From contig NZ_JXSL01000030.1 of the NCBI RefSeq assembly GCF_000829825.1, positions 193,501-257,500 of the forward strand: 64,000 nucleotides of DNA. Reading direction: 5' to 3'. The DNA is from Paramagnetospirillum magnetotacticum MS-1. GTDB taxonomy: Bacteria > Pseudomonadota > Alphaproteobacteria > Rhodospirillales > Magnetospirillaceae. Below the pieces are notes generated by a model, which was not told the origin of the DNA, made no database searches, and saw only the letters and a program-made list of their open reading frames with translations. Numbering within the stretch: the stretch's first letter is position 1; each line of letters starts with the position of its first letter. Both the position numbers and the translations under genes were made by a program. Positions 1-64,000 of this stretch are shown here, piece by piece.

Positions 1-1062
1 ACGGACATCGCGGGTCTGACCACCACCCAGGTCCAGAGCTTCTCCACCACACAGGTGGCTGGCCTCAACACCACGGCCCTGGGCGCCATCGAGACCACCG
101 ATCTGGATGCGCTCTCGGCCACGCAGTTGAACGCCCTGACCACCACCAACACGGCCGCGCTGTCCACCACCCAGGTGAGCAGCCTGACCACCACCCAGCT
201 GTCCGGCCTCAGCACCACCAAGCTGAACGCGCTGGAGACCACCGATCTGGCGACCCTCTCGGTCACCCAGGTGCAGAGCCTGACCTCCACCCAGATCAGC
301 GGCATCACCACCTCTCAGATCAACGCCCTCAACACCACCGACCTGGCGTCGCTCACCGCCACGCAGATCGATGGCCTGACCACGACCCAGACGGCGGCGA
401 TCACCACCACCAATCTGGCCTTCCTGACCTCGACCGAGGTGGGCGCGCTGTCCACGTCCAACCTCAACGCCCTGACCACCACCCAGGTGGCGGTCATCAG
501 CACCACCCAGGTGTCCGGTCTGACCACCACCCAGATCAGCGGTCTGAGCACGACCCAGATCAACACGCTGAACACCACGGATATCGGCGCGCTGACCTCC
601 ACCCAGGTGAGCGGCATCAGCAACGCCCAGGCAACGGCCCTGACCACCACGACCCTGGGGGCGCTGACCGCCACCGAGATCGGCGGCCTGACCACCACGG
701 CGGTGAACGCGCTGACCACCGCCAATATCGCGGCTCTGACCACCACCCAGATCGGCGGATTGGTGACGACCCAGATCGGTGGCCTGACCACCACCGCCCT
801 GGCCGCCATCGAGAGCACCGATATCGGCATCCTCACCACCACCCAGTTCGGGGCCCTGACCTCGACCTCCATCGCGGCACTGGTCACCACCCAGGTTACG
901 GGTCTGACCGAAACCCAGTTGGGGGCTCTGAGCACTACCCAGCTGACCGGTTTGGAAACCACGGATATCGGTGTCCTGAACACGACCCAGGCCGCCGCCC
1001 TCGGTCCGCTGGCTGGCAACATGACCACGACCCAAAACAACGCTTGGGCCGCCAGGCTCTAA
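1..1062 (+). CDS. Threonine-rich octapeptide-repeat protein (3' part; start lies outside the window)
   Basis: The reading frame is open from base 1, so the N-terminus is missing; the in-frame GTG at 55 is only an internal codon. The visible ~353 residues are about 41 consecutive octads of the form L-(T/S/N)-T-T-(Q/D)-(I/V/L)-x-(G/A/S), such as LTTTQISG and LSTTQLTG, without one insertion or deletion. The frame ends with a short tail after the last octad (NNAWAARL). A regular 8-residue Leu/Ile spacing with polar Thr stretches suggests a repetitive solenoid such as a beta-helix; that is inference. Thr is extremely abundant, offering many O-glycosylation sites, and two OGT-like glycosyltransferases follow. 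No family is recognised with certainty. A surface or extracellular location is plausible, but no signal peptide can be seen because the N-terminus is absent. Confidence 0.8.
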   Translation, partial: TDIAGLTTTQVQSFSTTQVAGLNTTALGAIETTDLDALSATQLNALTTTNTAALSTTQVSSLTTTQLSGLSTTKLNALETTDLATLSVTQVQSLTSTQISGITTSQINALNTTDLASLTATQIDGLTTTQTAAITTTNLAFLTSTEVGALSTSNLNALTTTQVAVISTTQVSGLTTTQISGLSTTQINTLNTTDIGALTSTQVSGISNAQATALTTTTLGALTATEIGGLTTTAVNALTTANIAALTTTQIGGLVTTQIGGLTTTALAAIESTDIGILTTTQFGALTSTSIAALVTTQVTGLTETQLGALSTTQLTGLETTDIGVLNTTQAAALGPLAGNMTTTQNNAWAARL

Positions 1063-1070
1063 TCCCTGCG

Positions 1071-1100
1071 ACGAGCCGTCCCCCACGGGACGGCTCGTTC
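1071..1100 (+). terminator. Rho-independent-type hairpin after the octapeptide-repeat gene
   Basis: A perfect 12-bp inverted repeat (ACGAGCCGTCCC at 1071-1082 with GGGACGGCTCGT at 1087-1098, loop CCAC) begins 8 bases after the stop codon. Only two T residues follow, so termination may be imperfect. The rest of 1101-1285 contains no gene that I can support. Confidence 0.6.
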
Positions 1101-1285
1101 CCAGCCCCGGTCATTTCCACGCCTCAACCGGCGGCGGCGTGCAGCGTCTCGGCCTTTGGTCCGCCTCCGCAGGCCAAGTCGGGACAAGCATCAATCCGTT
1201 AACCATTGTCCGGTCATTATGGGCGGCGTACCGCTCGAAGTGACCGTTCGAGCGGGTTATGGCCCAACCGGAAACGGGACGCTCG

Positions 1286-3307
1286 ATGACCCAGGATGTC
1301 TTTTTATCCGCGGTAAAGGCCCTGACCGAGGGCCGCCTCACCCTTCAGGATGTGTTCGGTACGGCTGAATCGCTCCACCGGGGCGGCGGCACCGATCTGG
1401 CCCTGCAGCTTTATCAGCTGTGGATCGGCCTCAACCGGGATCACCACCTGCTCTACGCCGCCCATTTCAACTACGCCGTGACCCTATCGGCGGCGGGACG
1501 GCCCGAACAGGCCAAGGCCTCGCTGGAAAAGGCCATCGAACTGAACCCCGATTTCTACCCCGCCTATATCAATCTCGGCGGAGCGCTGGAAGCCCTGGGA
1601 ACGCCGGATGCGGCCGTCGATACCTGGAACGGCCTTGTCACCCGCCTGGGCGCCATCACCGGCCACGGCATCCGCATGAAATGCACGGCCCTCAAACAGA
1701 TCGCCCGTGTGCTGGAAGAACGCCAACAGATCGTCGCTGCGGAAAACGTCTTGCGCCAAAGCCTGGAGCTGGACAACACCCAGCGCGAAAATGCCGAGCA
1801 TCTGCTGGCATCGCGCATGGTCCAGTGCCGCTGGCCCGTGATCGAGCCCTTCGACGGCATGGATGCCTCCTTGCAGATGCGCAGCTTCAGCCCGCTCTCC
1901 CTGGCCGCCTATACCGACGATCCGCTGCTGCATCTGGCGTCCAGCTGGGAGCATTGCAACAAGATGTTCGGGCGGCGCATTCCCCGTCTTCCCCCGGTCC
2001 AGCCTGCCGAGCGCACTGAGCGCACGCGGCTGAAAATCGGCTATGTGTCGTCGGACTTGAAAGCCCATGCCGTGGGCTATCTGATCGCCGAGGTCTTCGG
2101 CCTGCATGATCGCGCCAAGGTCGAGATCTTCGCTTATTACTGCGGCCCGGCGGGAGAAGACCCCTTAAAGCAGCGCATCCGCGCCGATTTCGATCACTGG
2201 ATCGACATTACCGGCATGAGTGACGAGGCCGCCGCCAACCGCATCCGCGAAGACGGCATCGACATCCTGGTGGATCTCAACGGCCATACCAAATCGGCCC
2301 GCACCCGCGTCTTCGCCATGCGCCCGGCGCCCGTGAACGTCAACTGGCTGGGCTATCCCGGCACCATGGGCACGGCCTATCACCACTATATCATCGCCGA
2401 TGAGTGGATCATTCCGCCGGGCCGCGAGATGTATTGTTCGGAAAAAGTGGTGCGGCTGCCCTGCTATCAGGCCAATGACCGCAAGCGCGCCGTGGCGAGC
2501 GAGCCGCCATCGCGGACCGATCTCGGCCTGCCCGAGGATGCAATGGTGTTCTGCTGCTTCAACAGCCAGCAGAAGATTTCAAAGATGATGTTCGAACGCT
2601 GGATGCACATCCTGAATTCCGTGCCCGGCAGCGTTCTCTGGCTATTGGAATCCGGCGAGGAGATTCAGGGGCGTCTTTGGGACCATGCGGAACGCTGCGG
2701 CATCGCCCGCGACCGCTTGATCTTCGGCAAACGCCTCGCCAGCCCCGATCATCTGGCCCGCATGACGCAGGCCGACCTGTTCCTCGACACCTTCCCTTAT
2801 GGCGCCCATACCACCGCCTCGGATGCGCTGTGGATGAGCGTGCCCATCCTCACCCTTTCCGGGCGCAGTTTCGCATCCAGGGTCGGCGGCTCGCTCTCCC
2901 GCTCTGCGGGACTGCCCGAACTGGTCTGTTCGACGCCCGAGGAATACGTGGAGATGGCCATCGCCCTGGGCAACGACCGGACGCGTCTGCAGGCTTATCG
3001 CGACCAGTTACGCGCCGCCAAGCCCAATGCCGTGATGTTCGACACCAATCTTCTGGTCAGCCGGCTGGAGGATCTCTATGCCGGAATGTGGGCTGATTTC
3101 ATGGCGGGACGCCTGCCACGCCCCGATCTGACCAATCTGGACGTCTATCTCGACCTCGGGATAGAGCATCCGGCCGAGACGTCGGACTTTGCCTCGGAAG
3201 ACGACTATTTCGCCCGCTGGCGCCAAGGCCTGGCGGCGCGCGACCACCTTTATCCCCTTTCGGCGGACAGCCGTCTGTGGGTCACCCCTGACACGGAGAA
3301 TGGTTGA
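1286..3307 (+). CDS. TPR/O-GlcNAc-transferase-like (SPINDLY type) glycosyltransferase, copy 1
   Basis: About 673 residues. TPR helices occupy roughly residues 55-115. The GT41 (OGT) C-terminal domain runs from about 249 to 620. Visible family motifs are GYVSSDLKAHAVGYL (with the conserved His), DGIDILVDLNGHT, NWLGYPGTMGTAYHHYIIAD, the QQKIS lysine equivalent to the UDP-binding Lys of human OGT, and GAHTTASDALWMSVP with SFASRVGGSL. The family transfers a sugar from a nucleotide sugar to Ser/Thr of proteins. An ATG at 1259 would add nine residues, but 1286 aligns exactly with the start of the next paralogue (MTQD versus MSD) and has GGGA upstream. It overlaps the following gene by one base, so the pair is an operon. 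Substrate unknown; the octapeptide-repeat protein upstream is a candidate. Confidence 0.9.
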   Translation: MTQDVFLSAVKALTEGRLTLQDVFGTAESLHRGGGTDLALQLYQLWIGLNRDHHLLYAAHFNYAVTLSAAGRPEQAKASLEKAIELNPDFYPAYINLGGALEALGTPDAAVDTWNGLVTRLGAITGHGIRMKCTALKQIARVLEERQQIVAAENVLRQSLELDNTQRENAEHLLASRMVQCRWPVIEPFDGMDASLQMRSFSPLSLAAYTDDPLLHLASSWEHCNKMFGRRIPRLPPVQPAERTERTRLKIGYVSSDLKAHAVGYLIAEVFGLHDRAKVEIFAYYCGPAGEDPLKQRIRADFDHWIDITGMSDEAAANRIREDGIDILVDLNGHTKSARTRVFAMRPAPVNVNWLGYPGTMGTAYHHYIIADEWIIPPGREMYCSEKVVRLPCYQANDRKRAVASEPPSRTDLGLPEDAMVFCCFNSQQKISKMMFERWMHILNSVPGSVLWLLESGEEIQGRLWDHAERCGIARDRLIFGKRLASPDHLARMTQADLFLDTFPYGAHTTASDALWMSVPILTLSGRSFASRVGGSLSRSAGLPELVCSTPEEYVEMAIALGNDRTRLQAYRDQLRAAKPNAVMFDTNLLVSRLEDLYAGMWADFMAGRLPRPDLTNLDVYLDLGIEHPAETSDFASEDDYFARWRQGLAARDHLYPLSADSRLWVTPDTENG

Positions 3308-5367
3308 TGAGCGATGCCCTCGCGGAGGTCATGAATCAAATCGCGTCCGGTAAAATCGAGGCGACCCGCGTCATTGCCGCCGCCGATAATCTCGCCCTTC
3401 AAGGCGCCGATACCGATGCGCTGGGCCTGTACCGGACGTGGCTGCAATACAACAGCGCCAACCCCCTGGCCTATGCCATCCAGTACAATCTGGGCGTTCT
3501 GCTCGGCAAATTCGGCGACCAGGAAGGCGCGGTCGAGGCTTTCAAGGCCGCCCTCGCCCAAAGGCCCGATTTCTATCCGGCCCATATCAATCTGGGCAGC
3601 ACCTATGAGCGGCTGGGGCGGACCTCCGATGCCGTGACCCAGTGGCTGGGCATGGTCAACCAGCTTCCCGCCATTACCGGCGAGACGGTGAACTACAAGG
3701 TCTCGGCCTTGAAGCAGATCGGCCGCGTGCTGGAACACACCTCGCTGGAAGAATCGGGCGAGGATGCGTTGCGCCAGTGCATCGAACTGGTCCAGCCCGC
3801 CGACGCCATGCAGCATTGGATCGCCATCCGCCAGAAGCTGTGCAAGTGGCCGGTCCTGGCCGGTGTGGCCAACACCACGCGGCGTCAGCTTTTCGCCGCC
3901 ATGTCGCCCCACTGCCTGGTCTTCCATTCGGACGACCCGCTGCTCCATCTGGCGCGGGGCTACAAATACTACAAGGCCAAGATCGGCCGTCCCAAGGTGT
4001 TCTTCGACCGAGCCTTCCATCGCGCGGCCCTGGCCACCCGGCCCAAGCGGCGCATCCGCATCGGCTATCTCTCGTCCTATTTCCGTGAGCATGCCCACGG
4101 CTATCTGACCGCCGAGATGTACAAGCTGCACGATCGCCAGCGTTTCGAGGTCTACGCCTATTCCTGCTCGCGCCGCACCGGCGACCGCATTCAGACCCAG
4201 TTGATGAAGGACGTGGACCACTTCGTCGATATTCTGGACATGAATGATGAGGATGTGGCCAAGCGCATCCAAGCCGACGGCATCGACATTCTCATCGACT
4301 TCAACGGCTATACCGGCGAGGCGCGCCCCGCCATCATGGCCATGCGCCCGGCGCCCATCGCCGTCAACTGGCTGGGCTATCCCGGTTCCATGGGCACCCC
4401 CTATCACGACTACGTCATCGCCGACGACTTCACCATCCCCAAGGATTTCGAGATCTACTACTCGGAGAAGGTGGTTCGGCTGCCCTGTTATCAGCCCAAT
4501 GACCGCCAGCGGGTGGTGGCCAATATCAATTGGACGCGCGAAGCCGCGGGTCTGCCCGCCAATGCCACGGTGTTCTGCGGCTTCAACGGCTTGCAGAAGA
4601 TCACGGCCCCCATGTGGGCGCGGTTCATGGATATCCTCAGCCGGGTGCCCAACGGCGTTCTGTGGCTGCTGGACGGCGGCGAGCGCATCAACGAGCGCCT
4701 GCGCCAGGAAGCCATCAAGCACGGCGTCACCCCCGACCGCATCATCTTCGCGCCCAAGCTGATCAATGCCGAACACCTGTCGCGCTATCCCCTGGCCGAT
4801 CTGTTCCTCGACACCTCGCCTTGCGGCGCCCATACCACCGCGTCGGATTCCCTGTGGATGGGCGTGCCGGTCCTGACCGTGGCGGGACGCGGCTTTGCCT
4901 CGCGTGTCTGCGGCAGTCTGGCGGTGGCCGCTGGCCTCTCCGATCTGGTCTGCACCACATTCGAGGAATATGTGGAAAAGGCCGTCGAACTGGGCAACGA
5001 CAAGCGCCGCCGTCAGGCGGTTCGCGACCGTCTGGCCGCCAACCGCGATACCTGCGATCTGTTCGATACCGACAAGCTGGTCCGCCATCTCGACGGTCTG
5101 CTGGAATCCATGTGGGAAGATTTCGTGGCCGACCGGGTTCCGGTTCCCGATCTGACCAATCTGTCCGTCTATGACGAGATCGGCACCGATCTGGATACCG
5201 ACGACCTGGAATTGCTGGGCCGCACCGACTATCTGGACCTCTACCGCGCCCAGTTGCGCGATTACGACCGCCATTGCCCCATCGCGCCGGACACCCGGCT
5301 GTGGGCGGCGGCAACGCCCGCCAAGGCTGCCAGCCCGCCAAAGGGCAAGGCAAAGAAGGGTAAATAG
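3307..5367 (+). CDS. TPR/O-GlcNAc-transferase-like glycosyltransferase, copy 2
   Basis: A 686-residue paralogue of the preceding gene, colinear over its whole length. The ATG at 3307 shares its A with the upstream TGA (TGATG), which indicates translational coupling; an in-frame TTG at 3304 is less likely. TPRs lie around residues 55-115 and the GT41 domain around 250-620. It has GYLSSYFREHAHGYL, DGIDILIDFNGYTG, NWLGYPGSMGTPYHDYVIAD, GLQKIT (catalytic-domain Lys) and GAHTTASDSLWMGVP. The C-terminus carries a Lys/Ala/Pro tail (about 20 residues) that copy 1 lacks. It should be a cytoplasmic nucleotide-sugar-dependent protein O-glycosyltransferase. Two adjacent copies suggest different acceptors or a heteromeric enzyme; this is inferred. 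Confidence 0.9.
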   Translation: MSDALAEVMNQIASGKIEATRVIAAADNLALQGADTDALGLYRTWLQYNSANPLAYAIQYNLGVLLGKFGDQEGAVEAFKAALAQRPDFYPAHINLGSTYERLGRTSDAVTQWLGMVNQLPAITGETVNYKVSALKQIGRVLEHTSLEESGEDALRQCIELVQPADAMQHWIAIRQKLCKWPVLAGVANTTRRQLFAAMSPHCLVFHSDDPLLHLARGYKYYKAKIGRPKVFFDRAFHRAALATRPKRRIRIGYLSSYFREHAHGYLTAEMYKLHDRQRFEVYAYSCSRRTGDRIQTQLMKDVDHFVDILDMNDEDVAKRIQADGIDILIDFNGYTGEARPAIMAMRPAPIAVNWLGYPGSMGTPYHDYVIADDFTIPKDFEIYYSEKVVRLPCYQPNDRQRVVANINWTREAAGLPANATVFCGFNGLQKITAPMWARFMDILSRVPNGVLWLLDGGERINERLRQEAIKHGVTPDRIIFAPKLINAEHLSRYPLADLFLDTSPCGAHTTASDSLWMGVPVLTVAGRGFASRVCGSLAVAAGLSDLVCTTFEEYVEKAVELGNDKRRRQAVRDRLAANRDTCDLFDTDKLVRHLDGLLESMWEDFVADRVPVPDLTNLSVYDEIGTDLDTDDLELLGRTDYLDLYRAQLRDYDRHCPIAPDTRLWAAATPAKAASPPKGKAKKGK

Positions 5368-5396
5368 CCCCTTCTCATCCTGCATGCGCCTACCAC

Positions 5397-5435
5397 CCCC
5401 CGCCCCGCTGCCGCCGGGCGGGGGTTTGGTTTTAT
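5397..5435 (+). terminator. Rho-independent terminator of the OGT-like pair
   Basis: CCCCCGCCC at 5397-5405 pairs with GGGCGGGGG at 5416-5424 around a 10-base loop, followed by TTTGGTTTTATT. It lies 30 bases after the stop codon. Between here and 5627 I see no gene. Confidence 0.8.
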
Positions 5436-5627
5436 TGACAGGCCGAGGCCGCGTGACGAAGCACTGCGTCAAACTCCAATAGGTGGTACTGCCTACACCT
5501 TTTAAACAGACGCCCGCAGTGACGTTACCGTATACTCTGTAGGACCTATTGCATAAGCGCTTTGGAATAGGCACATAAAGGTTCGCCTGGCACTTCCCTG
5601 ACCATTCAAAGACCGCCAAGGAGACGC

Positions 5628-7727
5628 ATGATGTTCGCCAATCTAAAGATCGGTACGCGGCTCTCTGCCGGATTTGCCCTGGTCCTGCTGCTGACCACCC
5701 TTCTTGGGATCAACGCCGACATTTCCACCGACCGGATATCGGCTCTGACCACCAAGTTGTACCGTCACCCCTTTACGGTCACCAACGCCTTGCAGGCGGC
5801 CAACACCAATATCATCGCCATGCACCGCTCCATGAAGGATGTCGCCCTGGCGAAATCGGCGGAGGAACTGGACCGTGCCGTTGCCGACGTCGATGCGCGG
5901 GAAAAGATCGTTTTCGAAAAATTCGCCCTGGCCCGCGAGCGCTTCTTAGGCGACAAGGCCGACATGGAGGCTGCCGCCAAGGCCTTTGCCGACTGGAAGC
6001 CCATCCGCGACGAAGTGATCACCGCCTTCCGCGAGGGACGCCGCGACGACGCCGCCGCCATCACCAAGACCAAGGGCGCGGTGCAGGTGGCCAAGATCAG
6101 CGAAACCCTGGAAAAAGTCATCACCTGGGCCATGGGCAAGGCTGAAGCCTTCATAGCCAATGCCCAGGCGGAGAATGACCGGGCCGACCTGATTTCCCGG
6201 TCGGGCCTTGGCGCCGCCCTCATCCTCGGCGCCCTGACCGCGTGGCTCATCACCCGCAGCATCACCCACCCCATCCGGGCCATGACCGGCGTGATGGGCG
6301 AGCTTTCCGCCAATAATCTGACCGTCGACGTGCCCCATGGCGATCGTGGCGACGAAATCGGCGCCATGGCCAAATCGGTGGCGCACTTCAAGAACCAGTT
6401 GTTGCGGGTGCGCCAGTTGGAACTTGACCAGGAAGAACAGAAAAAGCGGGCCGAGGCCGACCGGCTGGCCGCCATGCGCAAGATGGCCGATACCTTCGAG
6501 GAAAGCGTGGGCAAGGTGATCGAGACCGTGACCTCGGCCGCCACCGAGCTTCAGGCCGCGTCAAGCCAGATGTCGGGGACCGCCACCGAGACCAGCGCCC
6601 AGGCCACCACGGTCGCCTCCTCGGCCCACCAGGCCTCGGCCAATGTGCAGACCGTGGCCTCGGCGACCGAGGAACTGGCCGCCTCCATCAAGGAAATCGC
6701 CCATCAGGTGGAACGCTCCCAGACGGTGTCCGCCCATGCGGGCCAGGAGGTCAGCACCACCACCACCCAGGTTCGCGCCCTGTCCGAGAATGTCAGCAAG
6801 ATCGGCGAGATCGTCAATCTGATCAACGATATCGCAGCCCAGACTAATCTCCTGGCCTTGAACGCCACCATCGAGGCGGCCCGCGCCGGTGATGCCGGAA
6901 AGGGCTTTGCCGTGGTCGCCAATGAGGTGAAGAATCTGGCAAACCAGACCGCGCGCGCCACCAGCGAAATCGCCAGCCAGATTCAGGCGGTCCAGGACGG
7001 GACCAATGCCGCCGTCCATGCCATCGACGCCATTTCCTCGGTCATCGGCGAGATGGGCGAGATCAGTTCCGCCGTCGCGGCGGCCGTCGAGCAGCAGAGC
7101 GGCGCCACCTCCGAAATCGCCCGCAATGTGGAACAGGCCGCCACCGGAACCGAGGAGGTGTCCAGCAACATTACCTCGGTGGAACAGGCCGCCCGCGAAA
7201 CCGGGGCCGCCGCCGAGCAGATCAAGGATTCCGCCTCGGATCTGTCGAAACAGGCAGAGTTCCTCCGGCACGAGGTCGGGCAGTTCCTCATCCAGGTGCG
7301 CGCCGACAAGAAGGACATGAAGATTCTGGTCTGGGAGGGCGCCCTGAATACCGGCGTGGCCTCGGTCGACCGCCATCACCAGAAGATGTACGATCAGGTC
7401 AATGAGTTCTATCGGCGAATGATGTCGGGCGACGGTTTCGCCGCAGCAATCGCCATGCTGGACGAACTCAACCGGAGCATCCGGGACCACTTCAACGAGG
7501 AAGAAGCCTTGATGTCCAAGGCCAATTACCCGGGAGCCGACGAGCATCGCCGGAACCATCGGGCCTTCCTCGAACGCTTGGCAAGCCTCGAAACCTCTCT
7601 GGACGCCAACCACCCGGAGGCCGCCTCACAGATGTTCGACTACGTCTCCACATGGCTGCGTGAGCATATCAGCAAGGACGACAAAGCCCTGGGCAACCAT
7701 CTGCGTGAAAAGCGGATCGCGGCCTGA
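5628..7727 (+). CDS. Methyl-accepting chemotaxis protein with C-terminal bacteriohemerythrin domain
   Basis: 699 residues. A hydrophobic segment near residues 10-30 and another at about 190-210 bound a periplasmic four-helix-bundle sensor. HAMP follows (~211-265), then a full signalling hairpin with the tip [20 protein letters not shown] at about 403. The last ~130 residues are a hemerythrin domain with the expected diiron ligands ([44 protein letters not shown]). Hemerythrin binds O2 reversibly, so the receptor probably couples oxygen or redox state to CheA signalling at the inner membrane; such fusions are typical of microaerophiles. The start is supported by AAGGAG seven bases upstream of ATG. 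It is a single-gene unit between two terminators. Confidence 0.95.
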
Positions 7728-7733
7728 ACAACG

Positions 7734-7769
7734 AAAAGTCCCGACGGGCCCAGCCCATCGGGACTTTTT
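7734..7769 (+). terminator. Rho-independent terminator after the hemerythrin chemoreceptor
   Basis: AAAAGTCCCGA at 7734-7744 pairs with TCGGGACTTTT at 7758-7768, a perfect 11-bp stem closed by a 13-base loop and ending in five T residues. The A-rich left arm means it could also serve transcripts arriving on the minus strand from the small ORF at 7791-7997. Confidence 0.85.
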
Positions 7770-7790
7770 CACCCCCCGAACCGCTCGATC

Positions 7791-7997
7791 TCAGGCGGTC
7801 AGATCCAGCAGCGACCCGCGCCGTGTGGTGGGCTCGGTGCTGACATTTTGCGCCTTGGTGGTCCTGGGACGATCGGCCTCTTCCGTCTTTTCGGAACTGT
7901 CGGCAGCCGAAGGCTGCGCCAATTGCGTGACGCGGGAATAGCTGCGTGCCCCATAGATGGAGGGCCAGGATACGGATTGACGGATCAAATCGGACAT
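7791..7997 (-). CDS. Small hypothetical protein (68 aa)
   Basis: A 68-residue frame with strain-typical codon use, opposite in direction to the chemoreceptor and ending just before its bidirectional-looking terminator. The sequence begins MSDLIRQSVSWPSIYGARSYS, is Ser/Thr/Glu-rich in the middle and ends RRGSLLDLTA. No domain or membrane segment is visible, and the Shine-Dalgarno sequence is weak. The C-terminal G-S-L-L-D-L pattern resembles the end (GSVVNLFS) of the coiled-coil protein in the flagellar block. The function is unknown, and it could be a chance ORF. A consensus DnaA box (TGTGGATAA) lies just upstream. From 7998 to 8115 I see nothing else. Confidence 0.45.
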   Translation of the reverse strand: MSDLIRQSVSWPSIYGARSYSRVTQLAQPSAADSSEKTEEADRPRTTKAQNVSTEPTTRRGSLLDLTA

Positions 7998-8115
7998 GGC
8001 GAAACCTGTGGATAACTGAGCGTCAGTTTAGCACAGGGCAAGAGGTTAACAAAAGGTAAAAGAGTCTGAAAGGGGCCGATCCACCCGCATTTCCAACTCC
8101 ATTCACCCTATGAAA

Positions 8116-8592
8116 TCAGGGGGTTCCCTGATTCCACCGCGAGGCCGCGGCCTCGTCGGACTCCTTGGCATCCACCCAGGCGTCGCCGTCCGGGGTATGT
8201 TCCACCTTCCAGAACGGCGCCTTGGTCTTCAGCCAATCCATGAGAAAGCGGCAGGCCTCGAAGGCCGCGTCGCGATGGGCCGAGGACGCCGCCACCAGCA
8301 CGATGCGCTCGCCCGGTTCCAACCGGCCATACCGGTGAATGACCAGCGTGTCGTCCAGGGGCCAGCGCGCGTGGGCCTCGGCCTCGATGGCTTCCAACTG
8401 GCGCTCGGTCATGCCGGGATAATGTTCGAGGGTCATGGCATTGACCACAGAGCCCGAAGCCTGATCGGCCCCCATATAGTCGCGGACCAGTCCGATGAAC
8501 AGGCAAATGCCGCCCACGCTGGTCTTGCCCGCGGAGAAGCGCGCCAGTTCGGCGCCGGGGTCGAATTCCTCGCGCTGGACCCGGACGGCCAT
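8116..8592 (-). CDS. moaE: Molybdopterin synthase catalytic subunit MoaE
   Basis: 158 residues, the usual MoaE size. MoaE with thiocarboxylated MoaD inserts two sulfurs into precursor Z (cPMP) to make molybdopterin. Family motifs are GGICLFIGLVRD near the N-terminus, LEHYPGM, RYGRLEPGERIVLVA, SAHRDAAFEACRFLMDWLK and the active-site lysine region KTKAPFWKVE. It is the last gene of a minus-strand run (uvrC, pgsA, mobB, moeA, moaD, moaE) and lies one base after moaD, so the two subunits are made together. A short perfect hairpin (AATCAGGG/CCCTGATT, 8114-8133) overlaps the stop codon but lacks a T run, so termination there is uncertain. Confidence 0.95.
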   Translation of the reverse strand: MAVRVQREEFDPGAELARFSAGKTSVGGICLFIGLVRDYMGADQASGSVVNAMTLEHYPGMTERQLEAIEAEAHARWPLDDTLVIHRYGRLEPGERIVLVAASSAHRDAAFEACRFLMDWLKTKAPFWKVEHTPDGDAWVDAKESDEAAASRWNQGTP

Positions 8593-8593
8593 G

Positions 8594-8845
8594 TCAGCCT
8601 CCGGTCACGGGGGGAAAGAACGCCACCTCGTCGCCGGTCTTCACCGGCGTATCAAGGCCGCCGTAATCCTGGTTCACCGCGACACGCACCGTGCTCATGA
8701 CCTCGAACGCCGCCGCATGGCCGGGCGAGCGGGTTTTCAGGAAGTCCACCAATTGACCCACGGTGGCGACGCCGTCGGGCGGAGTGACGTCTTCTTCCCC
8801 GAGTCCGGTCTTGGCCTTCAGCCAGGCGAAGTACAGCACCTTCAT
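8594..8845 (-). CDS. moaD: Molybdopterin synthase sulfur-carrier subunit MoaD
   Basis: 83 residues of ubiquitin-like fold ending in the diagnostic Gly-Gly (FFPPVTGG), which is adenylated and thiocarboxylated before donating sulfur to cPMP in complex with MoaE. The sequence MKVLYFAWLKAKTG and the hydrophobic DEVAFFPPV strand fit the family. Its ATG overlaps the moeA stop by four bases (ATGA), and moaE follows one base later, so the three genes are probably translated from one mRNA. I see no moaA, moaB or moaC in this window. Confidence 0.95.
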   Translation of the reverse strand: MKVLYFAWLKAKTGLGEEDVTPPDGVATVGQLVDFLKTRSPGHAAAFEVMSTVRVAVNQDYGGLDTPVKTGDEVAFFPPVTGG

Positions 8846-10077
8846 CGCATCATGTCCGCGTAAGAGAGGAATTCCACCATCTCGCCCGGCGCGATATCGC
8901 CCCGGTCCTCGGGAATGTCCACCAGCCCGTCCGACCAGGTCATGGAGGTCAGTACCCCCGACCCGTCCGAGGGGAACTTGGCCGCCACCAGCCGTCCGTC
9001 CATATGGGCGAGACGGGCGCGCAGATATTCGCGGCGCCCCGGCTTGTGCCTGAAGGCGAAACCGGCCTCGACCGGATAACGGGGCAAGTCGGTCTGGGCG
9101 GCGCCCATCAGTCGCAAAACCATGGGACGGGCGATGGCCATGAAAGTCACCATCACCGCCACCGGATTGCCGGGTAGGCCGACGAAGGGCGTGCCCTTGA
9201 CCTCGCCAAGCGCCACCGGGCGGCCGGGCTTGATGGCCAGACGCCAGAAATCCAGCGAGCCCTGGGCCAGAACGGCGGGCTTCACATGGTCCTCGTCGCC
9301 CACCGACACGCCGCCCGAGGTGAGGATCAGCTGATGCGAAGCGGCCGCTTCGGCCAGGGCGTCCCTGATGACCTCGAAGCGGTCGGGAAGAATGCCCAGA
9401 TCGGTGACCTCGGCGCCGAGCGCGCGCAACAGGCCCGTCGCGGTGAAGCGGTTGGTATCAAAGATACAGCCGGGGGGGAGTTCGGTTCCGGGATTTCTGA
9501 TCTCGTCGCCGGTGGAAAACACGGCGGCCCGAAGCGGCCGGAAGACCTTGAGCGAGGAACGCCCGGTGGCCGCGGCCACGCCCAATTCCTGCGGGCGCAG
9601 GCGGGTGCCCGCATGCAGTACCACCGAACCTTTCGAGATATCCTCGCCCGCCGCGCGCGCATTGTCGCCCTCGGCCAGTTTGGCGGGCAGAGCCACGGAA
9701 CCGCCGAGATCCTTGCAGTCTTCCTGCATGGCCACCGTATCGGCGCCCGTGGGCATGGGCGCGCCGGTGAAGATCCGCACCGCTCCGCCCTGGGGCAGCG
9801 GGCCTTCCAGCGGATGACCGGCGGCTACACGGCCCACCACGGGAAGAATGCCGTCGGCGGGCAGATCGGCGCGACGAAAGGCCCAGCCATCCACCGCCGA
9901 ATTATCATGAGGCGGCACATTGACGCCCGAAACCAGATCCTCGGCCAGGATGCGGCCCAGGGCATGGTGGAGGCCGGTCTCCTCGGTTCCCACGGCGGGC
10001 GACAGCCGCGCTTCCAGCAGGGACAGCGCCTGGGCAACGCTCATCAGATCGGAACCGGCGGCGAAGCGGCCGGTCAC
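8842..10077 (-). CDS. moeA: Molybdopterin molybdenumtransferase MoeA
   Basis: About 411 residues. MoeA inserts molybdate into adenylylated molybdopterin. Seen in the sequence: PPHDNSAVDGWAFR near the N-terminus, GDEIRNPGTELPPG, LTSGGVSVGDEDHVK, and the C-terminal KPGRPVALGEVKGTPFVGLPGNPVA. The start chosen is a GTG whose bases overlap the mobB stop (GTGA). It gives a short leader before LMSVAQAL that matches the placing of LMSLDTAL in E. coli MoeA. An ATG at 10044 would remove 11 residues. It is coupled to mobB upstream and moaD downstream. Confidence 0.93.
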   Translation of the reverse strand: MTGRFAAGSDLMSVAQALSLLEARLSPAVGTEETGLHHALGRILAEDLVSGVNVPPHDNSAVDGWAFRRADLPADGILPVVGRVAAGHPLEGPLPQGGAVRIFTGAPMPTGADTVAMQEDCKDLGGSVALPAKLAEGDNARAAGEDISKGSVVLHAGTRLRPQELGVAAATGRSSLKVFRPLRAAVFSTGDEIRNPGTELPPGCIFDTNRFTATGLLRALGAEVTDLGILPDRFEVIRDALAEAAASHQLILTSGGVSVGDEDHVKPAVLAQGSLDFWRLAIKPGRPVALGEVKGTPFVGLPGNPVAVMVTFMAIARPMVLRLMGAAQTDLPRYPVEAGFAFRHKPGRREYLRARLAHMDGRLVAAKFPSDGSGVLTSMTWSDGLVDIPEDRGDIAPGEMVEFLSYADMMR

Positions 10078-10568
10078 AGCCCGACCGTCCCGGTGATCAG
10101 CCCGCCGATGGCATCGGTGTCGTCCAAGTTCAGTTGGGGCAGCGGGCAATCCGCCACATCATGGTCGCTCACCAGGGCCAACATGCGATCATCCTCGGGC
10201 CAGAAGGGCGGCTTGCCCCCCTCGGCCCGCCAGACTTCCAGGCGCGGATGGGGCCATTGGCGAAAACCCTCCACCAGGACCAGATCCACCGGGCTCATCC
10301 GGGCCAGCAACTGTTCCATGGTGTATTCGGTCTCGTCGCGATATTCGTGCATCAGCGCCCAGCGCCGGGCCGAGGCGATCATCACCTCGGTGGCTCCGGC
10401 TTCCCGATGCTCATAGGAATCCTTGCCCTTTTTGTCCACGTCGAAGGCCTCGTGCGCCTGCTTGACCGTGGAGATGGTGATTCCTTTGGCCCGAAACCAG
10501 GGAACCAGCCGGATGATCAGCGAGGTCTTGCCCATCCCGGAGCGCCCGGAGATGCCAAACACCTTCAT
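10074..10568 (-). CDS. mobB: Molybdopterin-guanine dinucleotide biosynthesis adaptor MobB
   Basis: 164 residues from the ATG that overlaps the pgsA stop (ATGA). The start MKVFGISGRSGMGKTSLI contains a Walker A P-loop (GRSGMGKT). Further MobB features are TVKQAHEAFDVDKKGKDSYEHREAGA and LVLVEGFR. MobB is a GTP-binding helper of MobA in adding GMP to Mo-molybdopterin; the cofactor made is the bis-MGD form used by DMSO-reductase-family enzymes such as the one encoded at 30831-32894. No mobA is seen here. Confidence 0.92.
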   Translation of the reverse strand: MKVFGISGRSGMGKTSLIIRLVPWFRAKGITISTVKQAHEAFDVDKKGKDSYEHREAGATEVMIASARRWALMHEYRDETEYTMEQLLARMSPVDLVLVEGFRQWPHPRLEVWRAEGGKPPFWPEDDRMLALVSDHDVADCPLPQLNLDDTDAIGGLITGTVGL

Positions 10569-11125
10569 TCCGGCGTTTCCCCCATGTGGCGCATGCCCGA
10601 CCGCAGATAGTCCCAGCCGGTGATGATGGTCAGAATGGCGGCCAACCACAGCCCCACCTCGCCCACCAGCCGGGTGGGCATGAAGGTGGCGGCGTCGCCC
10701 ACCAGCAGGACGGGGATTGCGGTCATCTGGATGGCGGTCTTCCACTTGGCCAGTTTGGACACCGGCATGCCGACACGCACCTCGGCCAGGAATTCGCGCA
10801 GGCCCGAGACCAGGATCTCGCGCAGCACGATGACCAGGGCGGGCAGGAAGGACACCGTGCTGAGGCGGTCGAAGGCCGCCAGCATGAACAGCACCGAAGC
10901 CACCAGCAGCTTATCGGCGATGGGGTCGAGGAAACGCCCGAACTTGGACACCTGATTCCACGACCGGGCCAGATAGCCGTCGAACCAGTCGGTGATGGCG
11001 GCGGCCACGAACAGGGTGCAGGCGGCCCAGCGGGCGGCGGCGCCGTCCACATAGAACAGCCCGACCACCAGCGGAATCACGACGATCCGCGAAAGAGTCA
11101 GCAGGTTGGGCAGGCTGGTCAGCAT
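10565..11125 (-). CDS. pgsA: CDP-diacylglycerol-glycerol-3-phosphate 3-phosphatidyltransferase PgsA
   Basis: 186 residues with several hydrophobic segments. It contains the CDP-alcohol phosphotransferase signature D-x2-D-G-x2-A-R-x8-G-x3-D-x3-D in DWFDGYLARSWNQ followed by GRFLDPIADK. It makes phosphatidylglycerophosphate, the first committed step to phosphatidylglycerol and cardiolipin, in the inner membrane. It follows uvrC by 12 bases, a pairing seen in many proteobacteria, and overlaps mobB by four bases. Confidence 0.95.
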   Translation of the reverse strand: MLTSLPNLLTLSRIVVIPLVVGLFYVDGAAARWAACTLFVAAAITDWFDGYLARSWNQVSKFGRFLDPIADKLLVASVLFMLAAFDRLSTVSFLPALVIVLREILVSGLREFLAEVRVGMPVSKLAKWKTAIQMTAIPVLLVGDAATFMPTRLVGEVGLWLAAILTIITGWDYLRSGMRHMGETPE

Positions 11126-11137
11126 GGCGGGCGAATA

Positions 11138-13012
11138 CTAACCCTCGGGATGGAAGTAGTCATGAATCTTTTTGGCCATGGCATGGCTGATTCCCTCGAC
11201 ACTTTCCAGATCGGGCAGCCCCGCCTCGGCCACGGCCTTAGCCGAGCCGAAGTGATGCAGCAAGGCCTTCTTGCGCTTGGGCCCAATGCCGGGCAGCGCG
11301 TCCAGGGTAGACTGCACCAGCCCCTTGGAACGCCGGGCTCGGTGGGTGCCGATGGCGAAGCGATGGGCCTCGTCCCTGAGCCTTTGAAGGAAGTAGAGTA
11401 CCGGATGACGCATCTCCAGGCTGATGGGCTCCTTGCCCGCCAGGAAGAAGCGCTCTTTGCCGGCATTGCGGTCAGGGCCCTTGGCGATGCCCACCAGCAA
11501 GACGTCGTCGATTCCCAATTCCTCCAGCACGCCCAGGGCGGCATTCAGCTGGCCCTTGCCGCCGTCGATCAGCGCCAGATCGGGCCACAGCCCCCGGTCG
11601 CGGTCGGGATCTTCCTTCTGGGCACGGGCAAAGCGCCGGGTCAGCACTTCGCGCATCATGGCGAAATCGTCGCCGGGAGTAAGATCGGTGGAGCGGATGT
11701 TGAACTTGCGATAGGCCGATTTCATCAGACCGTCGGGCCCGGCGACGATCATGGCGCCCACCGCGTCCGAGCCCTGGATGTGGGAATTGTCGTAGACTTC
11801 GATCCGCTCGGGCGGGGTTTCCATCCCGAACAGTTCGGCCACGCCGTCGAGCAATTTACGTTGCGCCCCGCTTTCCGCCATGCGCCGCCCCAGGGCATCG
11901 CGGGCATTGTCCTGGGCGTGCTCCACCAACCGCGTCCGGTCTCCGCGCTTCGGGACCGACAAAGTCACCTTGCGCCCGGCCTTCTCCGACAGAGCCTGGG
12001 CGACGATGTCCGCCTCGGCGGGCTCCAGGGACAGCAGGATCTCCCTGGGCGGCATTTTGTCGGCATAGAACTGCCCCAGGAAGGCGGCCATGATCTCGGG
12101 GGCCTCCTCGCCCTGGGCATGAATGGGGAAATAGGCGCGGCTGCCGTAATTGCAGCCCGAGCGGAAGAAGAAGACCTGAATGCACACCCCGTCGCCCGCC
12201 TGATGCAGGGCGACCACGTCGGCCTCCTCCACCTCGGCGGGGTTGATGTCCTGATGGGCCTGAATGCGGGTCAGGGCGCGGATACGGTCGCGGAACACCG
12301 CCGCCGCCTCGTATTCCATATCCTCGGCCGCGCTTTCCATGCGCGCGGTGAGATCGTGCTGAATGCGGCGGCTTTGGCCCGAGAGGAACGCCCTCGCCTC
12401 CTCCACCAGCCCCAGATACGCGTCGCGGCCGATGCGCTCGACGCAAGGCGCGCTGCACCGCTTGATCTGGAACAGCAGGCACGGACGGGTGCGCGACGCG
12501 AAGACCGAATCCGAGCACGAGCGCAGCAGGAAGGCGCGCTGCAGCGCCGCCAGAGTCTGATTGACCGCGCCAGCGGAAGCGAAGGGACCGAAATACTCGC
12601 CCTTGCGATTGCGCGCGCCGCGATGCTTCAAAACCTGCGGCCAGTCGTGATCATCGGTGATCAGAATATGGGGAAAGCTTTTGTCATCCTTGAGCAGGAT
12701 GTTGTAGCGCGGCCCCAGGCTCTTGATCAGGTTGCTTTCCAAAAGCAGCGCTTCCACCTCGGTCCGGGTGGTCACCACCTCCATGGAAGCGGTCTCGGCA
12801 ATCATGCGCTGGATGCGCAACGGCATGCGCTCGGGCTTGGTATAGGCCACCACCCGCTTCTTCAGGCTCTTGGCCTTGCCCACATAGAGGACGTCGCCCT
12901 TGCCGTTGAGCATGCGGTAAACACCCGGAGCCCCGGTCAGAGTCGCCACCACCTGAGCGATAACACCCACCCCGGCGGCCAGGGGCGTGGCGGAACTGTC
13001 CATCTCGGTCAC
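11138..13012 (-). CDS. uvrC: Excinuclease ABC subunit C
   Basis: 624 residues, normal for UvrC. The N-terminal GIY-YIG nuclease is visible ([21 protein letters not shown] region, residues ~25-100), followed by the cysteine-containing linker ([10 protein letters not shown]), a UVR helix pair, the RNase-H-like 5' nuclease ([32 protein letters not shown]) and a C-terminal helix-hairpin-helix ([20 protein letters not shown]). UvrC cuts on both sides of DNA lesions marked by UvrB. uvrB lies a few kilobases away at 15230-17344. It heads the minus-strand operon that runs to moaE. Confidence 0.97.
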
Positions 13013-13430
13013 GACGTCCCCTTCCGCATACTGAAGGCCTGCGGTTTACCTTAATCTATTCGCAGGGGCAGCAGAATTTCTCTTGCATCGCACGATATCC
13101 ACGGAAACTGTGGATAAGTCTGTTGGCAAACTCCTATGGCGGGGGTTCACCCCTTGAGTCTCCTTGGCTCCTAGCACATTGCCTATTTTTTAGGCGTAGC
13201 TGCCATATCGTTATTTTTCAGACACTTAGCTATGTCAAGTGTAAACAATTGGCAAATATTGGCTTTTTCCCCTGGACAGAATGGCGGGTTCCTGCCAGTT
13301 GCTGCGCCGCAAAAAAGCCTGTGAACAACTTAACACTTCTACCCCTTGGGGCAGAGTCCCAGGCGGAGCCTGGACCGTTGCGCAAGCGGTTCAAAAGTAT
13401 CAGCCGCCGCAACGCAATAAATGGCGCCGC
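13013..13430. other. AT-richer intergenic spacer with a DnaA-box-like site and a hairpin
   Basis: This 418-base stretch has no ORF that I believe. Compared with its surroundings it is AT-rich from about 13170 to 13340. It contains a consensus DnaA box in reverse (TGTGGATAA at 13107-13115), a nearby partial box (TATCCAC, 13098-13104), a TGTGAACAA at about 13320 and a hairpin (CCAGGC/GCCTGG) near 13360-13376. On the minus strand it separates the end of the SDR gene from the uvrC promoter, so it should hold the uvrC promoter and probably a terminator. Confidence 0.4.
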
Positions 13431-14210
13431 TCACTCGTCGGGCACATTCGCGTCCCAGGCCCAGCCCAGATGCTGACCACCATCCAATGCGATCATTTGC
13501 CCCGTGATGGATGGTGTGGCCAGCAGGAAGCGAAGGGTCCGGCACACTTCGCCGGGCGAGGTGCCGCGCGCCAGGGGCAGTTGCGCCACCTGGGCGGCGA
13601 ACTGGGCCTCGGTCTGGCGGACACTGGGCAGGGCCGGGCCGGGACCGATCCCCACCACCCGGATGCGGGGCGCCAGGGCCAGGGCCAGAGTCTGGGTGGC
13701 GGCCCACAGGGCGGCCTTGGACAGGGTGTAGCTGGTGAAATGGGGGGTAAGGCTCCAGACCCGCTGATCCAGCAGATTGACCACCAGTCCCTCGGCACCG
13801 TCGGGCAGCCCTTTGGCGAATTCTTGGGTCAGCACGAAGGGGGCGCGGAGATTGACCTCCATATGAAGGTCCCAACTGGCCCGCGTCGCCCCCAGGGCGT
13901 CATCCCTTTCAAAGACCGAAGCATTGTTGACCAGCAGGCCCAGCGGCCCCACGGCGGCCTCGGAGGCGGCGACCAGGGCGGCCACCTGTTCCTCGCAGGC
14001 CAGATCGGCGGCCACGGCCACGGCACGCCCGCCTGCCTGAGTGATCTCGGCAACCACGGCCAGAGCCTCTTCGGCGGAATGGTGGTAATGCACGGCCACG
14101 GCAAAGCCCTGGCGGGCCAGATCCAGCGCCACTTCCCGCCCGATCCGCCGCCCTGCCCCGGTCACCAGCGCCGATCGCGGCAAAAGAGGCGAAGGGCCGC
14201 TTTCGGTCAT
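13431..14210 (-). CDS. Short-chain dehydrogenase/reductase (pteridine-reductase/FolM-like)
   Basis: 259 residues from the ATG that shares one base with the upstream kinase-like stop (TGATG). The Rossmann signature is ALVTGAGRRIGREVA, an arginine-containing TGxxxRIG as in NADPH-dependent pteridine reductases (FolM, PTR1). The NNAS motif (LLVNNASVFERD) and the catalytic Y-x3-K (SYTLSKAALW) are present. The VWSLTPHF stretch before the catalytic Tyr and the C-terminal TGQMIALDGGQHL also fit FolM-like enzymes. Likely role: reduction of dihydromonapterin or dihydrofolate. The exact substrate is inferred from motifs only. Coupling to a kinase-like gene is unusual. Confidence 0.85.
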   Translation of the reverse strand: MTESGPSPLLPRSALVTGAGRRIGREVALDLARQGFAVAVHYHHSAEEALAVVAEITQAGGRAVAVAADLACEEQVAALVAASEAAVGPLGLLVNNASVFERDDALGATRASWDLHMEVNLRAPFVLTQEFAKGLPDGAEGLVVNLLDQRVWSLTPHFTSYTLSKAALWAATQTLALALAPRIRVVGIGPGPALPSVRQTEAQFAAQVAQLPLARGTSPGEVCRTLRFLLATPSITGQMIALDGGQHLGWAWDANVPDE

Positions 14211-15118
14211 CAGGACTCGGCGGCCATGGCTTGGGGGCGGGACTTGTTGGCGACCACCTGGACCGTAGGCTTGACGGCGGCGGGACGCGACGGCGCAGGC
14301 ACGCGCTCCAGCCCCCCCAGCACATCGCCCGCATGGGGCGGGCGGCGCGACGGCTCGTGATCGGTGCAAGCCGCGATCAGATCGACCAACGGGGCGGGGA
14401 AGCCGCCGGGCAGCACCGCCGGAGCCGACAGATCGGGCAAGCCGCCGATCAGCAGGCGATAGGCCAGAATCCCTAAGGAATAGACATCGGCGCGGGAATC
14501 GACGGCGGTGGCGTTCTCCATCTGCTCGGGTGCGGTATAGGCGGCGTCGCCCATCCAGAATCCGGGCAGGGGAAGATTCTTCTCCGCCAGTTTGATCAGC
14601 GAGAAATCGCATAACCGGACGGCGCCGTTCTGAGGCGCCGACAACAGAACGTTGGAGGGCTTGAGAAAGCGGTGCACCAGGCCGCGCTTATGCATGGCCA
14701 GAACCGCCGACGACAACTGGCGCATCACCAGCATGGCGCGGCTGCCGTTCATGCGGCGCGGCCGGTCGCGCTCGGGCGCGGCCTCGGCATCGGCGGCGCT
14801 GGCGAAATCCTTGCCGATCTCATAGGGCAGATGGGCCGCCATATAGGGCATGACGAAATAGGGCCGCCCGTCGGCCAGTTGCTCCAGCGTCTTGACGCCG
14901 ATGATATAGGGGTGGTCGAAGGAGGCCAGCACCCGCGCCTCGGTGAGGAAACGGGCCAGTTGCTGCGCCGGGCTCAGCAGACTGTCGTCACCCGGCTTGG
15001 GATCGAACAGCTTGACCGCCACCGGGACCTGCAGGTCCGGATCGTGACACAGGAAGACCCGATCATAGCCGGTGGTGACCACCGCCGTATGAATGACGTA
15101 TTTACCGATTCGCTCCAT
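14210..15118 (-). CDS. Serine/threonine protein kinase-like protein, catalytic Asp missing
   Basis: 302 residues from the ATG at 15118 (MERIGKYV); a start at 15151 would add 11 residues. Hanks-type kinase landmarks are VAVKLF (ATP-binding Lys), FLTEARVLASFDHPYI (helix C Glu), KPSNVLL, GDAAYTAPEQ (APE motif) and SRADVYSLGILAYRLL. The catalytic loop, however, reads HRFLKPSN where active kinases have HRDLKPxN, so the catalytic base is Phe, and DFG is DFS. There is no transmembrane segment or PASTA domain. It may be a pseudokinase or an atypical kinase; Lys and the metal-binding Asp remain, so ATP binding is possible. It is translationally coupled to the SDR reductase downstream. Confidence 0.85.
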   Translation of the reverse strand: MERIGKYVIHTAVVTTGYDRVFLCHDPDLQVPVAVKLFDPKPGDDSLLSPAQQLARFLTEARVLASFDHPYIIGVKTLEQLADGRPYFVMPYMAAHLPYEIGKDFASAADAEAAPERDRPRRMNGSRAMLVMRQLSSAVLAMHKRGLVHRFLKPSNVLLSAPQNGAVRLCDFSLIKLAEKNLPLPGFWMGDAAYTAPEQMENATAVDSRADVYSLGILAYRLLIGGLPDLSAPAVLPGGFPAPLVDLIAACTDHEPSRRPPHAGDVLGGLERVPAPSRPAAVKPTVQVVANKSRPQAMAAES

Positions 15119-15229
15119 GAGCCTATCCGTGCTCCATCCCTGCCGGCACACTACCGGCCCCGTCCTCAGATACGTACTCTAACAGAGTAAAATGCGCTCG
15201 TCCCCATGACCGATGGGTAGATACGGAAT

Positions 15230-17344
15230 TCAGCCGCGCTTTCGTCCCCGCCCCTTGGGCTTGCCAGTGGATCGGGGGCGGCTTTTGGACCCCAGATCCA
15301 CCTCGATGCCCAAATCCAGCGCCTCGAGCCTGCGCAATTCGTCGCGCAGACGGGCCGCTTCCTCGAATTCCAGATCGGCGGCGGCGGCCTTCATGCGCTT
15401 TTCGATATCGGCCTTGACCGTGGCCAGATTGTGCCCGACCCCGTGTTTGATCCCGCTATCACCGGTGCCCACGGTGACGTAATCGGCCTCATAGACGCTG
15501 TCCATCACGTCGGACACCGCCTTCCTGATGCCTTCCGGAGTGATGCCGTGGGCGGCGTTATAGGCCTGCTGCTTGTCGCGCCTCCGGTTGGTCTCGGCCA
15601 AGGCGTATTCCAGCGAGGCGGTCATCTTGTCGGCGTAAAGGATCACGCGGCCGTCGATATTGCGCGCGGCGCGCCCGATGGTCTGGATCAGCGAGGTCTT
15701 GGAGCGCAAGAATCCTTCCTTGTCCGCATCCAGAATGGCCACCAGTGAACATTCGGGAATATCGAGACCTTCGCGCAGCAGATTGATGCCGATCAAAACG
15801 TCAAAGGCGCCCAGGCGCAGATCGCGGATGATCTCGATACGCTCGAGCGTGTCGATGTCGGAATGCAGGTAGCGCACCCTGACGCCGTTATCGTGCATGT
15901 ACTCGGTCAGATCCTCGGCCATGCGCTTGGTCAACGTGGTGACCAGGGTGCGGTTGCCGAGCCGCGCCATCTGGCGCACCTCGCCCAGCAGATCGTCCAC
16001 CTGATGCTCGACGGGACGCACGATGCAGACCGGGTCGATCAGTCCGGTGGGGCGGATCACCTGTTCGGTGAAGACGCCTCCGGTGCGTTCCATCTCCCAC
16101 GGGCCGGGCGTGGCCGAGACATAGACGGTCTGAGGCCGCATCAGCTCCCATTCCTCGAACTTCAGGGGCCGGTTGTCGATGCAGGACGGCAGGCGGAAGC
16201 CGAACTCGGCCAGAACGCTTTTGCGGTTGAAGTCGCCCCGGTACATGCCGCCGATCTGCGGCACGGTGACATGGCTTTCATCGACGATCAGCAGGGCGTC
16301 TTCGGGCAGATATTCGAACAATGTGGGCGGCGGGTCGCCGGGACGGCGCCCGGTGAGATAGCGGGAATAGTTCTCGATGCTTTTGCAGTGGCCGGTGGTC
16401 TCCAGCATCTCCAGATCGAAATTGGTGCGCTGCTCCAGCCTTTGGGCTTCCAGCAGCTTGCCCTCGGCATGGAAGCGCTCCAGCGTCTCCTTCAGCTCCG
16501 CCTTGATGCCCTTGATGGCCTGGGTGATGGTGGGCCGCGGCGTCACATAGTGGCTGGACGGGTAGACCGTGACCTCGGACAGGGAGCAGGTCTTTTCCCC
16601 CGTCAGCGGGTCGAACTCGTTGATGGCTTCGATCTCGTCGCCGAACAGGGACAGGCGCCAGGCCCTATCCTCATAGTGGACGGGGAAGATTTCCACCGCA
16701 TCGCCTCTGACCCGGAAAGTGCCGCGCTCGAAGGCGGCGTCGTTTCGGGTGTATTGCAACTCCACCAGCCGCTTCAACAGGTCGGAGCGGTCGATGCATT
16801 CCCCCACCTTCAACGCCACCGTCATGCGGGCATAGGATTCCACCGAGCCAATGCCATAGATGCACGACACCGAGGCCACTAAGATCACATCGCGCCGTTC
16901 CAGAAGTGCGCGCGTCGCCGCATGGCGCATGCGGTCGATCTGCTCGTTGACCGCCGAATCCTTCTCGATATAGGTGTCGGTGCGCGGGATATAGGCTTCG
17001 GGCTGGTAGTAGTCGTAATAGGAGACGAAATACTCCACCGCATTGTCGGGGAAAAAGCCCTTCATCTCGGCATAAAGCTGGGCGGCCAGTGTCTTGTTAG
17101 GGGCCAGAACCAAGGCCGGGCGCTTGGTGCGCGCGATGACATGGGCCATGGTGAAGGTCTTGCCCGAGCCGGTGACGCCCAGCAGAACCTGATCGCGCTC
17201 CTCGGCCACCACGCCCGCCGACAATTCGTCGATGGCCTGGGGCTGATCGCCCGCGGGCTGGTAATCGGAGACGATCTTGAACTCCACATCCCCTTCGGGC
17301 AGAGGCGGGCGTTCCATAAAGTCGAAGGGCAGAGGACGGGTCAT
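15230..17344 (-). CDS. uvrB: Excinuclease ABC subunit B
   Basis: 704 residues. Helicase motif I is [12 protein letters not shown]. The DNA-inserting beta-hairpin is visible ([14 protein letters not shown]), as are the DEAH-like box ([13 protein letters not shown]), motif VI ([15 protein letters not shown]) and a C-terminal UVR domain ([17 protein letters not shown]) ending in a basic tail. UvrB verifies damage after UvrA hand-off and recruits UvrC. Its ATG overlaps the RluA-like stop by four bases, so the two are coupled. I see no clear terminator in 15119-15229. Confidence 0.97.
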
Positions 17345-18039
17345 GATGGCCTAGTATCCTCCCGCCATCCGCAAACCCGCAAGGCCTCGACCATGTGGCC
17401 CGGCGGCGGGGCCGTGACCCGCACCGGGTCCTTGGACGGAGATAGCGCGGGGAAGGACACTTCGCGGGCCAGCAAATGCAGCCGTGTCATGGTCTCCGGG
17501 TCGGGACCGTAATAGGCATCACCCAACAGGGGACAGCCCAGATGCTGGGCGTGAATGCGGATCTGGTGGGTGCGCCCGGTGCGCGGTCGCCACTCGATCC
17601 AGGACAAACCGCCGCCCCGCCCCAATACCGACCAGTCGGTAATAGAACTCTGCCCCGCCGGATCGACCTTGATGCGCCAGCCCTGGCCTCTGCCTGAGAC
17701 TTTGAGCAGCGGAGCATCCACGGTGCCGCTATCGCCCTCGGGCGATCCATGACAGACCGACCAGTATAGTTTCTCCACCCGGTGATGCTCGAACATGCGG
17801 CCCAGGCGTTTGATGGATTTGGCGTGGCGGCCCAGAATCAAACAACCCGATGTATCGCGGTCCAGACGGTGGGCGAGCTTGGGCGCCTCGGCCCAGCCGA
17901 AGGCCAGGGGCCCAAGATAGAGTTCCAGGTGATCGGGCGAATTGGGTCCGGCATGCACGGCGAGGCCGGCGGGCTTGTCCAGAACGATGACGTCCTGGTC
18001 CTTGTAGAGCACGCGGGAGAGGATTTCGTCGGGGGTCAT
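17341..18039 (-). CDS. RluA-family RNA pseudouridine synthase
   Basis: 232 residues containing the family active site with the catalytic Asp, [14 protein letters not shown], preceded by [15 protein letters not shown] and followed by [13 protein letters not shown]. RluA-type enzymes isomerise uridines in 23S rRNA or tRNA. There is no S4 domain at the N-terminus, which favours the RluA/TruC-like subgroup, but the target base cannot be told from sequence. It is the first gene of the pair with uvrB (ATGA overlap) and diverges from the sugar cassette at 18136. Confidence 0.9.
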
Positions 18040-18135
18040 GGCCGGGTTTCTACCACGGGACAGGGCTTGGGCTTAAGCCGATCTTAACGGCGCGCCCCTA
18101 CCCTTTTGTCATCCAAAGGAGTGACGCCCCGCAAA

Positions 18136-18867
18136 ATGAAGATCATCGCCACCATCGAGGCGCGCATGACCTCGTCGCGCCTGCCGGGCAAGGTCCTACT
18201 TCCCGCCCAAGGCAAGCCCATGCTGGCCCGCATGGTCGAACGCCTCAAGCTGGTCCCATCCCTGGACGGCATCGTGGTGGCCACCACGGTCAACGCCACC
18301 GACGACCCCATCGAAGCCCTGGCGGCGGAGCTTGGCATCGGCTGCTGGCGCGGTTCCGAAGATGATGTGCTGGCCCGCGTTCTCGACGCCGCCCATGCCT
18401 TCGAGGCCGATGTCATCGTCGAACTCACCGGCGACTGCCCGCTGATCGACCCCAAGATCGTCGAGCACTGCATCCGGACTTACCGCGAGGCGCAAGCGGA
18501 CTATCTCTCCAATGTCTTGGAACGGAGCTTTCCCATCGGCATGGATACCCAGGTCTTCGCCACCAAGATCCTCGACGACGCGGCGCGCCGCACCGATGAC
18601 CCCACCGATCACGAGCATGTCAGCCTCTACATCTACCGCCACCCGGAACTGTATTCCCTGAAGAACGTGGCGGCGCCGCCCGAACTGCACGATCCCGATC
18701 TGCGGCTGACGCTGGACACGCCCCAGGACTACCAGTTGATCGATCAGGTCTTTGCGGCGCTGCTGCCCCAGGGAGCGGACTTTTCCTTAGGCGACATCCT
18801 GGCTCTGCTGAAGGCGCGGCCCCAATTGCGCAAGATCAACGACCATGTCGCGCATCGCTGGGTCTGA
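18136..18867 (+). CDS. Cytidylyltransferase, SpsF/acylneuraminate type
   Basis: 243 residues. The start MKIIATIEARMTSSRLPGKVL carries the nucleotide-binding R-M-x-S-x-R-L-P-G-K pattern of NeuA/KdsB/SpsF-like enzymes, and VELTGDCPLIDP carries the metal-binding Asp. It probably activates a sugar acid or related sugar as a CMP derivative. The ATG at 18136 is chosen because it begins the conserved core; AAAGGAG lies 14 bases upstream, further than ideal. It is the first gene of a four-gene operon, overlapping the next gene by 23 bases. No NeuB-type synthase is nearby, so the substrate must come from elsewhere or the product is not a nonulosonate. Confidence 0.85.
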   Translation: MKIIATIEARMTSSRLPGKVLLPAQGKPMLARMVERLKLVPSLDGIVVATTVNATDDPIEALAAELGIGCWRGSEDDVLARVLDAAHAFEADVIVELTGDCPLIDPKIVEHCIRTYREAQADYLSNVLERSFPIGMDTQVFATKILDDAARRTDDPTDHEHVSLYIYRHPELYSLKNVAAPPELHDPDLRLTLDTPQDYQLIDQVFAALLPQGADFSLGDILALLKARPQLRKINDHVAHRWV

Positions 18868-19831
18868 GCCCATCCGGGCGCTGATCATCGGCTGCGGCGC
18901 CATCGCCGGCGGCTATGACGAAGCCGCGCCCGATTCCAGCCAGATCCTCACCCATGCCAAGGCCTATCTGCGCCATCCCAAATTCCAGATGGTCGGCTGT
19001 GTCGAGCCTGACCGGGAAAAGCGCGCCAAATTCATGTGGACCTGGGAAATCCCCAAGGGTTTCGCCAGTCTGGCGGATGTGGACATACCCTACGACGTGG
19101 CCAGCGTCTGCGTTCCCACCCAGTACCACGCCGAGACCCTGGAGGCGCTGCTGACCGGCCCCGCCCGGCTGGTCTTCGCGGAAAAGCCGTTGACCGACGA
19201 CCTGGAGCGCTCGCGCGCCATCGTCCGGGCTTATCGCGAGGCGGGCAAGCCGCTTGCCGTCAATTACCTGCGCCGCTGGGCGCCGGGCCTGATCAAGCTG
19301 AAGGCCGAGATCGAGGCGGGGCGCTGGGGCAGTTTCATCAAGGGCAGCGCCTGGTACACCAAGGGCCTGCTCAACAATGGCAGCCACTTCCTCGACCTTG
19401 CCGCCTTTTTGCTGGGCGATCTGCGTCCGGTGGCGCGGCTGGGCGCCATCAATGACGGGCGGAGTGACGACCCCACCCTGGACGTCCTGGTCAAGACCGG
19501 CCATGACGCCCCGCTTTATCTGTTGGGCGCCAATGCCAATGCCTACAGCATCTTCGAGGCCGACCTGCTTTTCGCCGAGGGCCGCATCAGCCTGACCGAT
19601 TCCGGCTTTCATCTGGTGCGCCGCACGGTGACGCGCAGTTCCCGCTTCACCGGCTATAGCGTGCTGGGTCCGGCGCGGGGCTCCGATAGCGGCCTGGGCC
19701 AGGCCATGCTGGACGCCGCAGACAATATCGCCCGCAACCTTGTCGACCAAACCCCGTTGAACAGCACCGGGCGGACCGCACTCGTGGCCCAAGAACTGTG
19801 CGCCGCCCTAGCCTGCCTGCCGGAGACTTGA
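18845..19831 (+). CDS. Gfo/Idh/MocA-family NAD(P)-dependent sugar oxidoreductase
   Basis: 328 residues. The N-terminal Rossmann fold has ALIIGCGAIAGGYDE, and the family's active-site E-K-P (LVFAEKPLTDD) follows at about residue 115. The C-terminal alpha/beta substrate domain includes NGSHFLDLAAFLLGD. Such enzymes oxidise or reduce nucleotide-sugar carbons, often producing a ketosugar for the aminotransferase encoded next. It starts inside the cytidylyltransferase gene and its stop overlaps the next ATG by one base. Confidence 0.88.
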   Translation: MSRIAGSEPIRALIIGCGAIAGGYDEAAPDSSQILTHAKAYLRHPKFQMVGCVEPDREKRAKFMWTWEIPKGFASLADVDIPYDVASVCVPTQYHAETLEALLTGPARLVFAEKPLTDDLERSRAIVRAYREAGKPLAVNYLRRWAPGLIKLKAEIEAGRWGSFIKGSAWYTKGLLNNGSHFLDLAAFLLGDLRPVARLGAINDGRSDDPTLDVLVKTGHDAPLYLLGANANAYSIFEADLLFAEGRISLTDSGFHLVRRTVTRSSRFTGYSVLGPARGSDSGLGQAMLDAADNIARNLVDQTPLNSTGRTALVAQELCAALACLPET

Positions 19832-21153
19832 TGATGAGCACCCTGGCCCTTCTGGGCGGAACCCCTATCCGCACCAAGCTGTTTCCCGCCTATTCGGTCA
19901 TCGGCGACGATGACCGCGCCGCCGTGGCCAAGGTGATGGAAAGCGGTATCCTGTCACGCTTCCTTGGCACCTGGCACAATGATTTCTTCGGCGGGCCCGA
20001 GGTCAAGGCCTTCGAACACGAATGGGCCACCGCCTTTTCCGCCGCCCATGCCATCAGCGTCAACTCGGCCACCAGCGGCCTTTACGCCGCGGCGGGCGCG
20101 GCCGGAATCGGGCCCGGCGACGAGGTCATCGTCTCGCCCTACACCATGAGCGCCTCGGCGGTGGCCGCCCTGGTGTTCAATGCCGTTCCCGTCTTCGCCG
20201 ATATCGATCCCGACAGCTATTGCCTGTCGGCCAAGACCATCGCGGCCAAGATCACGCCGCGCACCAAGGCCATCATCGTGGTCCATATCTTCGGCAATGT
20301 GGCCGATATGGACCCCATCATGGATCTGGCCAAGAAACATGGCCTGACCGTGATCGAGGACTGCGCCCAGGCGCCCTTCGCCACCTATAAGGGCCGTAAT
20401 GTGGGCACTCTGGGCCATATGGGCGTGTTCAGCCTCAATTACCACAAGCACATCCATACCGGCGAAGGCGGCGTGGTCACCACCAACGATTCCCGGCTGG
20501 CCGAGAAGGTTCAGCTGATCCGCAACCATGCCGAGGCGGTGGTGGAGAAGAAGGGCGTGTCCGATCTGGTCAACATGATCGGCTTCAATTTCCGCTTAGG
20601 GGAAATCGAGGCCGCCATCGGGCGCAGACAATTGCTCAAAGGCCCCGATCTGGTGCGGCGCCGTCAAGCCAATGTCCGCTATCTGGAAGACCGCATCAAA
20701 GGCATCCCCTACCTGTCCATGCCCCGGGTCCAAGACGGTGTCGAGCACGTCTATTACGTCCACGGCCTGTCCTATGACGCGGAAGCGGCGGGCGTGTCGC
20801 GCGCCACCTTCGTGCGTGCGCTGAAGGCCGAACTTGCCGCCACCGAGCTTCGGGAAGGCGAAGGCGTACTGATGGGCGAGGGCTATGTCCGCCCGCTTTA
20901 TCTCCAGCCCCTGTACCAGAAGCGAGTCGGCTATGGCGAGGTGGGCTGCCCCTTCAAATGCCCCCATTACACCGGAACCCCCGACTACGCCCCGGGGTCG
21001 TGCCCCAATACCGAGGACGCCCATTTCAACCGGGTGATCACCCACGAACTGATCCGCCCCCCGGCCTGTCGCTCCGATCTGGACGACGTGGCCAATGCCT
21101 TCGCCAAGGTGGCGGAAAACATGGCGGCGCTGCGCGATCTGGAGCGCAAGTGA
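19831..21153 (+). CDS. DegT/DnrJ/EryC1-family PLP-dependent sugar aminotransferase
   Basis: 440 residues. It has the family's HAISVNSATSGLYAAAGAAG and GDEVIVSPYTMSASA regions, VIEDCAQAPFATYKG, and the PLP region FSLNYHKHIHTGEGGV, where the Lys should form the Schiff base. Late cysteines (CPFKCPHY, SCPN) are unusual. The likely role is transamination of a ketosugar nucleotide made with the adjacent oxidoreductase. Tandem ATGs occur at 19831 and 19834 with GGAG upstream. It overlaps both neighbours by one base (TGATG), so the operon is tightly coupled. Confidence 0.9.
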   Translation: MMSTLALLGGTPIRTKLFPAYSVIGDDDRAAVAKVMESGILSRFLGTWHNDFFGGPEVKAFEHEWATAFSAAHAISVNSATSGLYAAAGAAGIGPGDEVIVSPYTMSASAVAALVFNAVPVFADIDPDSYCLSAKTIAAKITPRTKAIIVVHIFGNVADMDPIMDLAKKHGLTVIEDCAQAPFATYKGRNVGTLGHMGVFSLNYHKHIHTGEGGVVTTNDSRLAEKVQLIRNHAEAVVEKKGVSDLVNMIGFNFRLGEIEAAIGRRQLLKGPDLVRRRQANVRYLEDRIKGIPYLSMPRVQDGVEHVYYVHGLSYDAEAAGVSRATFVRALKAELAATELREGEGVLMGEGYVRPLYLQPLYQKRVGYGEVGCPFKCPHYTGTPDYAPGSCPNTEDAHFNRVITHELIRPPACRSDLDDVANAFAKVAENMAALRDLERK

Positions 21154-22112
21154 TGTCCAAATACCGGGTGGAACCCATGCCCCCCGGCGCGGCGGAAGAA
21201 GGCTTTCCCGAGTGGGATGCCCATCCGTTGCGCGGCGGGTTCGCCGCCCGGCTTTATCCCACCGTGGCCCCGGCCCACACGGATTGCTCGGTCCAGGTCA
21301 TCGGCCCCACCGGGCCGGTGGTGCGAATCCGCGCCACCATGGGACCGGGCGAGATATCGTTCTGGGGCCTGCCCGCCCTGCTGGCCTCGAAGCCCGACGC
21401 CGAGCCCAAGCATATCAAGGGCGGCCTCGCGGCGGCGCTGGATCACCTGACCGAGGCCGCCAAAGCGGGCGGCCTGACACGGCTGGTCATCGGCACCGAG
21501 GCTCATTCCCGTCCCGATCCCTTGGCCGCCCTGCTGGCCGACCGGGGAGCCGAAGGCGCCATTCAGGCTTCGGCCCAGTTGGACCTCACCCGGCCGGAAG
21601 AGGCCCTGCGCGCCGATATCAGGGACAGCTACCGCTCGCTGACCAATTGGGGCAGCCGCAATCTTCGCCTGGCCTTCATCAATGCCGAGAACCCCGACCG
21701 CGCCCAGTTCGACCTCTTCCCCGATTTCCATGCCCGCATCGCTGGCGGCAGGCGGCGAGGCGAGGATTACTGGGCCATCTATTGGAACGAGATCAAAGCC
21801 GGGCAGGCGGAAATGGCGCTGGGATTCTTGGAAGACGGCACATTGGTGGCCGGGTCCATCGTGGTCTGGGCGGGCGTCACCGCCTATTACGCCTCGGGCG
21901 TCTACGACCGCGACCAGTTCGACAAGCCGCTCGGCCACTGGCCCTTGTGGACCGCCATCCTGCGCGCCAAGGAAACAGGGCTGGAACGCTTCGACTTAGG
22001 GGAAATCCCGGCCCGCGGTCATGCCGATGACAAGGAAATCTCCATCGCCTTCTTCAAGCGCGGCTTCACCTCGGGACGCAATTTCCGCATCCGGTGGGTA
22101 CTGGGCGTTTAG
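21153..22112 (+). CDS. FemAB/GNAT-like acyltransferase of the sugar cassette
   Basis: 319 residues. The second half resembles FemAB-type N-acyltransferases: LGFLEDGTLVAGSIVVW, TAYYASGVYDRD, then LERFDLGEIPARGHADDKEIS with IAFFKRGFTSG, the usual D-x-G...K...FK-x-GF closing pattern. The first half is less conserved. Following an aminotransferase, it would plausibly acylate the new amino group of the sugar. This is inferred from context; no acceptor is proven. The ATG shares one base with the upstream TGA. Its stop codon sits inside an 18-bp tandem duplication. Confidence 0.7.
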   Translation: MSKYRVEPMPPGAAEEGFPEWDAHPLRGGFAARLYPTVAPAHTDCSVQVIGPTGPVVRIRATMGPGEISFWGLPALLASKPDAEPKHIKGGLAAALDHLTEAAKAGGLTRLVIGTEAHSRPDPLAALLADRGAEGAIQASAQLDLTRPEEALRADIRDSYRSLTNWGSRNLRLAFINAENPDRAQFDLFPDFHARIAGGRRRGEDYWAIYWNEIKAGQAEMALGFLEDGTLVAGSIVVWAGVTAYYASGVYDRDQFDKPLGHWPLWTAILRAKETGLERFDLGEIPARGHADDKEISIAFFKRGFTSGRNFRIRWVLGV

Positions 22113-22129
22113 TGGGTACTGGGCGTTTA
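22094..22129. repeat. Perfect 18-bp tandem duplication across two convergent stop codons
   Basis: The unit GTGGGTACTGGGCGTTTA occurs at 22094-22111 and again at 22112-22129. The plus-strand TAG of the acyltransferase spans the junction (22110-22112), and the minus-strand TAA of the OGT-like gene is the end of the second copy (22127-22129). It looks like a recent slippage event. Confidence 0.95.
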
Positions 22130-23905
22130 AACGTCAAAGCCCTTTGGCTTCTCGCCCTTCTCCCACTTGGCCCACATGGTGTCCAAGGCCCGTTCCAGCG
22201 GCGGGGTGAAGGCCTTGCCATCGAACAGGGGCGAGGCTTGGGTGGCGGCCCACAGGCGCTGGCGCACCTGCTCCAAGGCCTCCCGGTCCTTGGCCAGATG
22301 CTGGGCCAGGGCATGATAGCCCCCTTGCGACTCCGCGATCAGTTCATCAAGGCCCAGGGCATGGAGCAGTGATCCCGCCACCCGCGAGGCAAAGGTCCGG
22401 CCCGCCCAGGCCACCAGAGGCACACCGGCCCACAAGGCGTCGCTGGCCGTGGTGTGACCGGCGCAGGGCCAGGTGTCGAGGAACAGATCCGCGGCCGACA
22501 GGCGCAGCATATGCTCGGCCTGGGGCAGGCGCGGCGCGAAGATCAGCCGCGACGCATCGATGCCCACCGCGCCCATCATGGCGCGCAGGCTGGCCGTGGC
22601 CGCCGGGTGGAATTCCACGAACCACAGCACCGCATCGGGTTGGGCCTGCAACACGGCGACCCACACCGCCAGGGTCTCGGCATTGAACTTGAAGCTATTG
22701 TTGAACACCGCGATGACGAAGGCATCCTCGGGCAGGCCCCACTTGGCCTTGGGCTCGCGGGTGGCGGCGCGCGCACGCCGCGAATCATTGGGCTGATAGC
22801 ACAGCGGCAGACGCACCACCTGCTCGGCGTAATCATTCTCGGCGCCCGCTGGGATCACGTAAGGATCGGCGATGATATAGTCCATGCAGGTGCCGCCGAA
22901 CGTGCCGGGAAAGCCCAGCCACGCCACCTGGATGGGGGCTGGGCGGGCCGCCAGAATGGATGTGCGGGCCCGGCCCGTATGCCCCTTGAGATCGACCAGG
23001 ATATCGATGCCGTCGGCGGCGATGCGCTTGGCGCAATCGGCCTCGGACAGGGCCGCCAGTTCCACCCAATGGTCGCAGGCGTCACGCAGGCGTGTGCGCA
23101 CCGCCCCCTTGTCCTCGGGCCCATAGGAATAAGCGAAGATCTCGAATCGCGATCTGTCGTGGCTTTCCAACGCCTCGGCCAGCAGATAGGCGGTGGCGTG
23201 ATCGTGAAAATCCTCGGACAGATAGCCCAGCCGCAGGCGCGGGCGGCGCGCCTTGGGCTGATGGACCATGGGGGCCACCCGGCTTTCGATGAAGGTGGCG
23301 GCCTCGTCGGCATGACGGCGCAGCTCGGCCGGGCTGAAATCATGGACCAGCAGGGTGAAGGGCGGAACCGGCAGGCTTTTGCCTGTGCGCCATGAGGGCA
23401 GGGCGGAAATGGCCTCCTTCACCACCGGGAGATTATCCCAGTCGCACAAGACCGCCAGTTCCAGACCGAGATAACCCAAGGCCCCGCCATCGGCGCCGCC
23501 GGTCAGGCGCACCACATTGCTATAGGCCAGGGCCGAGCCTTCATGGTCATCCAGGCGCGCCGCCAGACTGGCGATATTGCGCCAGCCGTCCACGAAAGAG
23601 TCATCGAGCTCCACCGCACGGCGATAGCAGGCCATGGCATCGGCGGTCCGGCCTTGGCCCAGCAGCACCGTGCCGAGATTGCCGTGAAAGGCCGGCGCCT
23701 TGGGGGTGGCGGCAATGGCGCCGCGGATCAGGCGCTCGGCCTCCGTCAGCTGGCCTTTCTGCATGGCCACCAGTCCCGACAGGTGCAAGCCGTCGGGATG
23801 AAGCGGCGACAGTTTAAGCAGATTCTTGTATTGCCGGGCCGCCCCGTCCAGATCGCCGGAGAGATGGAGCTTCACTGCGTCTTGCAGGAGCTGGTCCGCC
23901 GTCAT
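22127..23905 (-). CDS. TPR/O-GlcNAc-transferase-like glycosyltransferase, copy 3
   Basis: 592 residues from the ATG at 23905; in-frame TTG/ATG codons at 23941 and 23935 would lengthen it slightly. Three to four TPRs occupy about residues 1-140 (for example LLQDAVKLHLSGDLDGAARQY). The GT41 domain runs from about 227: GYLSEDFHDHATAYLLAEAL, DGIDILVDLKGHTGRAR, AWLGFPGTFGGTCMDYIIAD, NNSFKFNAETLAVW (the conserved Lys) and AGHTTASDALWAGVP. It is more divergent than copies 1 and 2. It converges on the sugar cassette, so a link between sugar donor synthesis and transfer is plausible but inferred. The acceptor is unknown. Confidence 0.88.
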   Translation of the reverse strand: MTADQLLQDAVKLHLSGDLDGAARQYKNLLKLSPLHPDGLHLSGLVAMQKGQLTEAERLIRGAIAATPKAPAFHGNLGTVLLGQGRTADAMACYRRAVELDDSFVDGWRNIASLAARLDDHEGSALAYSNVVRLTGGADGGALGYLGLELAVLCDWDNLPVVKEAISALPSWRTGKSLPVPPFTLLVHDFSPAELRRHADEAATFIESRVAPMVHQPKARRPRLRLGYLSEDFHDHATAYLLAEALESHDRSRFEIFAYSYGPEDKGAVRTRLRDACDHWVELAALSEADCAKRIAADGIDILVDLKGHTGRARTSILAARPAPIQVAWLGFPGTFGGTCMDYIIADPYVIPAGAENDYAEQVVRLPLCYQPNDSRRARAATREPKAKWGLPEDAFVIAVFNNSFKFNAETLAVWVAVLQAQPDAVLWFVEFHPAATASLRAMMGAVGIDASRLIFAPRLPQAEHMLRLSAADLFLDTWPCAGHTTASDALWAGVPLVAWAGRTFASRVAGSLLHALGLDELIAESQGGYHALAQHLAKDREALEQVRQRLWAATQASPLFDGKAFTPPLERALDTMWAKWEKGEKPKGFDV

Positions 23906-23997
23906 GTGCTTGCCGCCGCTCAACTGCCGCTCCATTCCCAATAGGTCATAGGTCGAGGATAGGGGGCGGGGCGGGATGCGTCAACGCGTTGCCACCC

Positions 23998-24015
23998 GTT
24001 TAAGCTTTTCTAAAC
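23998..24015. promoter_or_regulatory. Candidate operator shared by two flaF-like genes (site A)
   Basis: GTTTAAGCTTTTCTAAAC lies 94 bases before the FlaF-like start at 24110. It contains the inverted repeat GTTTA-N8-TAAAC. Fifteen of 18 positions match the sequence at 50301-50318 upstream of the second FlaF-like gene. Function is unproven. Confidence 0.4.
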
Positions 24016-24109
24016 ATACGGTTTGGCAAGATTCCCCTGCCTGACGTATGATTCGGCAAAGCTTCGAGCTGGCGATGGGCCGCGCTCAATGAATGTCGGG
24101 GGAAACCTA

Positions 24110-24454
24110 ATGTCCCAACCTATCCAGATCGAGTCGCTCAAGATCGGCGAACAGGATGCCTTCGGCTTGGTCGAAGCGGCCATCACCCTGGATCAATCGC
24201 GCGGCGACAAGGCCCGCCTGGCCGCCGCGCTGGACCATAATCTCCAGCTCTGGGTCGCCATCCGCACCCTGGTCACCGATACCAATAGCGGTTTGCCCGA
24301 CGCGGTCAAAACCAACCTGACCCGCCTGTCCGACTTCGTCGCCGACACCACCTTGAAGAAGGGTGTCGATATCAGCGACAACACCATCACCACCCTGGTC
24401 AACGTCAATCTGCAAATTTCCGAGGGGCTGCTGGAAAGCGCCAACCGAAGCTGA
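24110..24454 (+). CDS. Short FlaF-like protein, paralogue A
   Basis: 114 residues, starting at an ATG preceded by GGGGGA. The body (DKARLAAALDHNLQLWVAIRT, LTRLSDFVADTTL, LVNVNLQISEGLLE) matches the FlaF pattern N-x-x-LW ... L-x-x-FV-x-x-T ... N-x-N-x-x-GL and is colinear with the protein at 50388-50762. FlaF is an alphaproteobacterial regulator of flagellin synthesis that acts with FlbT. This version lacks FlaF's N-terminal NPYSNAA region, so it is a shortened relative whose role is not known. Its stop overlaps the apparent CTG start of cobD. Confidence 0.65.
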   Translation: MSQPIQIESLKIGEQDAFGLVEAAITLDQSRGDKARLAAALDHNLQLWVAIRTLVTDTNSGLPDAVKTNLTRLSDFVADTTLKKGVDISDNTITTLVNVNLQISEGLLESANRS

Positions 24455-25440
24455 GCCTTCTTCCTCTCCACGGCGGCGATCTGGCCGCCGCCCAGGCCCG
24501 GTGGGGCCGTCCCGCCCAAGGCTGGCTGGATCTGTCCACCGGCATCAATCCCTGGCCCTATCCTCTGCCCGACCTGCCCGCCGAGTGCTGGCGGCGTCTG
24601 CCCGATTCCGGGGCGCTCCAGGCCCTGCGGGACGCCTGCACCCGCCGCTGGGCCGTCCCCGTCACGGCGCAGGTGGTGGCGGGAAGCGGCAGCCAGGCCC
24701 TGATTCAGGCCCTGCCCCGCATCACGCCCCCCAGCGATGTGGCCATTCTCGGTCCCACCTATGGCGAGCACGCCCGCGCCTGGACCGCCTCCGGCCACCG
24801 GGTGCGCGAGGTCCTTGATCTGGACGATGCCGCCCAGGCCGATGTGGTGGTGGTGGTCAATCCCAACAATCCCGACGGACGGATCGTCGCGCCCGACATG
24901 CTGGTGAATCTGGCGCACCATCTGGCGGCGCGCGGCGGCTTGCTGGTGGTGGACGAGGCCTTCGGCGACGAGCGCCCCGAATTGTCCCTGACATCGCGCC
25001 TTTGCCCCGGCCTGGTGGTCTTGCGGTCCTTCGGCAAGTTCTTCGGCCTGGCGGGCTTGCGCCTAGGCTTCGCCGTGGCCGAGACCGGCATGGCGGCCCG
25101 CCTTGGCGATCATCTCGGCCCCTGGCCGGTCTCTGGCCCGGCGCTGGTCATCGGCACCCAGGCGCTGGCGGACGAGGCCTGGACGAAGACCACCATCATC
25201 CGCCTCCACGAGGCCGCCTCGCGCCTGGATCAGATCCTTGGTGCGGCGGGATTGGACATCCTGGGCGGAACCTCCCTGTTCCGTCTGGCCCGCCACGATC
25301 AGGCCGCCGGGATCTATGAACGCCTGGGCCGCGCCGGAATCTTGGTCCGCGCCTTCGCCCATCGTCCCGATATCCTGCGCTTCGGCCTGCCGGGCAGTGG
25401 GACGGAGGAACAGCGGCTGAGCACGGCGCTAAGCGGCTGA
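24451..25440 (+). CDS. cobD: Threonine-phosphate decarboxylase CobD/CobC (CTG start inferred)
   Basis: 329 residues. It shows the signature at the N-terminus (LHGGDLAAAQARWG, then WLDLSTGINPWPYP), VVVVNPNNPDGR and the PLP Lys in LRSFGKFFGLAGLRLGF. The enzyme makes (R)-1-amino-2-propanol phosphate for the cobalamin nucleotide loop. The conserved N-terminus lies upstream of the first ATG/GTG/TTG of the frame (GTG at 24673). Back to the preceding stop near 24286 the only sensible initiator is CTG at 24451, which overlaps the FlaF-like TGA as CTGA. Starting at 24673 would delete the signature. No other cobalamin genes are nearby. Confidence 0.85.
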   Translation: MSLLPLHGGDLAAAQARWGRPAQGWLDLSTGINPWPYPLPDLPAECWRRLPDSGALQALRDACTRRWAVPVTAQVVAGSGSQALIQALPRITPPSDVAILGPTYGEHARAWTASGHRVREVLDLDDAAQADVVVVVNPNNPDGRIVAPDMLVNLAHHLAARGGLLVVDEAFGDERPELSLTSRLCPGLVVLRSFGKFFGLAGLRLGFAVAETGMAARLGDHLGPWPVSGPALVIGTQALADEAWTKTTIIRLHEAASRLDQILGAAGLDILGGTSLFRLARHDQAAGIYERLGRAGILVRAFAHRPDILRFGLPGSGTEEQRLSTALSG

Positions 25441-25535
25441 ACCTCAAATATGAGGCGCGGTGCTGATGTGAGCATTGAGCGAGCGGCCAAGGGCGCGGAG
25501 GCGCCCGCTAAGGCAGAGGGCAAAACAAGTGAAGC

Positions 25536-25570
25536 TAAAGCGTGATGCATATTGAAGGCATCACGCTTTA
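25536..25570. repeat. Perfect 13-bp inverted repeat downstream of cobD
   Basis: TAAAGCGTGATGC (25536-25548) pairs with GCATCACGCTTTA (25558-25570) around the loop ATATTGAAG. No T run follows, so it is either a factor-dependent 3' end between convergent genes or a REP-like intergenic element. The rest of 25441-25722 shows nothing I can support. Confidence 0.7.
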
Positions 25571-25722
25571 AGCGGCTGAGCCGCGGCAAAACCATCGCTT
25601 CGGACAAGCAAAAGCGGGCCCGATCCTAAGATCGAACCTCGAAACGAACAGCACAACGGGGCCAGCTCCGGCTAAGAGCCAGCCATTTGCCTGAACGAAC
25701 CGGTGACCGGGACGGCCACCGA

Positions 25723-26142
25723 TCAGATCTCTACCGAACCACCGGACGGAACGGGGGCTGCGGGCGCGGCGGGCGGAGCGCTGGGCGCGGCGGACACCGG
25801 GGCGGGCGGAGCCTTCACATCCTCGGCAGGCGCAGTGGAGGCCTTGGAGGAGGATTGTGGCTGATCGATCGCCGTCGGGATGTTGCGCTTGTACTCTTCG
25901 ACCACATGGCGCGAAGGATACTGCTCGACTTCCTTACCCGTATCGCCGTCACGGACGACCAGCAGAGCCAAACCGGTTCCGCTATCGACCTTGACCACCG
26001 GAGAGGTGTAGCGCGGGGGTTCGGAAACGGGCGGCGCTTCCTTGACCTCGGTATTAGCGGTCTGAACAGCATGAGCAGCCGCGTGGGGAGCCTCGACAAC
26101 CGGAGACCGGAGCGGTGCATCTGATGCAATCGAGGTGGACAT
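25723..26142 (-). CDS. FlaG-like small protein with proline/alanine-rich ends
   Basis: 139 residues. The centre (YTSPVVKVDSGTGLALLVVRD, then GDTGKEVEQYPSRHVVEEYKR) resembles the FlaG domain pattern V-x-V-x-D-x-x-TG-x-V-x-x-x-P, where FlaG is a small protein often beside flagellin genes. Flanking segments are low-complexity (Ala/Pro/Ser), and the last 40 residues are mostly PAPVSAAPSAPPAAP-type sequence. No signal peptide is seen. It follows the 120-aa hypothetical gene on the minus strand. Assignment is by pattern only and could be wrong. Confidence 0.55.
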   Translation of the reverse strand: MSTSIASDAPLRSPVVEAPHAAAHAVQTANTEVKEAPPVSEPPRYTSPVVKVDSGTGLALLVVRDGDTGKEVEQYPSRHVVEEYKRNIPTAIDQPQSSSKASTAPAEDVKAPPAPVSAAPSAPPAAPAAPVPSGGSVEI

Positions 26143-26295
26143 TCTGCCCTCCTATCTTAGTGAACTACGACAACCACCTGAACCGGTTTCCGCAAAGGGA
26201 CTCCGCCCGGCGGCGCCTTCTGGCACAAGCCACAGATTACAAGATTCATCCCCGATGAAGCAATCTGATTCTTGACAGCGGGGCTGCCTTCTGAA

Positions 26296-26658
26296 TCAGT
26301 CCGTGGCCCGGCGCGCCAGTCCAGGCGGCGGTGGCGACCTTGTCTCTCCCGAATGATGGGGGCGGCGGTGCAGCAAGATCTTGACCGTGGCACGGGCGAA
26401 CATCTTGAGGCGGCCCATCTTGTAAGTCTCGGACAGGTCTGGCGTCTTGATGATGCCGAGAAAGAAGCGGGAAATCTCGCCCAGCGTCTGTTCGCGAAGC
26501 TTGGCGTCGCATTCACGGCGCAGCAGTTCGGTCACCATGTCCTGGGCGGCATTCATCAGGACCAGCCCGTCGATCTGGGCGTCGATCAGGGCGCACATCT
26601 GCTCGAAGAGTGGCCACTCCTGTTGCGTCAGTTCGATGTCGTCAGCGGCACGCCCCAT
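26296..26658 (-). CDS. Hypothetical protein (120 aa)
   Basis: I do not recognise it. It is acidic and helical in appearance: the region from IELTQQEWPLFEQMCALIDA to RFFLGIIKTPDLSETYKMGR reads as amphipathic helices, followed by a basic, proline-rich tail (RRPHHSGETRSPPPPG). There is no signal peptide or membrane segment. Codon use matches the neighbours, and a GAGAGGGGGG purine tract precedes the ATG, so it is probably real. It lies between the acyl-CoA synthetase-like gene and the FlaG-like gene on the same strand. A chemotaxis or flagellar link is only a guess. Confidence 0.6.
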   Translation of the reverse strand: MGRAADDIELTQQEWPLFEQMCALIDAQIDGLVLMNAAQDMVTELLRRECDAKLREQTLGEISRFFLGIIKTPDLSETYKMGRLKMFARATVKILLHRRPHHSGETRSPPPPGLARRATD

Positions 26659-26717
26659 GGCACCCCCCTCTCATTTTCGGGAATCATGGCAGCGAAAAGA
26701 TAACAAAATCCTAGTGA

Positions 26718-28370
26718 TCAGCGGATCTTTCCGGGCCAACGGTCATCGGGGGAGGGCGCGTCCAGACGGATCGGACCTTCCAGCAAATCGCCACGCCGCA
26801 AGGACCCATCCACCGCACGCGGCAATTCATCGACGAATTCCACCCGTGTCGGCACCTCGGCAGGGGCGCGCATCCGGCTGACCCAGCCCTGAAGCTCGCG
26901 GGCGAAGGCGGCCTCACCCGCCCGGCCGCCCGACACCACGAAGGCCTTGAGCTCCCCGGCACTCCATTCCACCACGGCGGCCGCGACCACGGCGGGATGG
27001 GAAGCCAGCGCCAGTTCCACCTCTTCGGGGCGCACGGGCTCGCCCTTCACCAGGATGGCGCCTTCGGGCAGACAGGGCGGATCGGGCCACAGATAGTGAT
27101 CGAGATCGCGAAAGCCTGTGCGCCCGGTCAGCAGCCAGCCATTGCTCCGCTTGGCTTGGCCCGCCCCATCGCCCCAATAACCGAGAAAGCTGCCCGGCGC
27201 ATTGGGCGACACCGCCAGGATGCCACGGTCCCCCGCCCGCAAGGGCCGCCCGCGTTCGTCCACCGCATCGATGGAAAGCCCCGGCGCCGCCCGGCCCGGA
27301 GACGGCGGACGTAACTCCATCAGCCCAGCCAGATTGGCCGCCACGGCGCCGCTTTCCAGCACGCCCCAGGCCTCGTTGGCATGAATGCCGAACACCTTGA
27401 TCACCCGCTCGTGCAGGGCCTCGTCCAGAGGTTCCGGCCCGGTGGAAATGGCCCTCGGCATGGCGTGGGGCCGCGTGGCAGCCGCCTCGGCCAGCGCTCC
27501 CAGATGGTGGCCTGGCACATAGGCGGCGCGCACACCGTGGCGGCTCATCAGGTCGAGGGCTTCCGACGGATCGAAGGGACCGGGCCGGGCCACCACGGGC
27601 ACGCCGTGATGCCAGGCGGGCAGCACGGCGCGGAACAGCGCCTCGGCCCCCATCCAATCGCCCGAGGTCCAGACGACGTCGCCGAACTGGGGAAAGAAAG
27701 TGAGGGCCATCTCCACGGCGGGCAAGCCACCGGCCATGGCGCGATGGGCATGAATCACCCCGGCGGGCGTGCCGCAGGCACCCTCGGGATAGAAGATGAA
27801 GGCCGGATGGTCGGCAGGCGTCACCAGGGGCGTGAAGGCATCGGAGGCCCGCTCCAATTCCGACCACAGATCCTGCGCCCCCGCCGCGCTGCCCCCCGAA
27901 ACCAGCACCCGCTCCAAGTCCGGCAGGCGATGGCGGGCCCGGTCCAGGGCGGGAAGCGCCAGAGCATCGACCACCGCCACCCTTGCGCCGCTGTCGGCCA
28001 GCCGCCAGCCCAGGGGCCCAGCCCCCAGGGACAAGGGCACGGGCACCAGCACGGCCCCCATCTTGGTGACCGCCAGCAGGGTCACCGCCGCTTCCAATCC
28101 GGCGGGCAGCACCATGGCCACCCGGTCGCCGGGCACGACGCCGAAGGCTGCCAGGGCATTGGCCAGCCGGTTGGAAAGCAGGCGTAACATATGGAAGGTA
28201 TGGCGTTCGATCCCGCCATCGGCGGCTTCGACGATCAGGGCGGTGCGATGCCCGTCCGCGCCCCCCATGGTCTGGCGGTCGCAGACGTCGAAGGCCAGAT
28301 TGTAGCGTTCCGGGATCTTCCATCGGAAGGTCCGGCAGGCTTCTTCATAGGTGCGGCAGGCGGTCAGCAT
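26718..28370 (-). CDS. Acyl-CoA synthetase (AMP-forming)-like protein with degenerate active site
   Basis: 550 residues with the overall layout of medium-chain/acetyl-CoA-type ligases (PERYNLAFDVCDR at the start, then LRLLSNRLANALAAFGVVPGD). The catalytic motifs are eroded. The P-loop is YPEGACGTPAGV rather than YTSGTTGxPKGV. The TGD motif is TGR. The C-terminal catalytic Lys motif (P-x4-GK) reads LPRAVDGSLRR with Ser in place of Lys. The WGVLESG segment replaces YGxTE. It is therefore probably not a normal CoA ligase; it may bind an acyl-adenylate or be non-enzymatic. It lies nine bases after the GH114-like gene in an apparent operon. Confidence 0.85.
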   Translation of the reverse strand: MLTACRTYEEACRTFRWKIPERYNLAFDVCDRQTMGGADGHRTALIVEAADGGIERHTFHMLRLLSNRLANALAAFGVVPGDRVAMVLPAGLEAAVTLLAVTKMGAVLVPVPLSLGAGPLGWRLADSGARVAVVDALALPALDRARHRLPDLERVLVSGGSAAGAQDLWSELERASDAFTPLVTPADHPAFIFYPEGACGTPAGVIHAHRAMAGGLPAVEMALTFFPQFGDVVWTSGDWMGAEALFRAVLPAWHHGVPVVARPGPFDPSEALDLMSRHGVRAAYVPGHHLGALAEAAATRPHAMPRAISTGPEPLDEALHERVIKVFGIHANEAWGVLESGAVAANLAGLMELRPPSPGRAAPGLSIDAVDERGRPLRAGDRGILAVSPNAPGSFLGYWGDGAGQAKRSNGWLLTGRTGFRDLDHYLWPDPPCLPEGAILVKGEPVRPEEVELALASHPAVVAAAVVEWSAGELKAFVVSGGRAGEAAFARELQGWVSRMRAPAEVPTRVEFVDELPRAVDGSLRRGDLLEGPIRLDAPSPDDRWPGKIR

Positions 28371-28379
28371 GGATCGTCC

Positions 28380-29600
28380 TCAGCCGCCCAGCGGCATCAG
28401 TTCCTCGAACCATTGATACGTGCCCACGTCGTCGAACATGACGCCGTCGAAGCCCAGATCCATGATGCCCCCCAGATACTTGCCCAACAGGCCGCGCCAC
28501 TCGCCGCTGCCCATGTCGGTGATATAGGTGCCTGGCCCTTCGTCCAGGGCATAGAGGAAGGCGGGATTGCCCACCTCCCAGCCCTTCTGCCAGTACCAGC
28601 GCCAGTCATAGGCGCGGCCCAAAGGCATTACCGCGATGACCAGGCGGCGCGGCCCCAGCTTCTTGAATTTCAAGCGCGAGATATCGGCCTTGACCAGCAA
28701 TTCGGCCGACCGGTGCGCCACATCCACCAAGACGATGTCGTAATTGGTCTCGGCGATGGCCTCGACGAACTTGCCCTTGGTGCCGAAGCGGTCCGAGCGC
28801 AGCACCGGCAGCCAGTTGCGGGCATTGGCGACGGTCAGGATTTCCTTGGCGTTCTCGAAGGCGGGATGGGCGCGCGGCGTCTCGTCCAGCGGGCCGGTGC
28901 CGATCTTGGCGAAGGGCGTGACCCGGTCTCTGATGGCGCCCTTATAGGCGGCGTCGCGGTCGGCGGGCTTGTCGCACATCTCGATGGCCAGGACGTTGCG
29001 GCCCTCGCTGCGGATGGCGTCCAGCGCATAGGTCTCGCGCCGCTGGATCTCGGCCCGGGCCTGCTTTTGCTTCAGATCATTGTACTTGCGCAGTTCCTCG
29101 GCTGGATCGTTGCTGAAGGGCCCCATCTCCACCGCCACCGGCGGACGGTGGATGCCGCGCTTCTTTTCCGCGTCCAGTTCCAGGTCCAGATCGCGCCGCG
29201 CCTTCAGCACCTCGTCCAGCGGCTTGTTGTCGAAGGCATAGGGGCCGCAATACAGGCCATCCATGACGATGCCGTCCAGCACCTTGACCAGCGGCCGGAA
29301 CACCGAGCGCAAGGGTAGGCGCTTCATGAAATTGGTGCCGGTGGGATCGTGCAGGTCGTCCCAGTCCATCTCCTGCTCGCCCTTGACCAGCAGTTCCGAG
29401 CCGCCACGCATCAGGACCTGGAAGGCGGGGTTGCGCTTCTTGGCATAGGTGCCCAGTTCGATGACCACATCGCGGCTCTGCTCGCGGAAATTGGGGATCA
29501 TGCTGGGCGGCGGCGGCACGAAGTCGCGGGGCGGCTCCACGGCCAAGGCGGATGGCCCGGCGCAGAGCAGCACCATCACGGCGATCAGACGTTTCATCAT
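28380..29600 (-). CDS. Secreted GH114-like (endo-alpha-1,4-polygalactosaminidase-related) protein
   Basis: 406 residues. A clear signal peptide is present (MMKRLIAVMVLLCAGPSALA). The mature protein has alternating beta/alpha segments ending in RRLVIAVMPLGRAYDWRWYW and GFDGVMFDDVGTYQWF, the pattern of GH114/TIM-barrel proteins related to TM1410. The family acts on galactosamine-containing polysaccharide, and some members come from EPS loci. A long charged helix (ELRKYNDLKQKQARAEIQRR) is an insertion. It is likely periplasmic or exported. The start overlaps the stop of the FAD oxidoreductase (ATGA). The exact substrate is unknown. Confidence 0.7.
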   Translation of the reverse strand: MMKRLIAVMVLLCAGPSALAVEPPRDFVPPPPSMIPNFREQSRDVVIELGTYAKKRNPAFQVLMRGGSELLVKGEQEMDWDDLHDPTGTNFMKRLPLRSVFRPLVKVLDGIVMDGLYCGPYAFDNKPLDEVLKARRDLDLELDAEKKRGIHRPPVAVEMGPFSNDPAEELRKYNDLKQKQARAEIQRRETYALDAIRSEGRNVLAIEMCDKPADRDAAYKGAIRDRVTPFAKIGTGPLDETPRAHPAFENAKEILTVANARNWLPVLRSDRFGTKGKFVEAIAETNYDIVLVDVAHRSAELLVKADISRLKFKKLGPRRLVIAVMPLGRAYDWRWYWQKGWEVGNPAFLYALDEGPGTYITDMGSGEWRGLLGKYLGGIMDLGFDGVMFDDVGTYQWFEELMPLGG

Positions 29601-30706
29601 GCCAGCAACTCCCCCACATACCTGGCGATGGCTAGGCAGGATGTCAGACCCGGGCTCTCAATGCCATAGAGCGCAGCAACACCGGGCACCCCCGTCTGGG
29701 CCGGGCCGTGAATCAGGAAATCGGCCGCCGCCTCACCCTCGGCGGTGATCTTGGGGCGGATTCCGGCATAGGCGGGCTCCAGCGCGCCCTCGGCCAGACC
29801 CGGCCAATAGCGGCGGATGGCGGCGTAAAACGAGTCTCCCCGCCTCGGATCGACGCGGTAATCCTCTGCATTCACCCATTCCACATCGGGGCCGAAGCGT
29901 CCACGTCCGCCCAGATCCAGGGTGAAGTGCACCCCCAATCCGGCAGCCACCGGCACGGGATAGACCAGCCGCTTGAACGGCGTGCGCCCCGAAAGCGTGA
30001 AGTAATTGCCCTTGCACAAATAAGCGGGCGGCACATGGGCCAGCCCCAAGGCAGCGCCCAGGCGCGGAGACGACAGCCCGGCTGCCAGCACCACGTTGCG
30101 GGCCAGCAGGGCCATGGGCTCTGGCCCGCCCACATCCAGCCGCATGCCCTCTTCGGTGACCTTGCCGCCGATCACCGGAGACTTCAACGCCAGGGCGCCG
30201 CCCGCCGCCTCCACCTCGCCCAGCAGCGACAGCATCAGCCCATGGGTGTCGATGATGCCGGTGGCGGGCGACAGCAGGGCCGCCACGCAGTGGAGATCAG
30301 GCTCCATCTCGCGGGCCTGGGCAGCCGTGATGCGGACCAGACCCTCCACCCCGTTGACCCGGCCCTTCTCCAAGATGGAGTCCAGTTGCGCCGCCTCGGC
30401 CGCGTCGGTGGCGACGATCAGCTTGCCGGTCATCTGGTGGGAAACGCCCCGGCTGGCGGCGTAATCCCTCAGCATGCGGTTGCCGGATGCGCAAAGCCGC
30501 GCCCGCAGGCTGCCCGCCGGATAATACATCCCGGCATGGATCACCTCGGAATTGCGTGATGAGACCCCTGAGCCGATAGCGCCTTCGGCTTCCAGCACGA
30601 TCACTTCGCGCCCGGCAAGGCCCAAGGCACGGGCCACGGCCAGCCCGACCACCCCGGCTCCGATCACCACGCAATCGACCCGCTCGGCGGGGCTTTGTGT
30701 CAACAC
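29597..30706 (-). CDS. FAD-dependent oxidoreductase, LhgO-like
   Basis: 369 residues from a GTG preceded by AGGAAG; an upstream start at 30766 has no such support. DAO-family dinucleotide motif: CVVIGAGVVGLAVARALG with VIVLEAEGAIGSGVSSRNSEV, then NYFTLSG, LGVHFTLDLGG and YAGIRPK. These match L-2-hydroxyglutarate oxidase (LhgO/YgaF)-like enzymes, which oxidise L-2-hydroxyglutarate to 2-oxoglutarate and pass electrons to quinone. It is the first gene of the minus-strand run to the GH114-like and acyl-CoA synthetase-like genes, and diverges from the molybdopterin enzyme. Confidence 0.85.
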   Translation of the reverse strand: MLTQSPAERVDCVVIGAGVVGLAVARALGLAGREVIVLEAEGAIGSGVSSRNSEVIHAGMYYPAGSLRARLCASGNRMLRDYAASRGVSHQMTGKLIVATDAAEAAQLDSILEKGRVNGVEGLVRITAAQAREMEPDLHCVAALLSPATGIIDTHGLMLSLLGEVEAAGGALALKSPVIGGKVTEEGMRLDVGGPEPMALLARNVVLAAGLSSPRLGAALGLAHVPPAYLCKGNYFTLSGRTPFKRLVYPVPVAAGLGVHFTLDLGGRGRFGPDVEWVNAEDYRVDPRRGDSFYAAIRRYWPGLAEGALEPAYAGIRPKITAEGEAAADFLIHGPAQTGVPGVAALYGIESPGLTSCLAIARYVGELLA

Positions 30707-30830
30707 CTTGTTCTTCCTCGTGAAGGACACATCTAGATGTCGCGGAGAATAGCATCGGAGGGTCAAGGGTTAAAGGCGCATCGCCGTTGCGCCGCCCCCC
30801 TGGCCCGGCTAGACTCCGTTGCAACGCACC

Positions 30831-32894
30831 ATGACCGGATCCCGCCCCGTGACCGTCAATACCGCCTTCTCCGTCTGCCCCCATGACTGCCCCAGCGCCT
30901 GTCCGCTGGTGGTGGAAATCCCCGAGCCGGGCCGCATCGGCCGGGTGCATGGCGGCGACATGGCCTATACCGAGGGCGTGATCTGCGCCAAGGTGGCGCG
31001 CTATGCCGAGCGGGTCCATCACCCCGAGCGCCTGACCACGCCCCTGAAACGCGTCGGGCCCAAGGGCGAGGGCCGCTTCGCCCCCATCTCCTGGGACGAG
31101 GCCTTGGACGAGATCGCGGCGCGCTTCAAACAGGCCGCCAACAGCCTAGGGCCGCAAACGGTCTGGCCCTATTTCTATGCCGGAACCATGGGCCATGTGC
31201 AGCAATCGGCCATCAACCGCCTGCGCCGCATCATGGGCTATTCGGAACAGGCCAAGACCATCTGCTCGACCGCGGCCGGCACTGGCTGGATGGCGGGAAC
31301 CGGCGCCAAATGGGGCGTCGACCCGCGCGAAATTCCTGAAAGCGACCTGATCGTCATCTGGGGCGCCAATCCGGCCGCCACCCAGGTGCATCTCATGGGG
31401 CTGATCAGTCAGGCGCGCAAAGCGCGGGGCGCAAAGCTGGTGGTGGTCGATCCCTACCGCACCCCCACCGCCGAGAAGGCCGACCAGCATCTCAGCCTGC
31501 GTCCCGGCACCGACGGCGCCCTGGCTTGCGCCATGATGCATGTGATGTTCAGAGACGGATTGGCCGACCGCGCCTATATGGCCCGCTACACCGACTGCCC
31601 CGAGCGGCTGGAGCGTCACCTGGAAAGCCGCACGCCCCAATGGGCCGCCGCCATCACCGGCCTGTCGGCAGACGAGATCGAGGCCTTCGCGCGGCTTTAC
31701 GGATCGACCAAGCGCTCCTATTTGCGGTCGGGCTATGGCTATTCGCGCTCGCGCAATGGTTCGGTCAATCTGCACGCCGTCAGCTGCCTGCCCGCCGTTT
31801 CCGGTGCGTGGCAGTATAAAGGCGGCGGCGCGGTCCAGAGCATGGGCGGCGTCTTCGACCTCAAACGCAGCTTGCTCGACGGCCTCGATGTGCCCGCGCC
31901 CAAGGTCCGCATTCTGGATATGAGCCGCATCGGCCCGGTGCTGACCCATGACCCCAGGGATCTGGCGGGCGGCCCGCCTGTGACCGCCATGCTAGTCCAG
32001 AACTCCAATCCGGCGGATGTGGCCCCCGACAGTACTCTGGTGCGCCAGGGGCTGGCCCGCGACGACCTGTTCCTGGCCGTGCACGAGCAGTTCATGACCG
32101 AGACGGCGCGCTTCGCCGACATCGTGCTGCCCGCCACTACCAGCATGGAACACGCCGATCTTTACACCAGCTACGGCCACACCTTCCTGCAGGTGGCCAA
32201 GCCGGTGATTGCGCCGGTGGGCGAGAGCCGCGCCAATCACCGGATGATCGCCGATCTGGCCTTGCGCTTAGGCGCAATCCATCCCGGTTTCGAGATGGAC
32301 GCGTGGGAGATGATCGATCAGGTACTGGTGGCCTCGGACCTGCCGGGCGCCGACGAGTTGCATGTTCTGGGCGGTCTCGACTGCGCCAAAGTGTTCGAGG
32401 ATGCCCATTTCCTGTCGGGCTTCGGCCACGAGGATGGGCGCTTCCGCTTCGCCCCCGAATGGGGCATGGAGGGACTGCCCGAACTGCCCGATCATCTGGC
32501 CGTCACCGATGAGGCGGACGAGGCCCATCCCTTCCGCCTGATCACGCCGCCGTCGCGGCATTTCCTCAATACCAGCTTCACCGAGATGCCCACCTCGCGG
32601 ACCCAGGCCGGGCGGCCCACCGCCCTGGTCCATACGGGTGACTGCGCCGCATTGGGGCTGGCCGAGGGTGATCTGGTGGCCATCGGCAATGCCAAGGCCG
32701 AGATCATCGTGCACGTGAAGCCGACCAGCGGCATCGCGCGTGGCGTGGTGGCGGTGGAAGGCATCTGGCCCAGTGAATTCTTCGCGGGCGGCAAGGGCGT
32801 CAATCACCTCACCAGCGCCGAACCCGCCCTGCCCGGCGGCGGCGCCGTCTTTCACGACACCAAGGTCTGGCTGAAACAGGTGGAACCGTCATGA
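30831..32894 (+). CDS. Molybdopterin oxidoreductase with N-terminal 4Fe-4S site (DMSO-reductase family)
   Basis: 687 residues. The N-terminus has the cubane motif CPHDCPSACPL followed by EGVICAKV, i.e. C-x3-C-x3-C-xn-C. The catalytic core includes FYAGTMGHVQQSAINR, ICSTAAGTGW, LIVIWGANPAATQVH, VVVDPYRTPTAEKAD and ADIVLPATTSMEH. The C-terminal dinucleotide-binding domain (RLITPPSRHFLNTSF, LGLAEGDLVAIGN) is complete. There is no twin-arginine signal, so it is cytoplasmic. The substrate cannot be told; it resembles stand-alone formate-dehydrogenase or sulfoxide-reductase-like members. It needs the MGD cofactor made with mobB/moeA of this window. Its stop overlaps the mipZ start by four bases. 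Confidence 0.9.
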   Translation: MTGSRPVTVNTAFSVCPHDCPSACPLVVEIPEPGRIGRVHGGDMAYTEGVICAKVARYAERVHHPERLTTPLKRVGPKGEGRFAPISWDEALDEIAARFKQAANSLGPQTVWPYFYAGTMGHVQQSAINRLRRIMGYSEQAKTICSTAAGTGWMAGTGAKWGVDPREIPESDLIVIWGANPAATQVHLMGLISQARKARGAKLVVVDPYRTPTAEKADQHLSLRPGTDGALACAMMHVMFRDGLADRAYMARYTDCPERLERHLESRTPQWAAAITGLSADEIEAFARLYGSTKRSYLRSGYGYSRSRNGSVNLHAVSCLPAVSGAWQYKGGGAVQSMGGVFDLKRSLLDGLDVPAPKVRILDMSRIGPVLTHDPRDLAGGPPVTAMLVQNSNPADVAPDSTLVRQGLARDDLFLAVHEQFMTETARFADIVLPATTSMEHADLYTSYGHTFLQVAKPVIAPVGESRANHRMIADLALRLGAIHPGFEMDAWEMIDQVLVASDLPGADELHVLGGLDCAKVFEDAHFLSGFGHEDGRFRFAPEWGMEGLPELPDHLAVTDEADEAHPFRLITPPSRHFLNTSFTEMPTSRTQAGRPTALVHTGDCAALGLAEGDLVAIGNAKAEIIVHVKPTSGIARGVVAVEGIWPSEFFAGGKGVNHLTSAEPALPGGGAVFHDTKVWLKQVEPS

Positions 32895-33691
32895 AAAAGG
32901 CCCATGTCATCGTCGTCGGCAATGAGAAGGGCGGCACAGGCAAGTCCACCATCTCCATGCATCTGATCGTCAGCCTGCTGGACAAGGGATTGTCGGTGGG
33001 CAGCATCGATATCGACGCCCGCCAGGCCACCCTGTCGCGCTATATCGGCAACCGTGCCGCCCGCCAGGACAGGGCCGAGTTGAACCTGCCGATCCCTGAG
33101 CACATCCCCATTCCGCCCAGCGGCGACGCCCAGGCCGATTGCGCCCGGCTGGACGAGGTATTCAAGGACTTTGCCGCCCGCCACGACGTGGTGGTGATCG
33201 ACACGCCCGGTTCCGACCACCCCATGTCACGCCTGGGCCATTCCTTCGCCGACACTCTGGTGACGCCCCTGAACGATTCCCTGGTGGATCTGGACGTTCT
33301 GGCCCTGGTGGAGCCCGGCACCATGAAGATCCGCCGCCCCAGCCATTATGCCGAAATGGTTTGGGAGACCAAGAAGACCCGCGCCATGCGGGGCGAGAAG
33401 GCGGTGGTGGACTGGATCGTGCTGAGAAACCGCCTGTCCAATCTGGACGCGCGCAACAAGCGCGACATGGAAAAGCTGCTGGCCGAATTGTCCAAGCGCG
33501 TTGGTTTCCGCGTCATTCCCGGCCTGGGCGAGCGGGTGATCTACCGCTCCATGTTCCTGGAAGGCCTGACCCTGGTCGATCTGAAGAAGAAGCCGCTCGG
33601 CTTCGACTTCAACATGAGCCATGTAGCGGCGCGCCAGGAGTTGCGCACCCTGGTGGACGCCATCGGATTGGGGCTGCCCGCTACCGCTTAA
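32891..33691 (+). CDS. mipZ: MipZ-type division-site ATPase
   Basis: 266 residues of the ParA/MinD superfamily. The deviant Walker A is VIVVGNEKGGTGKSTISMHL. Next come IDIDARQATLSRYI and the Walker B/switch VVVIDTPGSDHPMSR. The NEKGG start and the IDxDxRQ pattern separate MipZ from ParA. In alphaproteobacteria MipZ forms a gradient from the poles and keeps FtsZ at mid-cell. The ATG overlaps the molybdopterin oxidoreductase stop (ATGA), an unexpected coupling. Its 3' end overlaps the convergent EamA gene by 11 bases. Confidence 0.9.
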   Translation: MKKAHVIVVGNEKGGTGKSTISMHLIVSLLDKGLSVGSIDIDARQATLSRYIGNRAARQDRAELNLPIPEHIPIPPSGDAQADCARLDEVFKDFAARHDVVVIDTPGSDHPMSRLGHSFADTLVTPLNDSLVDLDVLALVEPGTMKIRRPSHYAEMVWETKKTRAMRGEKAVVDWIVLRNRLSNLDARNKRDMEKLLAELSKRVGFRVIPGLGERVIYRSMFLEGLTLVDLKKKPLGFDFNMSHVAARQELRTLVDAIGLGLPATA

Positions 33692-34130
33692 GCGCCAGGA
33701 GCAGAACACCGCTGGCGATCAGGGCGATGCCGCTCCAATCGCGAAGCGAGGGGCGCTCGCCCAGGAACAGGACGGCGAAGAGGGCCACCAGCACCACGCT
33801 CAGCTTGTCGATGGGCGCGACCTTCGAGGCCTCGCCCAGTTTCAGCGCGCGGAAATAGCACACCCAGGACGCCCCCGTCGCCAGGGCCGACAGGGTGATG
33901 AAGCTCCAGGCCTGGGGCGCGATCAGGGTGGGATCGCTCCATTTGCCCGTAGCAGCCACGAACAGGGCCAGCACCACCAGGATCACCCCGGTGCGCAGCA
34001 AGGTCGCCATGTCGGACTCGATGCCAGCGCTCAGACCGGCCTTGGCGAATATGGCCGTCATGGCGGCAAAGACCGCCGATAACAGCGCCCAGCCAAGCCA
34101 TGGCGATACCGAGCCCATCCGCGACCTCAT
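33681..34130 (-). CDS. EamA/DMT-family small membrane transporter
   Basis: 149 residues with about four to five hydrophobic segments (LGWALLSAVFAAMTAIFAKAG, TGVILVVLALFVAATG, LSVVLVALFAVLFLGERPS, GIALIASGVLLLALK). This is a single EamA domain, roughly half a normal ten-helix DMT transporter. Stand-alone proteins of this size with GERPSxxxWxGIxLIxxGV endings are known; they probably dimerise in the inner membrane. Substrate unknown. An in-frame ATG at 34118 is an equally good start. Confidence 0.85.
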   Translation of the reverse strand: MRSRMGSVSPWLGWALLSAVFAAMTAIFAKAGLSAGIESDMATLLRTGVILVVLALFVAATGKWSDPTLIAPQAWSFITLSALATGASWVCYFRALKLGEASKVAPIDKLSVVLVALFAVLFLGERPSLRDWSGIALIASGVLLLALKR

Positions 34131-34184
34131 GGGGTTGCCGTCAAAGCCCCATCATAGCCTGAAAGGCCCGGCCTCTCCCACGGC

Positions 34185-35237
34185 TCAATGAGGCTTGACC
34201 GTCACTGCCCCCTTGGGATGCTGAATGATCACGCCATACCAGCCCAGCCCCTCATAGGTCTCGTAGCCCGGAGTCAGGCTATACCCGGTCACCGTGCCGT
34301 GGTCGTCCACATAGGACCCAACCGGCCCCGATCTGGTGTCCAGCGGCAGCGTCTCGGTCAGCACGCCCACCCCGTCCGAGGAGGCGATCACCCGATGGTC
34401 CTGATCCAGCAGCAGACATCGCGTCCCTGCCTTCTCCTCCTCGCGCAGGCGCACGCCCTTGACCACCGTCTCGGCCTGGGCCTGCCAATCGAAGAAGATC
34501 CCCAGCGCGCCGATCACCCGGCCGTTATTGTCGCCGCCTTCGCGGATGGCGGCGCTGTAGGTGGCCACCTGGGCACCCTCCAATTGGGAATTGGTGGAAA
34601 TATCGGCCACCGCGTATTCCCCACCGTCACGGGTGGCCATGGCGTCCCTGAACCACGACTCGCCCGCCACACTGGACCCGATGGCGCGGGGATAGCGGTT
34701 GGGACGGCCCGAAGCCACCACCCGGCCCTCGGCATCGGCGATCCACAGATCGAGATAGACCGTATAGGAATCGAGAATGACGCCCAGGCGCTTGCAGGCG
34801 AAATTGGCCGCCTCGGCCGAGTCCCCCGCCAGACAGTCCACCACGGCGGAATCGGTGGCCCACCAGCGCACATCGCAGGAACGCTCATAGAGGTTGCGGT
34901 CGATGATCTCGATCATGTTGAGCGCCAGATCGGCCAGACGCGAGCCGCGCAATTGCTTGACCATCACCTGGCCGAGATTCATCAGGTCGTTGATGGAAGA
35001 CGATAGCTCACCTTCCAGCGACTGGGTGATGGTGTTGATATTGTCCGAAACGTTCTTCACCTCGTTGGCGACCACGGCGAAGCCGCGCCCCAACTCTCCC
35101 GCCCGCGCGGCCTCGATCAAGGCGTTCAGCGACAGGATGCGGGTGGTGCCCGTCACCTTCTTGATCTCGCTGATCTTGTCATTGGCAACCGTGTGTACCG
35201 CCTGGGTCAGTTCCAGGATCTGCTCGGGCTCGGCCAT
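34185..35237 (-). CDS. Soluble chemoreceptor-like protein: short signalling tip followed by a Cache-like domain
   Basis: 350 residues with no membrane segment. The first ~75 residues contain a near-perfect receptor tip (LSLNALIEAARAGELGRGFA, then VANEVKNVSDN), preceded by only about 30 residues. This is followed by a helical linker and a C-terminal sensor resembling a Cache/PAS fold (LDLWIADAEGRVVASGRPNR, VIGALGIFFDWQAQAE, CLLLDQDHRVIASSDG). Domain order is the reverse of a classical MCP. There is no HAMP and no room for full methylation helices, so it probably docks with CheA/CheW or regulates other receptors; that is inference. It is on the same strand as dksA but separated by a terminator. 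Confidence 0.8.
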   Translation of the reverse strand: MAEPEQILELTQAVHTVANDKISEIKKVTGTTRILSLNALIEAARAGELGRGFAVVANEVKNVSDNINTITQSLEGELSSSINDLMNLGQVMVKQLRGSRLADLALNMIEIIDRNLYERSCDVRWWATDSAVVDCLAGDSAEAANFACKRLGVILDSYTVYLDLWIADAEGRVVASGRPNRYPRAIGSSVAGESWFRDAMATRDGGEYAVADISTNSQLEGAQVATYSAAIREGGDNNGRVIGALGIFFDWQAQAETVVKGVRLREEEKAGTRCLLLDQDHRVIASSDGVGVLTETLPLDTRSGPVGSYVDDHGTVTGYSLTPGYETYEGLGWYGVIIQHPKGAVTVKPH

Positions 35238-35315
35238 GATTCCTCCACAATTGCCTAAATTTTTATCACTTGCTCTATCGCGCTTCTTTTTTAGGCACTT
35301 GCCGCAGGGAATACC

Positions 35316-35346
35316 AACAAAAAATGCCCCGCCAAGGGCGGGGCAT
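35316..35346 (-). terminator. Rho-independent terminator of dksA
   Basis: Read on the minus strand, ATGCCCCGCC (35346-35337) pairs with GGCGGGGCAT (35333-35324) around a 3-base loop and is followed by a T-rich run (TTTTTTGTT). Confidence 0.9.
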
Positions 35347-35374
35347 CAGCAACCATACTTATGTCCGAGATAAA

Positions 35375-35791
35375 CTAGTCCTCGCGGTGCGTCCGCTCCA
35401 GACGCTCATGGCGCTCCTGCGCCTCGATGGACAGGGTGGCGATGGGCCGCGCCTCCAACCGGCGGATGCTGATGGGCTCGCCCGTTTCCTCGCAATAGCC
35501 GTAGGAACCGTCGGCGACGCGACCGATGGCGGCGTCGATCTTGGAGATCAGCTTGCGCTCGCGATCACGGGTCCGCAATTCAAGGGCGCGGTCGGCCTCG
35601 GCCGAGGCGCGGTCGGCGATATCGGGCTCCTGCATCCCGCCTTCCTGGAGATGCTGCAACGTCTCGTCGGATTCCCGCAGGAGCTCCGCCCGCCACCGCA
35701 GCAGCTTCTGGCGGAAATACTCCCTCATGGTGTCGTTCATGAAGGGCTCGTCCTCGGACGGAATATAGTCCGGCGGCAACATGACGGTCAT
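35375..35791 (-). CDS. dksA: RNA polymerase-binding transcription factor DksA (one-Cys type)
   Basis: 138 residues. The N-terminal coiled coil carries the functional acidic tip pattern (DIADRASAEADRALELRTRDRE). The C-terminal globular part GYCEETGEPISIRRLEARP keeps a single cysteine instead of four, as in many alphaproteobacterial DksA proteins that do not bind zinc. DksA works with ppGpp at rRNA and other promoters, and also affects flagellar genes in some bacteria. It lies just upstream of the flagellar block and ends at a strong terminator. Confidence 0.93.
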   Translation of the reverse strand: MTVMLPPDYIPSEDEPFMNDTMREYFRQKLLRWRAELLRESDETLQHLQEGGMQEPDIADRASAEADRALELRTRDRERKLISKIDAAIGRVADGSYGYCEETGEPISIRRLEARPIATLSIEAQERHERLERTHRED

Positions 35792-35919
35792 ACGATCCCT
35801 CGAATTCCTGATCGGGGTTCAAGTCGCAGCGCAATATATGGATAGGGGCGCACCCTCGCAAGGGCCGTCTTGCATCGGACAGCCCCGCCGAAGAGTAAAT
35901 TTGCATGAGAACAGGAAAT

Positions 35920-36351
35920 TCAGCCGCGCGGCGACAGTTTGGCCAGTTCGACTTCGACGCGAAGTTCGATTTCGTCAAGGATGGCGGCAAGACGGGGATC
36001 GGCGCAGTTCTCGCGCCGGGTCCGCACGTTCTGGGCCAGACTCACCATGCGGTTGGCGGGAATTTCGCCCATCAGCAGGCCGTGGCGCAGTTCTTCCAGA
36101 CCGTCCAGCAATTCCTCGCCCCGGCGCACCAGACGGCGCCGGGCCTCGCGCTCGACGGAATTATCCACCTGCTGCACCACCAGAAGGGCATCGATGCCGG
36201 CCATGCCCATGGGGGCCTCGACGGCATGCGCCTCCTCCATCGAATCCATGGATTCGATGAGAGCTTTTTTGAACCCGCCCTTGGCGCCTGCACTTTCGGA
36301 CTTCTTGGTACCGGAGACGGCACCCTTGGAGCCCACGCCTGAAATTTTCAT
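35920..36351 (-). CDS. fliX: Flagellar assembly regulator FliX
   Basis: 143 residues. It has a Gly/Ser/Lys-rich N-terminus and the FliX core: GIDALLVVQQVDNSVEREAR, RRGEELLDGLEELRHGLLMG, then VELAKLSPRG at the end. In Caulobacter, FliX links completion of the early flagellar structure to the sigma-54 activator FlbD, which switches on late flagellar genes. The gene diverges from flgI exactly as in Caulobacter. AAGG precedes the ATG. Nothing else is seen between it and dksA. Confidence 0.92.
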   Translation of the reverse strand: MKISGVGSKGAVSGTKKSESAGAKGGFKKALIESMDSMEEAHAVEAPMGMAGIDALLVVQQVDNSVEREARRRLVRRGEELLDGLEELRHGLLMGEIPANRMVSLAQNVRTRRENCADPRLAAILDEIELRVEVELAKLSPRG

Positions 36352-36428
36352 GCCTTGACTCTACCCGGTTGGACCGGAACGCGACAGGCGTATTTCGCCA
36401 GAGCCTGCGCCTTCGGTCAACTGGGCAG

Positions 36429-36468
36429 GTTTTGCCGGGCAAGAACGCCCTTCGCACCCGGCGAAAAC
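36429..36468. promoter_or_regulatory. Inverted pair of ftr-like elements in the fliX-flgI intergenic region
   Basis: GTTTTGCCGGG (36429-36439) and CCCGGCGAAAAC (36457-36468) face each other across 17 bases. The half-site CCCGGC(A/G)AAAC resembles the ftr enhancers bound by FlbD in Caulobacter. They lie about 60-100 bases upstream of the sigma-54 promoter of flgI, a suitable enhancer distance. Confidence 0.55.
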
Positions 36469-36524
36469 AGCCCTTCCGCCTCAGGAAAACATGACATCGC
36501 ACTGTTTTTATTGAACTTTTTCTT

Positions 36525-36540
36525 TGGCACAGGTTTCGCA
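36525..36540 (+). promoter_or_regulatory. Sigma-54 promoter of the flgI operon
   Basis: TGGCACAGGTTTCGCA has the -24 TGGCAC and the exact GG-N10-GC spacing. Transcription would start near 36551, about 40 bases before the flgI ATG. Confidence 0.75.
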
Positions 36541-36589
36541 AGGACTGGCCTGCAAGACCCATGACCCGTTCGTTTGGGAAGAAACCGCC

Positions 36590-37765
36590 ATGAAGCCCTT
36601 TGCCCGCCGAGCCCTTTTCGCCGCCGAACCGATCCGCGCTCTGCTGCTGGCCGCCTCTCTGCTGGCTGCGACGCTGGGCCTGATGCCCGCCGACGCCTTC
36701 GGAGCGTCGCGCATCAAGGACATCGCCGATTTCGAAGGGGTCCGCGACAATATGCTGGTGGGCTACGGCCTGGTGGTCGGTCTCAACGGCACGGGCGACT
36801 CGCTCACCAACGCGCCGTTCACCAAGGAAAGCCTGACCGGCATGCTGGAGCGTCTGGGCGTCAATATCCGCGACAAGACCGGCGCCATCACCTCGGTCAG
36901 CCCCAAGAACGTGGCCGCCGTCATGGTCACCGCCGTCCTGCCGCCCTTCGCCCGCCAGGGCACCCGCATCGACACCAATGTCTCGGCCATGGGCGATGCC
37001 AAGGATCTGCGCGGCGGTACCCTTCTGGTCACCCCGCTGATCGGCGCCGATGGCGAGGTCTATGCCGTGGGTCAGGGCCAGGTGGCCACCGGCGGCTTCA
37101 CCGCCTCGGGCGCCTCGGGCTCTTCCGTCACCAAGGGCGTGCCCACTGCGGGCCGCATCGCCAACGGGGCCATCGTCGAGCGTGAATTGCCCTTCGAGAT
37201 GTCGCATCTTGAATCGGTCAAGGTATCGCTCCGCAATCCCGACTTCACCACGTCGCGCCGCATCGCCCAGGCGGTCAATTCCTTCCTGGGCGGCGACATG
37301 GCGCGGCCCGTGGACCCCGGCACGGTGCAGATCACCGTTCCCCCAGGCTATCGTGGCAATGTGGTCGGCCTGCTGACCGATGTGGAGCAACTGCGCGTCG
37401 AGCCCGACCAGATGGCCCGTGTTGTCATCGACGAGGTCTCGGGCACCATCGTCATGGGCGAGAATGTGCGCATCAGCACCGTCGCCATCGCCCAGGGCCA
37501 GCTCACCATCCGCATCACCGAGACGCCGCAGGTGTCGCAGCCTTCGCCCTTCTCCGACGCGGGCACCACCACCACCGTGCAGCGCACCGACATCCAGGTG
37601 GACGAGGGCGCGGGCAACAAGCTGGCCGTGGTTCCCCACAAGGTCACCTTGCAGGAACTGGTCGAGGGCCTGAACAGCCTTGGCATCGGCCCGCGCGATC
37701 TGATCGTCATCCTTCAGGCCATCAAGGCGGCGGGTGCGCTGCAGGCCGAGCTGGAGGTGCTGTGA
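36590..37765 (+). CDS. flgI: Flagellar P-ring protein FlgI
   Basis: 391 residues. A signal peptide with a basic start and hydrophobic core (LLLAASLLAATLGLMPADAFG) precedes SRIKDIADFEGVRDN. Family blocks GYGLVVGLNGTGDS, KNVAAVMVTAVLPPFARQG, GDAKDLRGGTLLVTPL, NPDFTTSRRIAQAVN and LNSLGIGPRDLIVILQAIKAAGAL are all present. FlgI forms the P ring around the flagellar rod in the periplasmic peptidoglycan layer. The start was chosen at the signal peptide, not the upstream in-frame codon at 36524. It is the first gene of a five-gene operon and overlaps flgJ by one base. Confidence 0.97.
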   Translation: MKPFARRALFAAEPIRALLLAASLLAATLGLMPADAFGASRIKDIADFEGVRDNMLVGYGLVVGLNGTGDSLTNAPFTKESLTGMLERLGVNIRDKTGAITSVSPKNVAAVMVTAVLPPFARQGTRIDTNVSAMGDAKDLRGGTLLVTPLIGADGEVYAVGQGQVATGGFTASGASGSSVTKGVPTAGRIANGAIVERELPFEMSHLESVKVSLRNPDFTTSRRIAQAVNSFLGGDMARPVDPGTVQITVPPGYRGNVVGLLTDVEQLRVEPDQMARVVIDEVSGTIVMGENVRISTVAIAQGQLTIRITETPQVSQPSPFSDAGTTTTVQRTDIQVDEGAGNKLAVVPHKVTLQELVEGLNSLGIGPRDLIVILQAIKAAGALQAELEVL

Positions 37766-38088
37766 TGAGCCTTCTTCCCTCCATGGCCGCCACGCCTTAC
37801 ACCGATAACGGCATGCCCGGCATGAAGATGCCCATGGCCAGCACCAAGGACACCGCCAAGGCCGCCAAAGCGGGCCGCCAGTTCGAGGCCATGTTCATGA
37901 GCCAGATGATCACCCATATGTTCGAGGGCATCAAAGCCGACGGAATCTTCGGCGGCGGCAACGGCGAGGAGATGTTCCGGTCCCTGCTGGTCGATGAATA
38001 CGGCAAAATGGTCGCCAACAAAGGCAATGGCATCGGGATCGGCGCCGCCGTCCAGAAAATGCTGCTGAGCCATCAGGAGGTGCAGTGA
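37765..38088 (+). CDS. flgJ: Rod-binding protein FlgJ (N-terminal domain only)
   Basis: 107 residues. The core AGRQFEAMFMSQMITHMFEG with FRSLLVDEYGKMVAN is the FlgJ rod-capping domain. The C-terminal muramidase found in enterobacterial FlgJ is absent, as in other alphaproteobacteria, where a separate lytic enzyme is used. The ATG shares its A with the flgI TGA; an in-frame GTG three bases upstream is less likely. Confidence 0.92.
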   Translation: MSLLPSMAATPYTDNGMPGMKMPMASTKDTAKAAKAGRQFEAMFMSQMITHMFEGIKADGIFGGGNGEEMFRSLLVDEYGKMVANKGNGIGIGAAVQKMLLSHQEVQ

Positions 38089-38089
38089 C

Positions 38090-38590
38090 ATGACCGACGA
38101 TCTCGATTTCCACGACCACGAGCTTCTGGACGACGATGAACTCGCCCGCGCTCAGGCCGAGGCCGAACTGTTCTGGTATGACGACCTGCTGTTCGCCTGC
38201 TCCAATCTGTGCGACCTGCTCGACATCGAGAACGAAGCCCTGCTGACCCACGACCCGGAGACGGTGCGCCTGCTGGCCGACAACAAGGCCTCCCTGGCCC
38301 GGCTTTACGAACAGTCGGTTCAGCCCCTGATGGACGAGCCCGACCTGGCCGCCCTGCTGGACGAAGACCGCCGCGAGATGCTGGTGGCCGTGGGCACCCG
38401 GCTGAACGAACTGGTCGAGACCAATGCCCGACGCCTCAAGGCCGAGATGGAAGCCTATCAGCGGGTGATGGACATCATGGTCGACGCCGCCAAAAAGAAC
38501 GTCATCAGCACCACCGCCTATGGCAAGGCTGGCATCTTCGACGCCAATGCCGGGCCCGGCGGATCGCTGTCTTTCAACAAAGCTCTGTAA
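38090..38590 (+). CDS. FlgN-like flagellar export chaperone
   Basis: 166 residues, mostly acidic alpha-helix. The body (CSNLCDLLDIENEALLTHDP, LADNKASLARLYEQ, LVETNARRLKAEMEAYQRVM) fits the FlgN pattern, and the position just before flgK and flgL matches that chaperone, which holds hook-filament junction proteins for export. AGGAGG lies nine bases before the ATG, one of the best ribosome sites in the window. The last residues (GPGGSLSFNKAL) resemble a conserved FlgN tail. Assigned from context plus pattern. Confidence 0.8.
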   Translation: MTDDLDFHDHELLDDDELARAQAEAELFWYDDLLFACSNLCDLLDIENEALLTHDPETVRLLADNKASLARLYEQSVQPLMDEPDLAALLDEDRREMLVAVGTRLNELVETNARRLKAEMEAYQRVMDIMVDAAKKNVISTTAYGKAGIFDANAGPGGSLSFNKAL

Positions 38591-38617
38591 CGCCGGATAA
38601 GGCGGGGAAGAGAAATC

Positions 38618-41194
38618 ATGTCCCTTACCCTCGGACTCAATACGGCGGTTTCCGGCCTTCTGACCAATCAGAAGGGCCTGGACGTCATTTCCCAGAACGT
38701 GGTCAACGTCAACACGAAGGGATATGTCCGCAAGCAGATGACCCCGGAGTCGCGGGTGGTCGCGGGTGTGGGCGCAGGCGTCCAGCAGGGCGCGCTGACC
38801 CGCAATGTGGACGAAGGCTTGATGCGCGACATCCGGCGCCAGACCTCGACCCAGGGCGCGCTGGACGTCACCCAGACCTACTATCCCCGCCTGGAGGACA
38901 TGTTCGGCACGGTGGGCAGCTCCACCTCCATCTCGCACCAGATCGAAACCCTGCAGGCGTCCTTCGAGACCCTGGCCACCCAGGTCAATACCCCCGCCTT
39001 CCAGTCCGCCACGGTCCAGACCGCCAAGGACATGACGGACAAGTTCAACGAGATGACCTCCCAGATGCAGAATCTGCGTCTGGAAGCCGACCGCGCGCTG
39101 CACGACACGACGGGGCTGATCAACAACCAGCTCTCCGACATCTTCGATCTCAATCAGAAGATCGTGCGCAACAACGCCATCGGCGGCGATATCGGCGATT
39201 TGCAGGACAAGCGCGACACCGCCCTGACCGCCCTTTCCAAATACATGGACATCCAGTATTTCGAGCGCGGCGACGGCGCCATGGGCGTCTACACCAAGAG
39301 CGGCAAGACCCTAGTGGACAAGGGCCCCGCCGTCATGAGCCATGTGGCCACCACCATCACCGATTCCTGGATGACCGCGGCTGGCGGCAATTTCAACAAG
39401 TTGACGCTCAGCACCAGCGACGCGCCTGACATCAATGCCGATATCAATGACGGCGAGGTCCGCGCCCTGCTTGATATCCGCGACACCATCGTTCCCAATC
39501 TCCAGGCCCAGATCGACGAAGTGGCGTCCAAGCTGAAGGATGCCGTCAATCAGGTCCACAACCGCGGAACCATCTTCCCCACCCAGAACTCCAAGATGGT
39601 GGGCACCCGCCAGCTGCAGAACCCCAACAACACGGCTCTGAACGGTTCGAACCCGCAGCACATCTGGTATACGGGCAATGACGACACCACCATCGCCATG
39701 TTCGACTCCAGCGGCAACCAGATCGCCTCGACCACACTGCGCACCATCATGAGCAGCACCAGCTATACCGACGCCGCGGGCGCGGCCACGGCGCTGGACA
39801 TGTCAGACAGCGCCACCACGTTGGGCGTCAAGATGACCGACGTCGCCGCCAAGATCCAAAGCTGGATGCGGCAGCAAAGCTATCAGGGCAACATCATGAC
39901 CGCGGCCAGCGCCTCGGTGGATACCGGCACCATGGTCATCGATAGCGGCGATCCGAGCGTGACCCTGGCCTTCCGCGACCAGACGGCCACCGCCAACGGC
40001 TCAAGCACCACCGACGCCCGCATCAATTTCGACGTGGACGGCGACAACAAGGCCGACAAGCAGGTGGCGGGTTTTTCCAACTTCTTCGGTCTCAACGACT
40101 TCTTCACCGCCAAGGTTCCCGATTCCATCCAGGACTCGGATGTGGTCGCCAAGGACTTCACCTTGGGCGCGGCCCGCAGCTTCACCCTGTCCGACCCCAC
40201 CGGCACGATCGGCAACACCATCAGCATGGCGGCGGGCTCGTCCTTGTACGACATCGCCGCCAAGATCAACACCCAGACCCAGACCAACGAATCCGCCATC
40301 CTGTCCTCGTCTTCGCTGACCACGACCAGCACCTCCTCCATCAGCATCACCGATGCCAACGGCACCATCGCCCAGGTCACCTTCGGTGCGGCGACCATGA
40401 CGCTGAAGGATATCGCCGACGCCATCAACGCCAAGGGTTCCTCGGCCCAGGCGAAGGCCGTGCAGATCGGTCCGAACGCCTATGGGCTGCGTATCTGGGA
40501 CAATCGCGGCGTGCCGCTGAATATCGAAGTCAATGGCGGCGCCATCGGCGTCTCGAACCTCAAATCCTATCTGGGCATGCAGCCCTCGCAGATGGTCGAG
40601 GCCTCGGTCATTCCCGAAGGGTCCGGCTATCGCCTGCGCATCCGTCAGACTTCGGACCGGGAACTGTATCTGGGGGCCACCCCCGACACCCTGACCCCGG
40701 CTGGCAGCTTCATCACCGAACTCAAGATGCACACCGCATCGAGCCGCAAGGCGGGCACCACCCAGGTCCGTGAGGATATTCAGGGTTCGCCCGCCAAGGT
40801 CAGCCGCGGCGCCATGCAGTACAACAGCGATCTGGGCAAGTACTACCTGTCCGAGGGCGACAACACCACCGCCCTGGCGCTGGGCGCCGCCATGTCGACC
40901 AAGACGAACATGGCCACGGCGGGCAGCCTTTATGCCGGCAGCTACAACTTCGCCGAACATGCCGCCGCCTCCATCGCCCAGGTCTCCACCGACGCGGCCC
41001 ATTCCAAGGACCGCCAGGATTACCAGACCACACTGGGCCAGGCGCTCGACAAGCAATACGCTTCGACCAGCGGCGTGAACCTGGACGAAGAAGTCGCCAA
41101 TATGATCAACTTCCAGCAGGCCTATTCCGCGTCGGCCAAGGTCATCTCGACGCTGCAGGAAATGCTGGATGTCCTCGTCAATATCGTGAAGTAA
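38618..41194 (+). CDS. flgK: Flagellar hook-associated protein 1 FlgK
   Basis: 858 residues, well above the 550-650 of enteric FlgK. The N-terminal D0 region (LGLNTAVSGLLTNQKGLDVI) and the C-terminal D0 helix (NLDEEVANMINFQQAYSASA) are standard. The extra length is central and includes two flagellin-IN-like motifs (SITDANGTIAQVTFGAATM with LKDIADAINAKG, and SLYDIAAKINTQT). FlgK forms the first hook-filament junction ring. The GGGAAGAGA upstream is a good ribosome site. It follows the flgN-like gene by 27 bases and precedes flgL by 12. Confidence 0.95.
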   Translation: MSLTLGLNTAVSGLLTNQKGLDVISQNVVNVNTKGYVRKQMTPESRVVAGVGAGVQQGALTRNVDEGLMRDIRRQTSTQGALDVTQTYYPRLEDMFGTVGSSTSISHQIETLQASFETLATQVNTPAFQSATVQTAKDMTDKFNEMTSQMQNLRLEADRALHDTTGLINNQLSDIFDLNQKIVRNNAIGGDIGDLQDKRDTALTALSKYMDIQYFERGDGAMGVYTKSGKTLVDKGPAVMSHVATTITDSWMTAAGGNFNKLTLSTSDAPDINADINDGEVRALLDIRDTIVPNLQAQIDEVASKLKDAVNQVHNRGTIFPTQNSKMVGTRQLQNPNNTALNGSNPQHIWYTGNDDTTIAMFDSSGNQIASTTLRTIMSSTSYTDAAGAATALDMSDSATTLGVKMTDVAAKIQSWMRQQSYQGNIMTAASASVDTGTMVIDSGDPSVTLAFRDQTATANGSSTTDARINFDVDGDNKADKQVAGFSNFFGLNDFFTAKVPDSIQDSDVVAKDFTLGAARSFTLSDPTGTIGNTISMAAGSSLYDIAAKINTQTQTNESAILSSSSLTTTSTSSISITDANGTIAQVTFGAATMTLKDIADAINAKGSSAQAKAVQIGPNAYGLRIWDNRGVPLNIEVNGGAIGVSNLKSYLGMQPSQMVEASVIPEGSGYRLRIRQTSDRELYLGATPDTLTPAGSFITELKMHTASSRKAGTTQVREDIQGSPAKVSRGAMQYNSDLGKYYLSEGDNTTALALGAAMSTKTNMATAGSLYAGSYNFAEHAAASIAQVSTDAAHSKDRQDYQTTLGQALDKQYASTSGVNLDEEVANMINFQQAYSASAKVISTLQEMLDVLVNIVK

Positions 41195-41206
41195 GGGAGG
41201 CCGGTC

Positions 41207-43345
41207 ATGACACGCATCGGCACGCTCGGCGCCAATACCGCCTTCGTCAACCGCATCTTGGACATCCAGACCCGGGTCCAGACCGAGCAGGTCCAGGTGA
41301 CCAGCGGCCTGAAAGCGCAGTCCTACGACGGCATCGCGTCGGGCACCAACACGGTCATCAACTTCCAGAACGAACAGGCCATCGCCCAGCGCTTCATCGA
41401 CAACAACAATGTGTGGAACACCAAGCTGGAAGCGGCGACCACCGCCATCGCCGGGGTCAAGAAGACTCTGACCATCTTCCGCGACTCGCTGCAATCCTTC
41501 CGCCAGAACAATCCCAAGAACGAACAGAACATCAAATCCATCCAGAACACCGCCTTCCAGACCCTGCAAAGCATCGCCGCCGACCTGGGCACCAATGTCA
41601 ATGGCCAGTACCTGTTCTCGGGCGGCCGCGTCTCGGACGTGCCGATTCAGTTGCCTGCCGGTAGCCTCACCGAGTTCCAGAGCCTGTACGACGGCTCCAT
41701 CAACACGGTATCGACCACCCGCAACGCCAATCTCCAAGAGGTTTCCATCTCCAAGCTGGAAGCCACGGCCATGAGCTTCAACGGCACCAACGGCGTGATC
41801 ACCCCGGCCAAGGCCGATGCGTTCAAGAACGTCTATGCCGGATCGCGTATCACGGTGTCGGAAAGCACGGCCCAGCCCCCCAATAACGGCGACTTCACCG
41901 TCAAGTCCAAGGCCATGTGCAACATCGCCGGGACCCCGCTGGCCGAAGGCAACAGCACCACCAACGTCATCAGCTTCGGCACCACTCCCACCAATATCCT
42001 CGATACCGCCACGGGCCAGTTGAACTTCACCTTCGCCCCCGACGGCACCATGAACATGTCCGCCAACACGGCGGGGTCCCTGTCCGCCATGACGGTCGGG
42101 TCCAAGTTCACCATCTCGCCGCAACTGGCGGGCGGCTCGGCCACCACGGGCTATGAGGGGGCCTACGAGGTCGTCAGCAACAAGAACGGCGTGGTCAATT
42201 TCAAGACCAGTTACGACGTCGCCAAGGATGAATCCGTGGCCTCGACCGCCCTGACCTTCGGCGTGAACGGCGCCGCCCAGGCCAATCCGGCCACGGCGGG
42301 CACGCTGAACTTCACCTCCACCAGTTCCGCCGTCACCGGCAAGACCACCGTGACCCTGAATGCCGCCACCGGCGCCACCATCGATTTCGCCGCCATCAAT
42401 GTGGGCGACCAGCTGACCCTGGGCGGCACGTCGGGCCATAACGGCACATTCACGGTGACCGCGGCCACCGCCACCTCGGTATCCTTCGAGATCAACCCCG
42501 AAGGGGCGCGGGTCTCCCAGCTTCTGCCGCAGACCGGACGCACCGACGTCAAGATGTCCTTCCTCGACGCCAATCTCGGTGCGACGGTCACCCGCGACAG
42601 CACCAACTTCACCTCGCTGAGCTTCAGCCCCACCGGCACCGCGGGCGAGCGCATCACCTCGACCGATCCCAACGGCTTCAAGGACCAGGGTGGCAATCCC
42701 TATCCGCCCATCGACACCATCATCACCACAAGCAGCACGACCGGCGTCAATGACGGCGTCTACAAGGTGGTGGCCAATAACGGCAATTACATCGAGATCG
42801 CCAGCGTCGGCCTCACCAACGAGAGCCTGTCGACCAAGACCAAGATCGATTCCAGCACCTGGTACAAGGGCGATACCTTGCAGTTGCAGCATCGTGTGGA
42901 TATCGACCGGACCGTGGATGTGGGCATCTATGCCTCAGACCCGGCCTTCGAGAAGGGCATCCGCGCGCTGTCCCTGATCGCCCAGGGCCAGTTCGGCACG
43001 GCGGGCGGGCTTGACTCCCACCAGGAGCGCATCAGCCAGGCCCTGTATCTGGTCAATGACGCGCTGGAATCGCCCGCCGCCGGAACACCGCCCTTTGGCA
43101 AGGAAAAGACCGGCGACGTAAAATCGGTGGCCAGCCTTCTCGACGGCACCCGCAAGACCATCTCGCTCAAGAACGAGAAGCACACCCAGTTCATCGGCTT
43201 CCTCAGCAAGCGGGTGGCCGATATCGCCCAGGTGGACAAGACCGAGATCGCCACCAAGATGCTGTCCGACCAGACGGCCCTTGAGGGCAGCTACCAGATT
43301 CTGGCCCAGCTCAAGAACCTGTCGCTGCTGAACTACATGAAGTAG
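41207..43345 (+). CDS. flgL: Flagellar hook-associated protein 3 FlgL with a large repeat insertion
   Basis: 712 residues against about 300 for a typical FlgL. The N-terminal D0/D1 (GTLGANTAFVNRILDIQTRV) and the C-terminal helix (LEGSYQILAQLKNLSLLNYM) are normal. Residues ~190-560 are an insertion holding four degenerate modules about 100 residues apart. Each contains a strand pair of the type ITVSE...NNGDFTV, FTISP...EGAYEVV, LTLGG...HNGTFTV, IITTS...NDGVYKV. These should form surface-exposed beta domains on the junction ring. GGGAGG precedes the ATG. It is the last gene of the flgI operon. Confidence 0.92.
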   Translation: MTRIGTLGANTAFVNRILDIQTRVQTEQVQVTSGLKAQSYDGIASGTNTVINFQNEQAIAQRFIDNNNVWNTKLEAATTAIAGVKKTLTIFRDSLQSFRQNNPKNEQNIKSIQNTAFQTLQSIAADLGTNVNGQYLFSGGRVSDVPIQLPAGSLTEFQSLYDGSINTVSTTRNANLQEVSISKLEATAMSFNGTNGVITPAKADAFKNVYAGSRITVSESTAQPPNNGDFTVKSKAMCNIAGTPLAEGNSTTNVISFGTTPTNILDTATGQLNFTFAPDGTMNMSANTAGSLSAMTVGSKFTISPQLAGGSATTGYEGAYEVVSNKNGVVNFKTSYDVAKDESVASTALTFGVNGAAQANPATAGTLNFTSTSSAVTGKTTVTLNAATGATIDFAAINVGDQLTLGGTSGHNGTFTVTAATATSVSFEINPEGARVSQLLPQTGRTDVKMSFLDANLGATVTRDSTNFTSLSFSPTGTAGERITSTDPNGFKDQGGNPYPPIDTIITTSSTTGVNDGVYKVVANNGNYIEIASVGLTNESLSTKTKIDSSTWYKGDTLQLQHRVDIDRTVDVGIYASDPAFEKGIRALSLIAQGQFGTAGGLDSHQERISQALYLVNDALESPAAGTPPFGKEKTGDVKSVASLLDGTRKTISLKNEKHTQFIGFLSKRVADIAQVDKTEIATKMLSDQTALEGSYQILAQLKNLSLLNYMK

Positions 43346-43388
43346 GGTCGGTCGGGCGGCGTTCGACCCGCCCCCCTCCCCGACACAG

Positions 43389-43420
43389 AAAAACCCCCGC
43401 CGGTTTCCCGGCGGGGGTTT
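43389..43420. terminator. Bidirectional terminator between flgL and glnA
   Basis: AAACCCCCGCCGG (43391-43403) pairs perfectly with CCGGCGGGGGTTT (43408-43420). The plus side ends in TTT and the minus side in a run of five T, so it can end flgL transcripts and especially glnA transcripts from the opposite strand. Confidence 0.88.
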
Positions 43421-43446
43421 CGCATTCGGACCTGATGCGGCTCGGA

Positions 43447-44859
43447 TTAGACCGAGTAGTACATCTGGAACTCGACCGGATGCGGGGTGTGCTCGAAGCG
43501 GTAGACTTCTTCGTACTTGAGATCGATGTAGCTCTCGATGAATTCCTTCGAGAACACGTCGCCCTTGCACAGGAAGTCGCTGTTGGCCCGCAGGGACTCG
43601 AGAGCCTCGCGCAAGCTGCCACACACGGTCGGAACCAGCTTCAGTTCCTCGGGGGGCAGGTCGTACAGGTTCTTGTCCATGGGATCGCCGGGGTGGATCT
43701 TGTTGGCGATACCGTCGAGACCGGCCATCAGCATGGCCGAGAAGGCCAGGTAGGGGTTCGCGCCGGGGTCGGGGAAACGAACTTCCACGCGCTTGCCCTT
43801 CGGCGAGGCCGAGTAGGGGATACGGCAGGAGGCCGAACGGTTGCGGGCCGAGTAGGCCAGCAGAACCGGGGCTTCGAAGCCGGGGATCAGGCGCTTGTAG
43901 CTGTTGGTCAGCGGGTTGGTGAAGGCGTTGATGGCCTTGGCATGCTTGATGATGCCGCCGATGTAGTACAGAGCGGTGTCCGAGAGATCGGCATAGCCCG
44001 AACCGGCGAACAGAGGCTTGCCAGCCTTCCAGATGGACTGGTGGACATGCATGCCCGAGCCGTTGTCGCCATAGATGGGCTTGGGCATGAAGGTCGCGGT
44101 CTTGCCATAGGAGGCGGCGACGTTGTGGACCACATACTTGTAGATCTGGATCCAGTCGGCGGCCTGAACCAGGCTGCCGAACTTGATGCCCAGTTCGTGC
44201 TGCGACGAGGCCACTTCGTGGTGGTGCTTCTCGATGGGCAGGCCCATCTCACCCATCACGGTCAGCATCTCGGCGCGCATGTCGACGTGACCGTCAACCG
44301 GCGGAACCGGGAAGTAGCCGCCCTTGACACCCGGGCGGTGGCCCAGATTGCCCTCGGCGAAGTCGCGGCCCTGGGCCTCGACGCCGTCTTCCGAGCGCAG
44401 CTCGTAATAGCCCTTGTTCATGCCGAGTTCGTACTTGACGTCATCGAACACGAAGAATTCGGCCTCGGGGCCGAAATAGGTGGCGTCGCCCACGCCCGAG
44501 GACTTCACATAAGCCTCGGCGCGCTTGGCGATGGAGCGCGGATCGCGGTCATAGAGCTGGCCGGTGGCGGGCTCGACGATGTCGCAGTTGATGATCAGCT
44601 GGGACTGAGCCGCGAAGGGGTCCATGACGGCCGACGAAGCGTCGGGCTTCAGGATCATGTCGGACTCGTTGATGCTCTTCCAGCCGGCGATCGACGAACC
44701 GTCGAACATGATGCCTTCGTTCAGCATGTCGGCGTCCACGGTGGACACATGCTGAGCGGTGTGCTGCCACTTGCCGCGCGGATCGGTGAAGCGGAAATCG
44801 ACGTACTTCACGTCGTTTTCCTTGATCAGTTCGAGGACCTTCTTGACGTCGTCGGACAT
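43447..44859 (-). CDS. glnA: Glutamine synthetase type I (GlnA)
   Basis: 470 residues, the size of a GSI-beta subunit. Visible are the ATP/metal region ([14 protein letters not shown]), [34 protein letters not shown] and the adenylylation site NLYDLPPEE with its Tyr. It converts glutamate, ammonia and ATP to glutamine as a dodecamer in the cytoplasm. The ATG is chosen at [11 protein letters not shown] with AGGAA upstream; a start at 44895 would add 12 unlikely residues. It follows glnB by 79 bases, so glnBA is an operon, and activity should respond to GlnB through adenylylation. Confidence 0.97.
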
Positions 44860-44938
44860 GGTCACATTCCTGAGAGTTGAGAGTTGAACACGCAAACCCG
44901 CCCCGCGGCCTGTTCAAGGGCCTCGAACCGGGCGAAAA

Positions 44939-45430
<492 letters not shown>

Positions 45431-45481
45431 TCATGGGCAGCCTACATTCTCTTCACCGCCGGGCTGCTTCCGCGATACCCT

Positions 45482-46675
45482 ATGGACTCCCGATTCCGCC
45501 TCCGGAGTGCCCCCTTGAAGCCCGCCAACACCATCTTGTCGTCCTTCGGCACCACCATCTTCGAGACCATGTCGCGTCTGGCCCAGGCCCATGGCGCGGT
45601 CAATCTGGGCCAGGGTTTCCCCGAGGGACTGGAACCCGCCGACGTCGTGGCCAAGGCGTCCGAGGCGCTTGTCAGCGGCCCCAACCAATATCCCTCCATG
45701 ATGGGCACCCCCGATCTGCGCCAGGCCATCGCCCGCCACGAGGCCCGCTTTTACGGCGTGGAGTTGGACCCCATGGCCGAGGTGATGGTGACCTCCGGCG
45801 CCACCGAGGCCCTGGCCGCCTGCCTGTTCGGGCTGATCGAGCCGGGCGACGAGGTGGTGCTGATCGAACCGCTCTACGACAGCTATCTGCCCATCATCCG
45901 CCGCGCGGGCGGCATCGCGAAGCTGGTCCGTGTCGAGCCTCCCCATTGGGAATTGCCCAGGCAGGCCCTGGCGGAAGCCTTCTCGCCCAAGACCAAGCTG
46001 ATGATCCTGAACACCCCCATGAACCCGTCGGGCAAGGTGTGGACCGCCGATGAACTGGCCTTCCTGGCCGGATTGCTGGAACGCTTCGACGCCTATTGTG
46101 TCTGCGACGAGGTTTACGAACATCTTGTCTATGACGGGCGGCGCCATGTGCCGCTGATGACCCTGCCCGGACTGCGGCCCCGCTGCCTGAAGGTGGGCTC
46201 GGCGGGCAAGATCTTCTCGCTGACCGGATGGAAGGTGGGCTGGGTGATCGCCGCGCCCGAGGTTCTGGTGCCGGTGGCCAAGGCTCATCAGTACCTGACC
46301 TTCACCACGCCGCCCAATCTGCAGGCGGCGGTGGCCTGGGGGCTGGGCAAGGAGGATTCCTATTATGACGGGCTGGCCGCCATGCTGGCCGAGCGGCGCG
46401 ACCGGCTGGCCACAGGACTGCGAGGGGTGGGTTTCGAGGTGATGGAGGCAGGCGGCAGCTATTTCCTGACCGCCGATTTCCGTCCCCTGGGCTTTGACGG
46501 CGACGATGCCGCGTTCTGCCGCCACATTACCGAAAAGGCCGGGGTGACCGCCATTCCGGTCAGCGCCTTCTATCAAGGCGGCGATGTCGGCCACTTCGCC
46601 CGGTTCTGCTTCGCCAAGACGGAAAGCGCCATCGACGAAGCCATCACGCGGTTGAGGCGTTATTTCAGAGGATAG
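45482..46675 (+). CDS. Class I/II PLP-dependent aminotransferase
   Basis: 397 residues. Fold-type I landmarks: VNLGQGFPEGLEP, YPSMMGTPDLRQAIARHEA, NTPMNPSGKVW, YCVCDEVYEHLVYDG and the Schiff-base Lys region GSAGKIFSLTGWKVGW. It is close to the methionine/kynurenine aminotransferase group (YbdL/KAT-like) rather than to AspC. The exact amino donor is not deducible. An in-frame TTG at 45515 with CGGAG seven bases upstream is a credible alternative start, giving MKPANTIL. It diverges from glnB and precedes tRNA-His. Confidence 0.88.
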   Translation: MDSRFRLRSAPLKPANTILSSFGTTIFETMSRLAQAHGAVNLGQGFPEGLEPADVVAKASEALVSGPNQYPSMMGTPDLRQAIARHEARFYGVELDPMAEVMVTSGATEALAACLFGLIEPGDEVVLIEPLYDSYLPIIRRAGGIAKLVRVEPPHWELPRQALAEAFSPKTKLMILNTPMNPSGKVWTADELAFLAGLLERFDAYCVCDEVYEHLVYDGRRHVPLMTLPGLRPRCLKVGSAGKIFSLTGWKVGWVIAAPEVLVPVAKAHQYLTFTTPPNLQAAVAWGLGKEDSYYDGLAAMLAERRDRLATGLRGVGFEVMEAGGSYFLTADFRPLGFDGDDAAFCRHITEKAGVTAIPVSAFYQGGDVGHFARFCFAKTESAIDEAITRLRRYFRG

Positions 46676-46725
46676 GCCCTTGACGGGCGCCCCCGGATTT
46701 GGCTAAACATGCGGCCTCCCCCGGT

Positions 46726-46803
46726 GGCGGGTGTAGCTCAGTTGGTTAGAGCGCCAGTTTGTGGTACTGGATGTCGTCGGTTCGATTCCGATCACTCGCC
46801 CCA
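46726..46803 (+). tRNA. tRNA-His(GTG)
   Basis: Cloverleaf with acceptor GCGGGTG/CACTCGC, D-arm GCTCAGTTGGTTAGAGC and anticodon loop TTGTGGT (anticodon GTG) within CCAGT/ACTGG. The T-arm loop is TTCGATT, and CCA is encoded. The extra G at 46726 opposite C73 is the G-1 identity element of histidine tRNAs. Confidence 0.97.
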
Positions 46804-46862
46804 TTCCCCTCCCATTCGATTCCGCATTTCCGACCGCCACGCCGCGAGATTGTCCGCGCGGT

Positions 46863-47612
46863 TCAGGCACCGCCAAGAAGGCTGATCATCTGGCTGGCCT
46901 CCACATCCTCGGAATCGAGGCCGAGCGCCGTGCGATAGGCTGACAGGGCTTCCATCTTGCGGCCCAGGGCATGGGCAGCACGCCCCGCCGCCCGCCACAG
47001 GCGCCCGTCTTCGGGATAGGAATCGATGGTGGGGCGAAGCATCTCGGCCGCTTCGGCGTGACGCCCGGTCTCCACCAGAATATCGGCAAGGCGAAGCACG
47101 GTGTCGGGACCGGACGCAACCGCCACGGCGCGCCGGGCAAAGTCCTCGGCCTCGGCGCTACGTCCCTGGGCCAGGAACAATCCGGCAAGATTATGCAGGG
47201 CCAGCCCGGATTGGGGGGCAAAGTCGAGGACGGAGCGATAGCAGCTTTCAGCTTGCGCCAGGTTACCGGCCAGATGCTCCAATCCGCCCAGATTGGTCAG
47301 GGCCAGTTCGTGACGGGGATGACGTTCCAGGCATTTGACCAGGGCCGAGCGCGCCTCATCCATGCGCCCGAGAGCGGCCAGAACCACCCCCCGGCCGTAA
47401 AGGGCATCGGCGGAACCCGAGACGGCCGCCCGGTCGATGAATCTCAGGGCCAGAGGCAGATCCCCCGCCTGATGGGCGGCGACGGCCAATTCCATCAGAC
47501 CCGGATGGGCGGGCGCCACCTTGCCCAGATCGCGCGATACGGTCCGCGCCTTGGTGAAATCGCCATTCCGCGCCTTGGCCAGCGCCTCTTCCATTCGATC
47601 AAGCTTCGCCAT
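46863..47612 (-). CDS. TPR-repeat protein
   Basis: 249 residues composed almost entirely of about six to seven tetratricopeptide helical pairs (for example ALALTNLGGLEHLAGNLAQAE and LALHNLAGLFLAQGRSAEAE). There is no signal peptide or catalytic domain. Its start lies inside the preceding GT-B-like gene (14-base overlap), so the two are co-translated. In this block, where TPR domains are usually fused to glycosyltransferases, it could be a free scaffold for the neighbouring enzyme; that is inference. Confidence 0.85.
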   Translation of the reverse strand: MAKLDRMEEALAKARNGDFTKARTVSRDLGKVAPAHPGLMELAVAAHQAGDLPLALRFIDRAAVSGSADALYGRGVVLAALGRMDEARSALVKCLERHPRHELALTNLGGLEHLAGNLAQAESCYRSVLDFAPQSGLALHNLAGLFLAQGRSAEAEDFARRAVAVASGPDTVLRLADILVETGRHAEAAEMLRPTIDSYPEDGRLWRAAGRAAHALGRKMEALSAYRTALGLDSEDVEASQMISLLGGA

Positions 47613-48705
47613 GGGCTCTTTCCGCTAGGTGTTGTATCAATTCCGCCAGCAGTGCCGGTGCCGCGCCGTGGCGCAGACAATCCGCTGGCTTTTCCCACTG
47701 TCCGGCTGCCAGCCAACCGGCAATGGCCTCGGGTGCAAGATCCCGGCGTGTCACCAGTCCAATGCCCGGCCGTCGAACCGCCGCGGCCAGATCATCGCGC
47801 ACCAGTCCGGGCTGCAGGCTGATCACCGGCTTTGCCTGCAGCCATGCCTCGTATAGCAGGATGGAGGCCATTCCCGCCACCCGGTCGGCGGCCAACACAA
47901 CCTGCCTGCCACCAAAATCCCTGACGATTCCGCCCCCCAGATTTCCCCGCAAGGACTGCCACAGCGCCTCCAGTTCCACCAGATCATCCCGTGGATGGGG
48001 AAGGATGGCCAGATCGACCGTCCCGGCCATGGGCTGCAATTGTCCGCACAGCAGCGCCAGCACATCGCGCTCGGTATAGCCGCGCCATCCGGGGGTGCGG
48101 GAATCCGTGCCCTGATCGCGGGCGACGGGCTCGCCGATGAAGGCGATCAGTTGACGAGGCGGCACCCCCAGGCCCAGCCGCATCCTCAGATCGCGCCGCC
48201 TTGGCGCCGTCGCCTCGGAAATTTCCCGAGCCAGTCCGGCCAGTCCGGGATGGCCCGTGACCTGAAGACAGGACGCGGGCACACCCTCGGCCAGGGCTTC
48301 GTCGCGGGCCTTGTCATCCATGACGGCGTAGACATCGGGAACAAAAAGCGGCCCGCCGTCCATCTCCAGGCGCACCCGGTAATTCATCCAGTTATCGAGG
48401 ATGCAGACCACCGGCAGACCAAGGCTCTGGGCGCTTCTGGCCAGGGCCAGAGGCAGATGATCTGCCAGGGACGTGCCGAAACAGACACAGGAGATTCCGC
48501 AAGCTTCGAGCCATGCCCCCGGATCCCCGTCGGGAGGCGCCAGCCGGATCAGTTCGTCCGTGGCATTGCGACCGAGAAAACCGTGATCGAGGATAGCGGC
48601 CCGCCCGCCCCGCCCCGCCAGCATCTGGGCCACGGGCAATATCGCGGCGGCCCCGCCGGGATCGACGGCGGCGAACAGGACGGAGGGAGGGGCCGAAAGG
48701 GTCAT
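47599..48705 (-). CDS. Putative GT-B-fold glycosyltransferase-like protein
   Basis: 368 residues from ATG 48705; a GTG at 48717 is an alternative. The sequence has a Rossmann-like N-terminal half (VLFAAVDPGGAAAILPVAQMLAGRG) and a C-terminal half with AILPHPRDDLVELEALW and LAADRVAGMASILLYEAWLQ plus AKPVISLQPG. This is the order seen in nucleotide-sugar-binding GT-B enzymes and UDP-GlcNAc 2-epimerase relatives (the S/A-x-x-x-E in the nucleotide site). I cannot name the family. It is coupled to the TPR protein downstream and lies in the flagellin-modification block. Confidence 0.6.
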   Translation of the reverse strand: MTLSAPPSVLFAAVDPGGAAAILPVAQMLAGRGGRAAILDHGFLGRNATDELIRLAPPDGDPGAWLEACGISCVCFGTSLADHLPLALARSAQSLGLPVVCILDNWMNYRVRLEMDGGPLFVPDVYAVMDDKARDEALAEGVPASCLQVTGHPGLAGLAREISEATAPRRRDLRMRLGLGVPPRQLIAFIGEPVARDQGTDSRTPGWRGYTERDVLALLCGQLQPMAGTVDLAILPHPRDDLVELEALWQSLRGNLGGGIVRDFGGRQVVLAADRVAGMASILLYEAWLQAKPVISLQPGLVRDDLAAAVRRPGIGLVTRRDLAPEAIAGWLAAGQWEKPADCLRHGAAPALLAELIQHLAERAHGEA

Positions 48706-48732
48706 GCCGGAATGCACTGTGGCGAGACGGAA

Positions 48733-48775
48733 TCAAAAATCCCCGGACAAGGCGCTTTTGGACCTTGTCCGGGGA
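48733..48775 (-). terminator. Rho-independent terminator of flaF
   Basis: TCCCCGGACAAGG (48740-48752) pairs perfectly with CCTTGTCCGGGGA (48763-48775). On the minus strand the hairpin is followed by ATTTTTGATT, 25 bases after the flaF stop. Confidence 0.9.
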
Positions 48776-48799
48776 GGAAAGGGTTCACCCTGGCAAAGA

Positions 48800-49285
48800 T
48801 CAGGCCGTGGCGCTGATGGGCGTATGAGCGGCGCCTGGCGCCGGTGCATAGGGGTTCGCGGCCGGTGCGGCGGCGGCGGGGTCGATGGCTCCGGTCGCCT
48901 CGGCGGCCTCGCGGGCCTCACGGGCCAGGGAATCACGCAAACCGCTGGCGATATTGCGGTTGATATTGACCAGCACTTCGAGCTTGGGGGCGTCGGGCTC
49001 GGTCAAAGCGGCGACCGTATGGAAATCGACGAACTGGCAAAGGCTGAGCATATTGACCACGGTCTCCGTGGTTTCACCCGCCTCGACCTTGCCGATCAGG
49101 TCGGCCTGGAAAATGGTCCAGAGCTTCCAGTTAAGCCGCAATGCATCGCGCATGCCCTCGGGCTCGCCCCGAGATGCCGACGCCATGCGCCGCGCCGCCT
49201 CGGTCAGTGCCCAGGCCTCCGTTTCGCGCGGATTGCCTTCCTGCGGAATGTTCGCGGCGTGGGCTGCGTTGCTGTAAGGATTCAT
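48800..49285 (-). CDS. flaF: Flagellar biosynthesis regulator FlaF
   Basis: 161 residues. It starts MNPYSNAAHA with GGGAG five bases upstream; an in-frame start at 49300 is less favoured. The family pattern follows: PRETEAWALTEAARRM, ALRLNWKLWTIFQADLIG, NMLSLCQFVDFHTVAAL, VNINRNIASGL. The Ala/Pro-rich C-terminal 45 residues are an extension. In Caulobacter FlaF and FlbT act oppositely on flagellin translation and secretion. No flbT is seen in the window. It shares the minus strand with the coiled-coil gene 40 bases upstream. Confidence 0.92.
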   Translation of the reverse strand: MNPYSNAAHAANIPQEGNPRETEAWALTEAARRMASASRGEPEGMRDALRLNWKLWTIFQADLIGKVEAGETTETVVNMLSLCQFVDFHTVAALTEPDAPKLEVLVNINRNIASGLRDSLAREAREAAEATGAIDPAAAAPAANPYAPAPGAAHTPISATA

Positions 49286-49325
49286 AACCTCTCCCATCAC
49301 TTCTCAGGAAGGTGAGCCCATCGAC

Positions 49326-50180
49326 TCAGGAAAACAGATTGACCACGGACCCCGGCTGATAGGTGTCGTTGGTCTGGGCCTTGACGATTTTTTCATTCTG
49401 CTGCTGCTGCGACTCGAAGCTGACTGACAGGGCCTGCAGTTGCGAGGCGATTTCCAGCTTCATCTGCTTGGCCTGTTTGGCCACATCCTTCTTGATGTCG
49501 GCCGCCTGGGTCTGCTGGTGGTCCTCAATCTCCGAGATGCGGTCCTGCACCCGGGTTACCTCACCAGCCGCCATATCCAGGCGATTGTAGAGCTGCGACA
49601 CCAGTTGGTTCGCACGGGTAAGACCCGCCGCCAACTCGACGCTGGAGCCGGTCGGGGGCTTGGCCTGATCGTCGTCCGCCGAAAAATGCTTGATACCGAT
49701 ACCGTTCAGGCGGATGTCGCCCACACCCTCATCGCCGTAGAATGAGAATTCCGTCCCGTCGACATTGGGCAGGCGGCTCAAGGATTCATTCAGACTGTCG
49801 ACGCTGGCATTGTATTCTGTGGCATCGGGCGTATCGCCAGCCGCGGCGTGGAGCTGCAAGGAGGCGTTCTGCAAATCCAGATCGCCGATCTTATCGAGAG
49901 TCTCGGCCACCTGGGCGACGGCATTGGACACCAGATTCTGGTAATCCTGAAGCTTCGGCAGTTGTTCCTTCAGCTTGCTAAGCTCAGTGTCAAGCGAGGT
50001 ATCATAGGTGTCCATCGCCTTGCGCTGCAGCACCTGCATCTTGTCATTGTACTGATTGGCGTAGGAATTCTGGATATTGGCGAAGGCAAGATTGAAGGCT
50101 GGCCGCGCGGACATGCCGGACAGAGTGCTGAGCATCTGGGTAAGATCGCCCGCATAGGCGCTGAGCACGGTATCGGTCAA
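49326..50180 (-). CDS. Coiled-coil protein of the flagellin block, function unknown
   Basis: 284 residues starting at TTG with a strong GGAGG six bases upstream. Long amphipathic helices occur at both ends (LDTELSKLKEQLPKLQDYQN; RVQDRISEIEDHQQTQAADI with KKDVAKQAKQMKLEIASQLQ) around a short beta-looking segment (GTEFSFYGDEGVGDIRLNGI). The N-terminal LSAYAGDLTQMLSTLSGM and C-terminal GSVVNLFS have no obvious motif. It is not a recognisable flagellin, FliD or chaperone. Its place immediately upstream of flaF suggests a flagellum-related job. Confidence 0.7.
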   Translation of the reverse strand: MTDTVLSAYAGDLTQMLSTLSGMSARPAFNLAFANIQNSYANQYNDKMQVLQRKAMDTYDTSLDTELSKLKEQLPKLQDYQNLVSNAVAQVAETLDKIGDLDLQNASLQLHAAAGDTPDATEYNASVDSLNESLSRLPNVDGTEFSFYGDEGVGDIRLNGIGIKHFSADDDQAKPPTGSSVELAAGLTRANQLVSQLYNRLDMAAGEVTRVQDRISEIEDHQQTQAADIKKDVAKQAKQMKLEIASQLQALSVSFESQQQQNEKIVKAQTNDTYQPGSVVNLFS

Positions 50181-50300
50181 AATAACCTCCGACGCATTTG
50201 GGCGAGTTCTTCACCCGTATTGGAGCCTAGCACCCTTCCGTTAAGAAATCCATAAATCGGCCCCATAGGCAGGGCGGTACGTCGCGGAAGGACCGCGGAG

Positions 50301-50318
50301 GTTAACGCTTTTCTAACC
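50301..50318. promoter_or_regulatory. Candidate operator shared by two flaF-like genes (site B)
   Basis: GTTAACGCTTTTCTAACC, with the inverted repeat GGTTA-N9-TAACC (50300-50318), lies 69 bases before the FlaF-like start at 50388. Fifteen of 18 bases match site A at 23998-24015. It also sits in the divergent region of the coiled-coil gene. Confidence 0.4.
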
Positions 50319-50387
50319 CTGCGACGCGCAGAATATCAGGCTGAATCAATGATATCCGCCAATGTACCGCAAATCCCGGAGTCTCCC

Positions 50388-50762
50388 ATGACCGAAGAAA
50401 TCGGTGACCTCTCCTCCCTTCCCCTCCCCGAGCAGGAGGCCCTCAGCCTGGCGGAGGCTGCCATCGCCCTGGACCGGGCCCGCAGCAGCAAGGATCGGGC
50501 CGCCGAACTGGTGGCTGCGCTCAATCACAATCTCGAGGTCTGGGTGGCCATCCGCTCCCTGGCCCGGTCGCCGGGCAGCCCCCTGCCGCCCGATCTCAAG
50601 GCCAATCTGATCCGGCTCAGCGAATTCGTGGCGCACACCACCTTCACCAATGGCGCCACCATTGGGGATTCGTCGCTGAACACCCTGATCAACATCAATA
50701 TGCAATTGGCCGAAGGGCTTCTGGAAGGCCAGAAGAACGCGGGCGGCGCCACCACGGGCTGA
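50388..50762 (+). CDS. Short FlaF-like protein, paralogue B
   Basis: 124 residues with CGGAG seven bases before the ATG. Its body (AEAAIALDRARSSKDRAAEL, VAALNHNLEVWVAIRSLAR, LIRLSEFVAHTTF, LININMQLAEGLLEG) is colinear with paralogue A at 24110-24454 and with the core of FlaF. It is transcribed away from the flaF/coiled-coil pair and converges with the TPR/GT9-like gene, the two stop codons touching within TGATCA. It may modulate flagellin expression or chaperone a subset of secreted proteins; unproven. Confidence 0.65.
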   Translation: MTEEIGDLSSLPLPEQEALSLAEAAIALDRARSSKDRAAELVAALNHNLEVWVAIRSLARSPGSPLPPDLKANLIRLSEFVAHTTFTNGATIGDSSLNTLININMQLAEGLLEGQKNAGGATTG

Positions 50763-51779
50763 TCAGCCCGCAAGCGCCTGCAACTCCGTGCGCACCGTTC
50801 CCAGGACCGGTGCCCACCCCTCCCCCTGCCGCGCCCGGAACAGACGGGCGGTGGGATACCAGGGGCTGTCGTCGCGGTCCAGCAACCAGCGCCAGTCGGG
50901 AAATGCCGCCAGGACCACCCAGACGGGACGCCCCAAGGCACCGGCCAAATGGGCGGGCGACGTACACGACGAGATGATCAGATCCAGCCCCGCCATAGCG
51001 GCGGCGGTCTGGCTGAAATCGCTCAGTTCCGGCCCGAGATCGACGAAGTTAGCGGGCATGGCCCGCCCCTCCAGGGCGGCGGCGGCCGGGCCTTTCTGCA
51101 AGCTGAAGAACGTAACGCCCGGCACGTCGAGCAAGGAAAGATAGGGGGCCAATCCGGGAGAGCGGCGCCAGTCATAACCGGCCTCGGGATTGCCGCCCCA
51201 GACCAGCCCGACCTTCAACCCGCCATAGGATTCCAGCCGCGCCCGCCATGCCTCTACCGCTGCTGGGTCCGGGGTCAGATAGGGGATGGCGGCTGGAATG
51301 GTCTGCAGCGTGGTGCCGAACGCATAGGGCAACGACATCATGGGCACCATGAGGTCCGGCTGCGCCATCTCTTGGCCCGGCTCCACCGTCGAGGCCACAC
51401 CGGGCACCGTCGACAGCAGAGCGCCAAGCCCCGACTGGCAGCCCACCACCACGCGGGCGCCACGCCGGGCCAAGGGCTCGGCATAGCGGACGAACTGAAT
51501 ATTGTCGCCGAATCCCTGCTCGCCCACCACCAGTACGGTTTCGCCCTTCAGGGGCTGCCCCCGCCAACGGGGGCCGGGAACCGGCGGCTGAGGCCTGTGT
51601 TCATTGAGGGACAGGCCGCGGCGGTAATCGCCCTGCAGCAGCAGCAACTGCCCCAGGGACATGCGCAACAGGGGATCCTTCGCTCCGGCGTCCAGGGCGG
51701 CACGATAGATGGCAACAGCCCCGGCGAGATCACCCGCCTCGATGCGTGCGAAGGCCTCGGCGAAGGGATCGCCCGCCAA
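50763..51779 (-). CDS. TPR protein with GT9-like C-terminal glycosyltransferase domain
   Basis: 338 residues. One to two TPRs (FARIEAGDLAGAVAIYRAAL, LLRMSLGQLLLLQGDYRRG) precede a domain with RWRGQPLKGETVLVVGEQGF, GDNIQFVRYAEPLARRGARV, VGLVWGGNPEAGYD and the LDLIISSCTSPAHLAGALGR nucleotide-sugar-site segment. This is the common TPR plus glycosyltransferase-9-like architecture. The apparent start is TTG, four bases after the stop of the OGT-like gene; the ribosome site is weak and the next ATG would cut into the TPRs. Probably a glycosyltransferase acting with its operon partners; donor and acceptor unknown. Confidence 0.75.
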   Translation of the reverse strand: MAGDPFAEAFARIEAGDLAGAVAIYRAALDAGAKDPLLRMSLGQLLLLQGDYRRGLSLNEHRPQPPVPGPRWRGQPLKGETVLVVGEQGFGDNIQFVRYAEPLARRGARVVVGCQSGLGALLSTVPGVASTVEPGQEMAQPDLMVPMMSLPYAFGTTLQTIPAAIPYLTPDPAAVEAWRARLESYGGLKVGLVWGGNPEAGYDWRRSPGLAPYLSLLDVPGVTFFSLQKGPAAAALEGRAMPANFVDLGPELSDFSQTAAAMAGLDLIISSCTSPAHLAGALGRPVWVVLAAFPDWRWLLDRDDSPWYPTARLFRARQGEGWAPVLGTVRTELQALAG

Positions 51780-51783
51780 ACTC

Positions 51784-53697
51784 TTAGGACCTTGCCCGTC
51801 GTCTGGCGAGGATGGTGTCGAGCTTCATGGCGATCTCCGTTCCCAAGGTTTCGGGAGTAGCCAGAGACGAGGCCAGAACCCGGTCCCGCAACTCGGCCCG
51901 AATGGCCCCAAGCCTGGGATCCATGGCCAGAGTGGCGGCCTTCTCCACATATTCGGCTTCGCTGCCAGCGATCCATTGGTCGCAGCCTGCGGCGCGCAGG
52001 ATCGAGGCCCCCACCCGCCCGGCCCGGCAATCGGAACGCAAGGTCACCACCGGCACCCCCATCCACAAATCGGTGGCGGTCTCAGCGGCACCGGTCACGG
52101 GCACGGTATCGAGGACCACATCGACCATGTGATTGAAGGCACGGGCCGCGGACATCCCGGCCTGCTCCACCGGCTCCTGGAAATGGACCCGGTTGGCCAC
52201 GCCATATTCGGCGAAAGCCGCCAGGGCCCAGTCGGTCAGTTCCTCTTCCCATGTATCGCGGCCGCCGATCAGCAGACGCGATCCGGGAACGGCGCACAGA
52301 ACCCGCGACCACAAGGCGACGGACGCATCGTTGAAGCGTGCGGGATCACCATGCACGCCGAACATTGCAAAACCACGGGTATTGCGCGGCAGATCAAGGA
52401 TCTCATCTTCGGCCCCCAGGCTCTTGGGGAAGTCGAAGGCCAGCAGACGGCTCACCTCGAGGACCTGATCCGGGCCGTAATTCCTGGCGTCGATCTCCAG
52501 GGTCTCGGCATCGGAAATGACCAATGCGGCACCCGGAATGCGATCGCATACGGGCCAGGTCACCCAATGCACCACCAGAGGAACGCGCTCACCTTTGAAG
52601 ACCGGGAAACGGGCGTGATCGGCGGGGGCGCAAAGATTGATCAGACAGCCGATCTTGTCGCCGCCCACGATGCGCCCCAGGGTGGCATCATCGATATTGG
52701 TGCTTTGCCGCGGGCGCATGGCGGCGGAGCGCATCACCTCGCTCATATGGTCCTGACGGGGGTTGAGGCCGTAAAGCACCACATTGGGAATATTTCGGGT
52801 CACCGGCGCCACGCACTGGATCAAAGGACTGTCATAGACCTGATCCCACATCACTCCGAACAAGGTGGTGTCGGCGTCGATATCGGCCTTGACCCGGCGC
52901 AGCGGCGCTTCGCGCTCGGCAAGATAGGCATCGATGATGGCGTTTGCCGCCGGGCGGCAAAGATCCGACTGGAAGACCAGAGTTCCGGCCAGATGAGCGC
53001 GCAATTTCTCGTCGCCTTCCGACAAATCCCAGGCCAGCTTCTGGTGGGCGAGCGCCGCCGAGTGACGGACCTCGCCCATCAGCGCCTCACCCATCAGGGC
53101 GTGCAGCCAGGGATCGGCGGGCTTGTGATGCAGGGCGGCGCGCAGCATGGCCGAGGCCGCGGACGGACGGCCCAGGGCCAGCAGGGTGCGCGCCGCCACC
53201 ATCATGCAATCCACATCGTCGGAGTGGACGCGCAGATGCTTTTGCGCCTGCAACAGGGCCTCGTCCAGCATGCCCAATTGCAACGCCGCCTCGGCATTGG
53301 TGGCGTGGTGGGAGATGTTGACGTTGCGGATGGCCTCCATATAGGACGCCATATTGTTGGGCAGCAGGGCGGCGGCATCGGGACGCGGCTTCAGGCAGAC
53401 CGCCAGCTTGCCGTAATAAAGCCCATCGGTCAGACGGCCGATGCGGGTGCACACGGCGGCCAGGCCATCGACCAATTCGCGGCAATCGGGGTTATGGGTG
53501 AGCCCGCGCTCCATCAGCTGGATGGCCAGACCAGGGTCACCGCTGTAGAAGGAGATCATGCCCATGGCGAGGAAGACGTAGGGGTTGGTCGATCCCTCGC
53601 CCAGGCGCCGGCGGCAATATTCCAGAATTTCCTCGGAAAGCTCGTTTTCGATCATCCCGGACAGGGCCTGGATGTCGGCGGTGATTTCATCCGTCAT
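51784..53697 (-). CDS. Divergent TPR/OGT-like protein
   Basis: 637 residues. TPR-like helices fill about residues 1-240. The C-terminal half keeps GT41 hallmarks in weakened form: VVHWVTWPV, IPGAALVISDAETL, RFNDASVALWSRVLCAVPGS, VVLDTVPVTGAAETATDLWM and GVPVVTL. The Lys that OGTs use for UDP appears as Arg (GDPARFND), and the HTTASD loop is changed to GAAETATD. It may use another donor or be a partner rather than an enzyme. It overlaps maf by 11 bases, with GGAG seven bases before its ATG, and sits in the maf operon. Confidence 0.78.
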   Translation of the reverse strand: MTDEITADIQALSGMIENELSEEILEYCRRRLGEGSTNPYVFLAMGMISFYSGDPGLAIQLMERGLTHNPDCRELVDGLAAVCTRIGRLTDGLYYGKLAVCLKPRPDAAALLPNNMASYMEAIRNVNISHHATNAEAALQLGMLDEALLQAQKHLRVHSDDVDCMMVAARTLLALGRPSAASAMLRAALHHKPADPWLHALMGEALMGEVRHSAALAHQKLAWDLSEGDEKLRAHLAGTLVFQSDLCRPAANAIIDAYLAEREAPLRRVKADIDADTTLFGVMWDQVYDSPLIQCVAPVTRNIPNVVLYGLNPRQDHMSEVMRSAAMRPRQSTNIDDATLGRIVGGDKIGCLINLCAPADHARFPVFKGERVPLVVHWVTWPVCDRIPGAALVISDAETLEIDARNYGPDQVLEVSRLLAFDFPKSLGAEDEILDLPRNTRGFAMFGVHGDPARFNDASVALWSRVLCAVPGSRLLIGGRDTWEEELTDWALAAFAEYGVANRVHFQEPVEQAGMSAARAFNHMVDVVLDTVPVTGAAETATDLWMGVPVVTLRSDCRAGRVGASILRAAGCDQWIAGSEAEYVEKAATLAMDPRLGAIRAELRDRVLASSLATPETLGTEIAMKLDTILARRRARS

Positions 53698-55693
53698 AAC
53701 GCCACTCCGTCACCTTCTCGAACAGCTCCTCGTCGGATTCGAAGACTTCGATGTTTTCAAAGAACCAATCGGTCTGAATGGCCAGAACCCGGAGGATATC
53801 GGTGAATTCCTCCTCGATGATGGTCCAGAATTCGTCCGTGCGGTCCGGCGGCGTCACCCGCCTGGCGTAAAAGGCCAGGCACATGGCCGACATCAGCAAG
53901 GTGCCGCGAATGAAATACTGGGCGGCGCTGGGCTTGCCGTCGATCTCGGCGATCAGCACATTGCCCAGATGCAGCATCATCTTGTTGAGGTCGCGGTCGC
54001 AATCGTCGAGTACGCCCTGAACTCTGTCCAGCAGGGCCTTGATGGTCTCGGGCCAATCGGCCCGCCCCCAGCGTTCCTCGAAATGCCCCTCCTGGGAGGG
54101 AAGCAGACAACGCTCCCAGGCCTTGGCCAGATCGCGGGCCTTGGTCTCCGGCGTGGAGGTCAGCTTAATGGAGGCCGAACTCATGGGCCGCGTATTCTCG
54201 ATCAGCAGACCATCGCTGCAATTGAACACCTCGACCGCCGGGCGATAGCGGCCGATGGCGCGGGCCAACGCGTCACGGGTCCACAGCATGATGGCCTCGG
54301 TATGGGCGAGTCCGCCGAAATTGGCCACGTCCACCTGATCGAAGACGGTGTCGAAATTCATGGCTCCATCCATGCCATCCTTCTGATCGTCATCGTGACG
54401 GTACAGAGAATCCTTGGAATGGTGACGCCCCTGGCTCTTGGTACCCAGATCCACGCCGAACAGGTAAAGCTCGCGGAACCCCATGGCCAGGGCCGCCGCC
54501 AGACCGGTATTGGTCACGGTGGGACCCGATTCGTCCAAGGTATGGGGATCGCCGGGGCTGAAGATGGTGTAGGAGCTGAGTGAGTTGCGGAAATAGAAAA
54601 CCGGGGTCTTGAACATCTCCTTGACGCGGGGATCGACCGTGTTGGAGGCGATCAGGACCGTATCGCCATAGCCGAATTCGTCATCCACCGCCTTGAGTGC
54701 CCGGTAGGGGGCCGCCCCATTTTCCAGCAGCATCTGGAAATCGGGTTTGATTCCGTTGGCCATCAGGACGCGGGCCGCCGTGCCGCATGAAATGATCACC
54801 GCGCGGTCCTTATAGGCCTTGATCACCTCGATATCGTCATCGAGCGAGGGCCCGGAACCGACGATGAAGACCGGCGTCGGCATGGGAAAGGGACTCTGCT
54901 TGAAGACCCGGTAATACCCTTCCCGGAGATTCATATAGGACGCCCGCACCATTTCCATCTCGTCATGGAAAAAGCCCAGTCCCATGCCGATCAGCTGGGC
55001 ATCACGGTAGAATTCGGTGATGGCCGCGTTCAGGATCGGGCTTTGATAGGCCATCTGATAGCGGGTCCAGTCCACCATGATGGGGCTGGAGAAGCGGAGA
55101 TGCGCCCGTACCCTGCGGGCGATGTCGCCCGGTTGGTCAGAGACCAGGATAGTGACGTGCTGCTGCCCCTGGGCCGTGCGTTCCAGGATCGGCTCCCAAT
55201 CCATCACCGCCAGGGAATGATAGAGAAAATCCAGATTGGGCTCGACGATGCAGACCGAGATGGGCTCCACCTGCTCGAGCAGCAGCGGGATGTGATAGCC
55301 CAGGCCCAGACCGAAGCTGACCAGATGGAAGGCCTTTGGTTCGGAAGGGTAGTGCAGGAATTCAAGACCGGCTTCGGTCCCGCGTTTGAGAATGCGGTTG
55401 AGAAAGCGGTTGGTGACAAGATCGACGTTACGGCTGGACAGCGGCGCCATGTTGACGCGGGATTCAGGCGCCAGGGCCAGGGCCTTGGCCGTCCCTTCGG
55501 ACCGCTGGCGTCCGCCTGGCCCATAGAGAAACTCGCCGCGGAACTCCACGTCCCAATCGCCGTCCACATTGCGCACCAGCTTGCTTTGCGGCGTATGGCT
55601 ACTGAGTTGGGCCGCCAATTGCGGCGCCCATGTATGAAAGGCCTTCAGATTGGCGGAGATCAGATCTTTATCCACCCCAGCTTCGATACTCAT
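53687..55693 (-). CDS. maf: Motility accessory factor (Maf) flagellin glycosyltransferase
   Basis: 668 residues of the Maf/DUF115 family. The central domain has VFIVGSGPSLDDDIEVIKAY, VIISCGTAARVLMANGIKPD, LIASNTVDPRVKEMF and LYLFGVDLGTKSQGRHHSKD. The N-terminal part includes VSFGLGLGYHIPLLLEQV. Maf enzymes transfer nonulosonic acids or related sugars to Ser/Thr of flagellin in the cytoplasm before export and are needed for filament formation in several bacteria, Magnetospirillum included. It lies directly downstream of the flagellin gene, separated by a terminator, and is followed by the divergent OGT-like gene. Confidence 0.92.
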   Translation of the reverse strand: MSIEAGVDKDLISANLKAFHTWAPQLAAQLSSHTPQSKLVRNVDGDWDVEFRGEFLYGPGGRQRSEGTAKALALAPESRVNMAPLSSRNVDLVTNRFLNRILKRGTEAGLEFLHYPSEPKAFHLVSFGLGLGYHIPLLLEQVEPISVCIVEPNLDFLYHSLAVMDWEPILERTAQGQQHVTILVSDQPGDIARRVRAHLRFSSPIMVDWTRYQMAYQSPILNAAITEFYRDAQLIGMGLGFFHDEMEMVRASYMNLREGYYRVFKQSPFPMPTPVFIVGSGPSLDDDIEVIKAYKDRAVIISCGTAARVLMANGIKPDFQMLLENGAAPYRALKAVDDEFGYGDTVLIASNTVDPRVKEMFKTPVFYFRNSLSSYTIFSPGDPHTLDESGPTVTNTGLAAALAMGFRELYLFGVDLGTKSQGRHHSKDSLYRHDDDQKDGMDGAMNFDTVFDQVDVANFGGLAHTEAIMLWTRDALARAIGRYRPAVEVFNCSDGLLIENTRPMSSASIKLTSTPETKARDLAKAWERCLLPSQEGHFEERWGRADWPETIKALLDRVQGVLDDCDRDLNKMMLHLGNVLIAEIDGKPSAAQYFIRGTLLMSAMCLAFYARRVTPPDRTDEFWTIIEEEFTDILRVLAIQTDWFFENIEVFESDEELFEKVTEWRYDG

Positions 55694-55750
55694 CTCGCCT
55701 TGAAGCCTCCAACTGAATCACCGATCGCCGGATTTTCGATCAGGCCCTTC

Positions 55751-55783
55751 AAAAAAGAAAAGAGGTGGCAAAGCCACCTCTTT
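55751..55783 (-). terminator. Rho-independent terminator of the flagellin gene
   Basis: AAAGAGGTGGC (55759-55769) pairs perfectly with GCCACCTCTTT (55773-55783). On the minus strand the hairpin ends in TTTTCTTTTTTG, 24 bases after the flagellin stop. Confidence 0.93.
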
Positions 55784-55806
55784 CCCCTAAAAACGCGCCA
55801 CCCGAA

Positions 55807-57372
55807 TTAACGGAACAGCGACAGGATCGACTTTTCGTTCTGACCGGCGAAGGACAGCGCCTGGATGCCCAGCTGCTGGCGGGTCTGCAGGGCCAACAGG
55901 TTGGCGCCTTCCTCGTTCAGATCGGCAAGGGTCAGCTTGCCCGAACCGGCCTGGAGCAGATCGACGTAGTTCTTGGTGAAGTCCAGACGGGTGTTCAGCA
56001 GGGCCACGTTGGTACCCAGGTTCTGAGCGTGAGACCGCAGGGTCTGCAGGTTCTCGTCCAGCTTGGTCACCAGGCCTTGCACCACACCGGTCAGCTTGGA
56101 GTCCAGAACGTACTGGCCCGACACGTTGCTGACGGTCGTACGAGCGGAGATCTGGGCGCCATAGGCGACGGTCAGATCGCCACCGGAGGCATAGGCCTGA
56201 CCGCGAACCTTACCGCTGGCATTGGAGATCATGCCAGTGGAGTTACCGATCGCGCCCGCCGACTGGGTACCAGCCGTACCGACAGCACCGATGGTCAGAG
56301 TGGCCGTGAGGGCCGAGCCATTGGTGAAGGTATCGGTGGTGGTGAAGGTCGTTCCGGTGTTACCGGCAGAGCCGACGGTGAAGGTCAGCGCCTCGCCAGC
56401 ATAGCTGAAGGTGTAGGTGCCCGAAGCCAGCGAAGAGCCGGTCAGACCGTTGAAACCAATGGTCAGATTGGAGCCGCTGGCCAGAGCCGAAGCGCTGATG
56501 CCGCCGCTGGTGGAACCGGCATATTCGACGGCGAAACGGGTGCCGTTCTGAATGCTGCCAGCGGTCACGTTATAGGTGTCGCCGTTGGTCTCGGTGCCGA
56601 CGCGGAAGGCGAAGTTGTCGCCATTGGCCACGGCGGTGGAGGTGGTGAACGCCTCGTAGTCCGAACCATTCTCGGTCAGCGAACCCTGCGAGTAGACAGT
56701 GAACGACAGGGTGGCGGAGCCGTAGGAGAAGGTGTAGGTGCCCGAGGTCAGCGTCGTGGCGGTACCGGCATAGGTGGTGCGCACGATGCCCGAACCCAGG
56801 TCGACCGAGCTGGCGTCCTGGAAGTTCAGCTGGAAGCCACCATTGGAGGTCACGGCCTTGGAGATGTTCAGGCCGGTGGCGCCGACGCGCACGTCGACCG
56901 AGGTCACCTCGAGGGTGGAACCGGTCAGGTTCGAGAAGCTGACGGTCAGGGTCTGGCCCTTACCGGCGACCAGGTTCTGGCCCTGATACTGGCTATCGAG
57001 AGCCAGGTTGTCCAACTGGCTGCGCAGAGCGTTGAACTGCTGCACCAGGCTGCCGATCTGCGAGCTCGAAGCGGACTGCGCGTTCAGCGCAAGACCCTTG
57101 AGCTGCTTCACCAGGGTCGAAACACCGGAGATGCCCTGCAGAGCGGTGGACAGGGACGAAACGCCCTGGTCGATGTTGTCTTTCTTGCCCTGGAAGTCGC
57201 TGGCGCGATCGGACAGGGCCTTGGACTGGAAGTAAGCCACCGGATCGTCAATGGCGCTGGCGACCTTCAAACCGGTCGACAGACGGCTCTGAGTACGATT
57301 CACGAGGCCTTGGGTGGACTGCAGCGCAAGCAGGTTGCTGCGGACAGCAGAAGTAAGGGTGACGTCTGACAT
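55807..57372 (-). CDS. fliC: Flagellin
   Basis: 521 residues. Start MSDVTLTSAVRSNLLALQST has AAAGGAG seven bases upstream. N-terminal D0/D1 (RTQSRLSTGLKVASAIDDPV) and C-terminal D1/D0 (LRSHAQNLGTNVALLNTRLD to GQNEKSILSLFR) are typical. The middle (~170-400) is Ser/Thr/Gly-rich with a repeated strand unit (SGTYTFSYGSATLSFTV; SGTYTFSYAGEALTFTV) that should form the outer D2/D3 domain. This is the likely acceptor for Maf-type glycosylation. It has its own sigma-54-like promoter and terminator, so it is a monocistronic, strongly expressed gene. Confidence 0.96.
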   Translation of the reverse strand: MSDVTLTSAVRSNLLALQSTQGLVNRTQSRLSTGLKVASAIDDPVAYFQSKALSDRASDFQGKKDNIDQGVSSLSTALQGISGVSTLVKQLKGLALNAQSASSSQIGSLVQQFNALRSQLDNLALDSQYQGQNLVAGKGQTLTVSFSNLTGSTLEVTSVDVRVGATGLNISKAVTSNGGFQLNFQDASSVDLGSGIVRTTYAGTATTLTSGTYTFSYGSATLSFTVYSQGSLTENGSDYEAFTTSTAVANGDNFAFRVGTETNGDTYNVTAGSIQNGTRFAVEYAGSTSGGISASALASGSNLTIGFNGLTGSSLASGTYTFSYAGEALTFTVGSAGNTGTTFTTTDTFTNGSALTATLTIGAVGTAGTQSAGAIGNSTGMISNASGKVRGQAYASGGDLTVAYGAQISARTTVSNVSGQYVLDSKLTGVVQGLVTKLDENLQTLRSHAQNLGTNVALLNTRLDFTKNYVDLLQAGSGKLTLADLNEEGANLLALQTRQQLGIQALSFAGQNEKSILSLFR

Positions 57373-57432
57373 AACTAGTCTCCTTTCTAGAGAGGCCGGT
57401 GCGATTCTCGCCCCGGGCTTCCTTACATTCCC

Positions 57433-57448
57433 CGCAACCGGCAAGCCA
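57433..57448 (-). promoter_or_regulatory. Sigma-54-like promoter of the flagellin gene
   Basis: On the minus strand TGGCTTGCCGGTTGCG has GG-N10-GC spacing and a good -12 TTGC, with -24 TGGCTT rather than TGGCAC. Transcription would begin near 57422, about 50 bases before the ATG. Confidence 0.65.
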
Positions 57449-57832
57449 CTGGCTGCGGGTCGCATGCAGGGAGCACACTTCCTAACAGCACCACTCTAGA
57501 ACAAATACCAGCCCTTTCGCAACTGGATTTTTGCCCATCACTTCAATGTGATGGCATATCCCGGAGTAAAGGATTTGTTAACTATGGCCGGACTTCGCCG
57601 CATCCCAGAACATGTCGGCAAATCTCGTGTATATGCAAAGTAATTGCAGCCGGGAATCCCTAAAGACCACAGTGATAACCTTCTAGCTATCATTTGATAG
57701 CGTAAAAATAGCGCAGCATCTGTGCCAGCACCGGGCAACGACGACCATCACCCATGGGGCGCGGCCAGAGCAAGGGGCCTCTCCGACGGGCGGGAGGCCC
57801 CTTGTGCTGGAAGATGACCTGCCAGCGCGGCC
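57449..57832. other. Flagellin upstream region with a hairpin; no gene
   Basis: This stretch is AT-richer than its surroundings and has no convincing ORF; a 66-residue minus-strand frame at 57538-57738 lacks a ribosome site and any family feature. It contains the inverted repeat CCATCAC/GTGATGG (57535-57541 with 57548-57554), about 85-105 bases upstream of the -24 element, a possible activator site. A second perfect 11-bp stem (CAAGGGGCCTC/GAGGCCCCTTG, 57771-57804) lies 29 bases after the topA stop and may help end topA transcription, though it has no T tract. Confidence 0.5.
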
Positions 57833-60520
57833 CTAGACAGCCGGCTTTTTCTTGGCGGGAGCCTTCTTGGCCGCGGCCTTCTTGGGAGCCGCCTTCTTGG
57901 CGGCGGGTTTCTTGGGAGCGGCATCGGCCTTGGCGGACGGAGCGGCCTTGCGTCCCCGGACGGGCTTGGCCGGTCCCTTGGCCGCCTTGGCGGCGATCAG
58001 GACCAGGGCGGCCTCCAGGGTCACGGTATCGACCGAACTGTCCTTGGGCAGGGTGGCGTGCACGCCGTCGCGCGACACATAGGGGCCATAGCGCCCCTCA
58101 TGCAGGGTGACCGGCTTGCCCTCATGCTCGCCCAAAGTCTTGAGCGGCCCGGAGCCGCCGCGCCCCTTGGCCTGGGACAGCAGCTCCATGGCACGGTTCA
58201 TGCCGATGACCAGCACGTCATCGTCCTTGGCCAGCGACTTGTAGGTGCCGTCATGGACCACATAGGGGCCGAAACGGCCCACACCGGCGCTGATGGATTT
58301 GCCTGTCTCGGGATGGGTGCCGACCAGACGCGGCAGTTCCAAGAGGCGGCAGGCGATGTCCAGGGTGACGTCGGCGGGTTCCAGCCCCTTGTAAAGAGAG
58401 ACGCGTTTGGGCTTAGGGGTCTTGGCCGCCTTGGCCTTCTTTCCCTTCTCCGGCACGGGAGCGGGCTCGGCCTTCATCGTCGATTCATCGCCCAGCTGGA
58501 CATAATGGCCATAGGGGCCCTTGCGTAAAGAGACGGGCAACCCGCTGGCGGGATCGTTGCCCAGTTCCTTGGGGCCTTCGCGCACCTCCTCCTCGCCCTC
58601 TCCCCCGGTGGTCAGCGGCCGGGTGAAGCGGCATTCGGGATAGGCGGAGCAGCCGATGAAGGCCCCGAACTTGCCCAGCTTCAGCGACAAACGCCCGGCG
58701 TTGCAGGTGGGGCAGGAACGCGGGTCGTGGCCCGTACCGTTATCGGGAAAGAAGTGCGGCCCCAGGAGTTCGTCCAGGGCATCGAGAACCTGGGCGACGC
58801 GCAGATCCTTGGTCTCGTCCACGGCGCCCGAGAAGTCGCGCCAGAACCGATCCAGCACCTTGCGCCACTCGTCCCGGCCGCCGGAAATATCGTCCAACTG
58901 GTTTTCCAGATCGGCGGTGAAATTGTATTCCACATAGCGGCCGAAAAAACTTTCCAGGAAGGCGGTGACCAGACGGCCGCGATCCTCGGGGATGAAGCGC
59001 CGCTGATCCAGGCGGACGTAATTGCGCTCCTGCAGCACGGACAGGATGGAGGCATAGGTGGACGGCCGCCCGATGCCCAGTTCCTCCATGCGCTTGACCA
59101 GACTGGCTTCGGAGAAACGGGGCGGCGGCTGGGTGAAGTGCTGCTCGGTGCGCATGGCCTTGCGGTCCATGGAATCCTTTTCATTGACGTCGGGCAGCAG
59201 CTTTTCCGCATCCTCGTCGTCGGAATCGTCCTTGTCCTCGCGGTAGACCTTCATGAAGCCGTCGAACACCACCACCGAACCGGTGGCGCGAAAGACGATT
59301 CCGTGCTGGTCGCCCGCGATATCGACGCCCACCTGATCCAGTTCGGCGGCGGCCATCTGGCTGGCGAGCGTCCGCTTCCAGATCAGTTCGTAGAGACGCA
59401 GCTGGTCCTTGTCGAGGTAGCGGGCCACGTCCTCGGGACGGCGCGCCAGATCGGTGGGACGGATGGCCTCGTGGGCTTCCTGTGCGTTCTTGGCCTTGGT
59501 CTTGTAAAGGCGCGGCGCGTCCGGGACATAGGCCTTGCCGAAATCCTCGGCGATCACGGCGCGGGCCCCTGCGATGGCCTCGGCGGCCATCTGCACGCCG
59601 TCGGTTCGCATATAGGTGATCAGACCCACCGTCTCTCCGCCGATATCCACACCTTCATACAGGCGCTGGGCCAGTTGCATGGTGCGCGCCGCGGCGAAAT
59701 ACAGCTTACGGCTGGCTTCTTGCTGGAGCGTCGAGGTGGTAAAGGGCGGATAGGGATTGCGCTTGGTGCGCTTGCGCTCTACCGAGGCGACCGAGTAGCG
59801 GGCACTGGCCGCCTTCTTCTCGGCGTCGCGGGCCAGGGCTTCCGAGGACAGGTCGAACTTGTCCAGCTTCTTGCCGCCCAGATGGGTCAGCCCCGCCGAC
59901 AGCAGCGCCCCCTTGGGCGTCAGGAAATCGGCGGCGATGGTCCAGTATTCGCGGGGGCGAAAGCTCTCGATTTCGGATTCGCGTTCGCAGATCAGGCGCA
60001 GCGCCACCGACTGCACCCGTCCCGCCGAGCGCGAGCCCGGCAGCTTGCGCCACAGAACCGGCGACAGGGTGAAGCCCACCAGATAATCCAGCGCGCGCCG
60101 CGCCAGATAGGCGTCAACCAGCTCCTGATGGATTTCGCGGGGATTGCGCATGGCGTCGAGTACGGCGGACTTGGTGATCTCGTTGAAGACCACCCGTTTG
60201 ACCTCGACCCCCTTCAGCGCCTTCCTGGCTTCCAGCACCTGGCGCACATGCCAGGAAATGGCCTCGCCCTCACGATCCGGGTCGGTGGCCAGGAACAGTT
60301 TGTCGGCACCCTTGACGGCGGCCACGATCTCCTTGATCTGGCGCTCGGACTTGGCATCCGTCTCCCAGTCCATGGCGAAGCCCTCGTCGGGCCGCACCGA
60401 ACCGTCCTTGGGCGGCAGATCGCGGATATGGCCGTAGGAGGCCAGCACGTGGAAGTCGCTGCCCAGATATTTATTGATGGTCTTGGCCTTGGCCGGAGAC
60501 TCGACGACGACGACTTTCAT
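57833..60520 (-). CDS. topA: DNA topoisomerase I
   Basis: 895 residues from the ATG at 60520. The Toprim start (MKVVVVESPAKAKTINKYLG), the catalytic Tyr region (GLITYMRTDGVQMA), one visible zinc-finger pair (CPTCNAGRLSLKLG to CSAYPEC) and several topoisomerase C-terminal repeats (GRFGPYVVHDGTYKSL and similar) are present. The protein ends in a Lys/Ala-rich tail (AAPKKAAAKKAPAKKKPAV), common in alphaproteobacterial TopA. It relaxes negative supercoils. It follows dprA on the same strand by 33 bases, a conserved pairing. Confidence 0.97.
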   Translation of the reverse strand: MKVVVVESPAKAKTINKYLGSDFHVLASYGHIRDLPPKDGSVRPDEGFAMDWETDAKSERQIKEIVAAVKGADKLFLATDPDREGEAISWHVRQVLEARKALKGVEVKRVVFNEITKSAVLDAMRNPREIHQELVDAYLARRALDYLVGFTLSPVLWRKLPGSRSAGRVQSVALRLICERESEIESFRPREYWTIAADFLTPKGALLSAGLTHLGGKKLDKFDLSSEALARDAEKKAASARYSVASVERKRTKRNPYPPFTTSTLQQEASRKLYFAAARTMQLAQRLYEGVDIGGETVGLITYMRTDGVQMAAEAIAGARAVIAEDFGKAYVPDAPRLYKTKAKNAQEAHEAIRPTDLARRPEDVARYLDKDQLRLYELIWKRTLASQMAAAELDQVGVDIAGDQHGIVFRATGSVVVFDGFMKVYREDKDDSDDEDAEKLLPDVNEKDSMDRKAMRTEQHFTQPPPRFSEASLVKRMEELGIGRPSTYASILSVLQERNYVRLDQRRFIPEDRGRLVTAFLESFFGRYVEYNFTADLENQLDDISGGRDEWRKVLDRFWRDFSGAVDETKDLRVAQVLDALDELLGPHFFPDNGTGHDPRSCPTCNAGRLSLKLGKFGAFIGCSAYPECRFTRPLTTGGEGEEEVREGPKELGNDPASGLPVSLRKGPYGHYVQLGDESTMKAEPAPVPEKGKKAKAAKTPKPKRVSLYKGLEPADVTLDIACRLLELPRLVGTHPETGKSISAGVGRFGPYVVHDGTYKSLAKDDDVLVIGMNRAMELLSQAKGRGGSGPLKTLGEHEGKPVTLHEGRYGPYVSRDGVHATLPKDSSVDTVTLEAALVLIAAKAAKGPAKPVRGRKAAPSAKADAAPKKPAAKKAAPKKAAAKKAPAKKKPAV

Positions 60521-60553
60521 CCGCACCCGATCACATCCGAGGGGCAAGGAATC

Positions 60554-61681
60554 TCAGCCGACCAGCAGCGAGACCCGATTGCCGGGATGGCGTTCCAGAC
60601 GACCTGCCAGTTCGATCTCCAGCAGGACCCAGGACACCATGGAGGGTGACAATTGGCATTGGCGGATGATTTCGTCAACCATCACCGGTGCGGGCCCCAA
60701 GGCCTCGGCCACCTGAGAGCGGGCCCGATCCAGCTCGGACTCGTCGGGCTCGACTGGTCCTGAGGCGCGGAAATCGGCGCGTTTGCCCTCGGCCAGGGGG
60801 CGGCGCAACAGATCGCCCAGCACATCGGTCACATCGGTGACACTTTCCGTCAGGGTGGCGCCATTGCGGATCAGATCATTGGGTCCGGCGGCGCGCGGAT
60901 CCATGGGCGAGCCCGGCACCGCGAAGACTTCACGCCCCTGATCGGCGGCGAACCGCGCCGTGATCAGCGAGCCCGAGCGGGCATTGGCCTCGACCACCAC
61001 CACGCCTAAGGACAGACCCGAGATAATGCGGTTGCGCCGGGGAAAATAGCTGGCCTGGGGCTGGGTCCCCACTGGCATTTCGGACACCACGGTGCCCGCC
61101 GCGCAGATCTCGCGCCACAGATCGGTGTTTTCCGGGGGATAGACAACATCGACGCCACCAGCCAGCACCGCCACGGTGCCCGAGGCCAATGCGCCTTGAT
61201 GGGCGGCGGTATCGATACCGCGCGCCATGCCGCTGGTCACCACATATCCGGCCCGGCCCAGATCGGCGGCCAGACGCCGCGCGAAATTGCGGCCATTGAG
61301 CGAGGCATTGCGGGCGCCGACCATGGCCACCATGGGCTTGGCCAGAATGGAAGAATTGCCCAGCACCGAAAGCAATGGCGGCCCATCGTCCAGCGCCGCC
61401 AGCCAGGCGGGATAGCCCGGTTCGCATAGACCCAGAAGCCGCGCCCCCACCCGCTCGGTCGCCTCCAATTCGCGCTCGGCATCGGATTTGGGACAGATCC
61501 GGATAGGACGGCGCGCCCCGCCCCGCCTGGCCAGATCGGGCAGGACCGCCAGAGCCTCACCGGCCGAGCCGAAGCGTTCCAGCAAACGCGAGAACGTGCG
61601 CGGCCCCACATTCTCGCTGCGGATCAGCCGCAACCAGTCGAACCGTTCAGCGGCTGAAAGTTGCCTCTTGCCCTCGTCCAT
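60554..61681 (-). CDS. dprA: DNA-processing protein DprA
   Basis: 375 residues from ATG 61681; an ATG at 61705 would add eight. The Rossmann-like DprA core has AMVGARNASLNGRNFARRLA, VVTSGMARGIDTAAHQGAL, GTVAVLAGGVDVVYPPEN and SEMPVGTQPQASYFPRRNRI, plus a C-terminal winged-helix part (MVDEIIRQCQLSPSMVSWVL). DprA protects incoming single-stranded DNA and loads RecA in natural transformation. It is widespread even where competence is not known. Confidence 0.95.
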   Translation of the reverse strand: MDEGKRQLSAAERFDWLRLIRSENVGPRTFSRLLERFGSAGEALAVLPDLARRGGARRPIRICPKSDAERELEATERVGARLLGLCEPGYPAWLAALDDGPPLLSVLGNSSILAKPMVAMVGARNASLNGRNFARRLAADLGRAGYVVTSGMARGIDTAAHQGALASGTVAVLAGGVDVVYPPENTDLWREICAAGTVVSEMPVGTQPQASYFPRRNRIISGLSLGVVVVEANARSGSLITARFAADQGREVFAVPGSPMDPRAAGPNDLIRNGATLTESVTDVTDVLGDLLRRPLAEGKRADFRASGPVEPDESELDRARSQVAEALGPAPVMVDEIIRQCQLSPSMVSWVLLEIELAGRLERHPGNRVSLLVG

Positions 61682-61731
61682 GGCGTGCAGAGTGGCCGCT
61701 TGCATGCAATCGGTCAAGGGGTGGAAAGGGC

Positions 61732-62868
61732 CTATTTCTCCCGGGTGGTGATGGCCTTTCGGGCCAGGATCTGGTCGCAGACCGAATTGGTATCCCAGGA
61801 TGAATGCTTGCCCAAAGCGGGCCGGATGGTTTCCCAGGACTCGGTAAAGGCCTTGCGGCCCAGGTCGCGGAGATAGACCAGGAAGTCCCAGGCGGGGGCA
61901 TCCTTGGAATAGACGCCCAGCTTGACCATCTCCTCGTCGGCATGGATGCGGTGCAGATTGACCCGGCGATAGGGATGCTGGCCGGGCGGCGGCTCCTTGA
62001 TCATGTCGGCGTCCACCAGACGGTTGATGGTCTCGATGGCGTTGACCTCGTGCACCAGGGAGGCGTTGAAGGCCACTTCGTTGAGACGGTCCAGCACCTG
62101 GCGCCCACCCTTGGGCGGCGGGCCGTCGCGGTGCAGCGGGTTCAGCGTCACCAGGACCAGATCCTCGGCATTGGTTTCGCGCAGCCGCTCTACCAGGGGG
62201 GTCAAGGGCGGATTGCCCATATAGCCGCCATCCCAATAATGGTGATCGCCGATACTGACCGTATGCAATGAGGTGGGCAGATTGGTCGAAGCCCGCACCG
62301 CGTCGGGTGACACCGCGCCGTCGATGAACAACTGGCGGCGGCATTCGCCGATATCGGTGGCGGCGACGATCAGGGTGGGCGTCCCCTCTTGCGGCAGGGC
62401 GAAGATGGCGGGAATCTGGGGCAGCACATCCCTCAGCACGGCAGTGAGATAGGTGCCCAGACCCGATTCCGCCGCCGGGGTATTGCCGCCCGCCACATCC
62501 GCCCAACGGGCGGCGGGGGTGTCGTCGATATTCCAGTCCTGGGCCAGACCGATGGCGGCCACGAAGGGATTGCCGCCCCAGAAGGCGGCGCGGGCCACCG
62601 TCTCCCATAATTCACGGATCTTGGTGCGCGCCGCTTCGGCCATGCGCCGGGACCGCGCGCTGGCGGGGCCTGGCTGGGCGGCGCCTTCATGATAGCCATA
62701 AGCCATGGCGGTGGCGGTCAGGGCCCCCGACGAGGCTCCGCTGACGCCGACGAATTCGATTTTTCCGGTGGCGGCTTCTTCCAGCAAGGCGTCGAGCACG
62801 CCCCAGGTAAAGGCTCCGTGCACACCGCCGCCCTGCAAGGCCAGCGCGATCCGATGGGGCTTTCCCAT
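61732..62868 (-). CDS. Patatin-like phospholipase
   Basis: 378 residues. The oxyanion loop LALQGGGVHGAFTWGVLDAL is followed by the nucleophile elbow GVSGASSGALTA (G-x-S-x-G) near residue 45 and the catalytic Asp in DGGYMGNPPL. No signal peptide is visible, so it is cytoplasmic or delivered by another route. Patatin enzymes hydrolyse acyl lipids; related proteins are also found with polyhydroxyalkanoate metabolism. It diverges from the cyclic-nucleotide-binding-domain gene and stands 50 bases upstream of dprA. Confidence 0.92.
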   Translation of the reverse strand: MGKPHRIALALQGGGVHGAFTWGVLDALLEEAATGKIEFVGVSGASSGALTATAMAYGYHEGAAQPGPASARSRRMAEAARTKIRELWETVARAAFWGGNPFVAAIGLAQDWNIDDTPAARWADVAGGNTPAAESGLGTYLTAVLRDVLPQIPAIFALPQEGTPTLIVAATDIGECRRQLFIDGAVSPDAVRASTNLPTSLHTVSIGDHHYWDGGYMGNPPLTPLVERLRETNAEDLVLVTLNPLHRDGPPPKGGRQVLDRLNEVAFNASLVHEVNAIETINRLVDADMIKEPPPGQHPYRRVNLHRIHADEEMVKLGVYSKDAPAWDFLVYLRDLGRKAFTESWETIRPALGKHSSWDTNSVCDQILARKAITTREK

Positions 62869-62885
62869 GAGTGATTCTCCCTCCG

Positions 62886-62908
62886 ATGACGGTTGGCGTC
62901 ATTATTTT
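62886..62908 (+). other. Hairpin followed by a T run in a divergent intergenic region
   Basis: ATGACG (62886-62891) pairs with CGTCAT (62897-62902), followed by TATTTTTT. It resembles a small terminator on the plus strand but no plus-strand gene precedes it. It lies ~130 bases before the ATG at 63039, so it could be a leader attenuator or chance. Confidence 0.3.
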
Positions 62909-63038
62909 TTCCAAGCGTACCGCGACCGCGACCCAGGAAGCAACCGTGGGTATCGTGACGGACTCTTCCCCGATTGGAGATCGGAGACGGGCACGTTATG
63001 CTGGCCGTCCTTTTCATAAGGGCGCGAAGGGATCCGCC

Positions 63039-63440
63039 ATGAGCGACACCGCCGGAACACCCGGACTGCAACGCGTCTTCCCTCGGGGCACGGTCATTTT
63101 CAAGGAGGGTGACACCGGGCGCGAGGCCTATCTGCTGCAGCAGGGCACGGTGCGCGTCTTCAAGACCGTGGCCGGGCGCAAGATCACCATCGGCCGCCTA
63201 TGGCCCTTTCAGGTGTTCGGCGAAATGGCCCTGATCGACGACAGCCCGCGCATGGCGTCGGCCCTGGTGGATGACGACGCCACCTGTCTGGTCCTGACCA
63301 AGGACGCCATCCGCGCCATGATGGATCAGGCGCCGCCGGGTCTGAACACCCTGATCCTTTCCCTGCTATCCACCATCCGCGAAATGGGCTCGGAACTGGC
63401 CGATGCGCGGGCCACCCTGGCCGAGCACGGGGTGGAATGA
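63039..63440 (+). CDS. Cyclic-nucleotide-binding-domain protein (no output domain)
   Basis: 133 residues from the ATG preceded by AAGGGA; the longer upstream frame is not supported. A CAP_ED fold is clear: VIFKEGDTGREAYLLQQGTV, IGRLWPFQVFGEMALIDDSP and RMASALVDDDATCLVL, matching the phosphate-binding-cassette pattern G-E-x-A-L-x-D-x-x-x-R-x-A. There is no helix-turn-helix, so it is not a CRP-type regulator by itself. The C-terminal helix may be a dimerisation element. Its stop overlaps the transporter start by four bases (ATGA), so it may regulate or sense for the permease. Confidence 0.88.
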   Translation: MSDTAGTPGLQRVFPRGTVIFKEGDTGREAYLLQQGTVRVFKTVAGRKITIGRLWPFQVFGEMALIDDSPRMASALVDDDATCLVLTKDAIRAMMDQAPPGLNTLILSLLSTIREMGSELADARATLAEHGVE

Positions 63441-64000
63441 TCCAGGTCCTGGCGGCCCTGGCGCCGATCATCGCCCTGATCGCGCTGGGCCATCAGATGC
63501 GCTCGAAGCGCTGGGTCGGAGATGAATTCTGGGCACCGGCGGAATGGGCCACCTTTCACCTGTTTCTCCCCGCCCTGCTGGTCGCCTCGCTGGCCCGCGC
63601 CCGCCTGGAGGGATTGCCGGTCGGCACCATCTTCGCCGTCGAGACGGGAGTTGTACTGGTCATGGCGGCGGTGACGGGACTGGCGGCAAAGGGGCTGGCA
63701 CGACCGCCATGGTCCCTGGACGGCCCCGCCTTCACCTCGGTGTTCCAATGCGTGATCCGCCCCAACACCTATGTCGCCCTGGCGCTTGGCGCAGGTCTAT
63801 GGGGCCGTCAGGGCGTGGCGCTCGTCGCCGTCTGCACCGCAGCGGTGATTCCCCTGGTCAACCTGCTCTCCACCCTTGCCATGTTGCATTGGGCCCGCAA
63901 GGAGGGGCGGCTGGGATGGCGCGACGCCGTCTTGCCGGTGGTCACCAATCCCTTGATCCTGTCTTGCGCCCTGGGCGCGGCCATCAATGTTTCCGGCTTC
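63437..64000 (+). CDS. AEC-family (auxin efflux carrier-like) permease, 5' part
   Basis: The first 188 residues are present and the frame is open at the window end. Hydrophobic segments (VLAALAPIIALIALGHQM, ATFHLFLPALLVASLARA, FAVETGVVLVMAAVTGLA, VALVAVCTAAVIPLVNLLST) and the FQCVIRPNTYVALALG stretch match AEC transporters, which move malate, malonate or other small anions across the inner membrane. The substrate is not known. It is coupled to the cyclic-nucleotide-binding-domain gene by an ATGA overlap. Confidence 0.88.
   Translation, partial: MIQVLAALAPIIALIALGHQMRSKRWVGDEFWAPAEWATFHLFLPALLVASLARARLEGLPVGTIFAVETGVVLVMAAVTGLAAKGLARPPWSLDGPAFTSVFQCVIRPNTYVALALGAGLWGRQGVALVAVCTAAVIPLVNLLSTLAMLHWARKEGRLGWRDAVLPVVTNPLILSCALGAAINVSGF

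Follow-up and report, generated by a model that had tools for sequence, protein, structure and literature searches.

The flagellin gene of Paramagnetospirillum magnetotacticum MS-1 lies beside four genes related to glycosyltransferases, which raises the question of how many active enzymes, and how many sugars, such a locus stands for. An earlier note on this DNA had described a GT-B-like protein with a free-standing TPR protein, a TPR/GT9-like protein, a divergent TPR/OGT and a Maf between tRNA-His and topA, all on the flagellin strand, and had read the set as a sign of a multi-sugar flagellin glycan or of separate acceptors. The gene calls bear out this arrangement in the window, i.e. the whole stretch of 64,000 nt that was analyzed and within which all coordinates are given. 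Three genes of the stretch had been omitted, two flaF and one encoding a helical protein. The features are:

46727-46803, plus strand: tRNA-His (GTG)
46863-47612, minus strand: free-standing TPR protein, whose start overlaps the end of the GT-B gene by 14 nt
47599-48717, minus strand: protein with a predicted GT-B fold
48740-48775, minus strand: intrinsic-terminator-like hairpin in the gap between flaF1 and the GT-B gene (14 pairs, then TTTTTG)
48800-49300, minus strand: FlaF paralogue 1 (PF07309, 69.7 bits)
49326-50180, minus strand: helical protein, with distant homologues near Maf loci elsewhere
50349-50762, plus strand: FlaF paralogue 2 (PF07309, 62.6 bits)
50763-51779, minus strand: TPR/GT9-like protein, in which Cys replaces the Asp of VDTxxAHLAG
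51784-53697, minus strand: TPR protein with a degenerate GT41-like part and proposed partner of Maf, overlapping the maf stop by 11 nt
53687-55693, minus strand: Maf flagellin glycosyltransferase, with three Maf Pfam domains
55753-55787, minus strand: hairpin with a T tail, after flagellin and before maf (read from the sequence and folds)
55807-57372, minus strand: flagellin (start codon read from the sequence)
57833-60547, minus strand: topA

The flagellin block in related genomes

Four other genus genomes contain the nine-gene block with its order unchanged, a recurrence which argues that the grouping is not due to chance. Six of the nine genes were seen in a further genome (G013), split over two contigs, and in another (G012) the block is rearranged and the GT9-like gene is truncated by the contig end. 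The GT-B gene and Maf occur together in 6 of the 16 other genus genomes, while no match to the GT-B protein was obtained in the remaining 10. A terminator scan returned no excess of sites over shuffled sequences (6 versus 7.3), so that only two hairpins, which are also seen in relatives, are considered here: the one between flaF1 and the GT-B gene, present in five relatives folded, and the one in the flagellin-maf gap, found in all five relatives folded and absent from the sites returned by the scan. No sigma-70 promoter was found in a scan for such elements.

The central part of the flagellin is rich in Ser and Thr, which make up 31% of residues 170-430, versus 23% before and 13% after. It is the one flagellin seen in the genome, the sole other Flagellin_N match being a FlgL-like ORF, and this leaves little room for the separate flagellin acceptors that had been suggested. 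The Maf protein matches Maf_flag10_N, MptE-like and Maf_C above cut-offs (165.5, 121 and 136 bits, respectively), and its alignment with the solved relative 5mu5 covers residues 7-667, nearly the entire protein (E 7e-275). It thus shares the three domains and almost the full length with Maf of the 5mu5 type, but differs in that its gene overlaps the TPR/GT41-like gene, a pairing that is regular in relatives. PseG and PseI are also encoded in the genome, above curated cut-offs. That Maf alone suffices for one sugar, as had been assumed, does not hold in general, since the Maf-2 of Unay et al. (2024) is reported in PMC13317340 to require the co-encoded factor GlfM.

The TPR/GT41-like neighbor of Maf

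In the order set, all 29 Maf-bearing genomes, that of MS-1 included, have the TPR/GT41-like gene at no more than about 1.1 kb from a maf gene. It was likewise found at 2 kb or less from maf in 8 of 10 Maf genomes sampled from the rest of the class, although among these eight one match is weak and truncated at a contig end, and another ties with the ordinary GT41 type. In the same class sample, the Mafs of G145 have no partner nearby, and the GT41 genes near those of G217 are of the ordinary type only, two of them retaining the lysine and triad discussed below. None of four extra Maf paralogues examined out of a larger number (the first Maf of L033, and those of L061, L062 and L066) has a linked-type partner directly adjacent, which indicates that not every Maf uses one. 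In the tree, 28 linked rows fall on one side of a branch and 26 unlinked rows on the opposite side (support 94/85), a split as low as which was reached in 0 of 500 shuffles. The tree is unrooted, and since midpoint rooting divides the linked rows between the two halves, it does not establish that the linked type arose only once.

Both TPR repeats and a GT41 domain are present in this protein (PF13844, 45.1 bits, cut-off 25), as in OGT, SPINDLY and TtOGT, and its best solved-structure matches are SPINDLY (1e-24) and 5djs (1e-22). However, where three ordinary GT41 proteins encoded in the window score 280-309 bits with PF13844, it reaches only 45, and, unlike OGT, SPINDLY and TtOGT, it lacks the lysine and the HTT-type triad that we take to be the GT41 donor-site elements. 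AAE and Arg stand at the places of the triad and the lysine, unlike what would be expected of an active OGT-type GT41 transferase. In the alignment the lysine is present in 0 of 28 linked versus 24 of 29 unlinked sequences, the latter hand-chosen from the match list rather than at random, and the triad (scored as T, F, S or C in the second place and T in the third) in 0 of 28 versus 18 of 29; ordinary paralogues therefore vary too, the lysine being absent in 5 and the triad in 11 of the 29. A first-lobe H, Q or Y was counted by hand from the alignment table in 2 of 28 linked and 23 of 29 unlinked sequences. A non-GT41 row (L057 at 1234) was removed before the unlinked count, whereas the badly aligned L083 was retained in the 29 and excluded from the tree, together with L073 and L071 at 55. 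The copy of G027 and eight copies outside the order are also devoid of lysine and triad, so that both are absent, as aligned, from all 37 linked copies examined.

The replacements at the donor site differ between lineages. D or E is still found at the last motif place in 15 of the 28 linked copies, and GT-B lobes as well as an LDT..LWMGVP framework can still be made out; the AlphaFold model, built from three sequences, is poor (pLDDT 45.5) and its GT part unusable. Without residues that it would need for activity, the TPR/GT41-like protein is likelier to be a helper subunit than the source of another sugar, and we take it to be a probably non-catalytic partner of Maf, even if a degenerate motif is no proof of inactivity and GT41 domains might accept another donor. 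Its constant position next to Maf and the loss of lysine and triad in 37 of 37 copies speak against counting it as an independent fourth transferase.

The TPR/GT9-like protein scores 19.2 bits with PF01075, below the cut-off of 22, and does not qualify as a GT9 member by this test. In all eight orthologues beside Maf, Cys replaces the Asp of VDTxxAHLAG, presumably the nucleotide-site motif of GT9, while the Asp is kept in the five other full copies aligned (one fragment was set aside). This protein may be an accessory one, of uncertain activity.

The GT-B-fold protein and a linked gene set

No Pfam or NCBIfam match was obtained for the 47599-48717 protein up to E = 1. Its AlphaFold model (pLDDT 68.7) has two Rossmann-like domains in a GT-B fold, and in a fold search with this model 671 out of 1000 chains reached Z >= 8, with a best VIA Z of 17.6 (rmsd 5.0 over 307 residues) and UDP-GlcNAc 2-epimerases as the nearest folds. 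Matches in a viral structure library were of the general GT-B type, mostly named glycosyltransferases, and none was found for the protein in viral contigs. Against the sequences of solved structures the family gave weak matches only, including UDP-GlcNAc 2-epimerases and KpsC. Of the family members aligned, 14 in all, two have a weak match to Epimerase_2 and one to NeuC_NnaA (best 7e-5 and 1e-4), and the UDP-GlcNAc 2-epimerase/NeuC family models do not match the protein of this genome. The possibility that it is PseG was rejected, as a separate PseG is present in L039, L031 and its own genome.

About 26 kb from the GT-B gene, the window contains a cytidylyltransferase-oxidoreductase-aminotransferase set (18106-21153), with the following features:

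18106-18867, plus strand: the first gene, encoding a cytidylyltransferase (CTP_transf_3)
18845-19831, plus strand: GFO_IDH_MocA oxidoreductase
19798-21153, plus strand: DegT-type aminotransferase
20958-22112, plus strand: FemAB/acetyltransferase-like protein after the set, also present in four genus loci examined
24023-24451, plus strand: third FlaF paralogue, near the set (PF07309, 43.5 bits)

The GT-B gene was found in 16 of 40 genomes and the oxidoreductase in 15, all of them among those 16, with none in the other 24 (Fisher p 4e-10, relatedness ignored); the line of E <= 1e-20 for the oxidoreductase had been chosen in advance in view of the size of the superfamily. In the sixteenth genome (G025) an oxidoreductase of 25% identity adjoins the GT-B gene (tblastn 1e-19, in the fetched loci). 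Each of the seven class-sample genomes in which the GT-B match is strong also encodes the aminotransferase, with an oxidoreductase in the same gene run; this count leaves aside eight genomes with weak matches (E 3e-16 to 3e-7), the line having been drawn after seeing the results, and an additional, partial match in G106. The aminotransferase was also found in two class genomes that gave no GT-B match, and class searches of such large families score only part of the first candidates, with misses possible.

One genome (G034) has the GT-B gene and the set but no Maf match, and of the seven outside-order genomes with the module five show no Maf. Conversely, 14 of the 40 genomes have Maf without the GT-B gene. 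PseG and PseI precede the set in L039 and L040, and PseG is separately present in both and in L031. The co-occurrence of the GT-B gene with the set suggests a second, Maf-independent donor of the ulosonic-acid type, and the presence of both in genomes where no Maf was found makes a second donor sugar plausible. Judging from these genes, the family and the set look like an uncharacterized amino-modified ulosonic acid module that may be linked to flagella in the genus. Flagellin, flaF, flgK or flgL lie near the GT-B module in seven of the loci, L039 and L040 among them, while no flagellin or FlaF was found in the stretches examined of the same five outside-order genomes, so that the module may serve another surface glycan there. 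A literature search for Kdo8N in combination with an aminotransferase retrieved no paper.

Two modules or four transferases, and known systems

On balance we lean toward two flagellin-modification modules rather than four independent transferases: Maf with its partner, most likely for a pseudaminic-type sugar, and the GT-B protein with the TPR protein and the donor-synthesis set, perhaps for one further sugar. In the first, Maf would be the transferase and would use a nonulosonic acid activated with CMP, most probably pseudaminic acid or one derived from it, while the overlapping TPR/GT41-like protein would be a dedicated, probably catalytically dead partner that presents flagellin to Maf by means of its TPR repeats and possibly of its inert GT fold. 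In the second, the GT-B-fold and TPR proteins would constitute a likely second transferase, supplied by the set with an amino-modified CMP-ulosonic acid. We infer that the partner binds both flagellin and Maf, and that flagellin is the acceptor of the GT-B transferase. The terminator-like hairpin between flaF1 and the GT-B gene counts against this explanation.

Four active glycosyltransferases, each with its own sugar, would fit the conservation of the four genes together in relatives and the existence of a donor-synthesis set for the GT-B gene, and to this extent the multi-sugar reading of the earlier note is supported. Nevertheless, with the GT41-like donor site degenerate in every linked copy, the Asp to Cys change in the GT9-like protein and one flagellin to act upon, we regard this as improbable. 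Less so, although still unlikely, is that the TPR/GT41-like protein is active with an altered donor pocket, for instance for a CMP-sugar, and works with or after Maf. The recognizable framework, the D or E retained at the last motif position and the persistence of its relatives beside Maf across the class would agree with this, but three donor-site elements are degenerate and their replacements are lineage-specific, a pattern that relaxed constraint explains better than a new fixed specificity.

A possible, if doubtful, alternative is that the GT-B-fold protein is itself an epimerase- or hydrolase-like enzyme of the nonulosonic acid pathway and that all modules feed one sugar to Maf. Its nearest folds and the position of the set after PseG and PseI in L039 and L040 point in that direction; against it stand the separate PseG of L039, L040 and L031, the lack of a Maf match in G034 and five of seven outside-order genomes that have the GT-B gene and set, and the 14 of 40 genomes in which Maf occurs but the GT-B gene does not. 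Very improbable, in our opinion, is a chance or LPS-related cluster with no part in flagellin modification: the missing flagellin and FlaF near the second module in five of the seven outside-order genomes would be in line with it, but the block around flagellin is conserved and several lineages have flagellar genes close to the module.

The choice of flagellin by cytoplasmic O-glycosylation enzymes has known answers in the TPR domain of FlmG, the TPR domain of Maf-1 and GlfM, the latter a small four-helix bundle. Whether across Alphaproteobacteria Maf acts with a dedicated GT41-derived TPR pseudo-glycosyltransferase, which would have lost donor binding and would recruit flagellin, is to us an evenly balanced proposition. 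If true, this pairing would be a further answer to flagellin selection, might account for the possible failure of some Maf proteins that are expressed by themselves, and would warn against annotating such genes as O-GlcNAc transferases. Our search of the literature on Maf, FlmG, GlfM and TPR or pseudoenzyme partners, which left most subscription journals outside its scope, found no comparable Maf partner.

In Caulobacter, FlmG binds flagellin through its TPR domain, contains a GT-B-like domain and is required for pseudaminic-acid modification, and C. crescentus is without Maf, according to PMC7591256. Compared with FlmG by description only, the GT-B/TPR gene pair resembles its combination of TPR and GT-B parts, but FlmG is one protein with the TPR first, whereas here two overlapping genes are found with the GT-B part first. 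A reading of the pair as a split FlmG was considered, and the order of the parts is reversed relative to FlmG. GlfM, as described in PMC13317340, is co-encoded with Maf and needed by it to engage flagellin, which is the role proposed here for the partner; the latter, again compared by description only, has 637 residues with TPR repeats and a GT41 fold. If the proposal is correct, a pseudo-glycosyltransferase partner would do for these Mafs what GlfM does elsewhere, as a second and unrelated solution.

The gene group around flagellin

Genes for flagellin, Maf, a TPR/GT41-like protein, a TPR/GT9-like protein, a helical protein, FlaF1, a GT-B-like protein and a TPR protein, listed here in the direction of transcription, are found on the minus strand between tRNA-His and topA; the plus strand adds a second flaF. 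The feature delimited here is:

49326-50180, minus strand, helical protein with the C-terminal end VVNLFS, which is somewhat like a flagellin C-terminus

The maf and TPR/GT41-like genes overlap by 11 nt and the latter is separated by 4 nt from the TPR/GT9-like gene downstream, with a further 14-nt overlap between the GT-B-like and TPR genes. T-tailed hairpins are found 3' of flagellin and 3' of flaF1, and hairpins also occupy these positions in the relatives, five for each position, whose sequences were folded, a pattern suggesting separate transcription of flagellin and flaF1 from the genes behind them. The earlier note had drawn attention to this gene group, which is real and conserved: all nine genes were found in the same order in four genomes (G008, G009, G010 and G016), six of the nine were seen in G013, split over two contigs, and in G012 they are rearranged, a contig end cutting the TPR/GT9-like gene. 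Since order and content recur in relatives within the genus, the group is inherited and not accidental. The genus set comprised 16 further genomes, 10 of which had no GT-B match.

Only one flagellin gene was found in the MS-1 genome, yet three FlaF paralogues are present in the window (48800-49300, 50349-50762 and 24023-24451). Distant homologues of the helical protein were located near Maf in genomes G024, G032, G025 and G203. The window also encodes a chemoreceptor (5628-7724) with a C-terminal hemerythrin domain.

The TPR/GT41-like and TPR/GT9-like proteins

Maf matches were obtained in 29 of the 40 genomes searched in the order, MS-1 included, and each of the 29 has a TPR/GT41-like gene no more than about 1.1 kb from a maf, upstream in some lineages and downstream in others, with around 1 kb between them in G024 and G032 and on different strands in G024 and G025. 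Among 190 genomes drawn from the class Alphaproteobacteria, Maf was present in 10 besides MS-1, and in eight of these a gene of this TPR/GT41-like type was located within 2 kb (adjoining maf in seven, around 1.8 kb away in G203), a count that takes in a weak match cut by a contig end (G116) and a gene scoring equally with the linked and ordinary profiles (G087). In G217, two of its three Mafs have ordinary-type GT41 genes nearby, and in G145 no GT41 gene was found near its Mafs. The Maf-like open frames of G145 (loci L115 and L116), without a TPR/GT41 neighbour, are around 1,100 residues long, perhaps with an extra domain.

When linked copies were aligned with unlinked paralogues from the same genome set, the triad (counted as kept with T, F, S or C in second place and T in third) was found in 0/28 versus 18/29, the donor-site lysine in 0/28 versus 24/29, and the first-lobe His/Gln/Tyr, counted by hand, in 2/28 versus 23/29. 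The partner motif reads GAAETATDLW, against GTTTTCESLY in SPINDLY, GCTTSLEALW in TtOGT and AHTTASDALW in XcOGT. Lysine and triad were also missing, as aligned, in the 29th linked copy (G027) and in eight copies from outside the order, and both were retained in the two ordinary genes of G217. As aligned, the TPR/GT41-like protein thus appears to have lost the GT41 donor site, and the best reading of these sequences is that of a pseudo-glycosyltransferase partner of Maf. The last motif position is still acidic in 15 of the 28 linked copies, which speaks against full decay. A tree built from 54 GT domains separates the 28 linked copies from all others by a single branch (support 94/85, recovered in 96% of bootstrap trees), but because the tree is unrooted and its midpoint leaves linked rows on both sides, a single origin of the linked type is only possible. 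Three ordinary TPR/GT41 proteins of the window (1259-3304, 3304-5364 and 22130-23941), two of them encoded in tandem, have an intact HTT triad and score 280-309 bits.

The TPR/GT9-like protein, from a large family matched in 38 of the 40 genomes, scores under the GT9 cut-off. With one fragment set aside, its motif Asp is replaced by Cys in all eight orthologues beside Maf and retained in five other full copies of the fetched loci; from sequence, its activity is uncertain.

The GT-B-like protein and its associated genes

No family model of Pfam or NCBIfam matches the GT-B-like protein. Its predicted structure (pLDDT 68.7) has a GT-B fold near UDP-GlcNAc 2-epimerases and MurG, a modelled likeness that does not by itself define a function. 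Features kept across 14 aligned relatives are a DxG element, an HP pair and, in the second lobe, a G......E element, and the gene is present in 16 of the 40 genomes; named records with a relative are from Paramagnetospirillum, Phaeospirillum, Magnetospirillum and an uncultured Rhodospirillaceae bacterium (four loci).

Its distribution follows that of a set of cytidylyltransferase, oxidoreductase and aminotransferase genes (18106-21153, plus strand). At E <= 1e-20, the oxidoreductase (18845-19831) was found in 15/16 genomes with the GT-B gene versus 0/24 others, although relatedness inflates the co-occurrence probabilities; in the remaining genome, G025, an oxidoreductase of 25% identity lies next to the GT-B gene. 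Within the genus both genes are kept (7/17) or lost (10/17) jointly, even at a distance of about 26 kb in the window and more than 1 megabase in G008. The whole set and the GT-B gene form a single run in six loci of other lineages (L036, L039, L040, L042, L118 and L120), and in L117 the run was seen with no cytidylyltransferase detected. In the class sample, all seven genomes with a strong GT-B match have the aminotransferase, and an oxidoreductase (E 4e-8 to 4e-71) within the same run; a short contig of G106 holds an oxidoreductase and the GT-B gene alone, and two genomes have the aminotransferase with no GT-B match. As PseG and PseI precede the set in L039 and L040, its substrate is probably a nonulosonic acid. 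In the MS-1 genome PseG and PseI score above curated cut-offs, as does a NeuC encoded elsewhere in it, with a NeuB-like synthase just below its own. A FemAB/acetyltransferase-like gene (20958-22112) lies immediately 3' of the set, and also occurs in loci L122-L125 and L121.

Flagellar genes lie near this module (GT-B gene plus set) in several lineages, but of the seven genomes from beyond the order, five showed none in the stretches examined, so that flagellin as its acceptor is inferred from position in this window. Locus L118 (contig C26 of G034) brings together flagellin, flaF and the module in an 85% complete genome with no Maf match, a possible Maf-free user.

Possible sugars and partners of flagellin glycosylation

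From four putative glycosyltransferase types round flagellin, the earlier note proposed a multi-sugar glycan or separate acceptors. This stands in part: the GT-B protein may bring a second sugar, while the constant Maf partner is, judging from its residues, probably not an enzyme, and the contribution of the GT9-like protein is uncertain. The points of interest are the pairing of Maf with a pseudo-glycosyltransferase and the GT-B module, both testable. The role proposed for the TPR/GT41-like partner can be likened to that of GlfM (PMC13317340) and to that of the TPR half of FlmG (PMC7591256).
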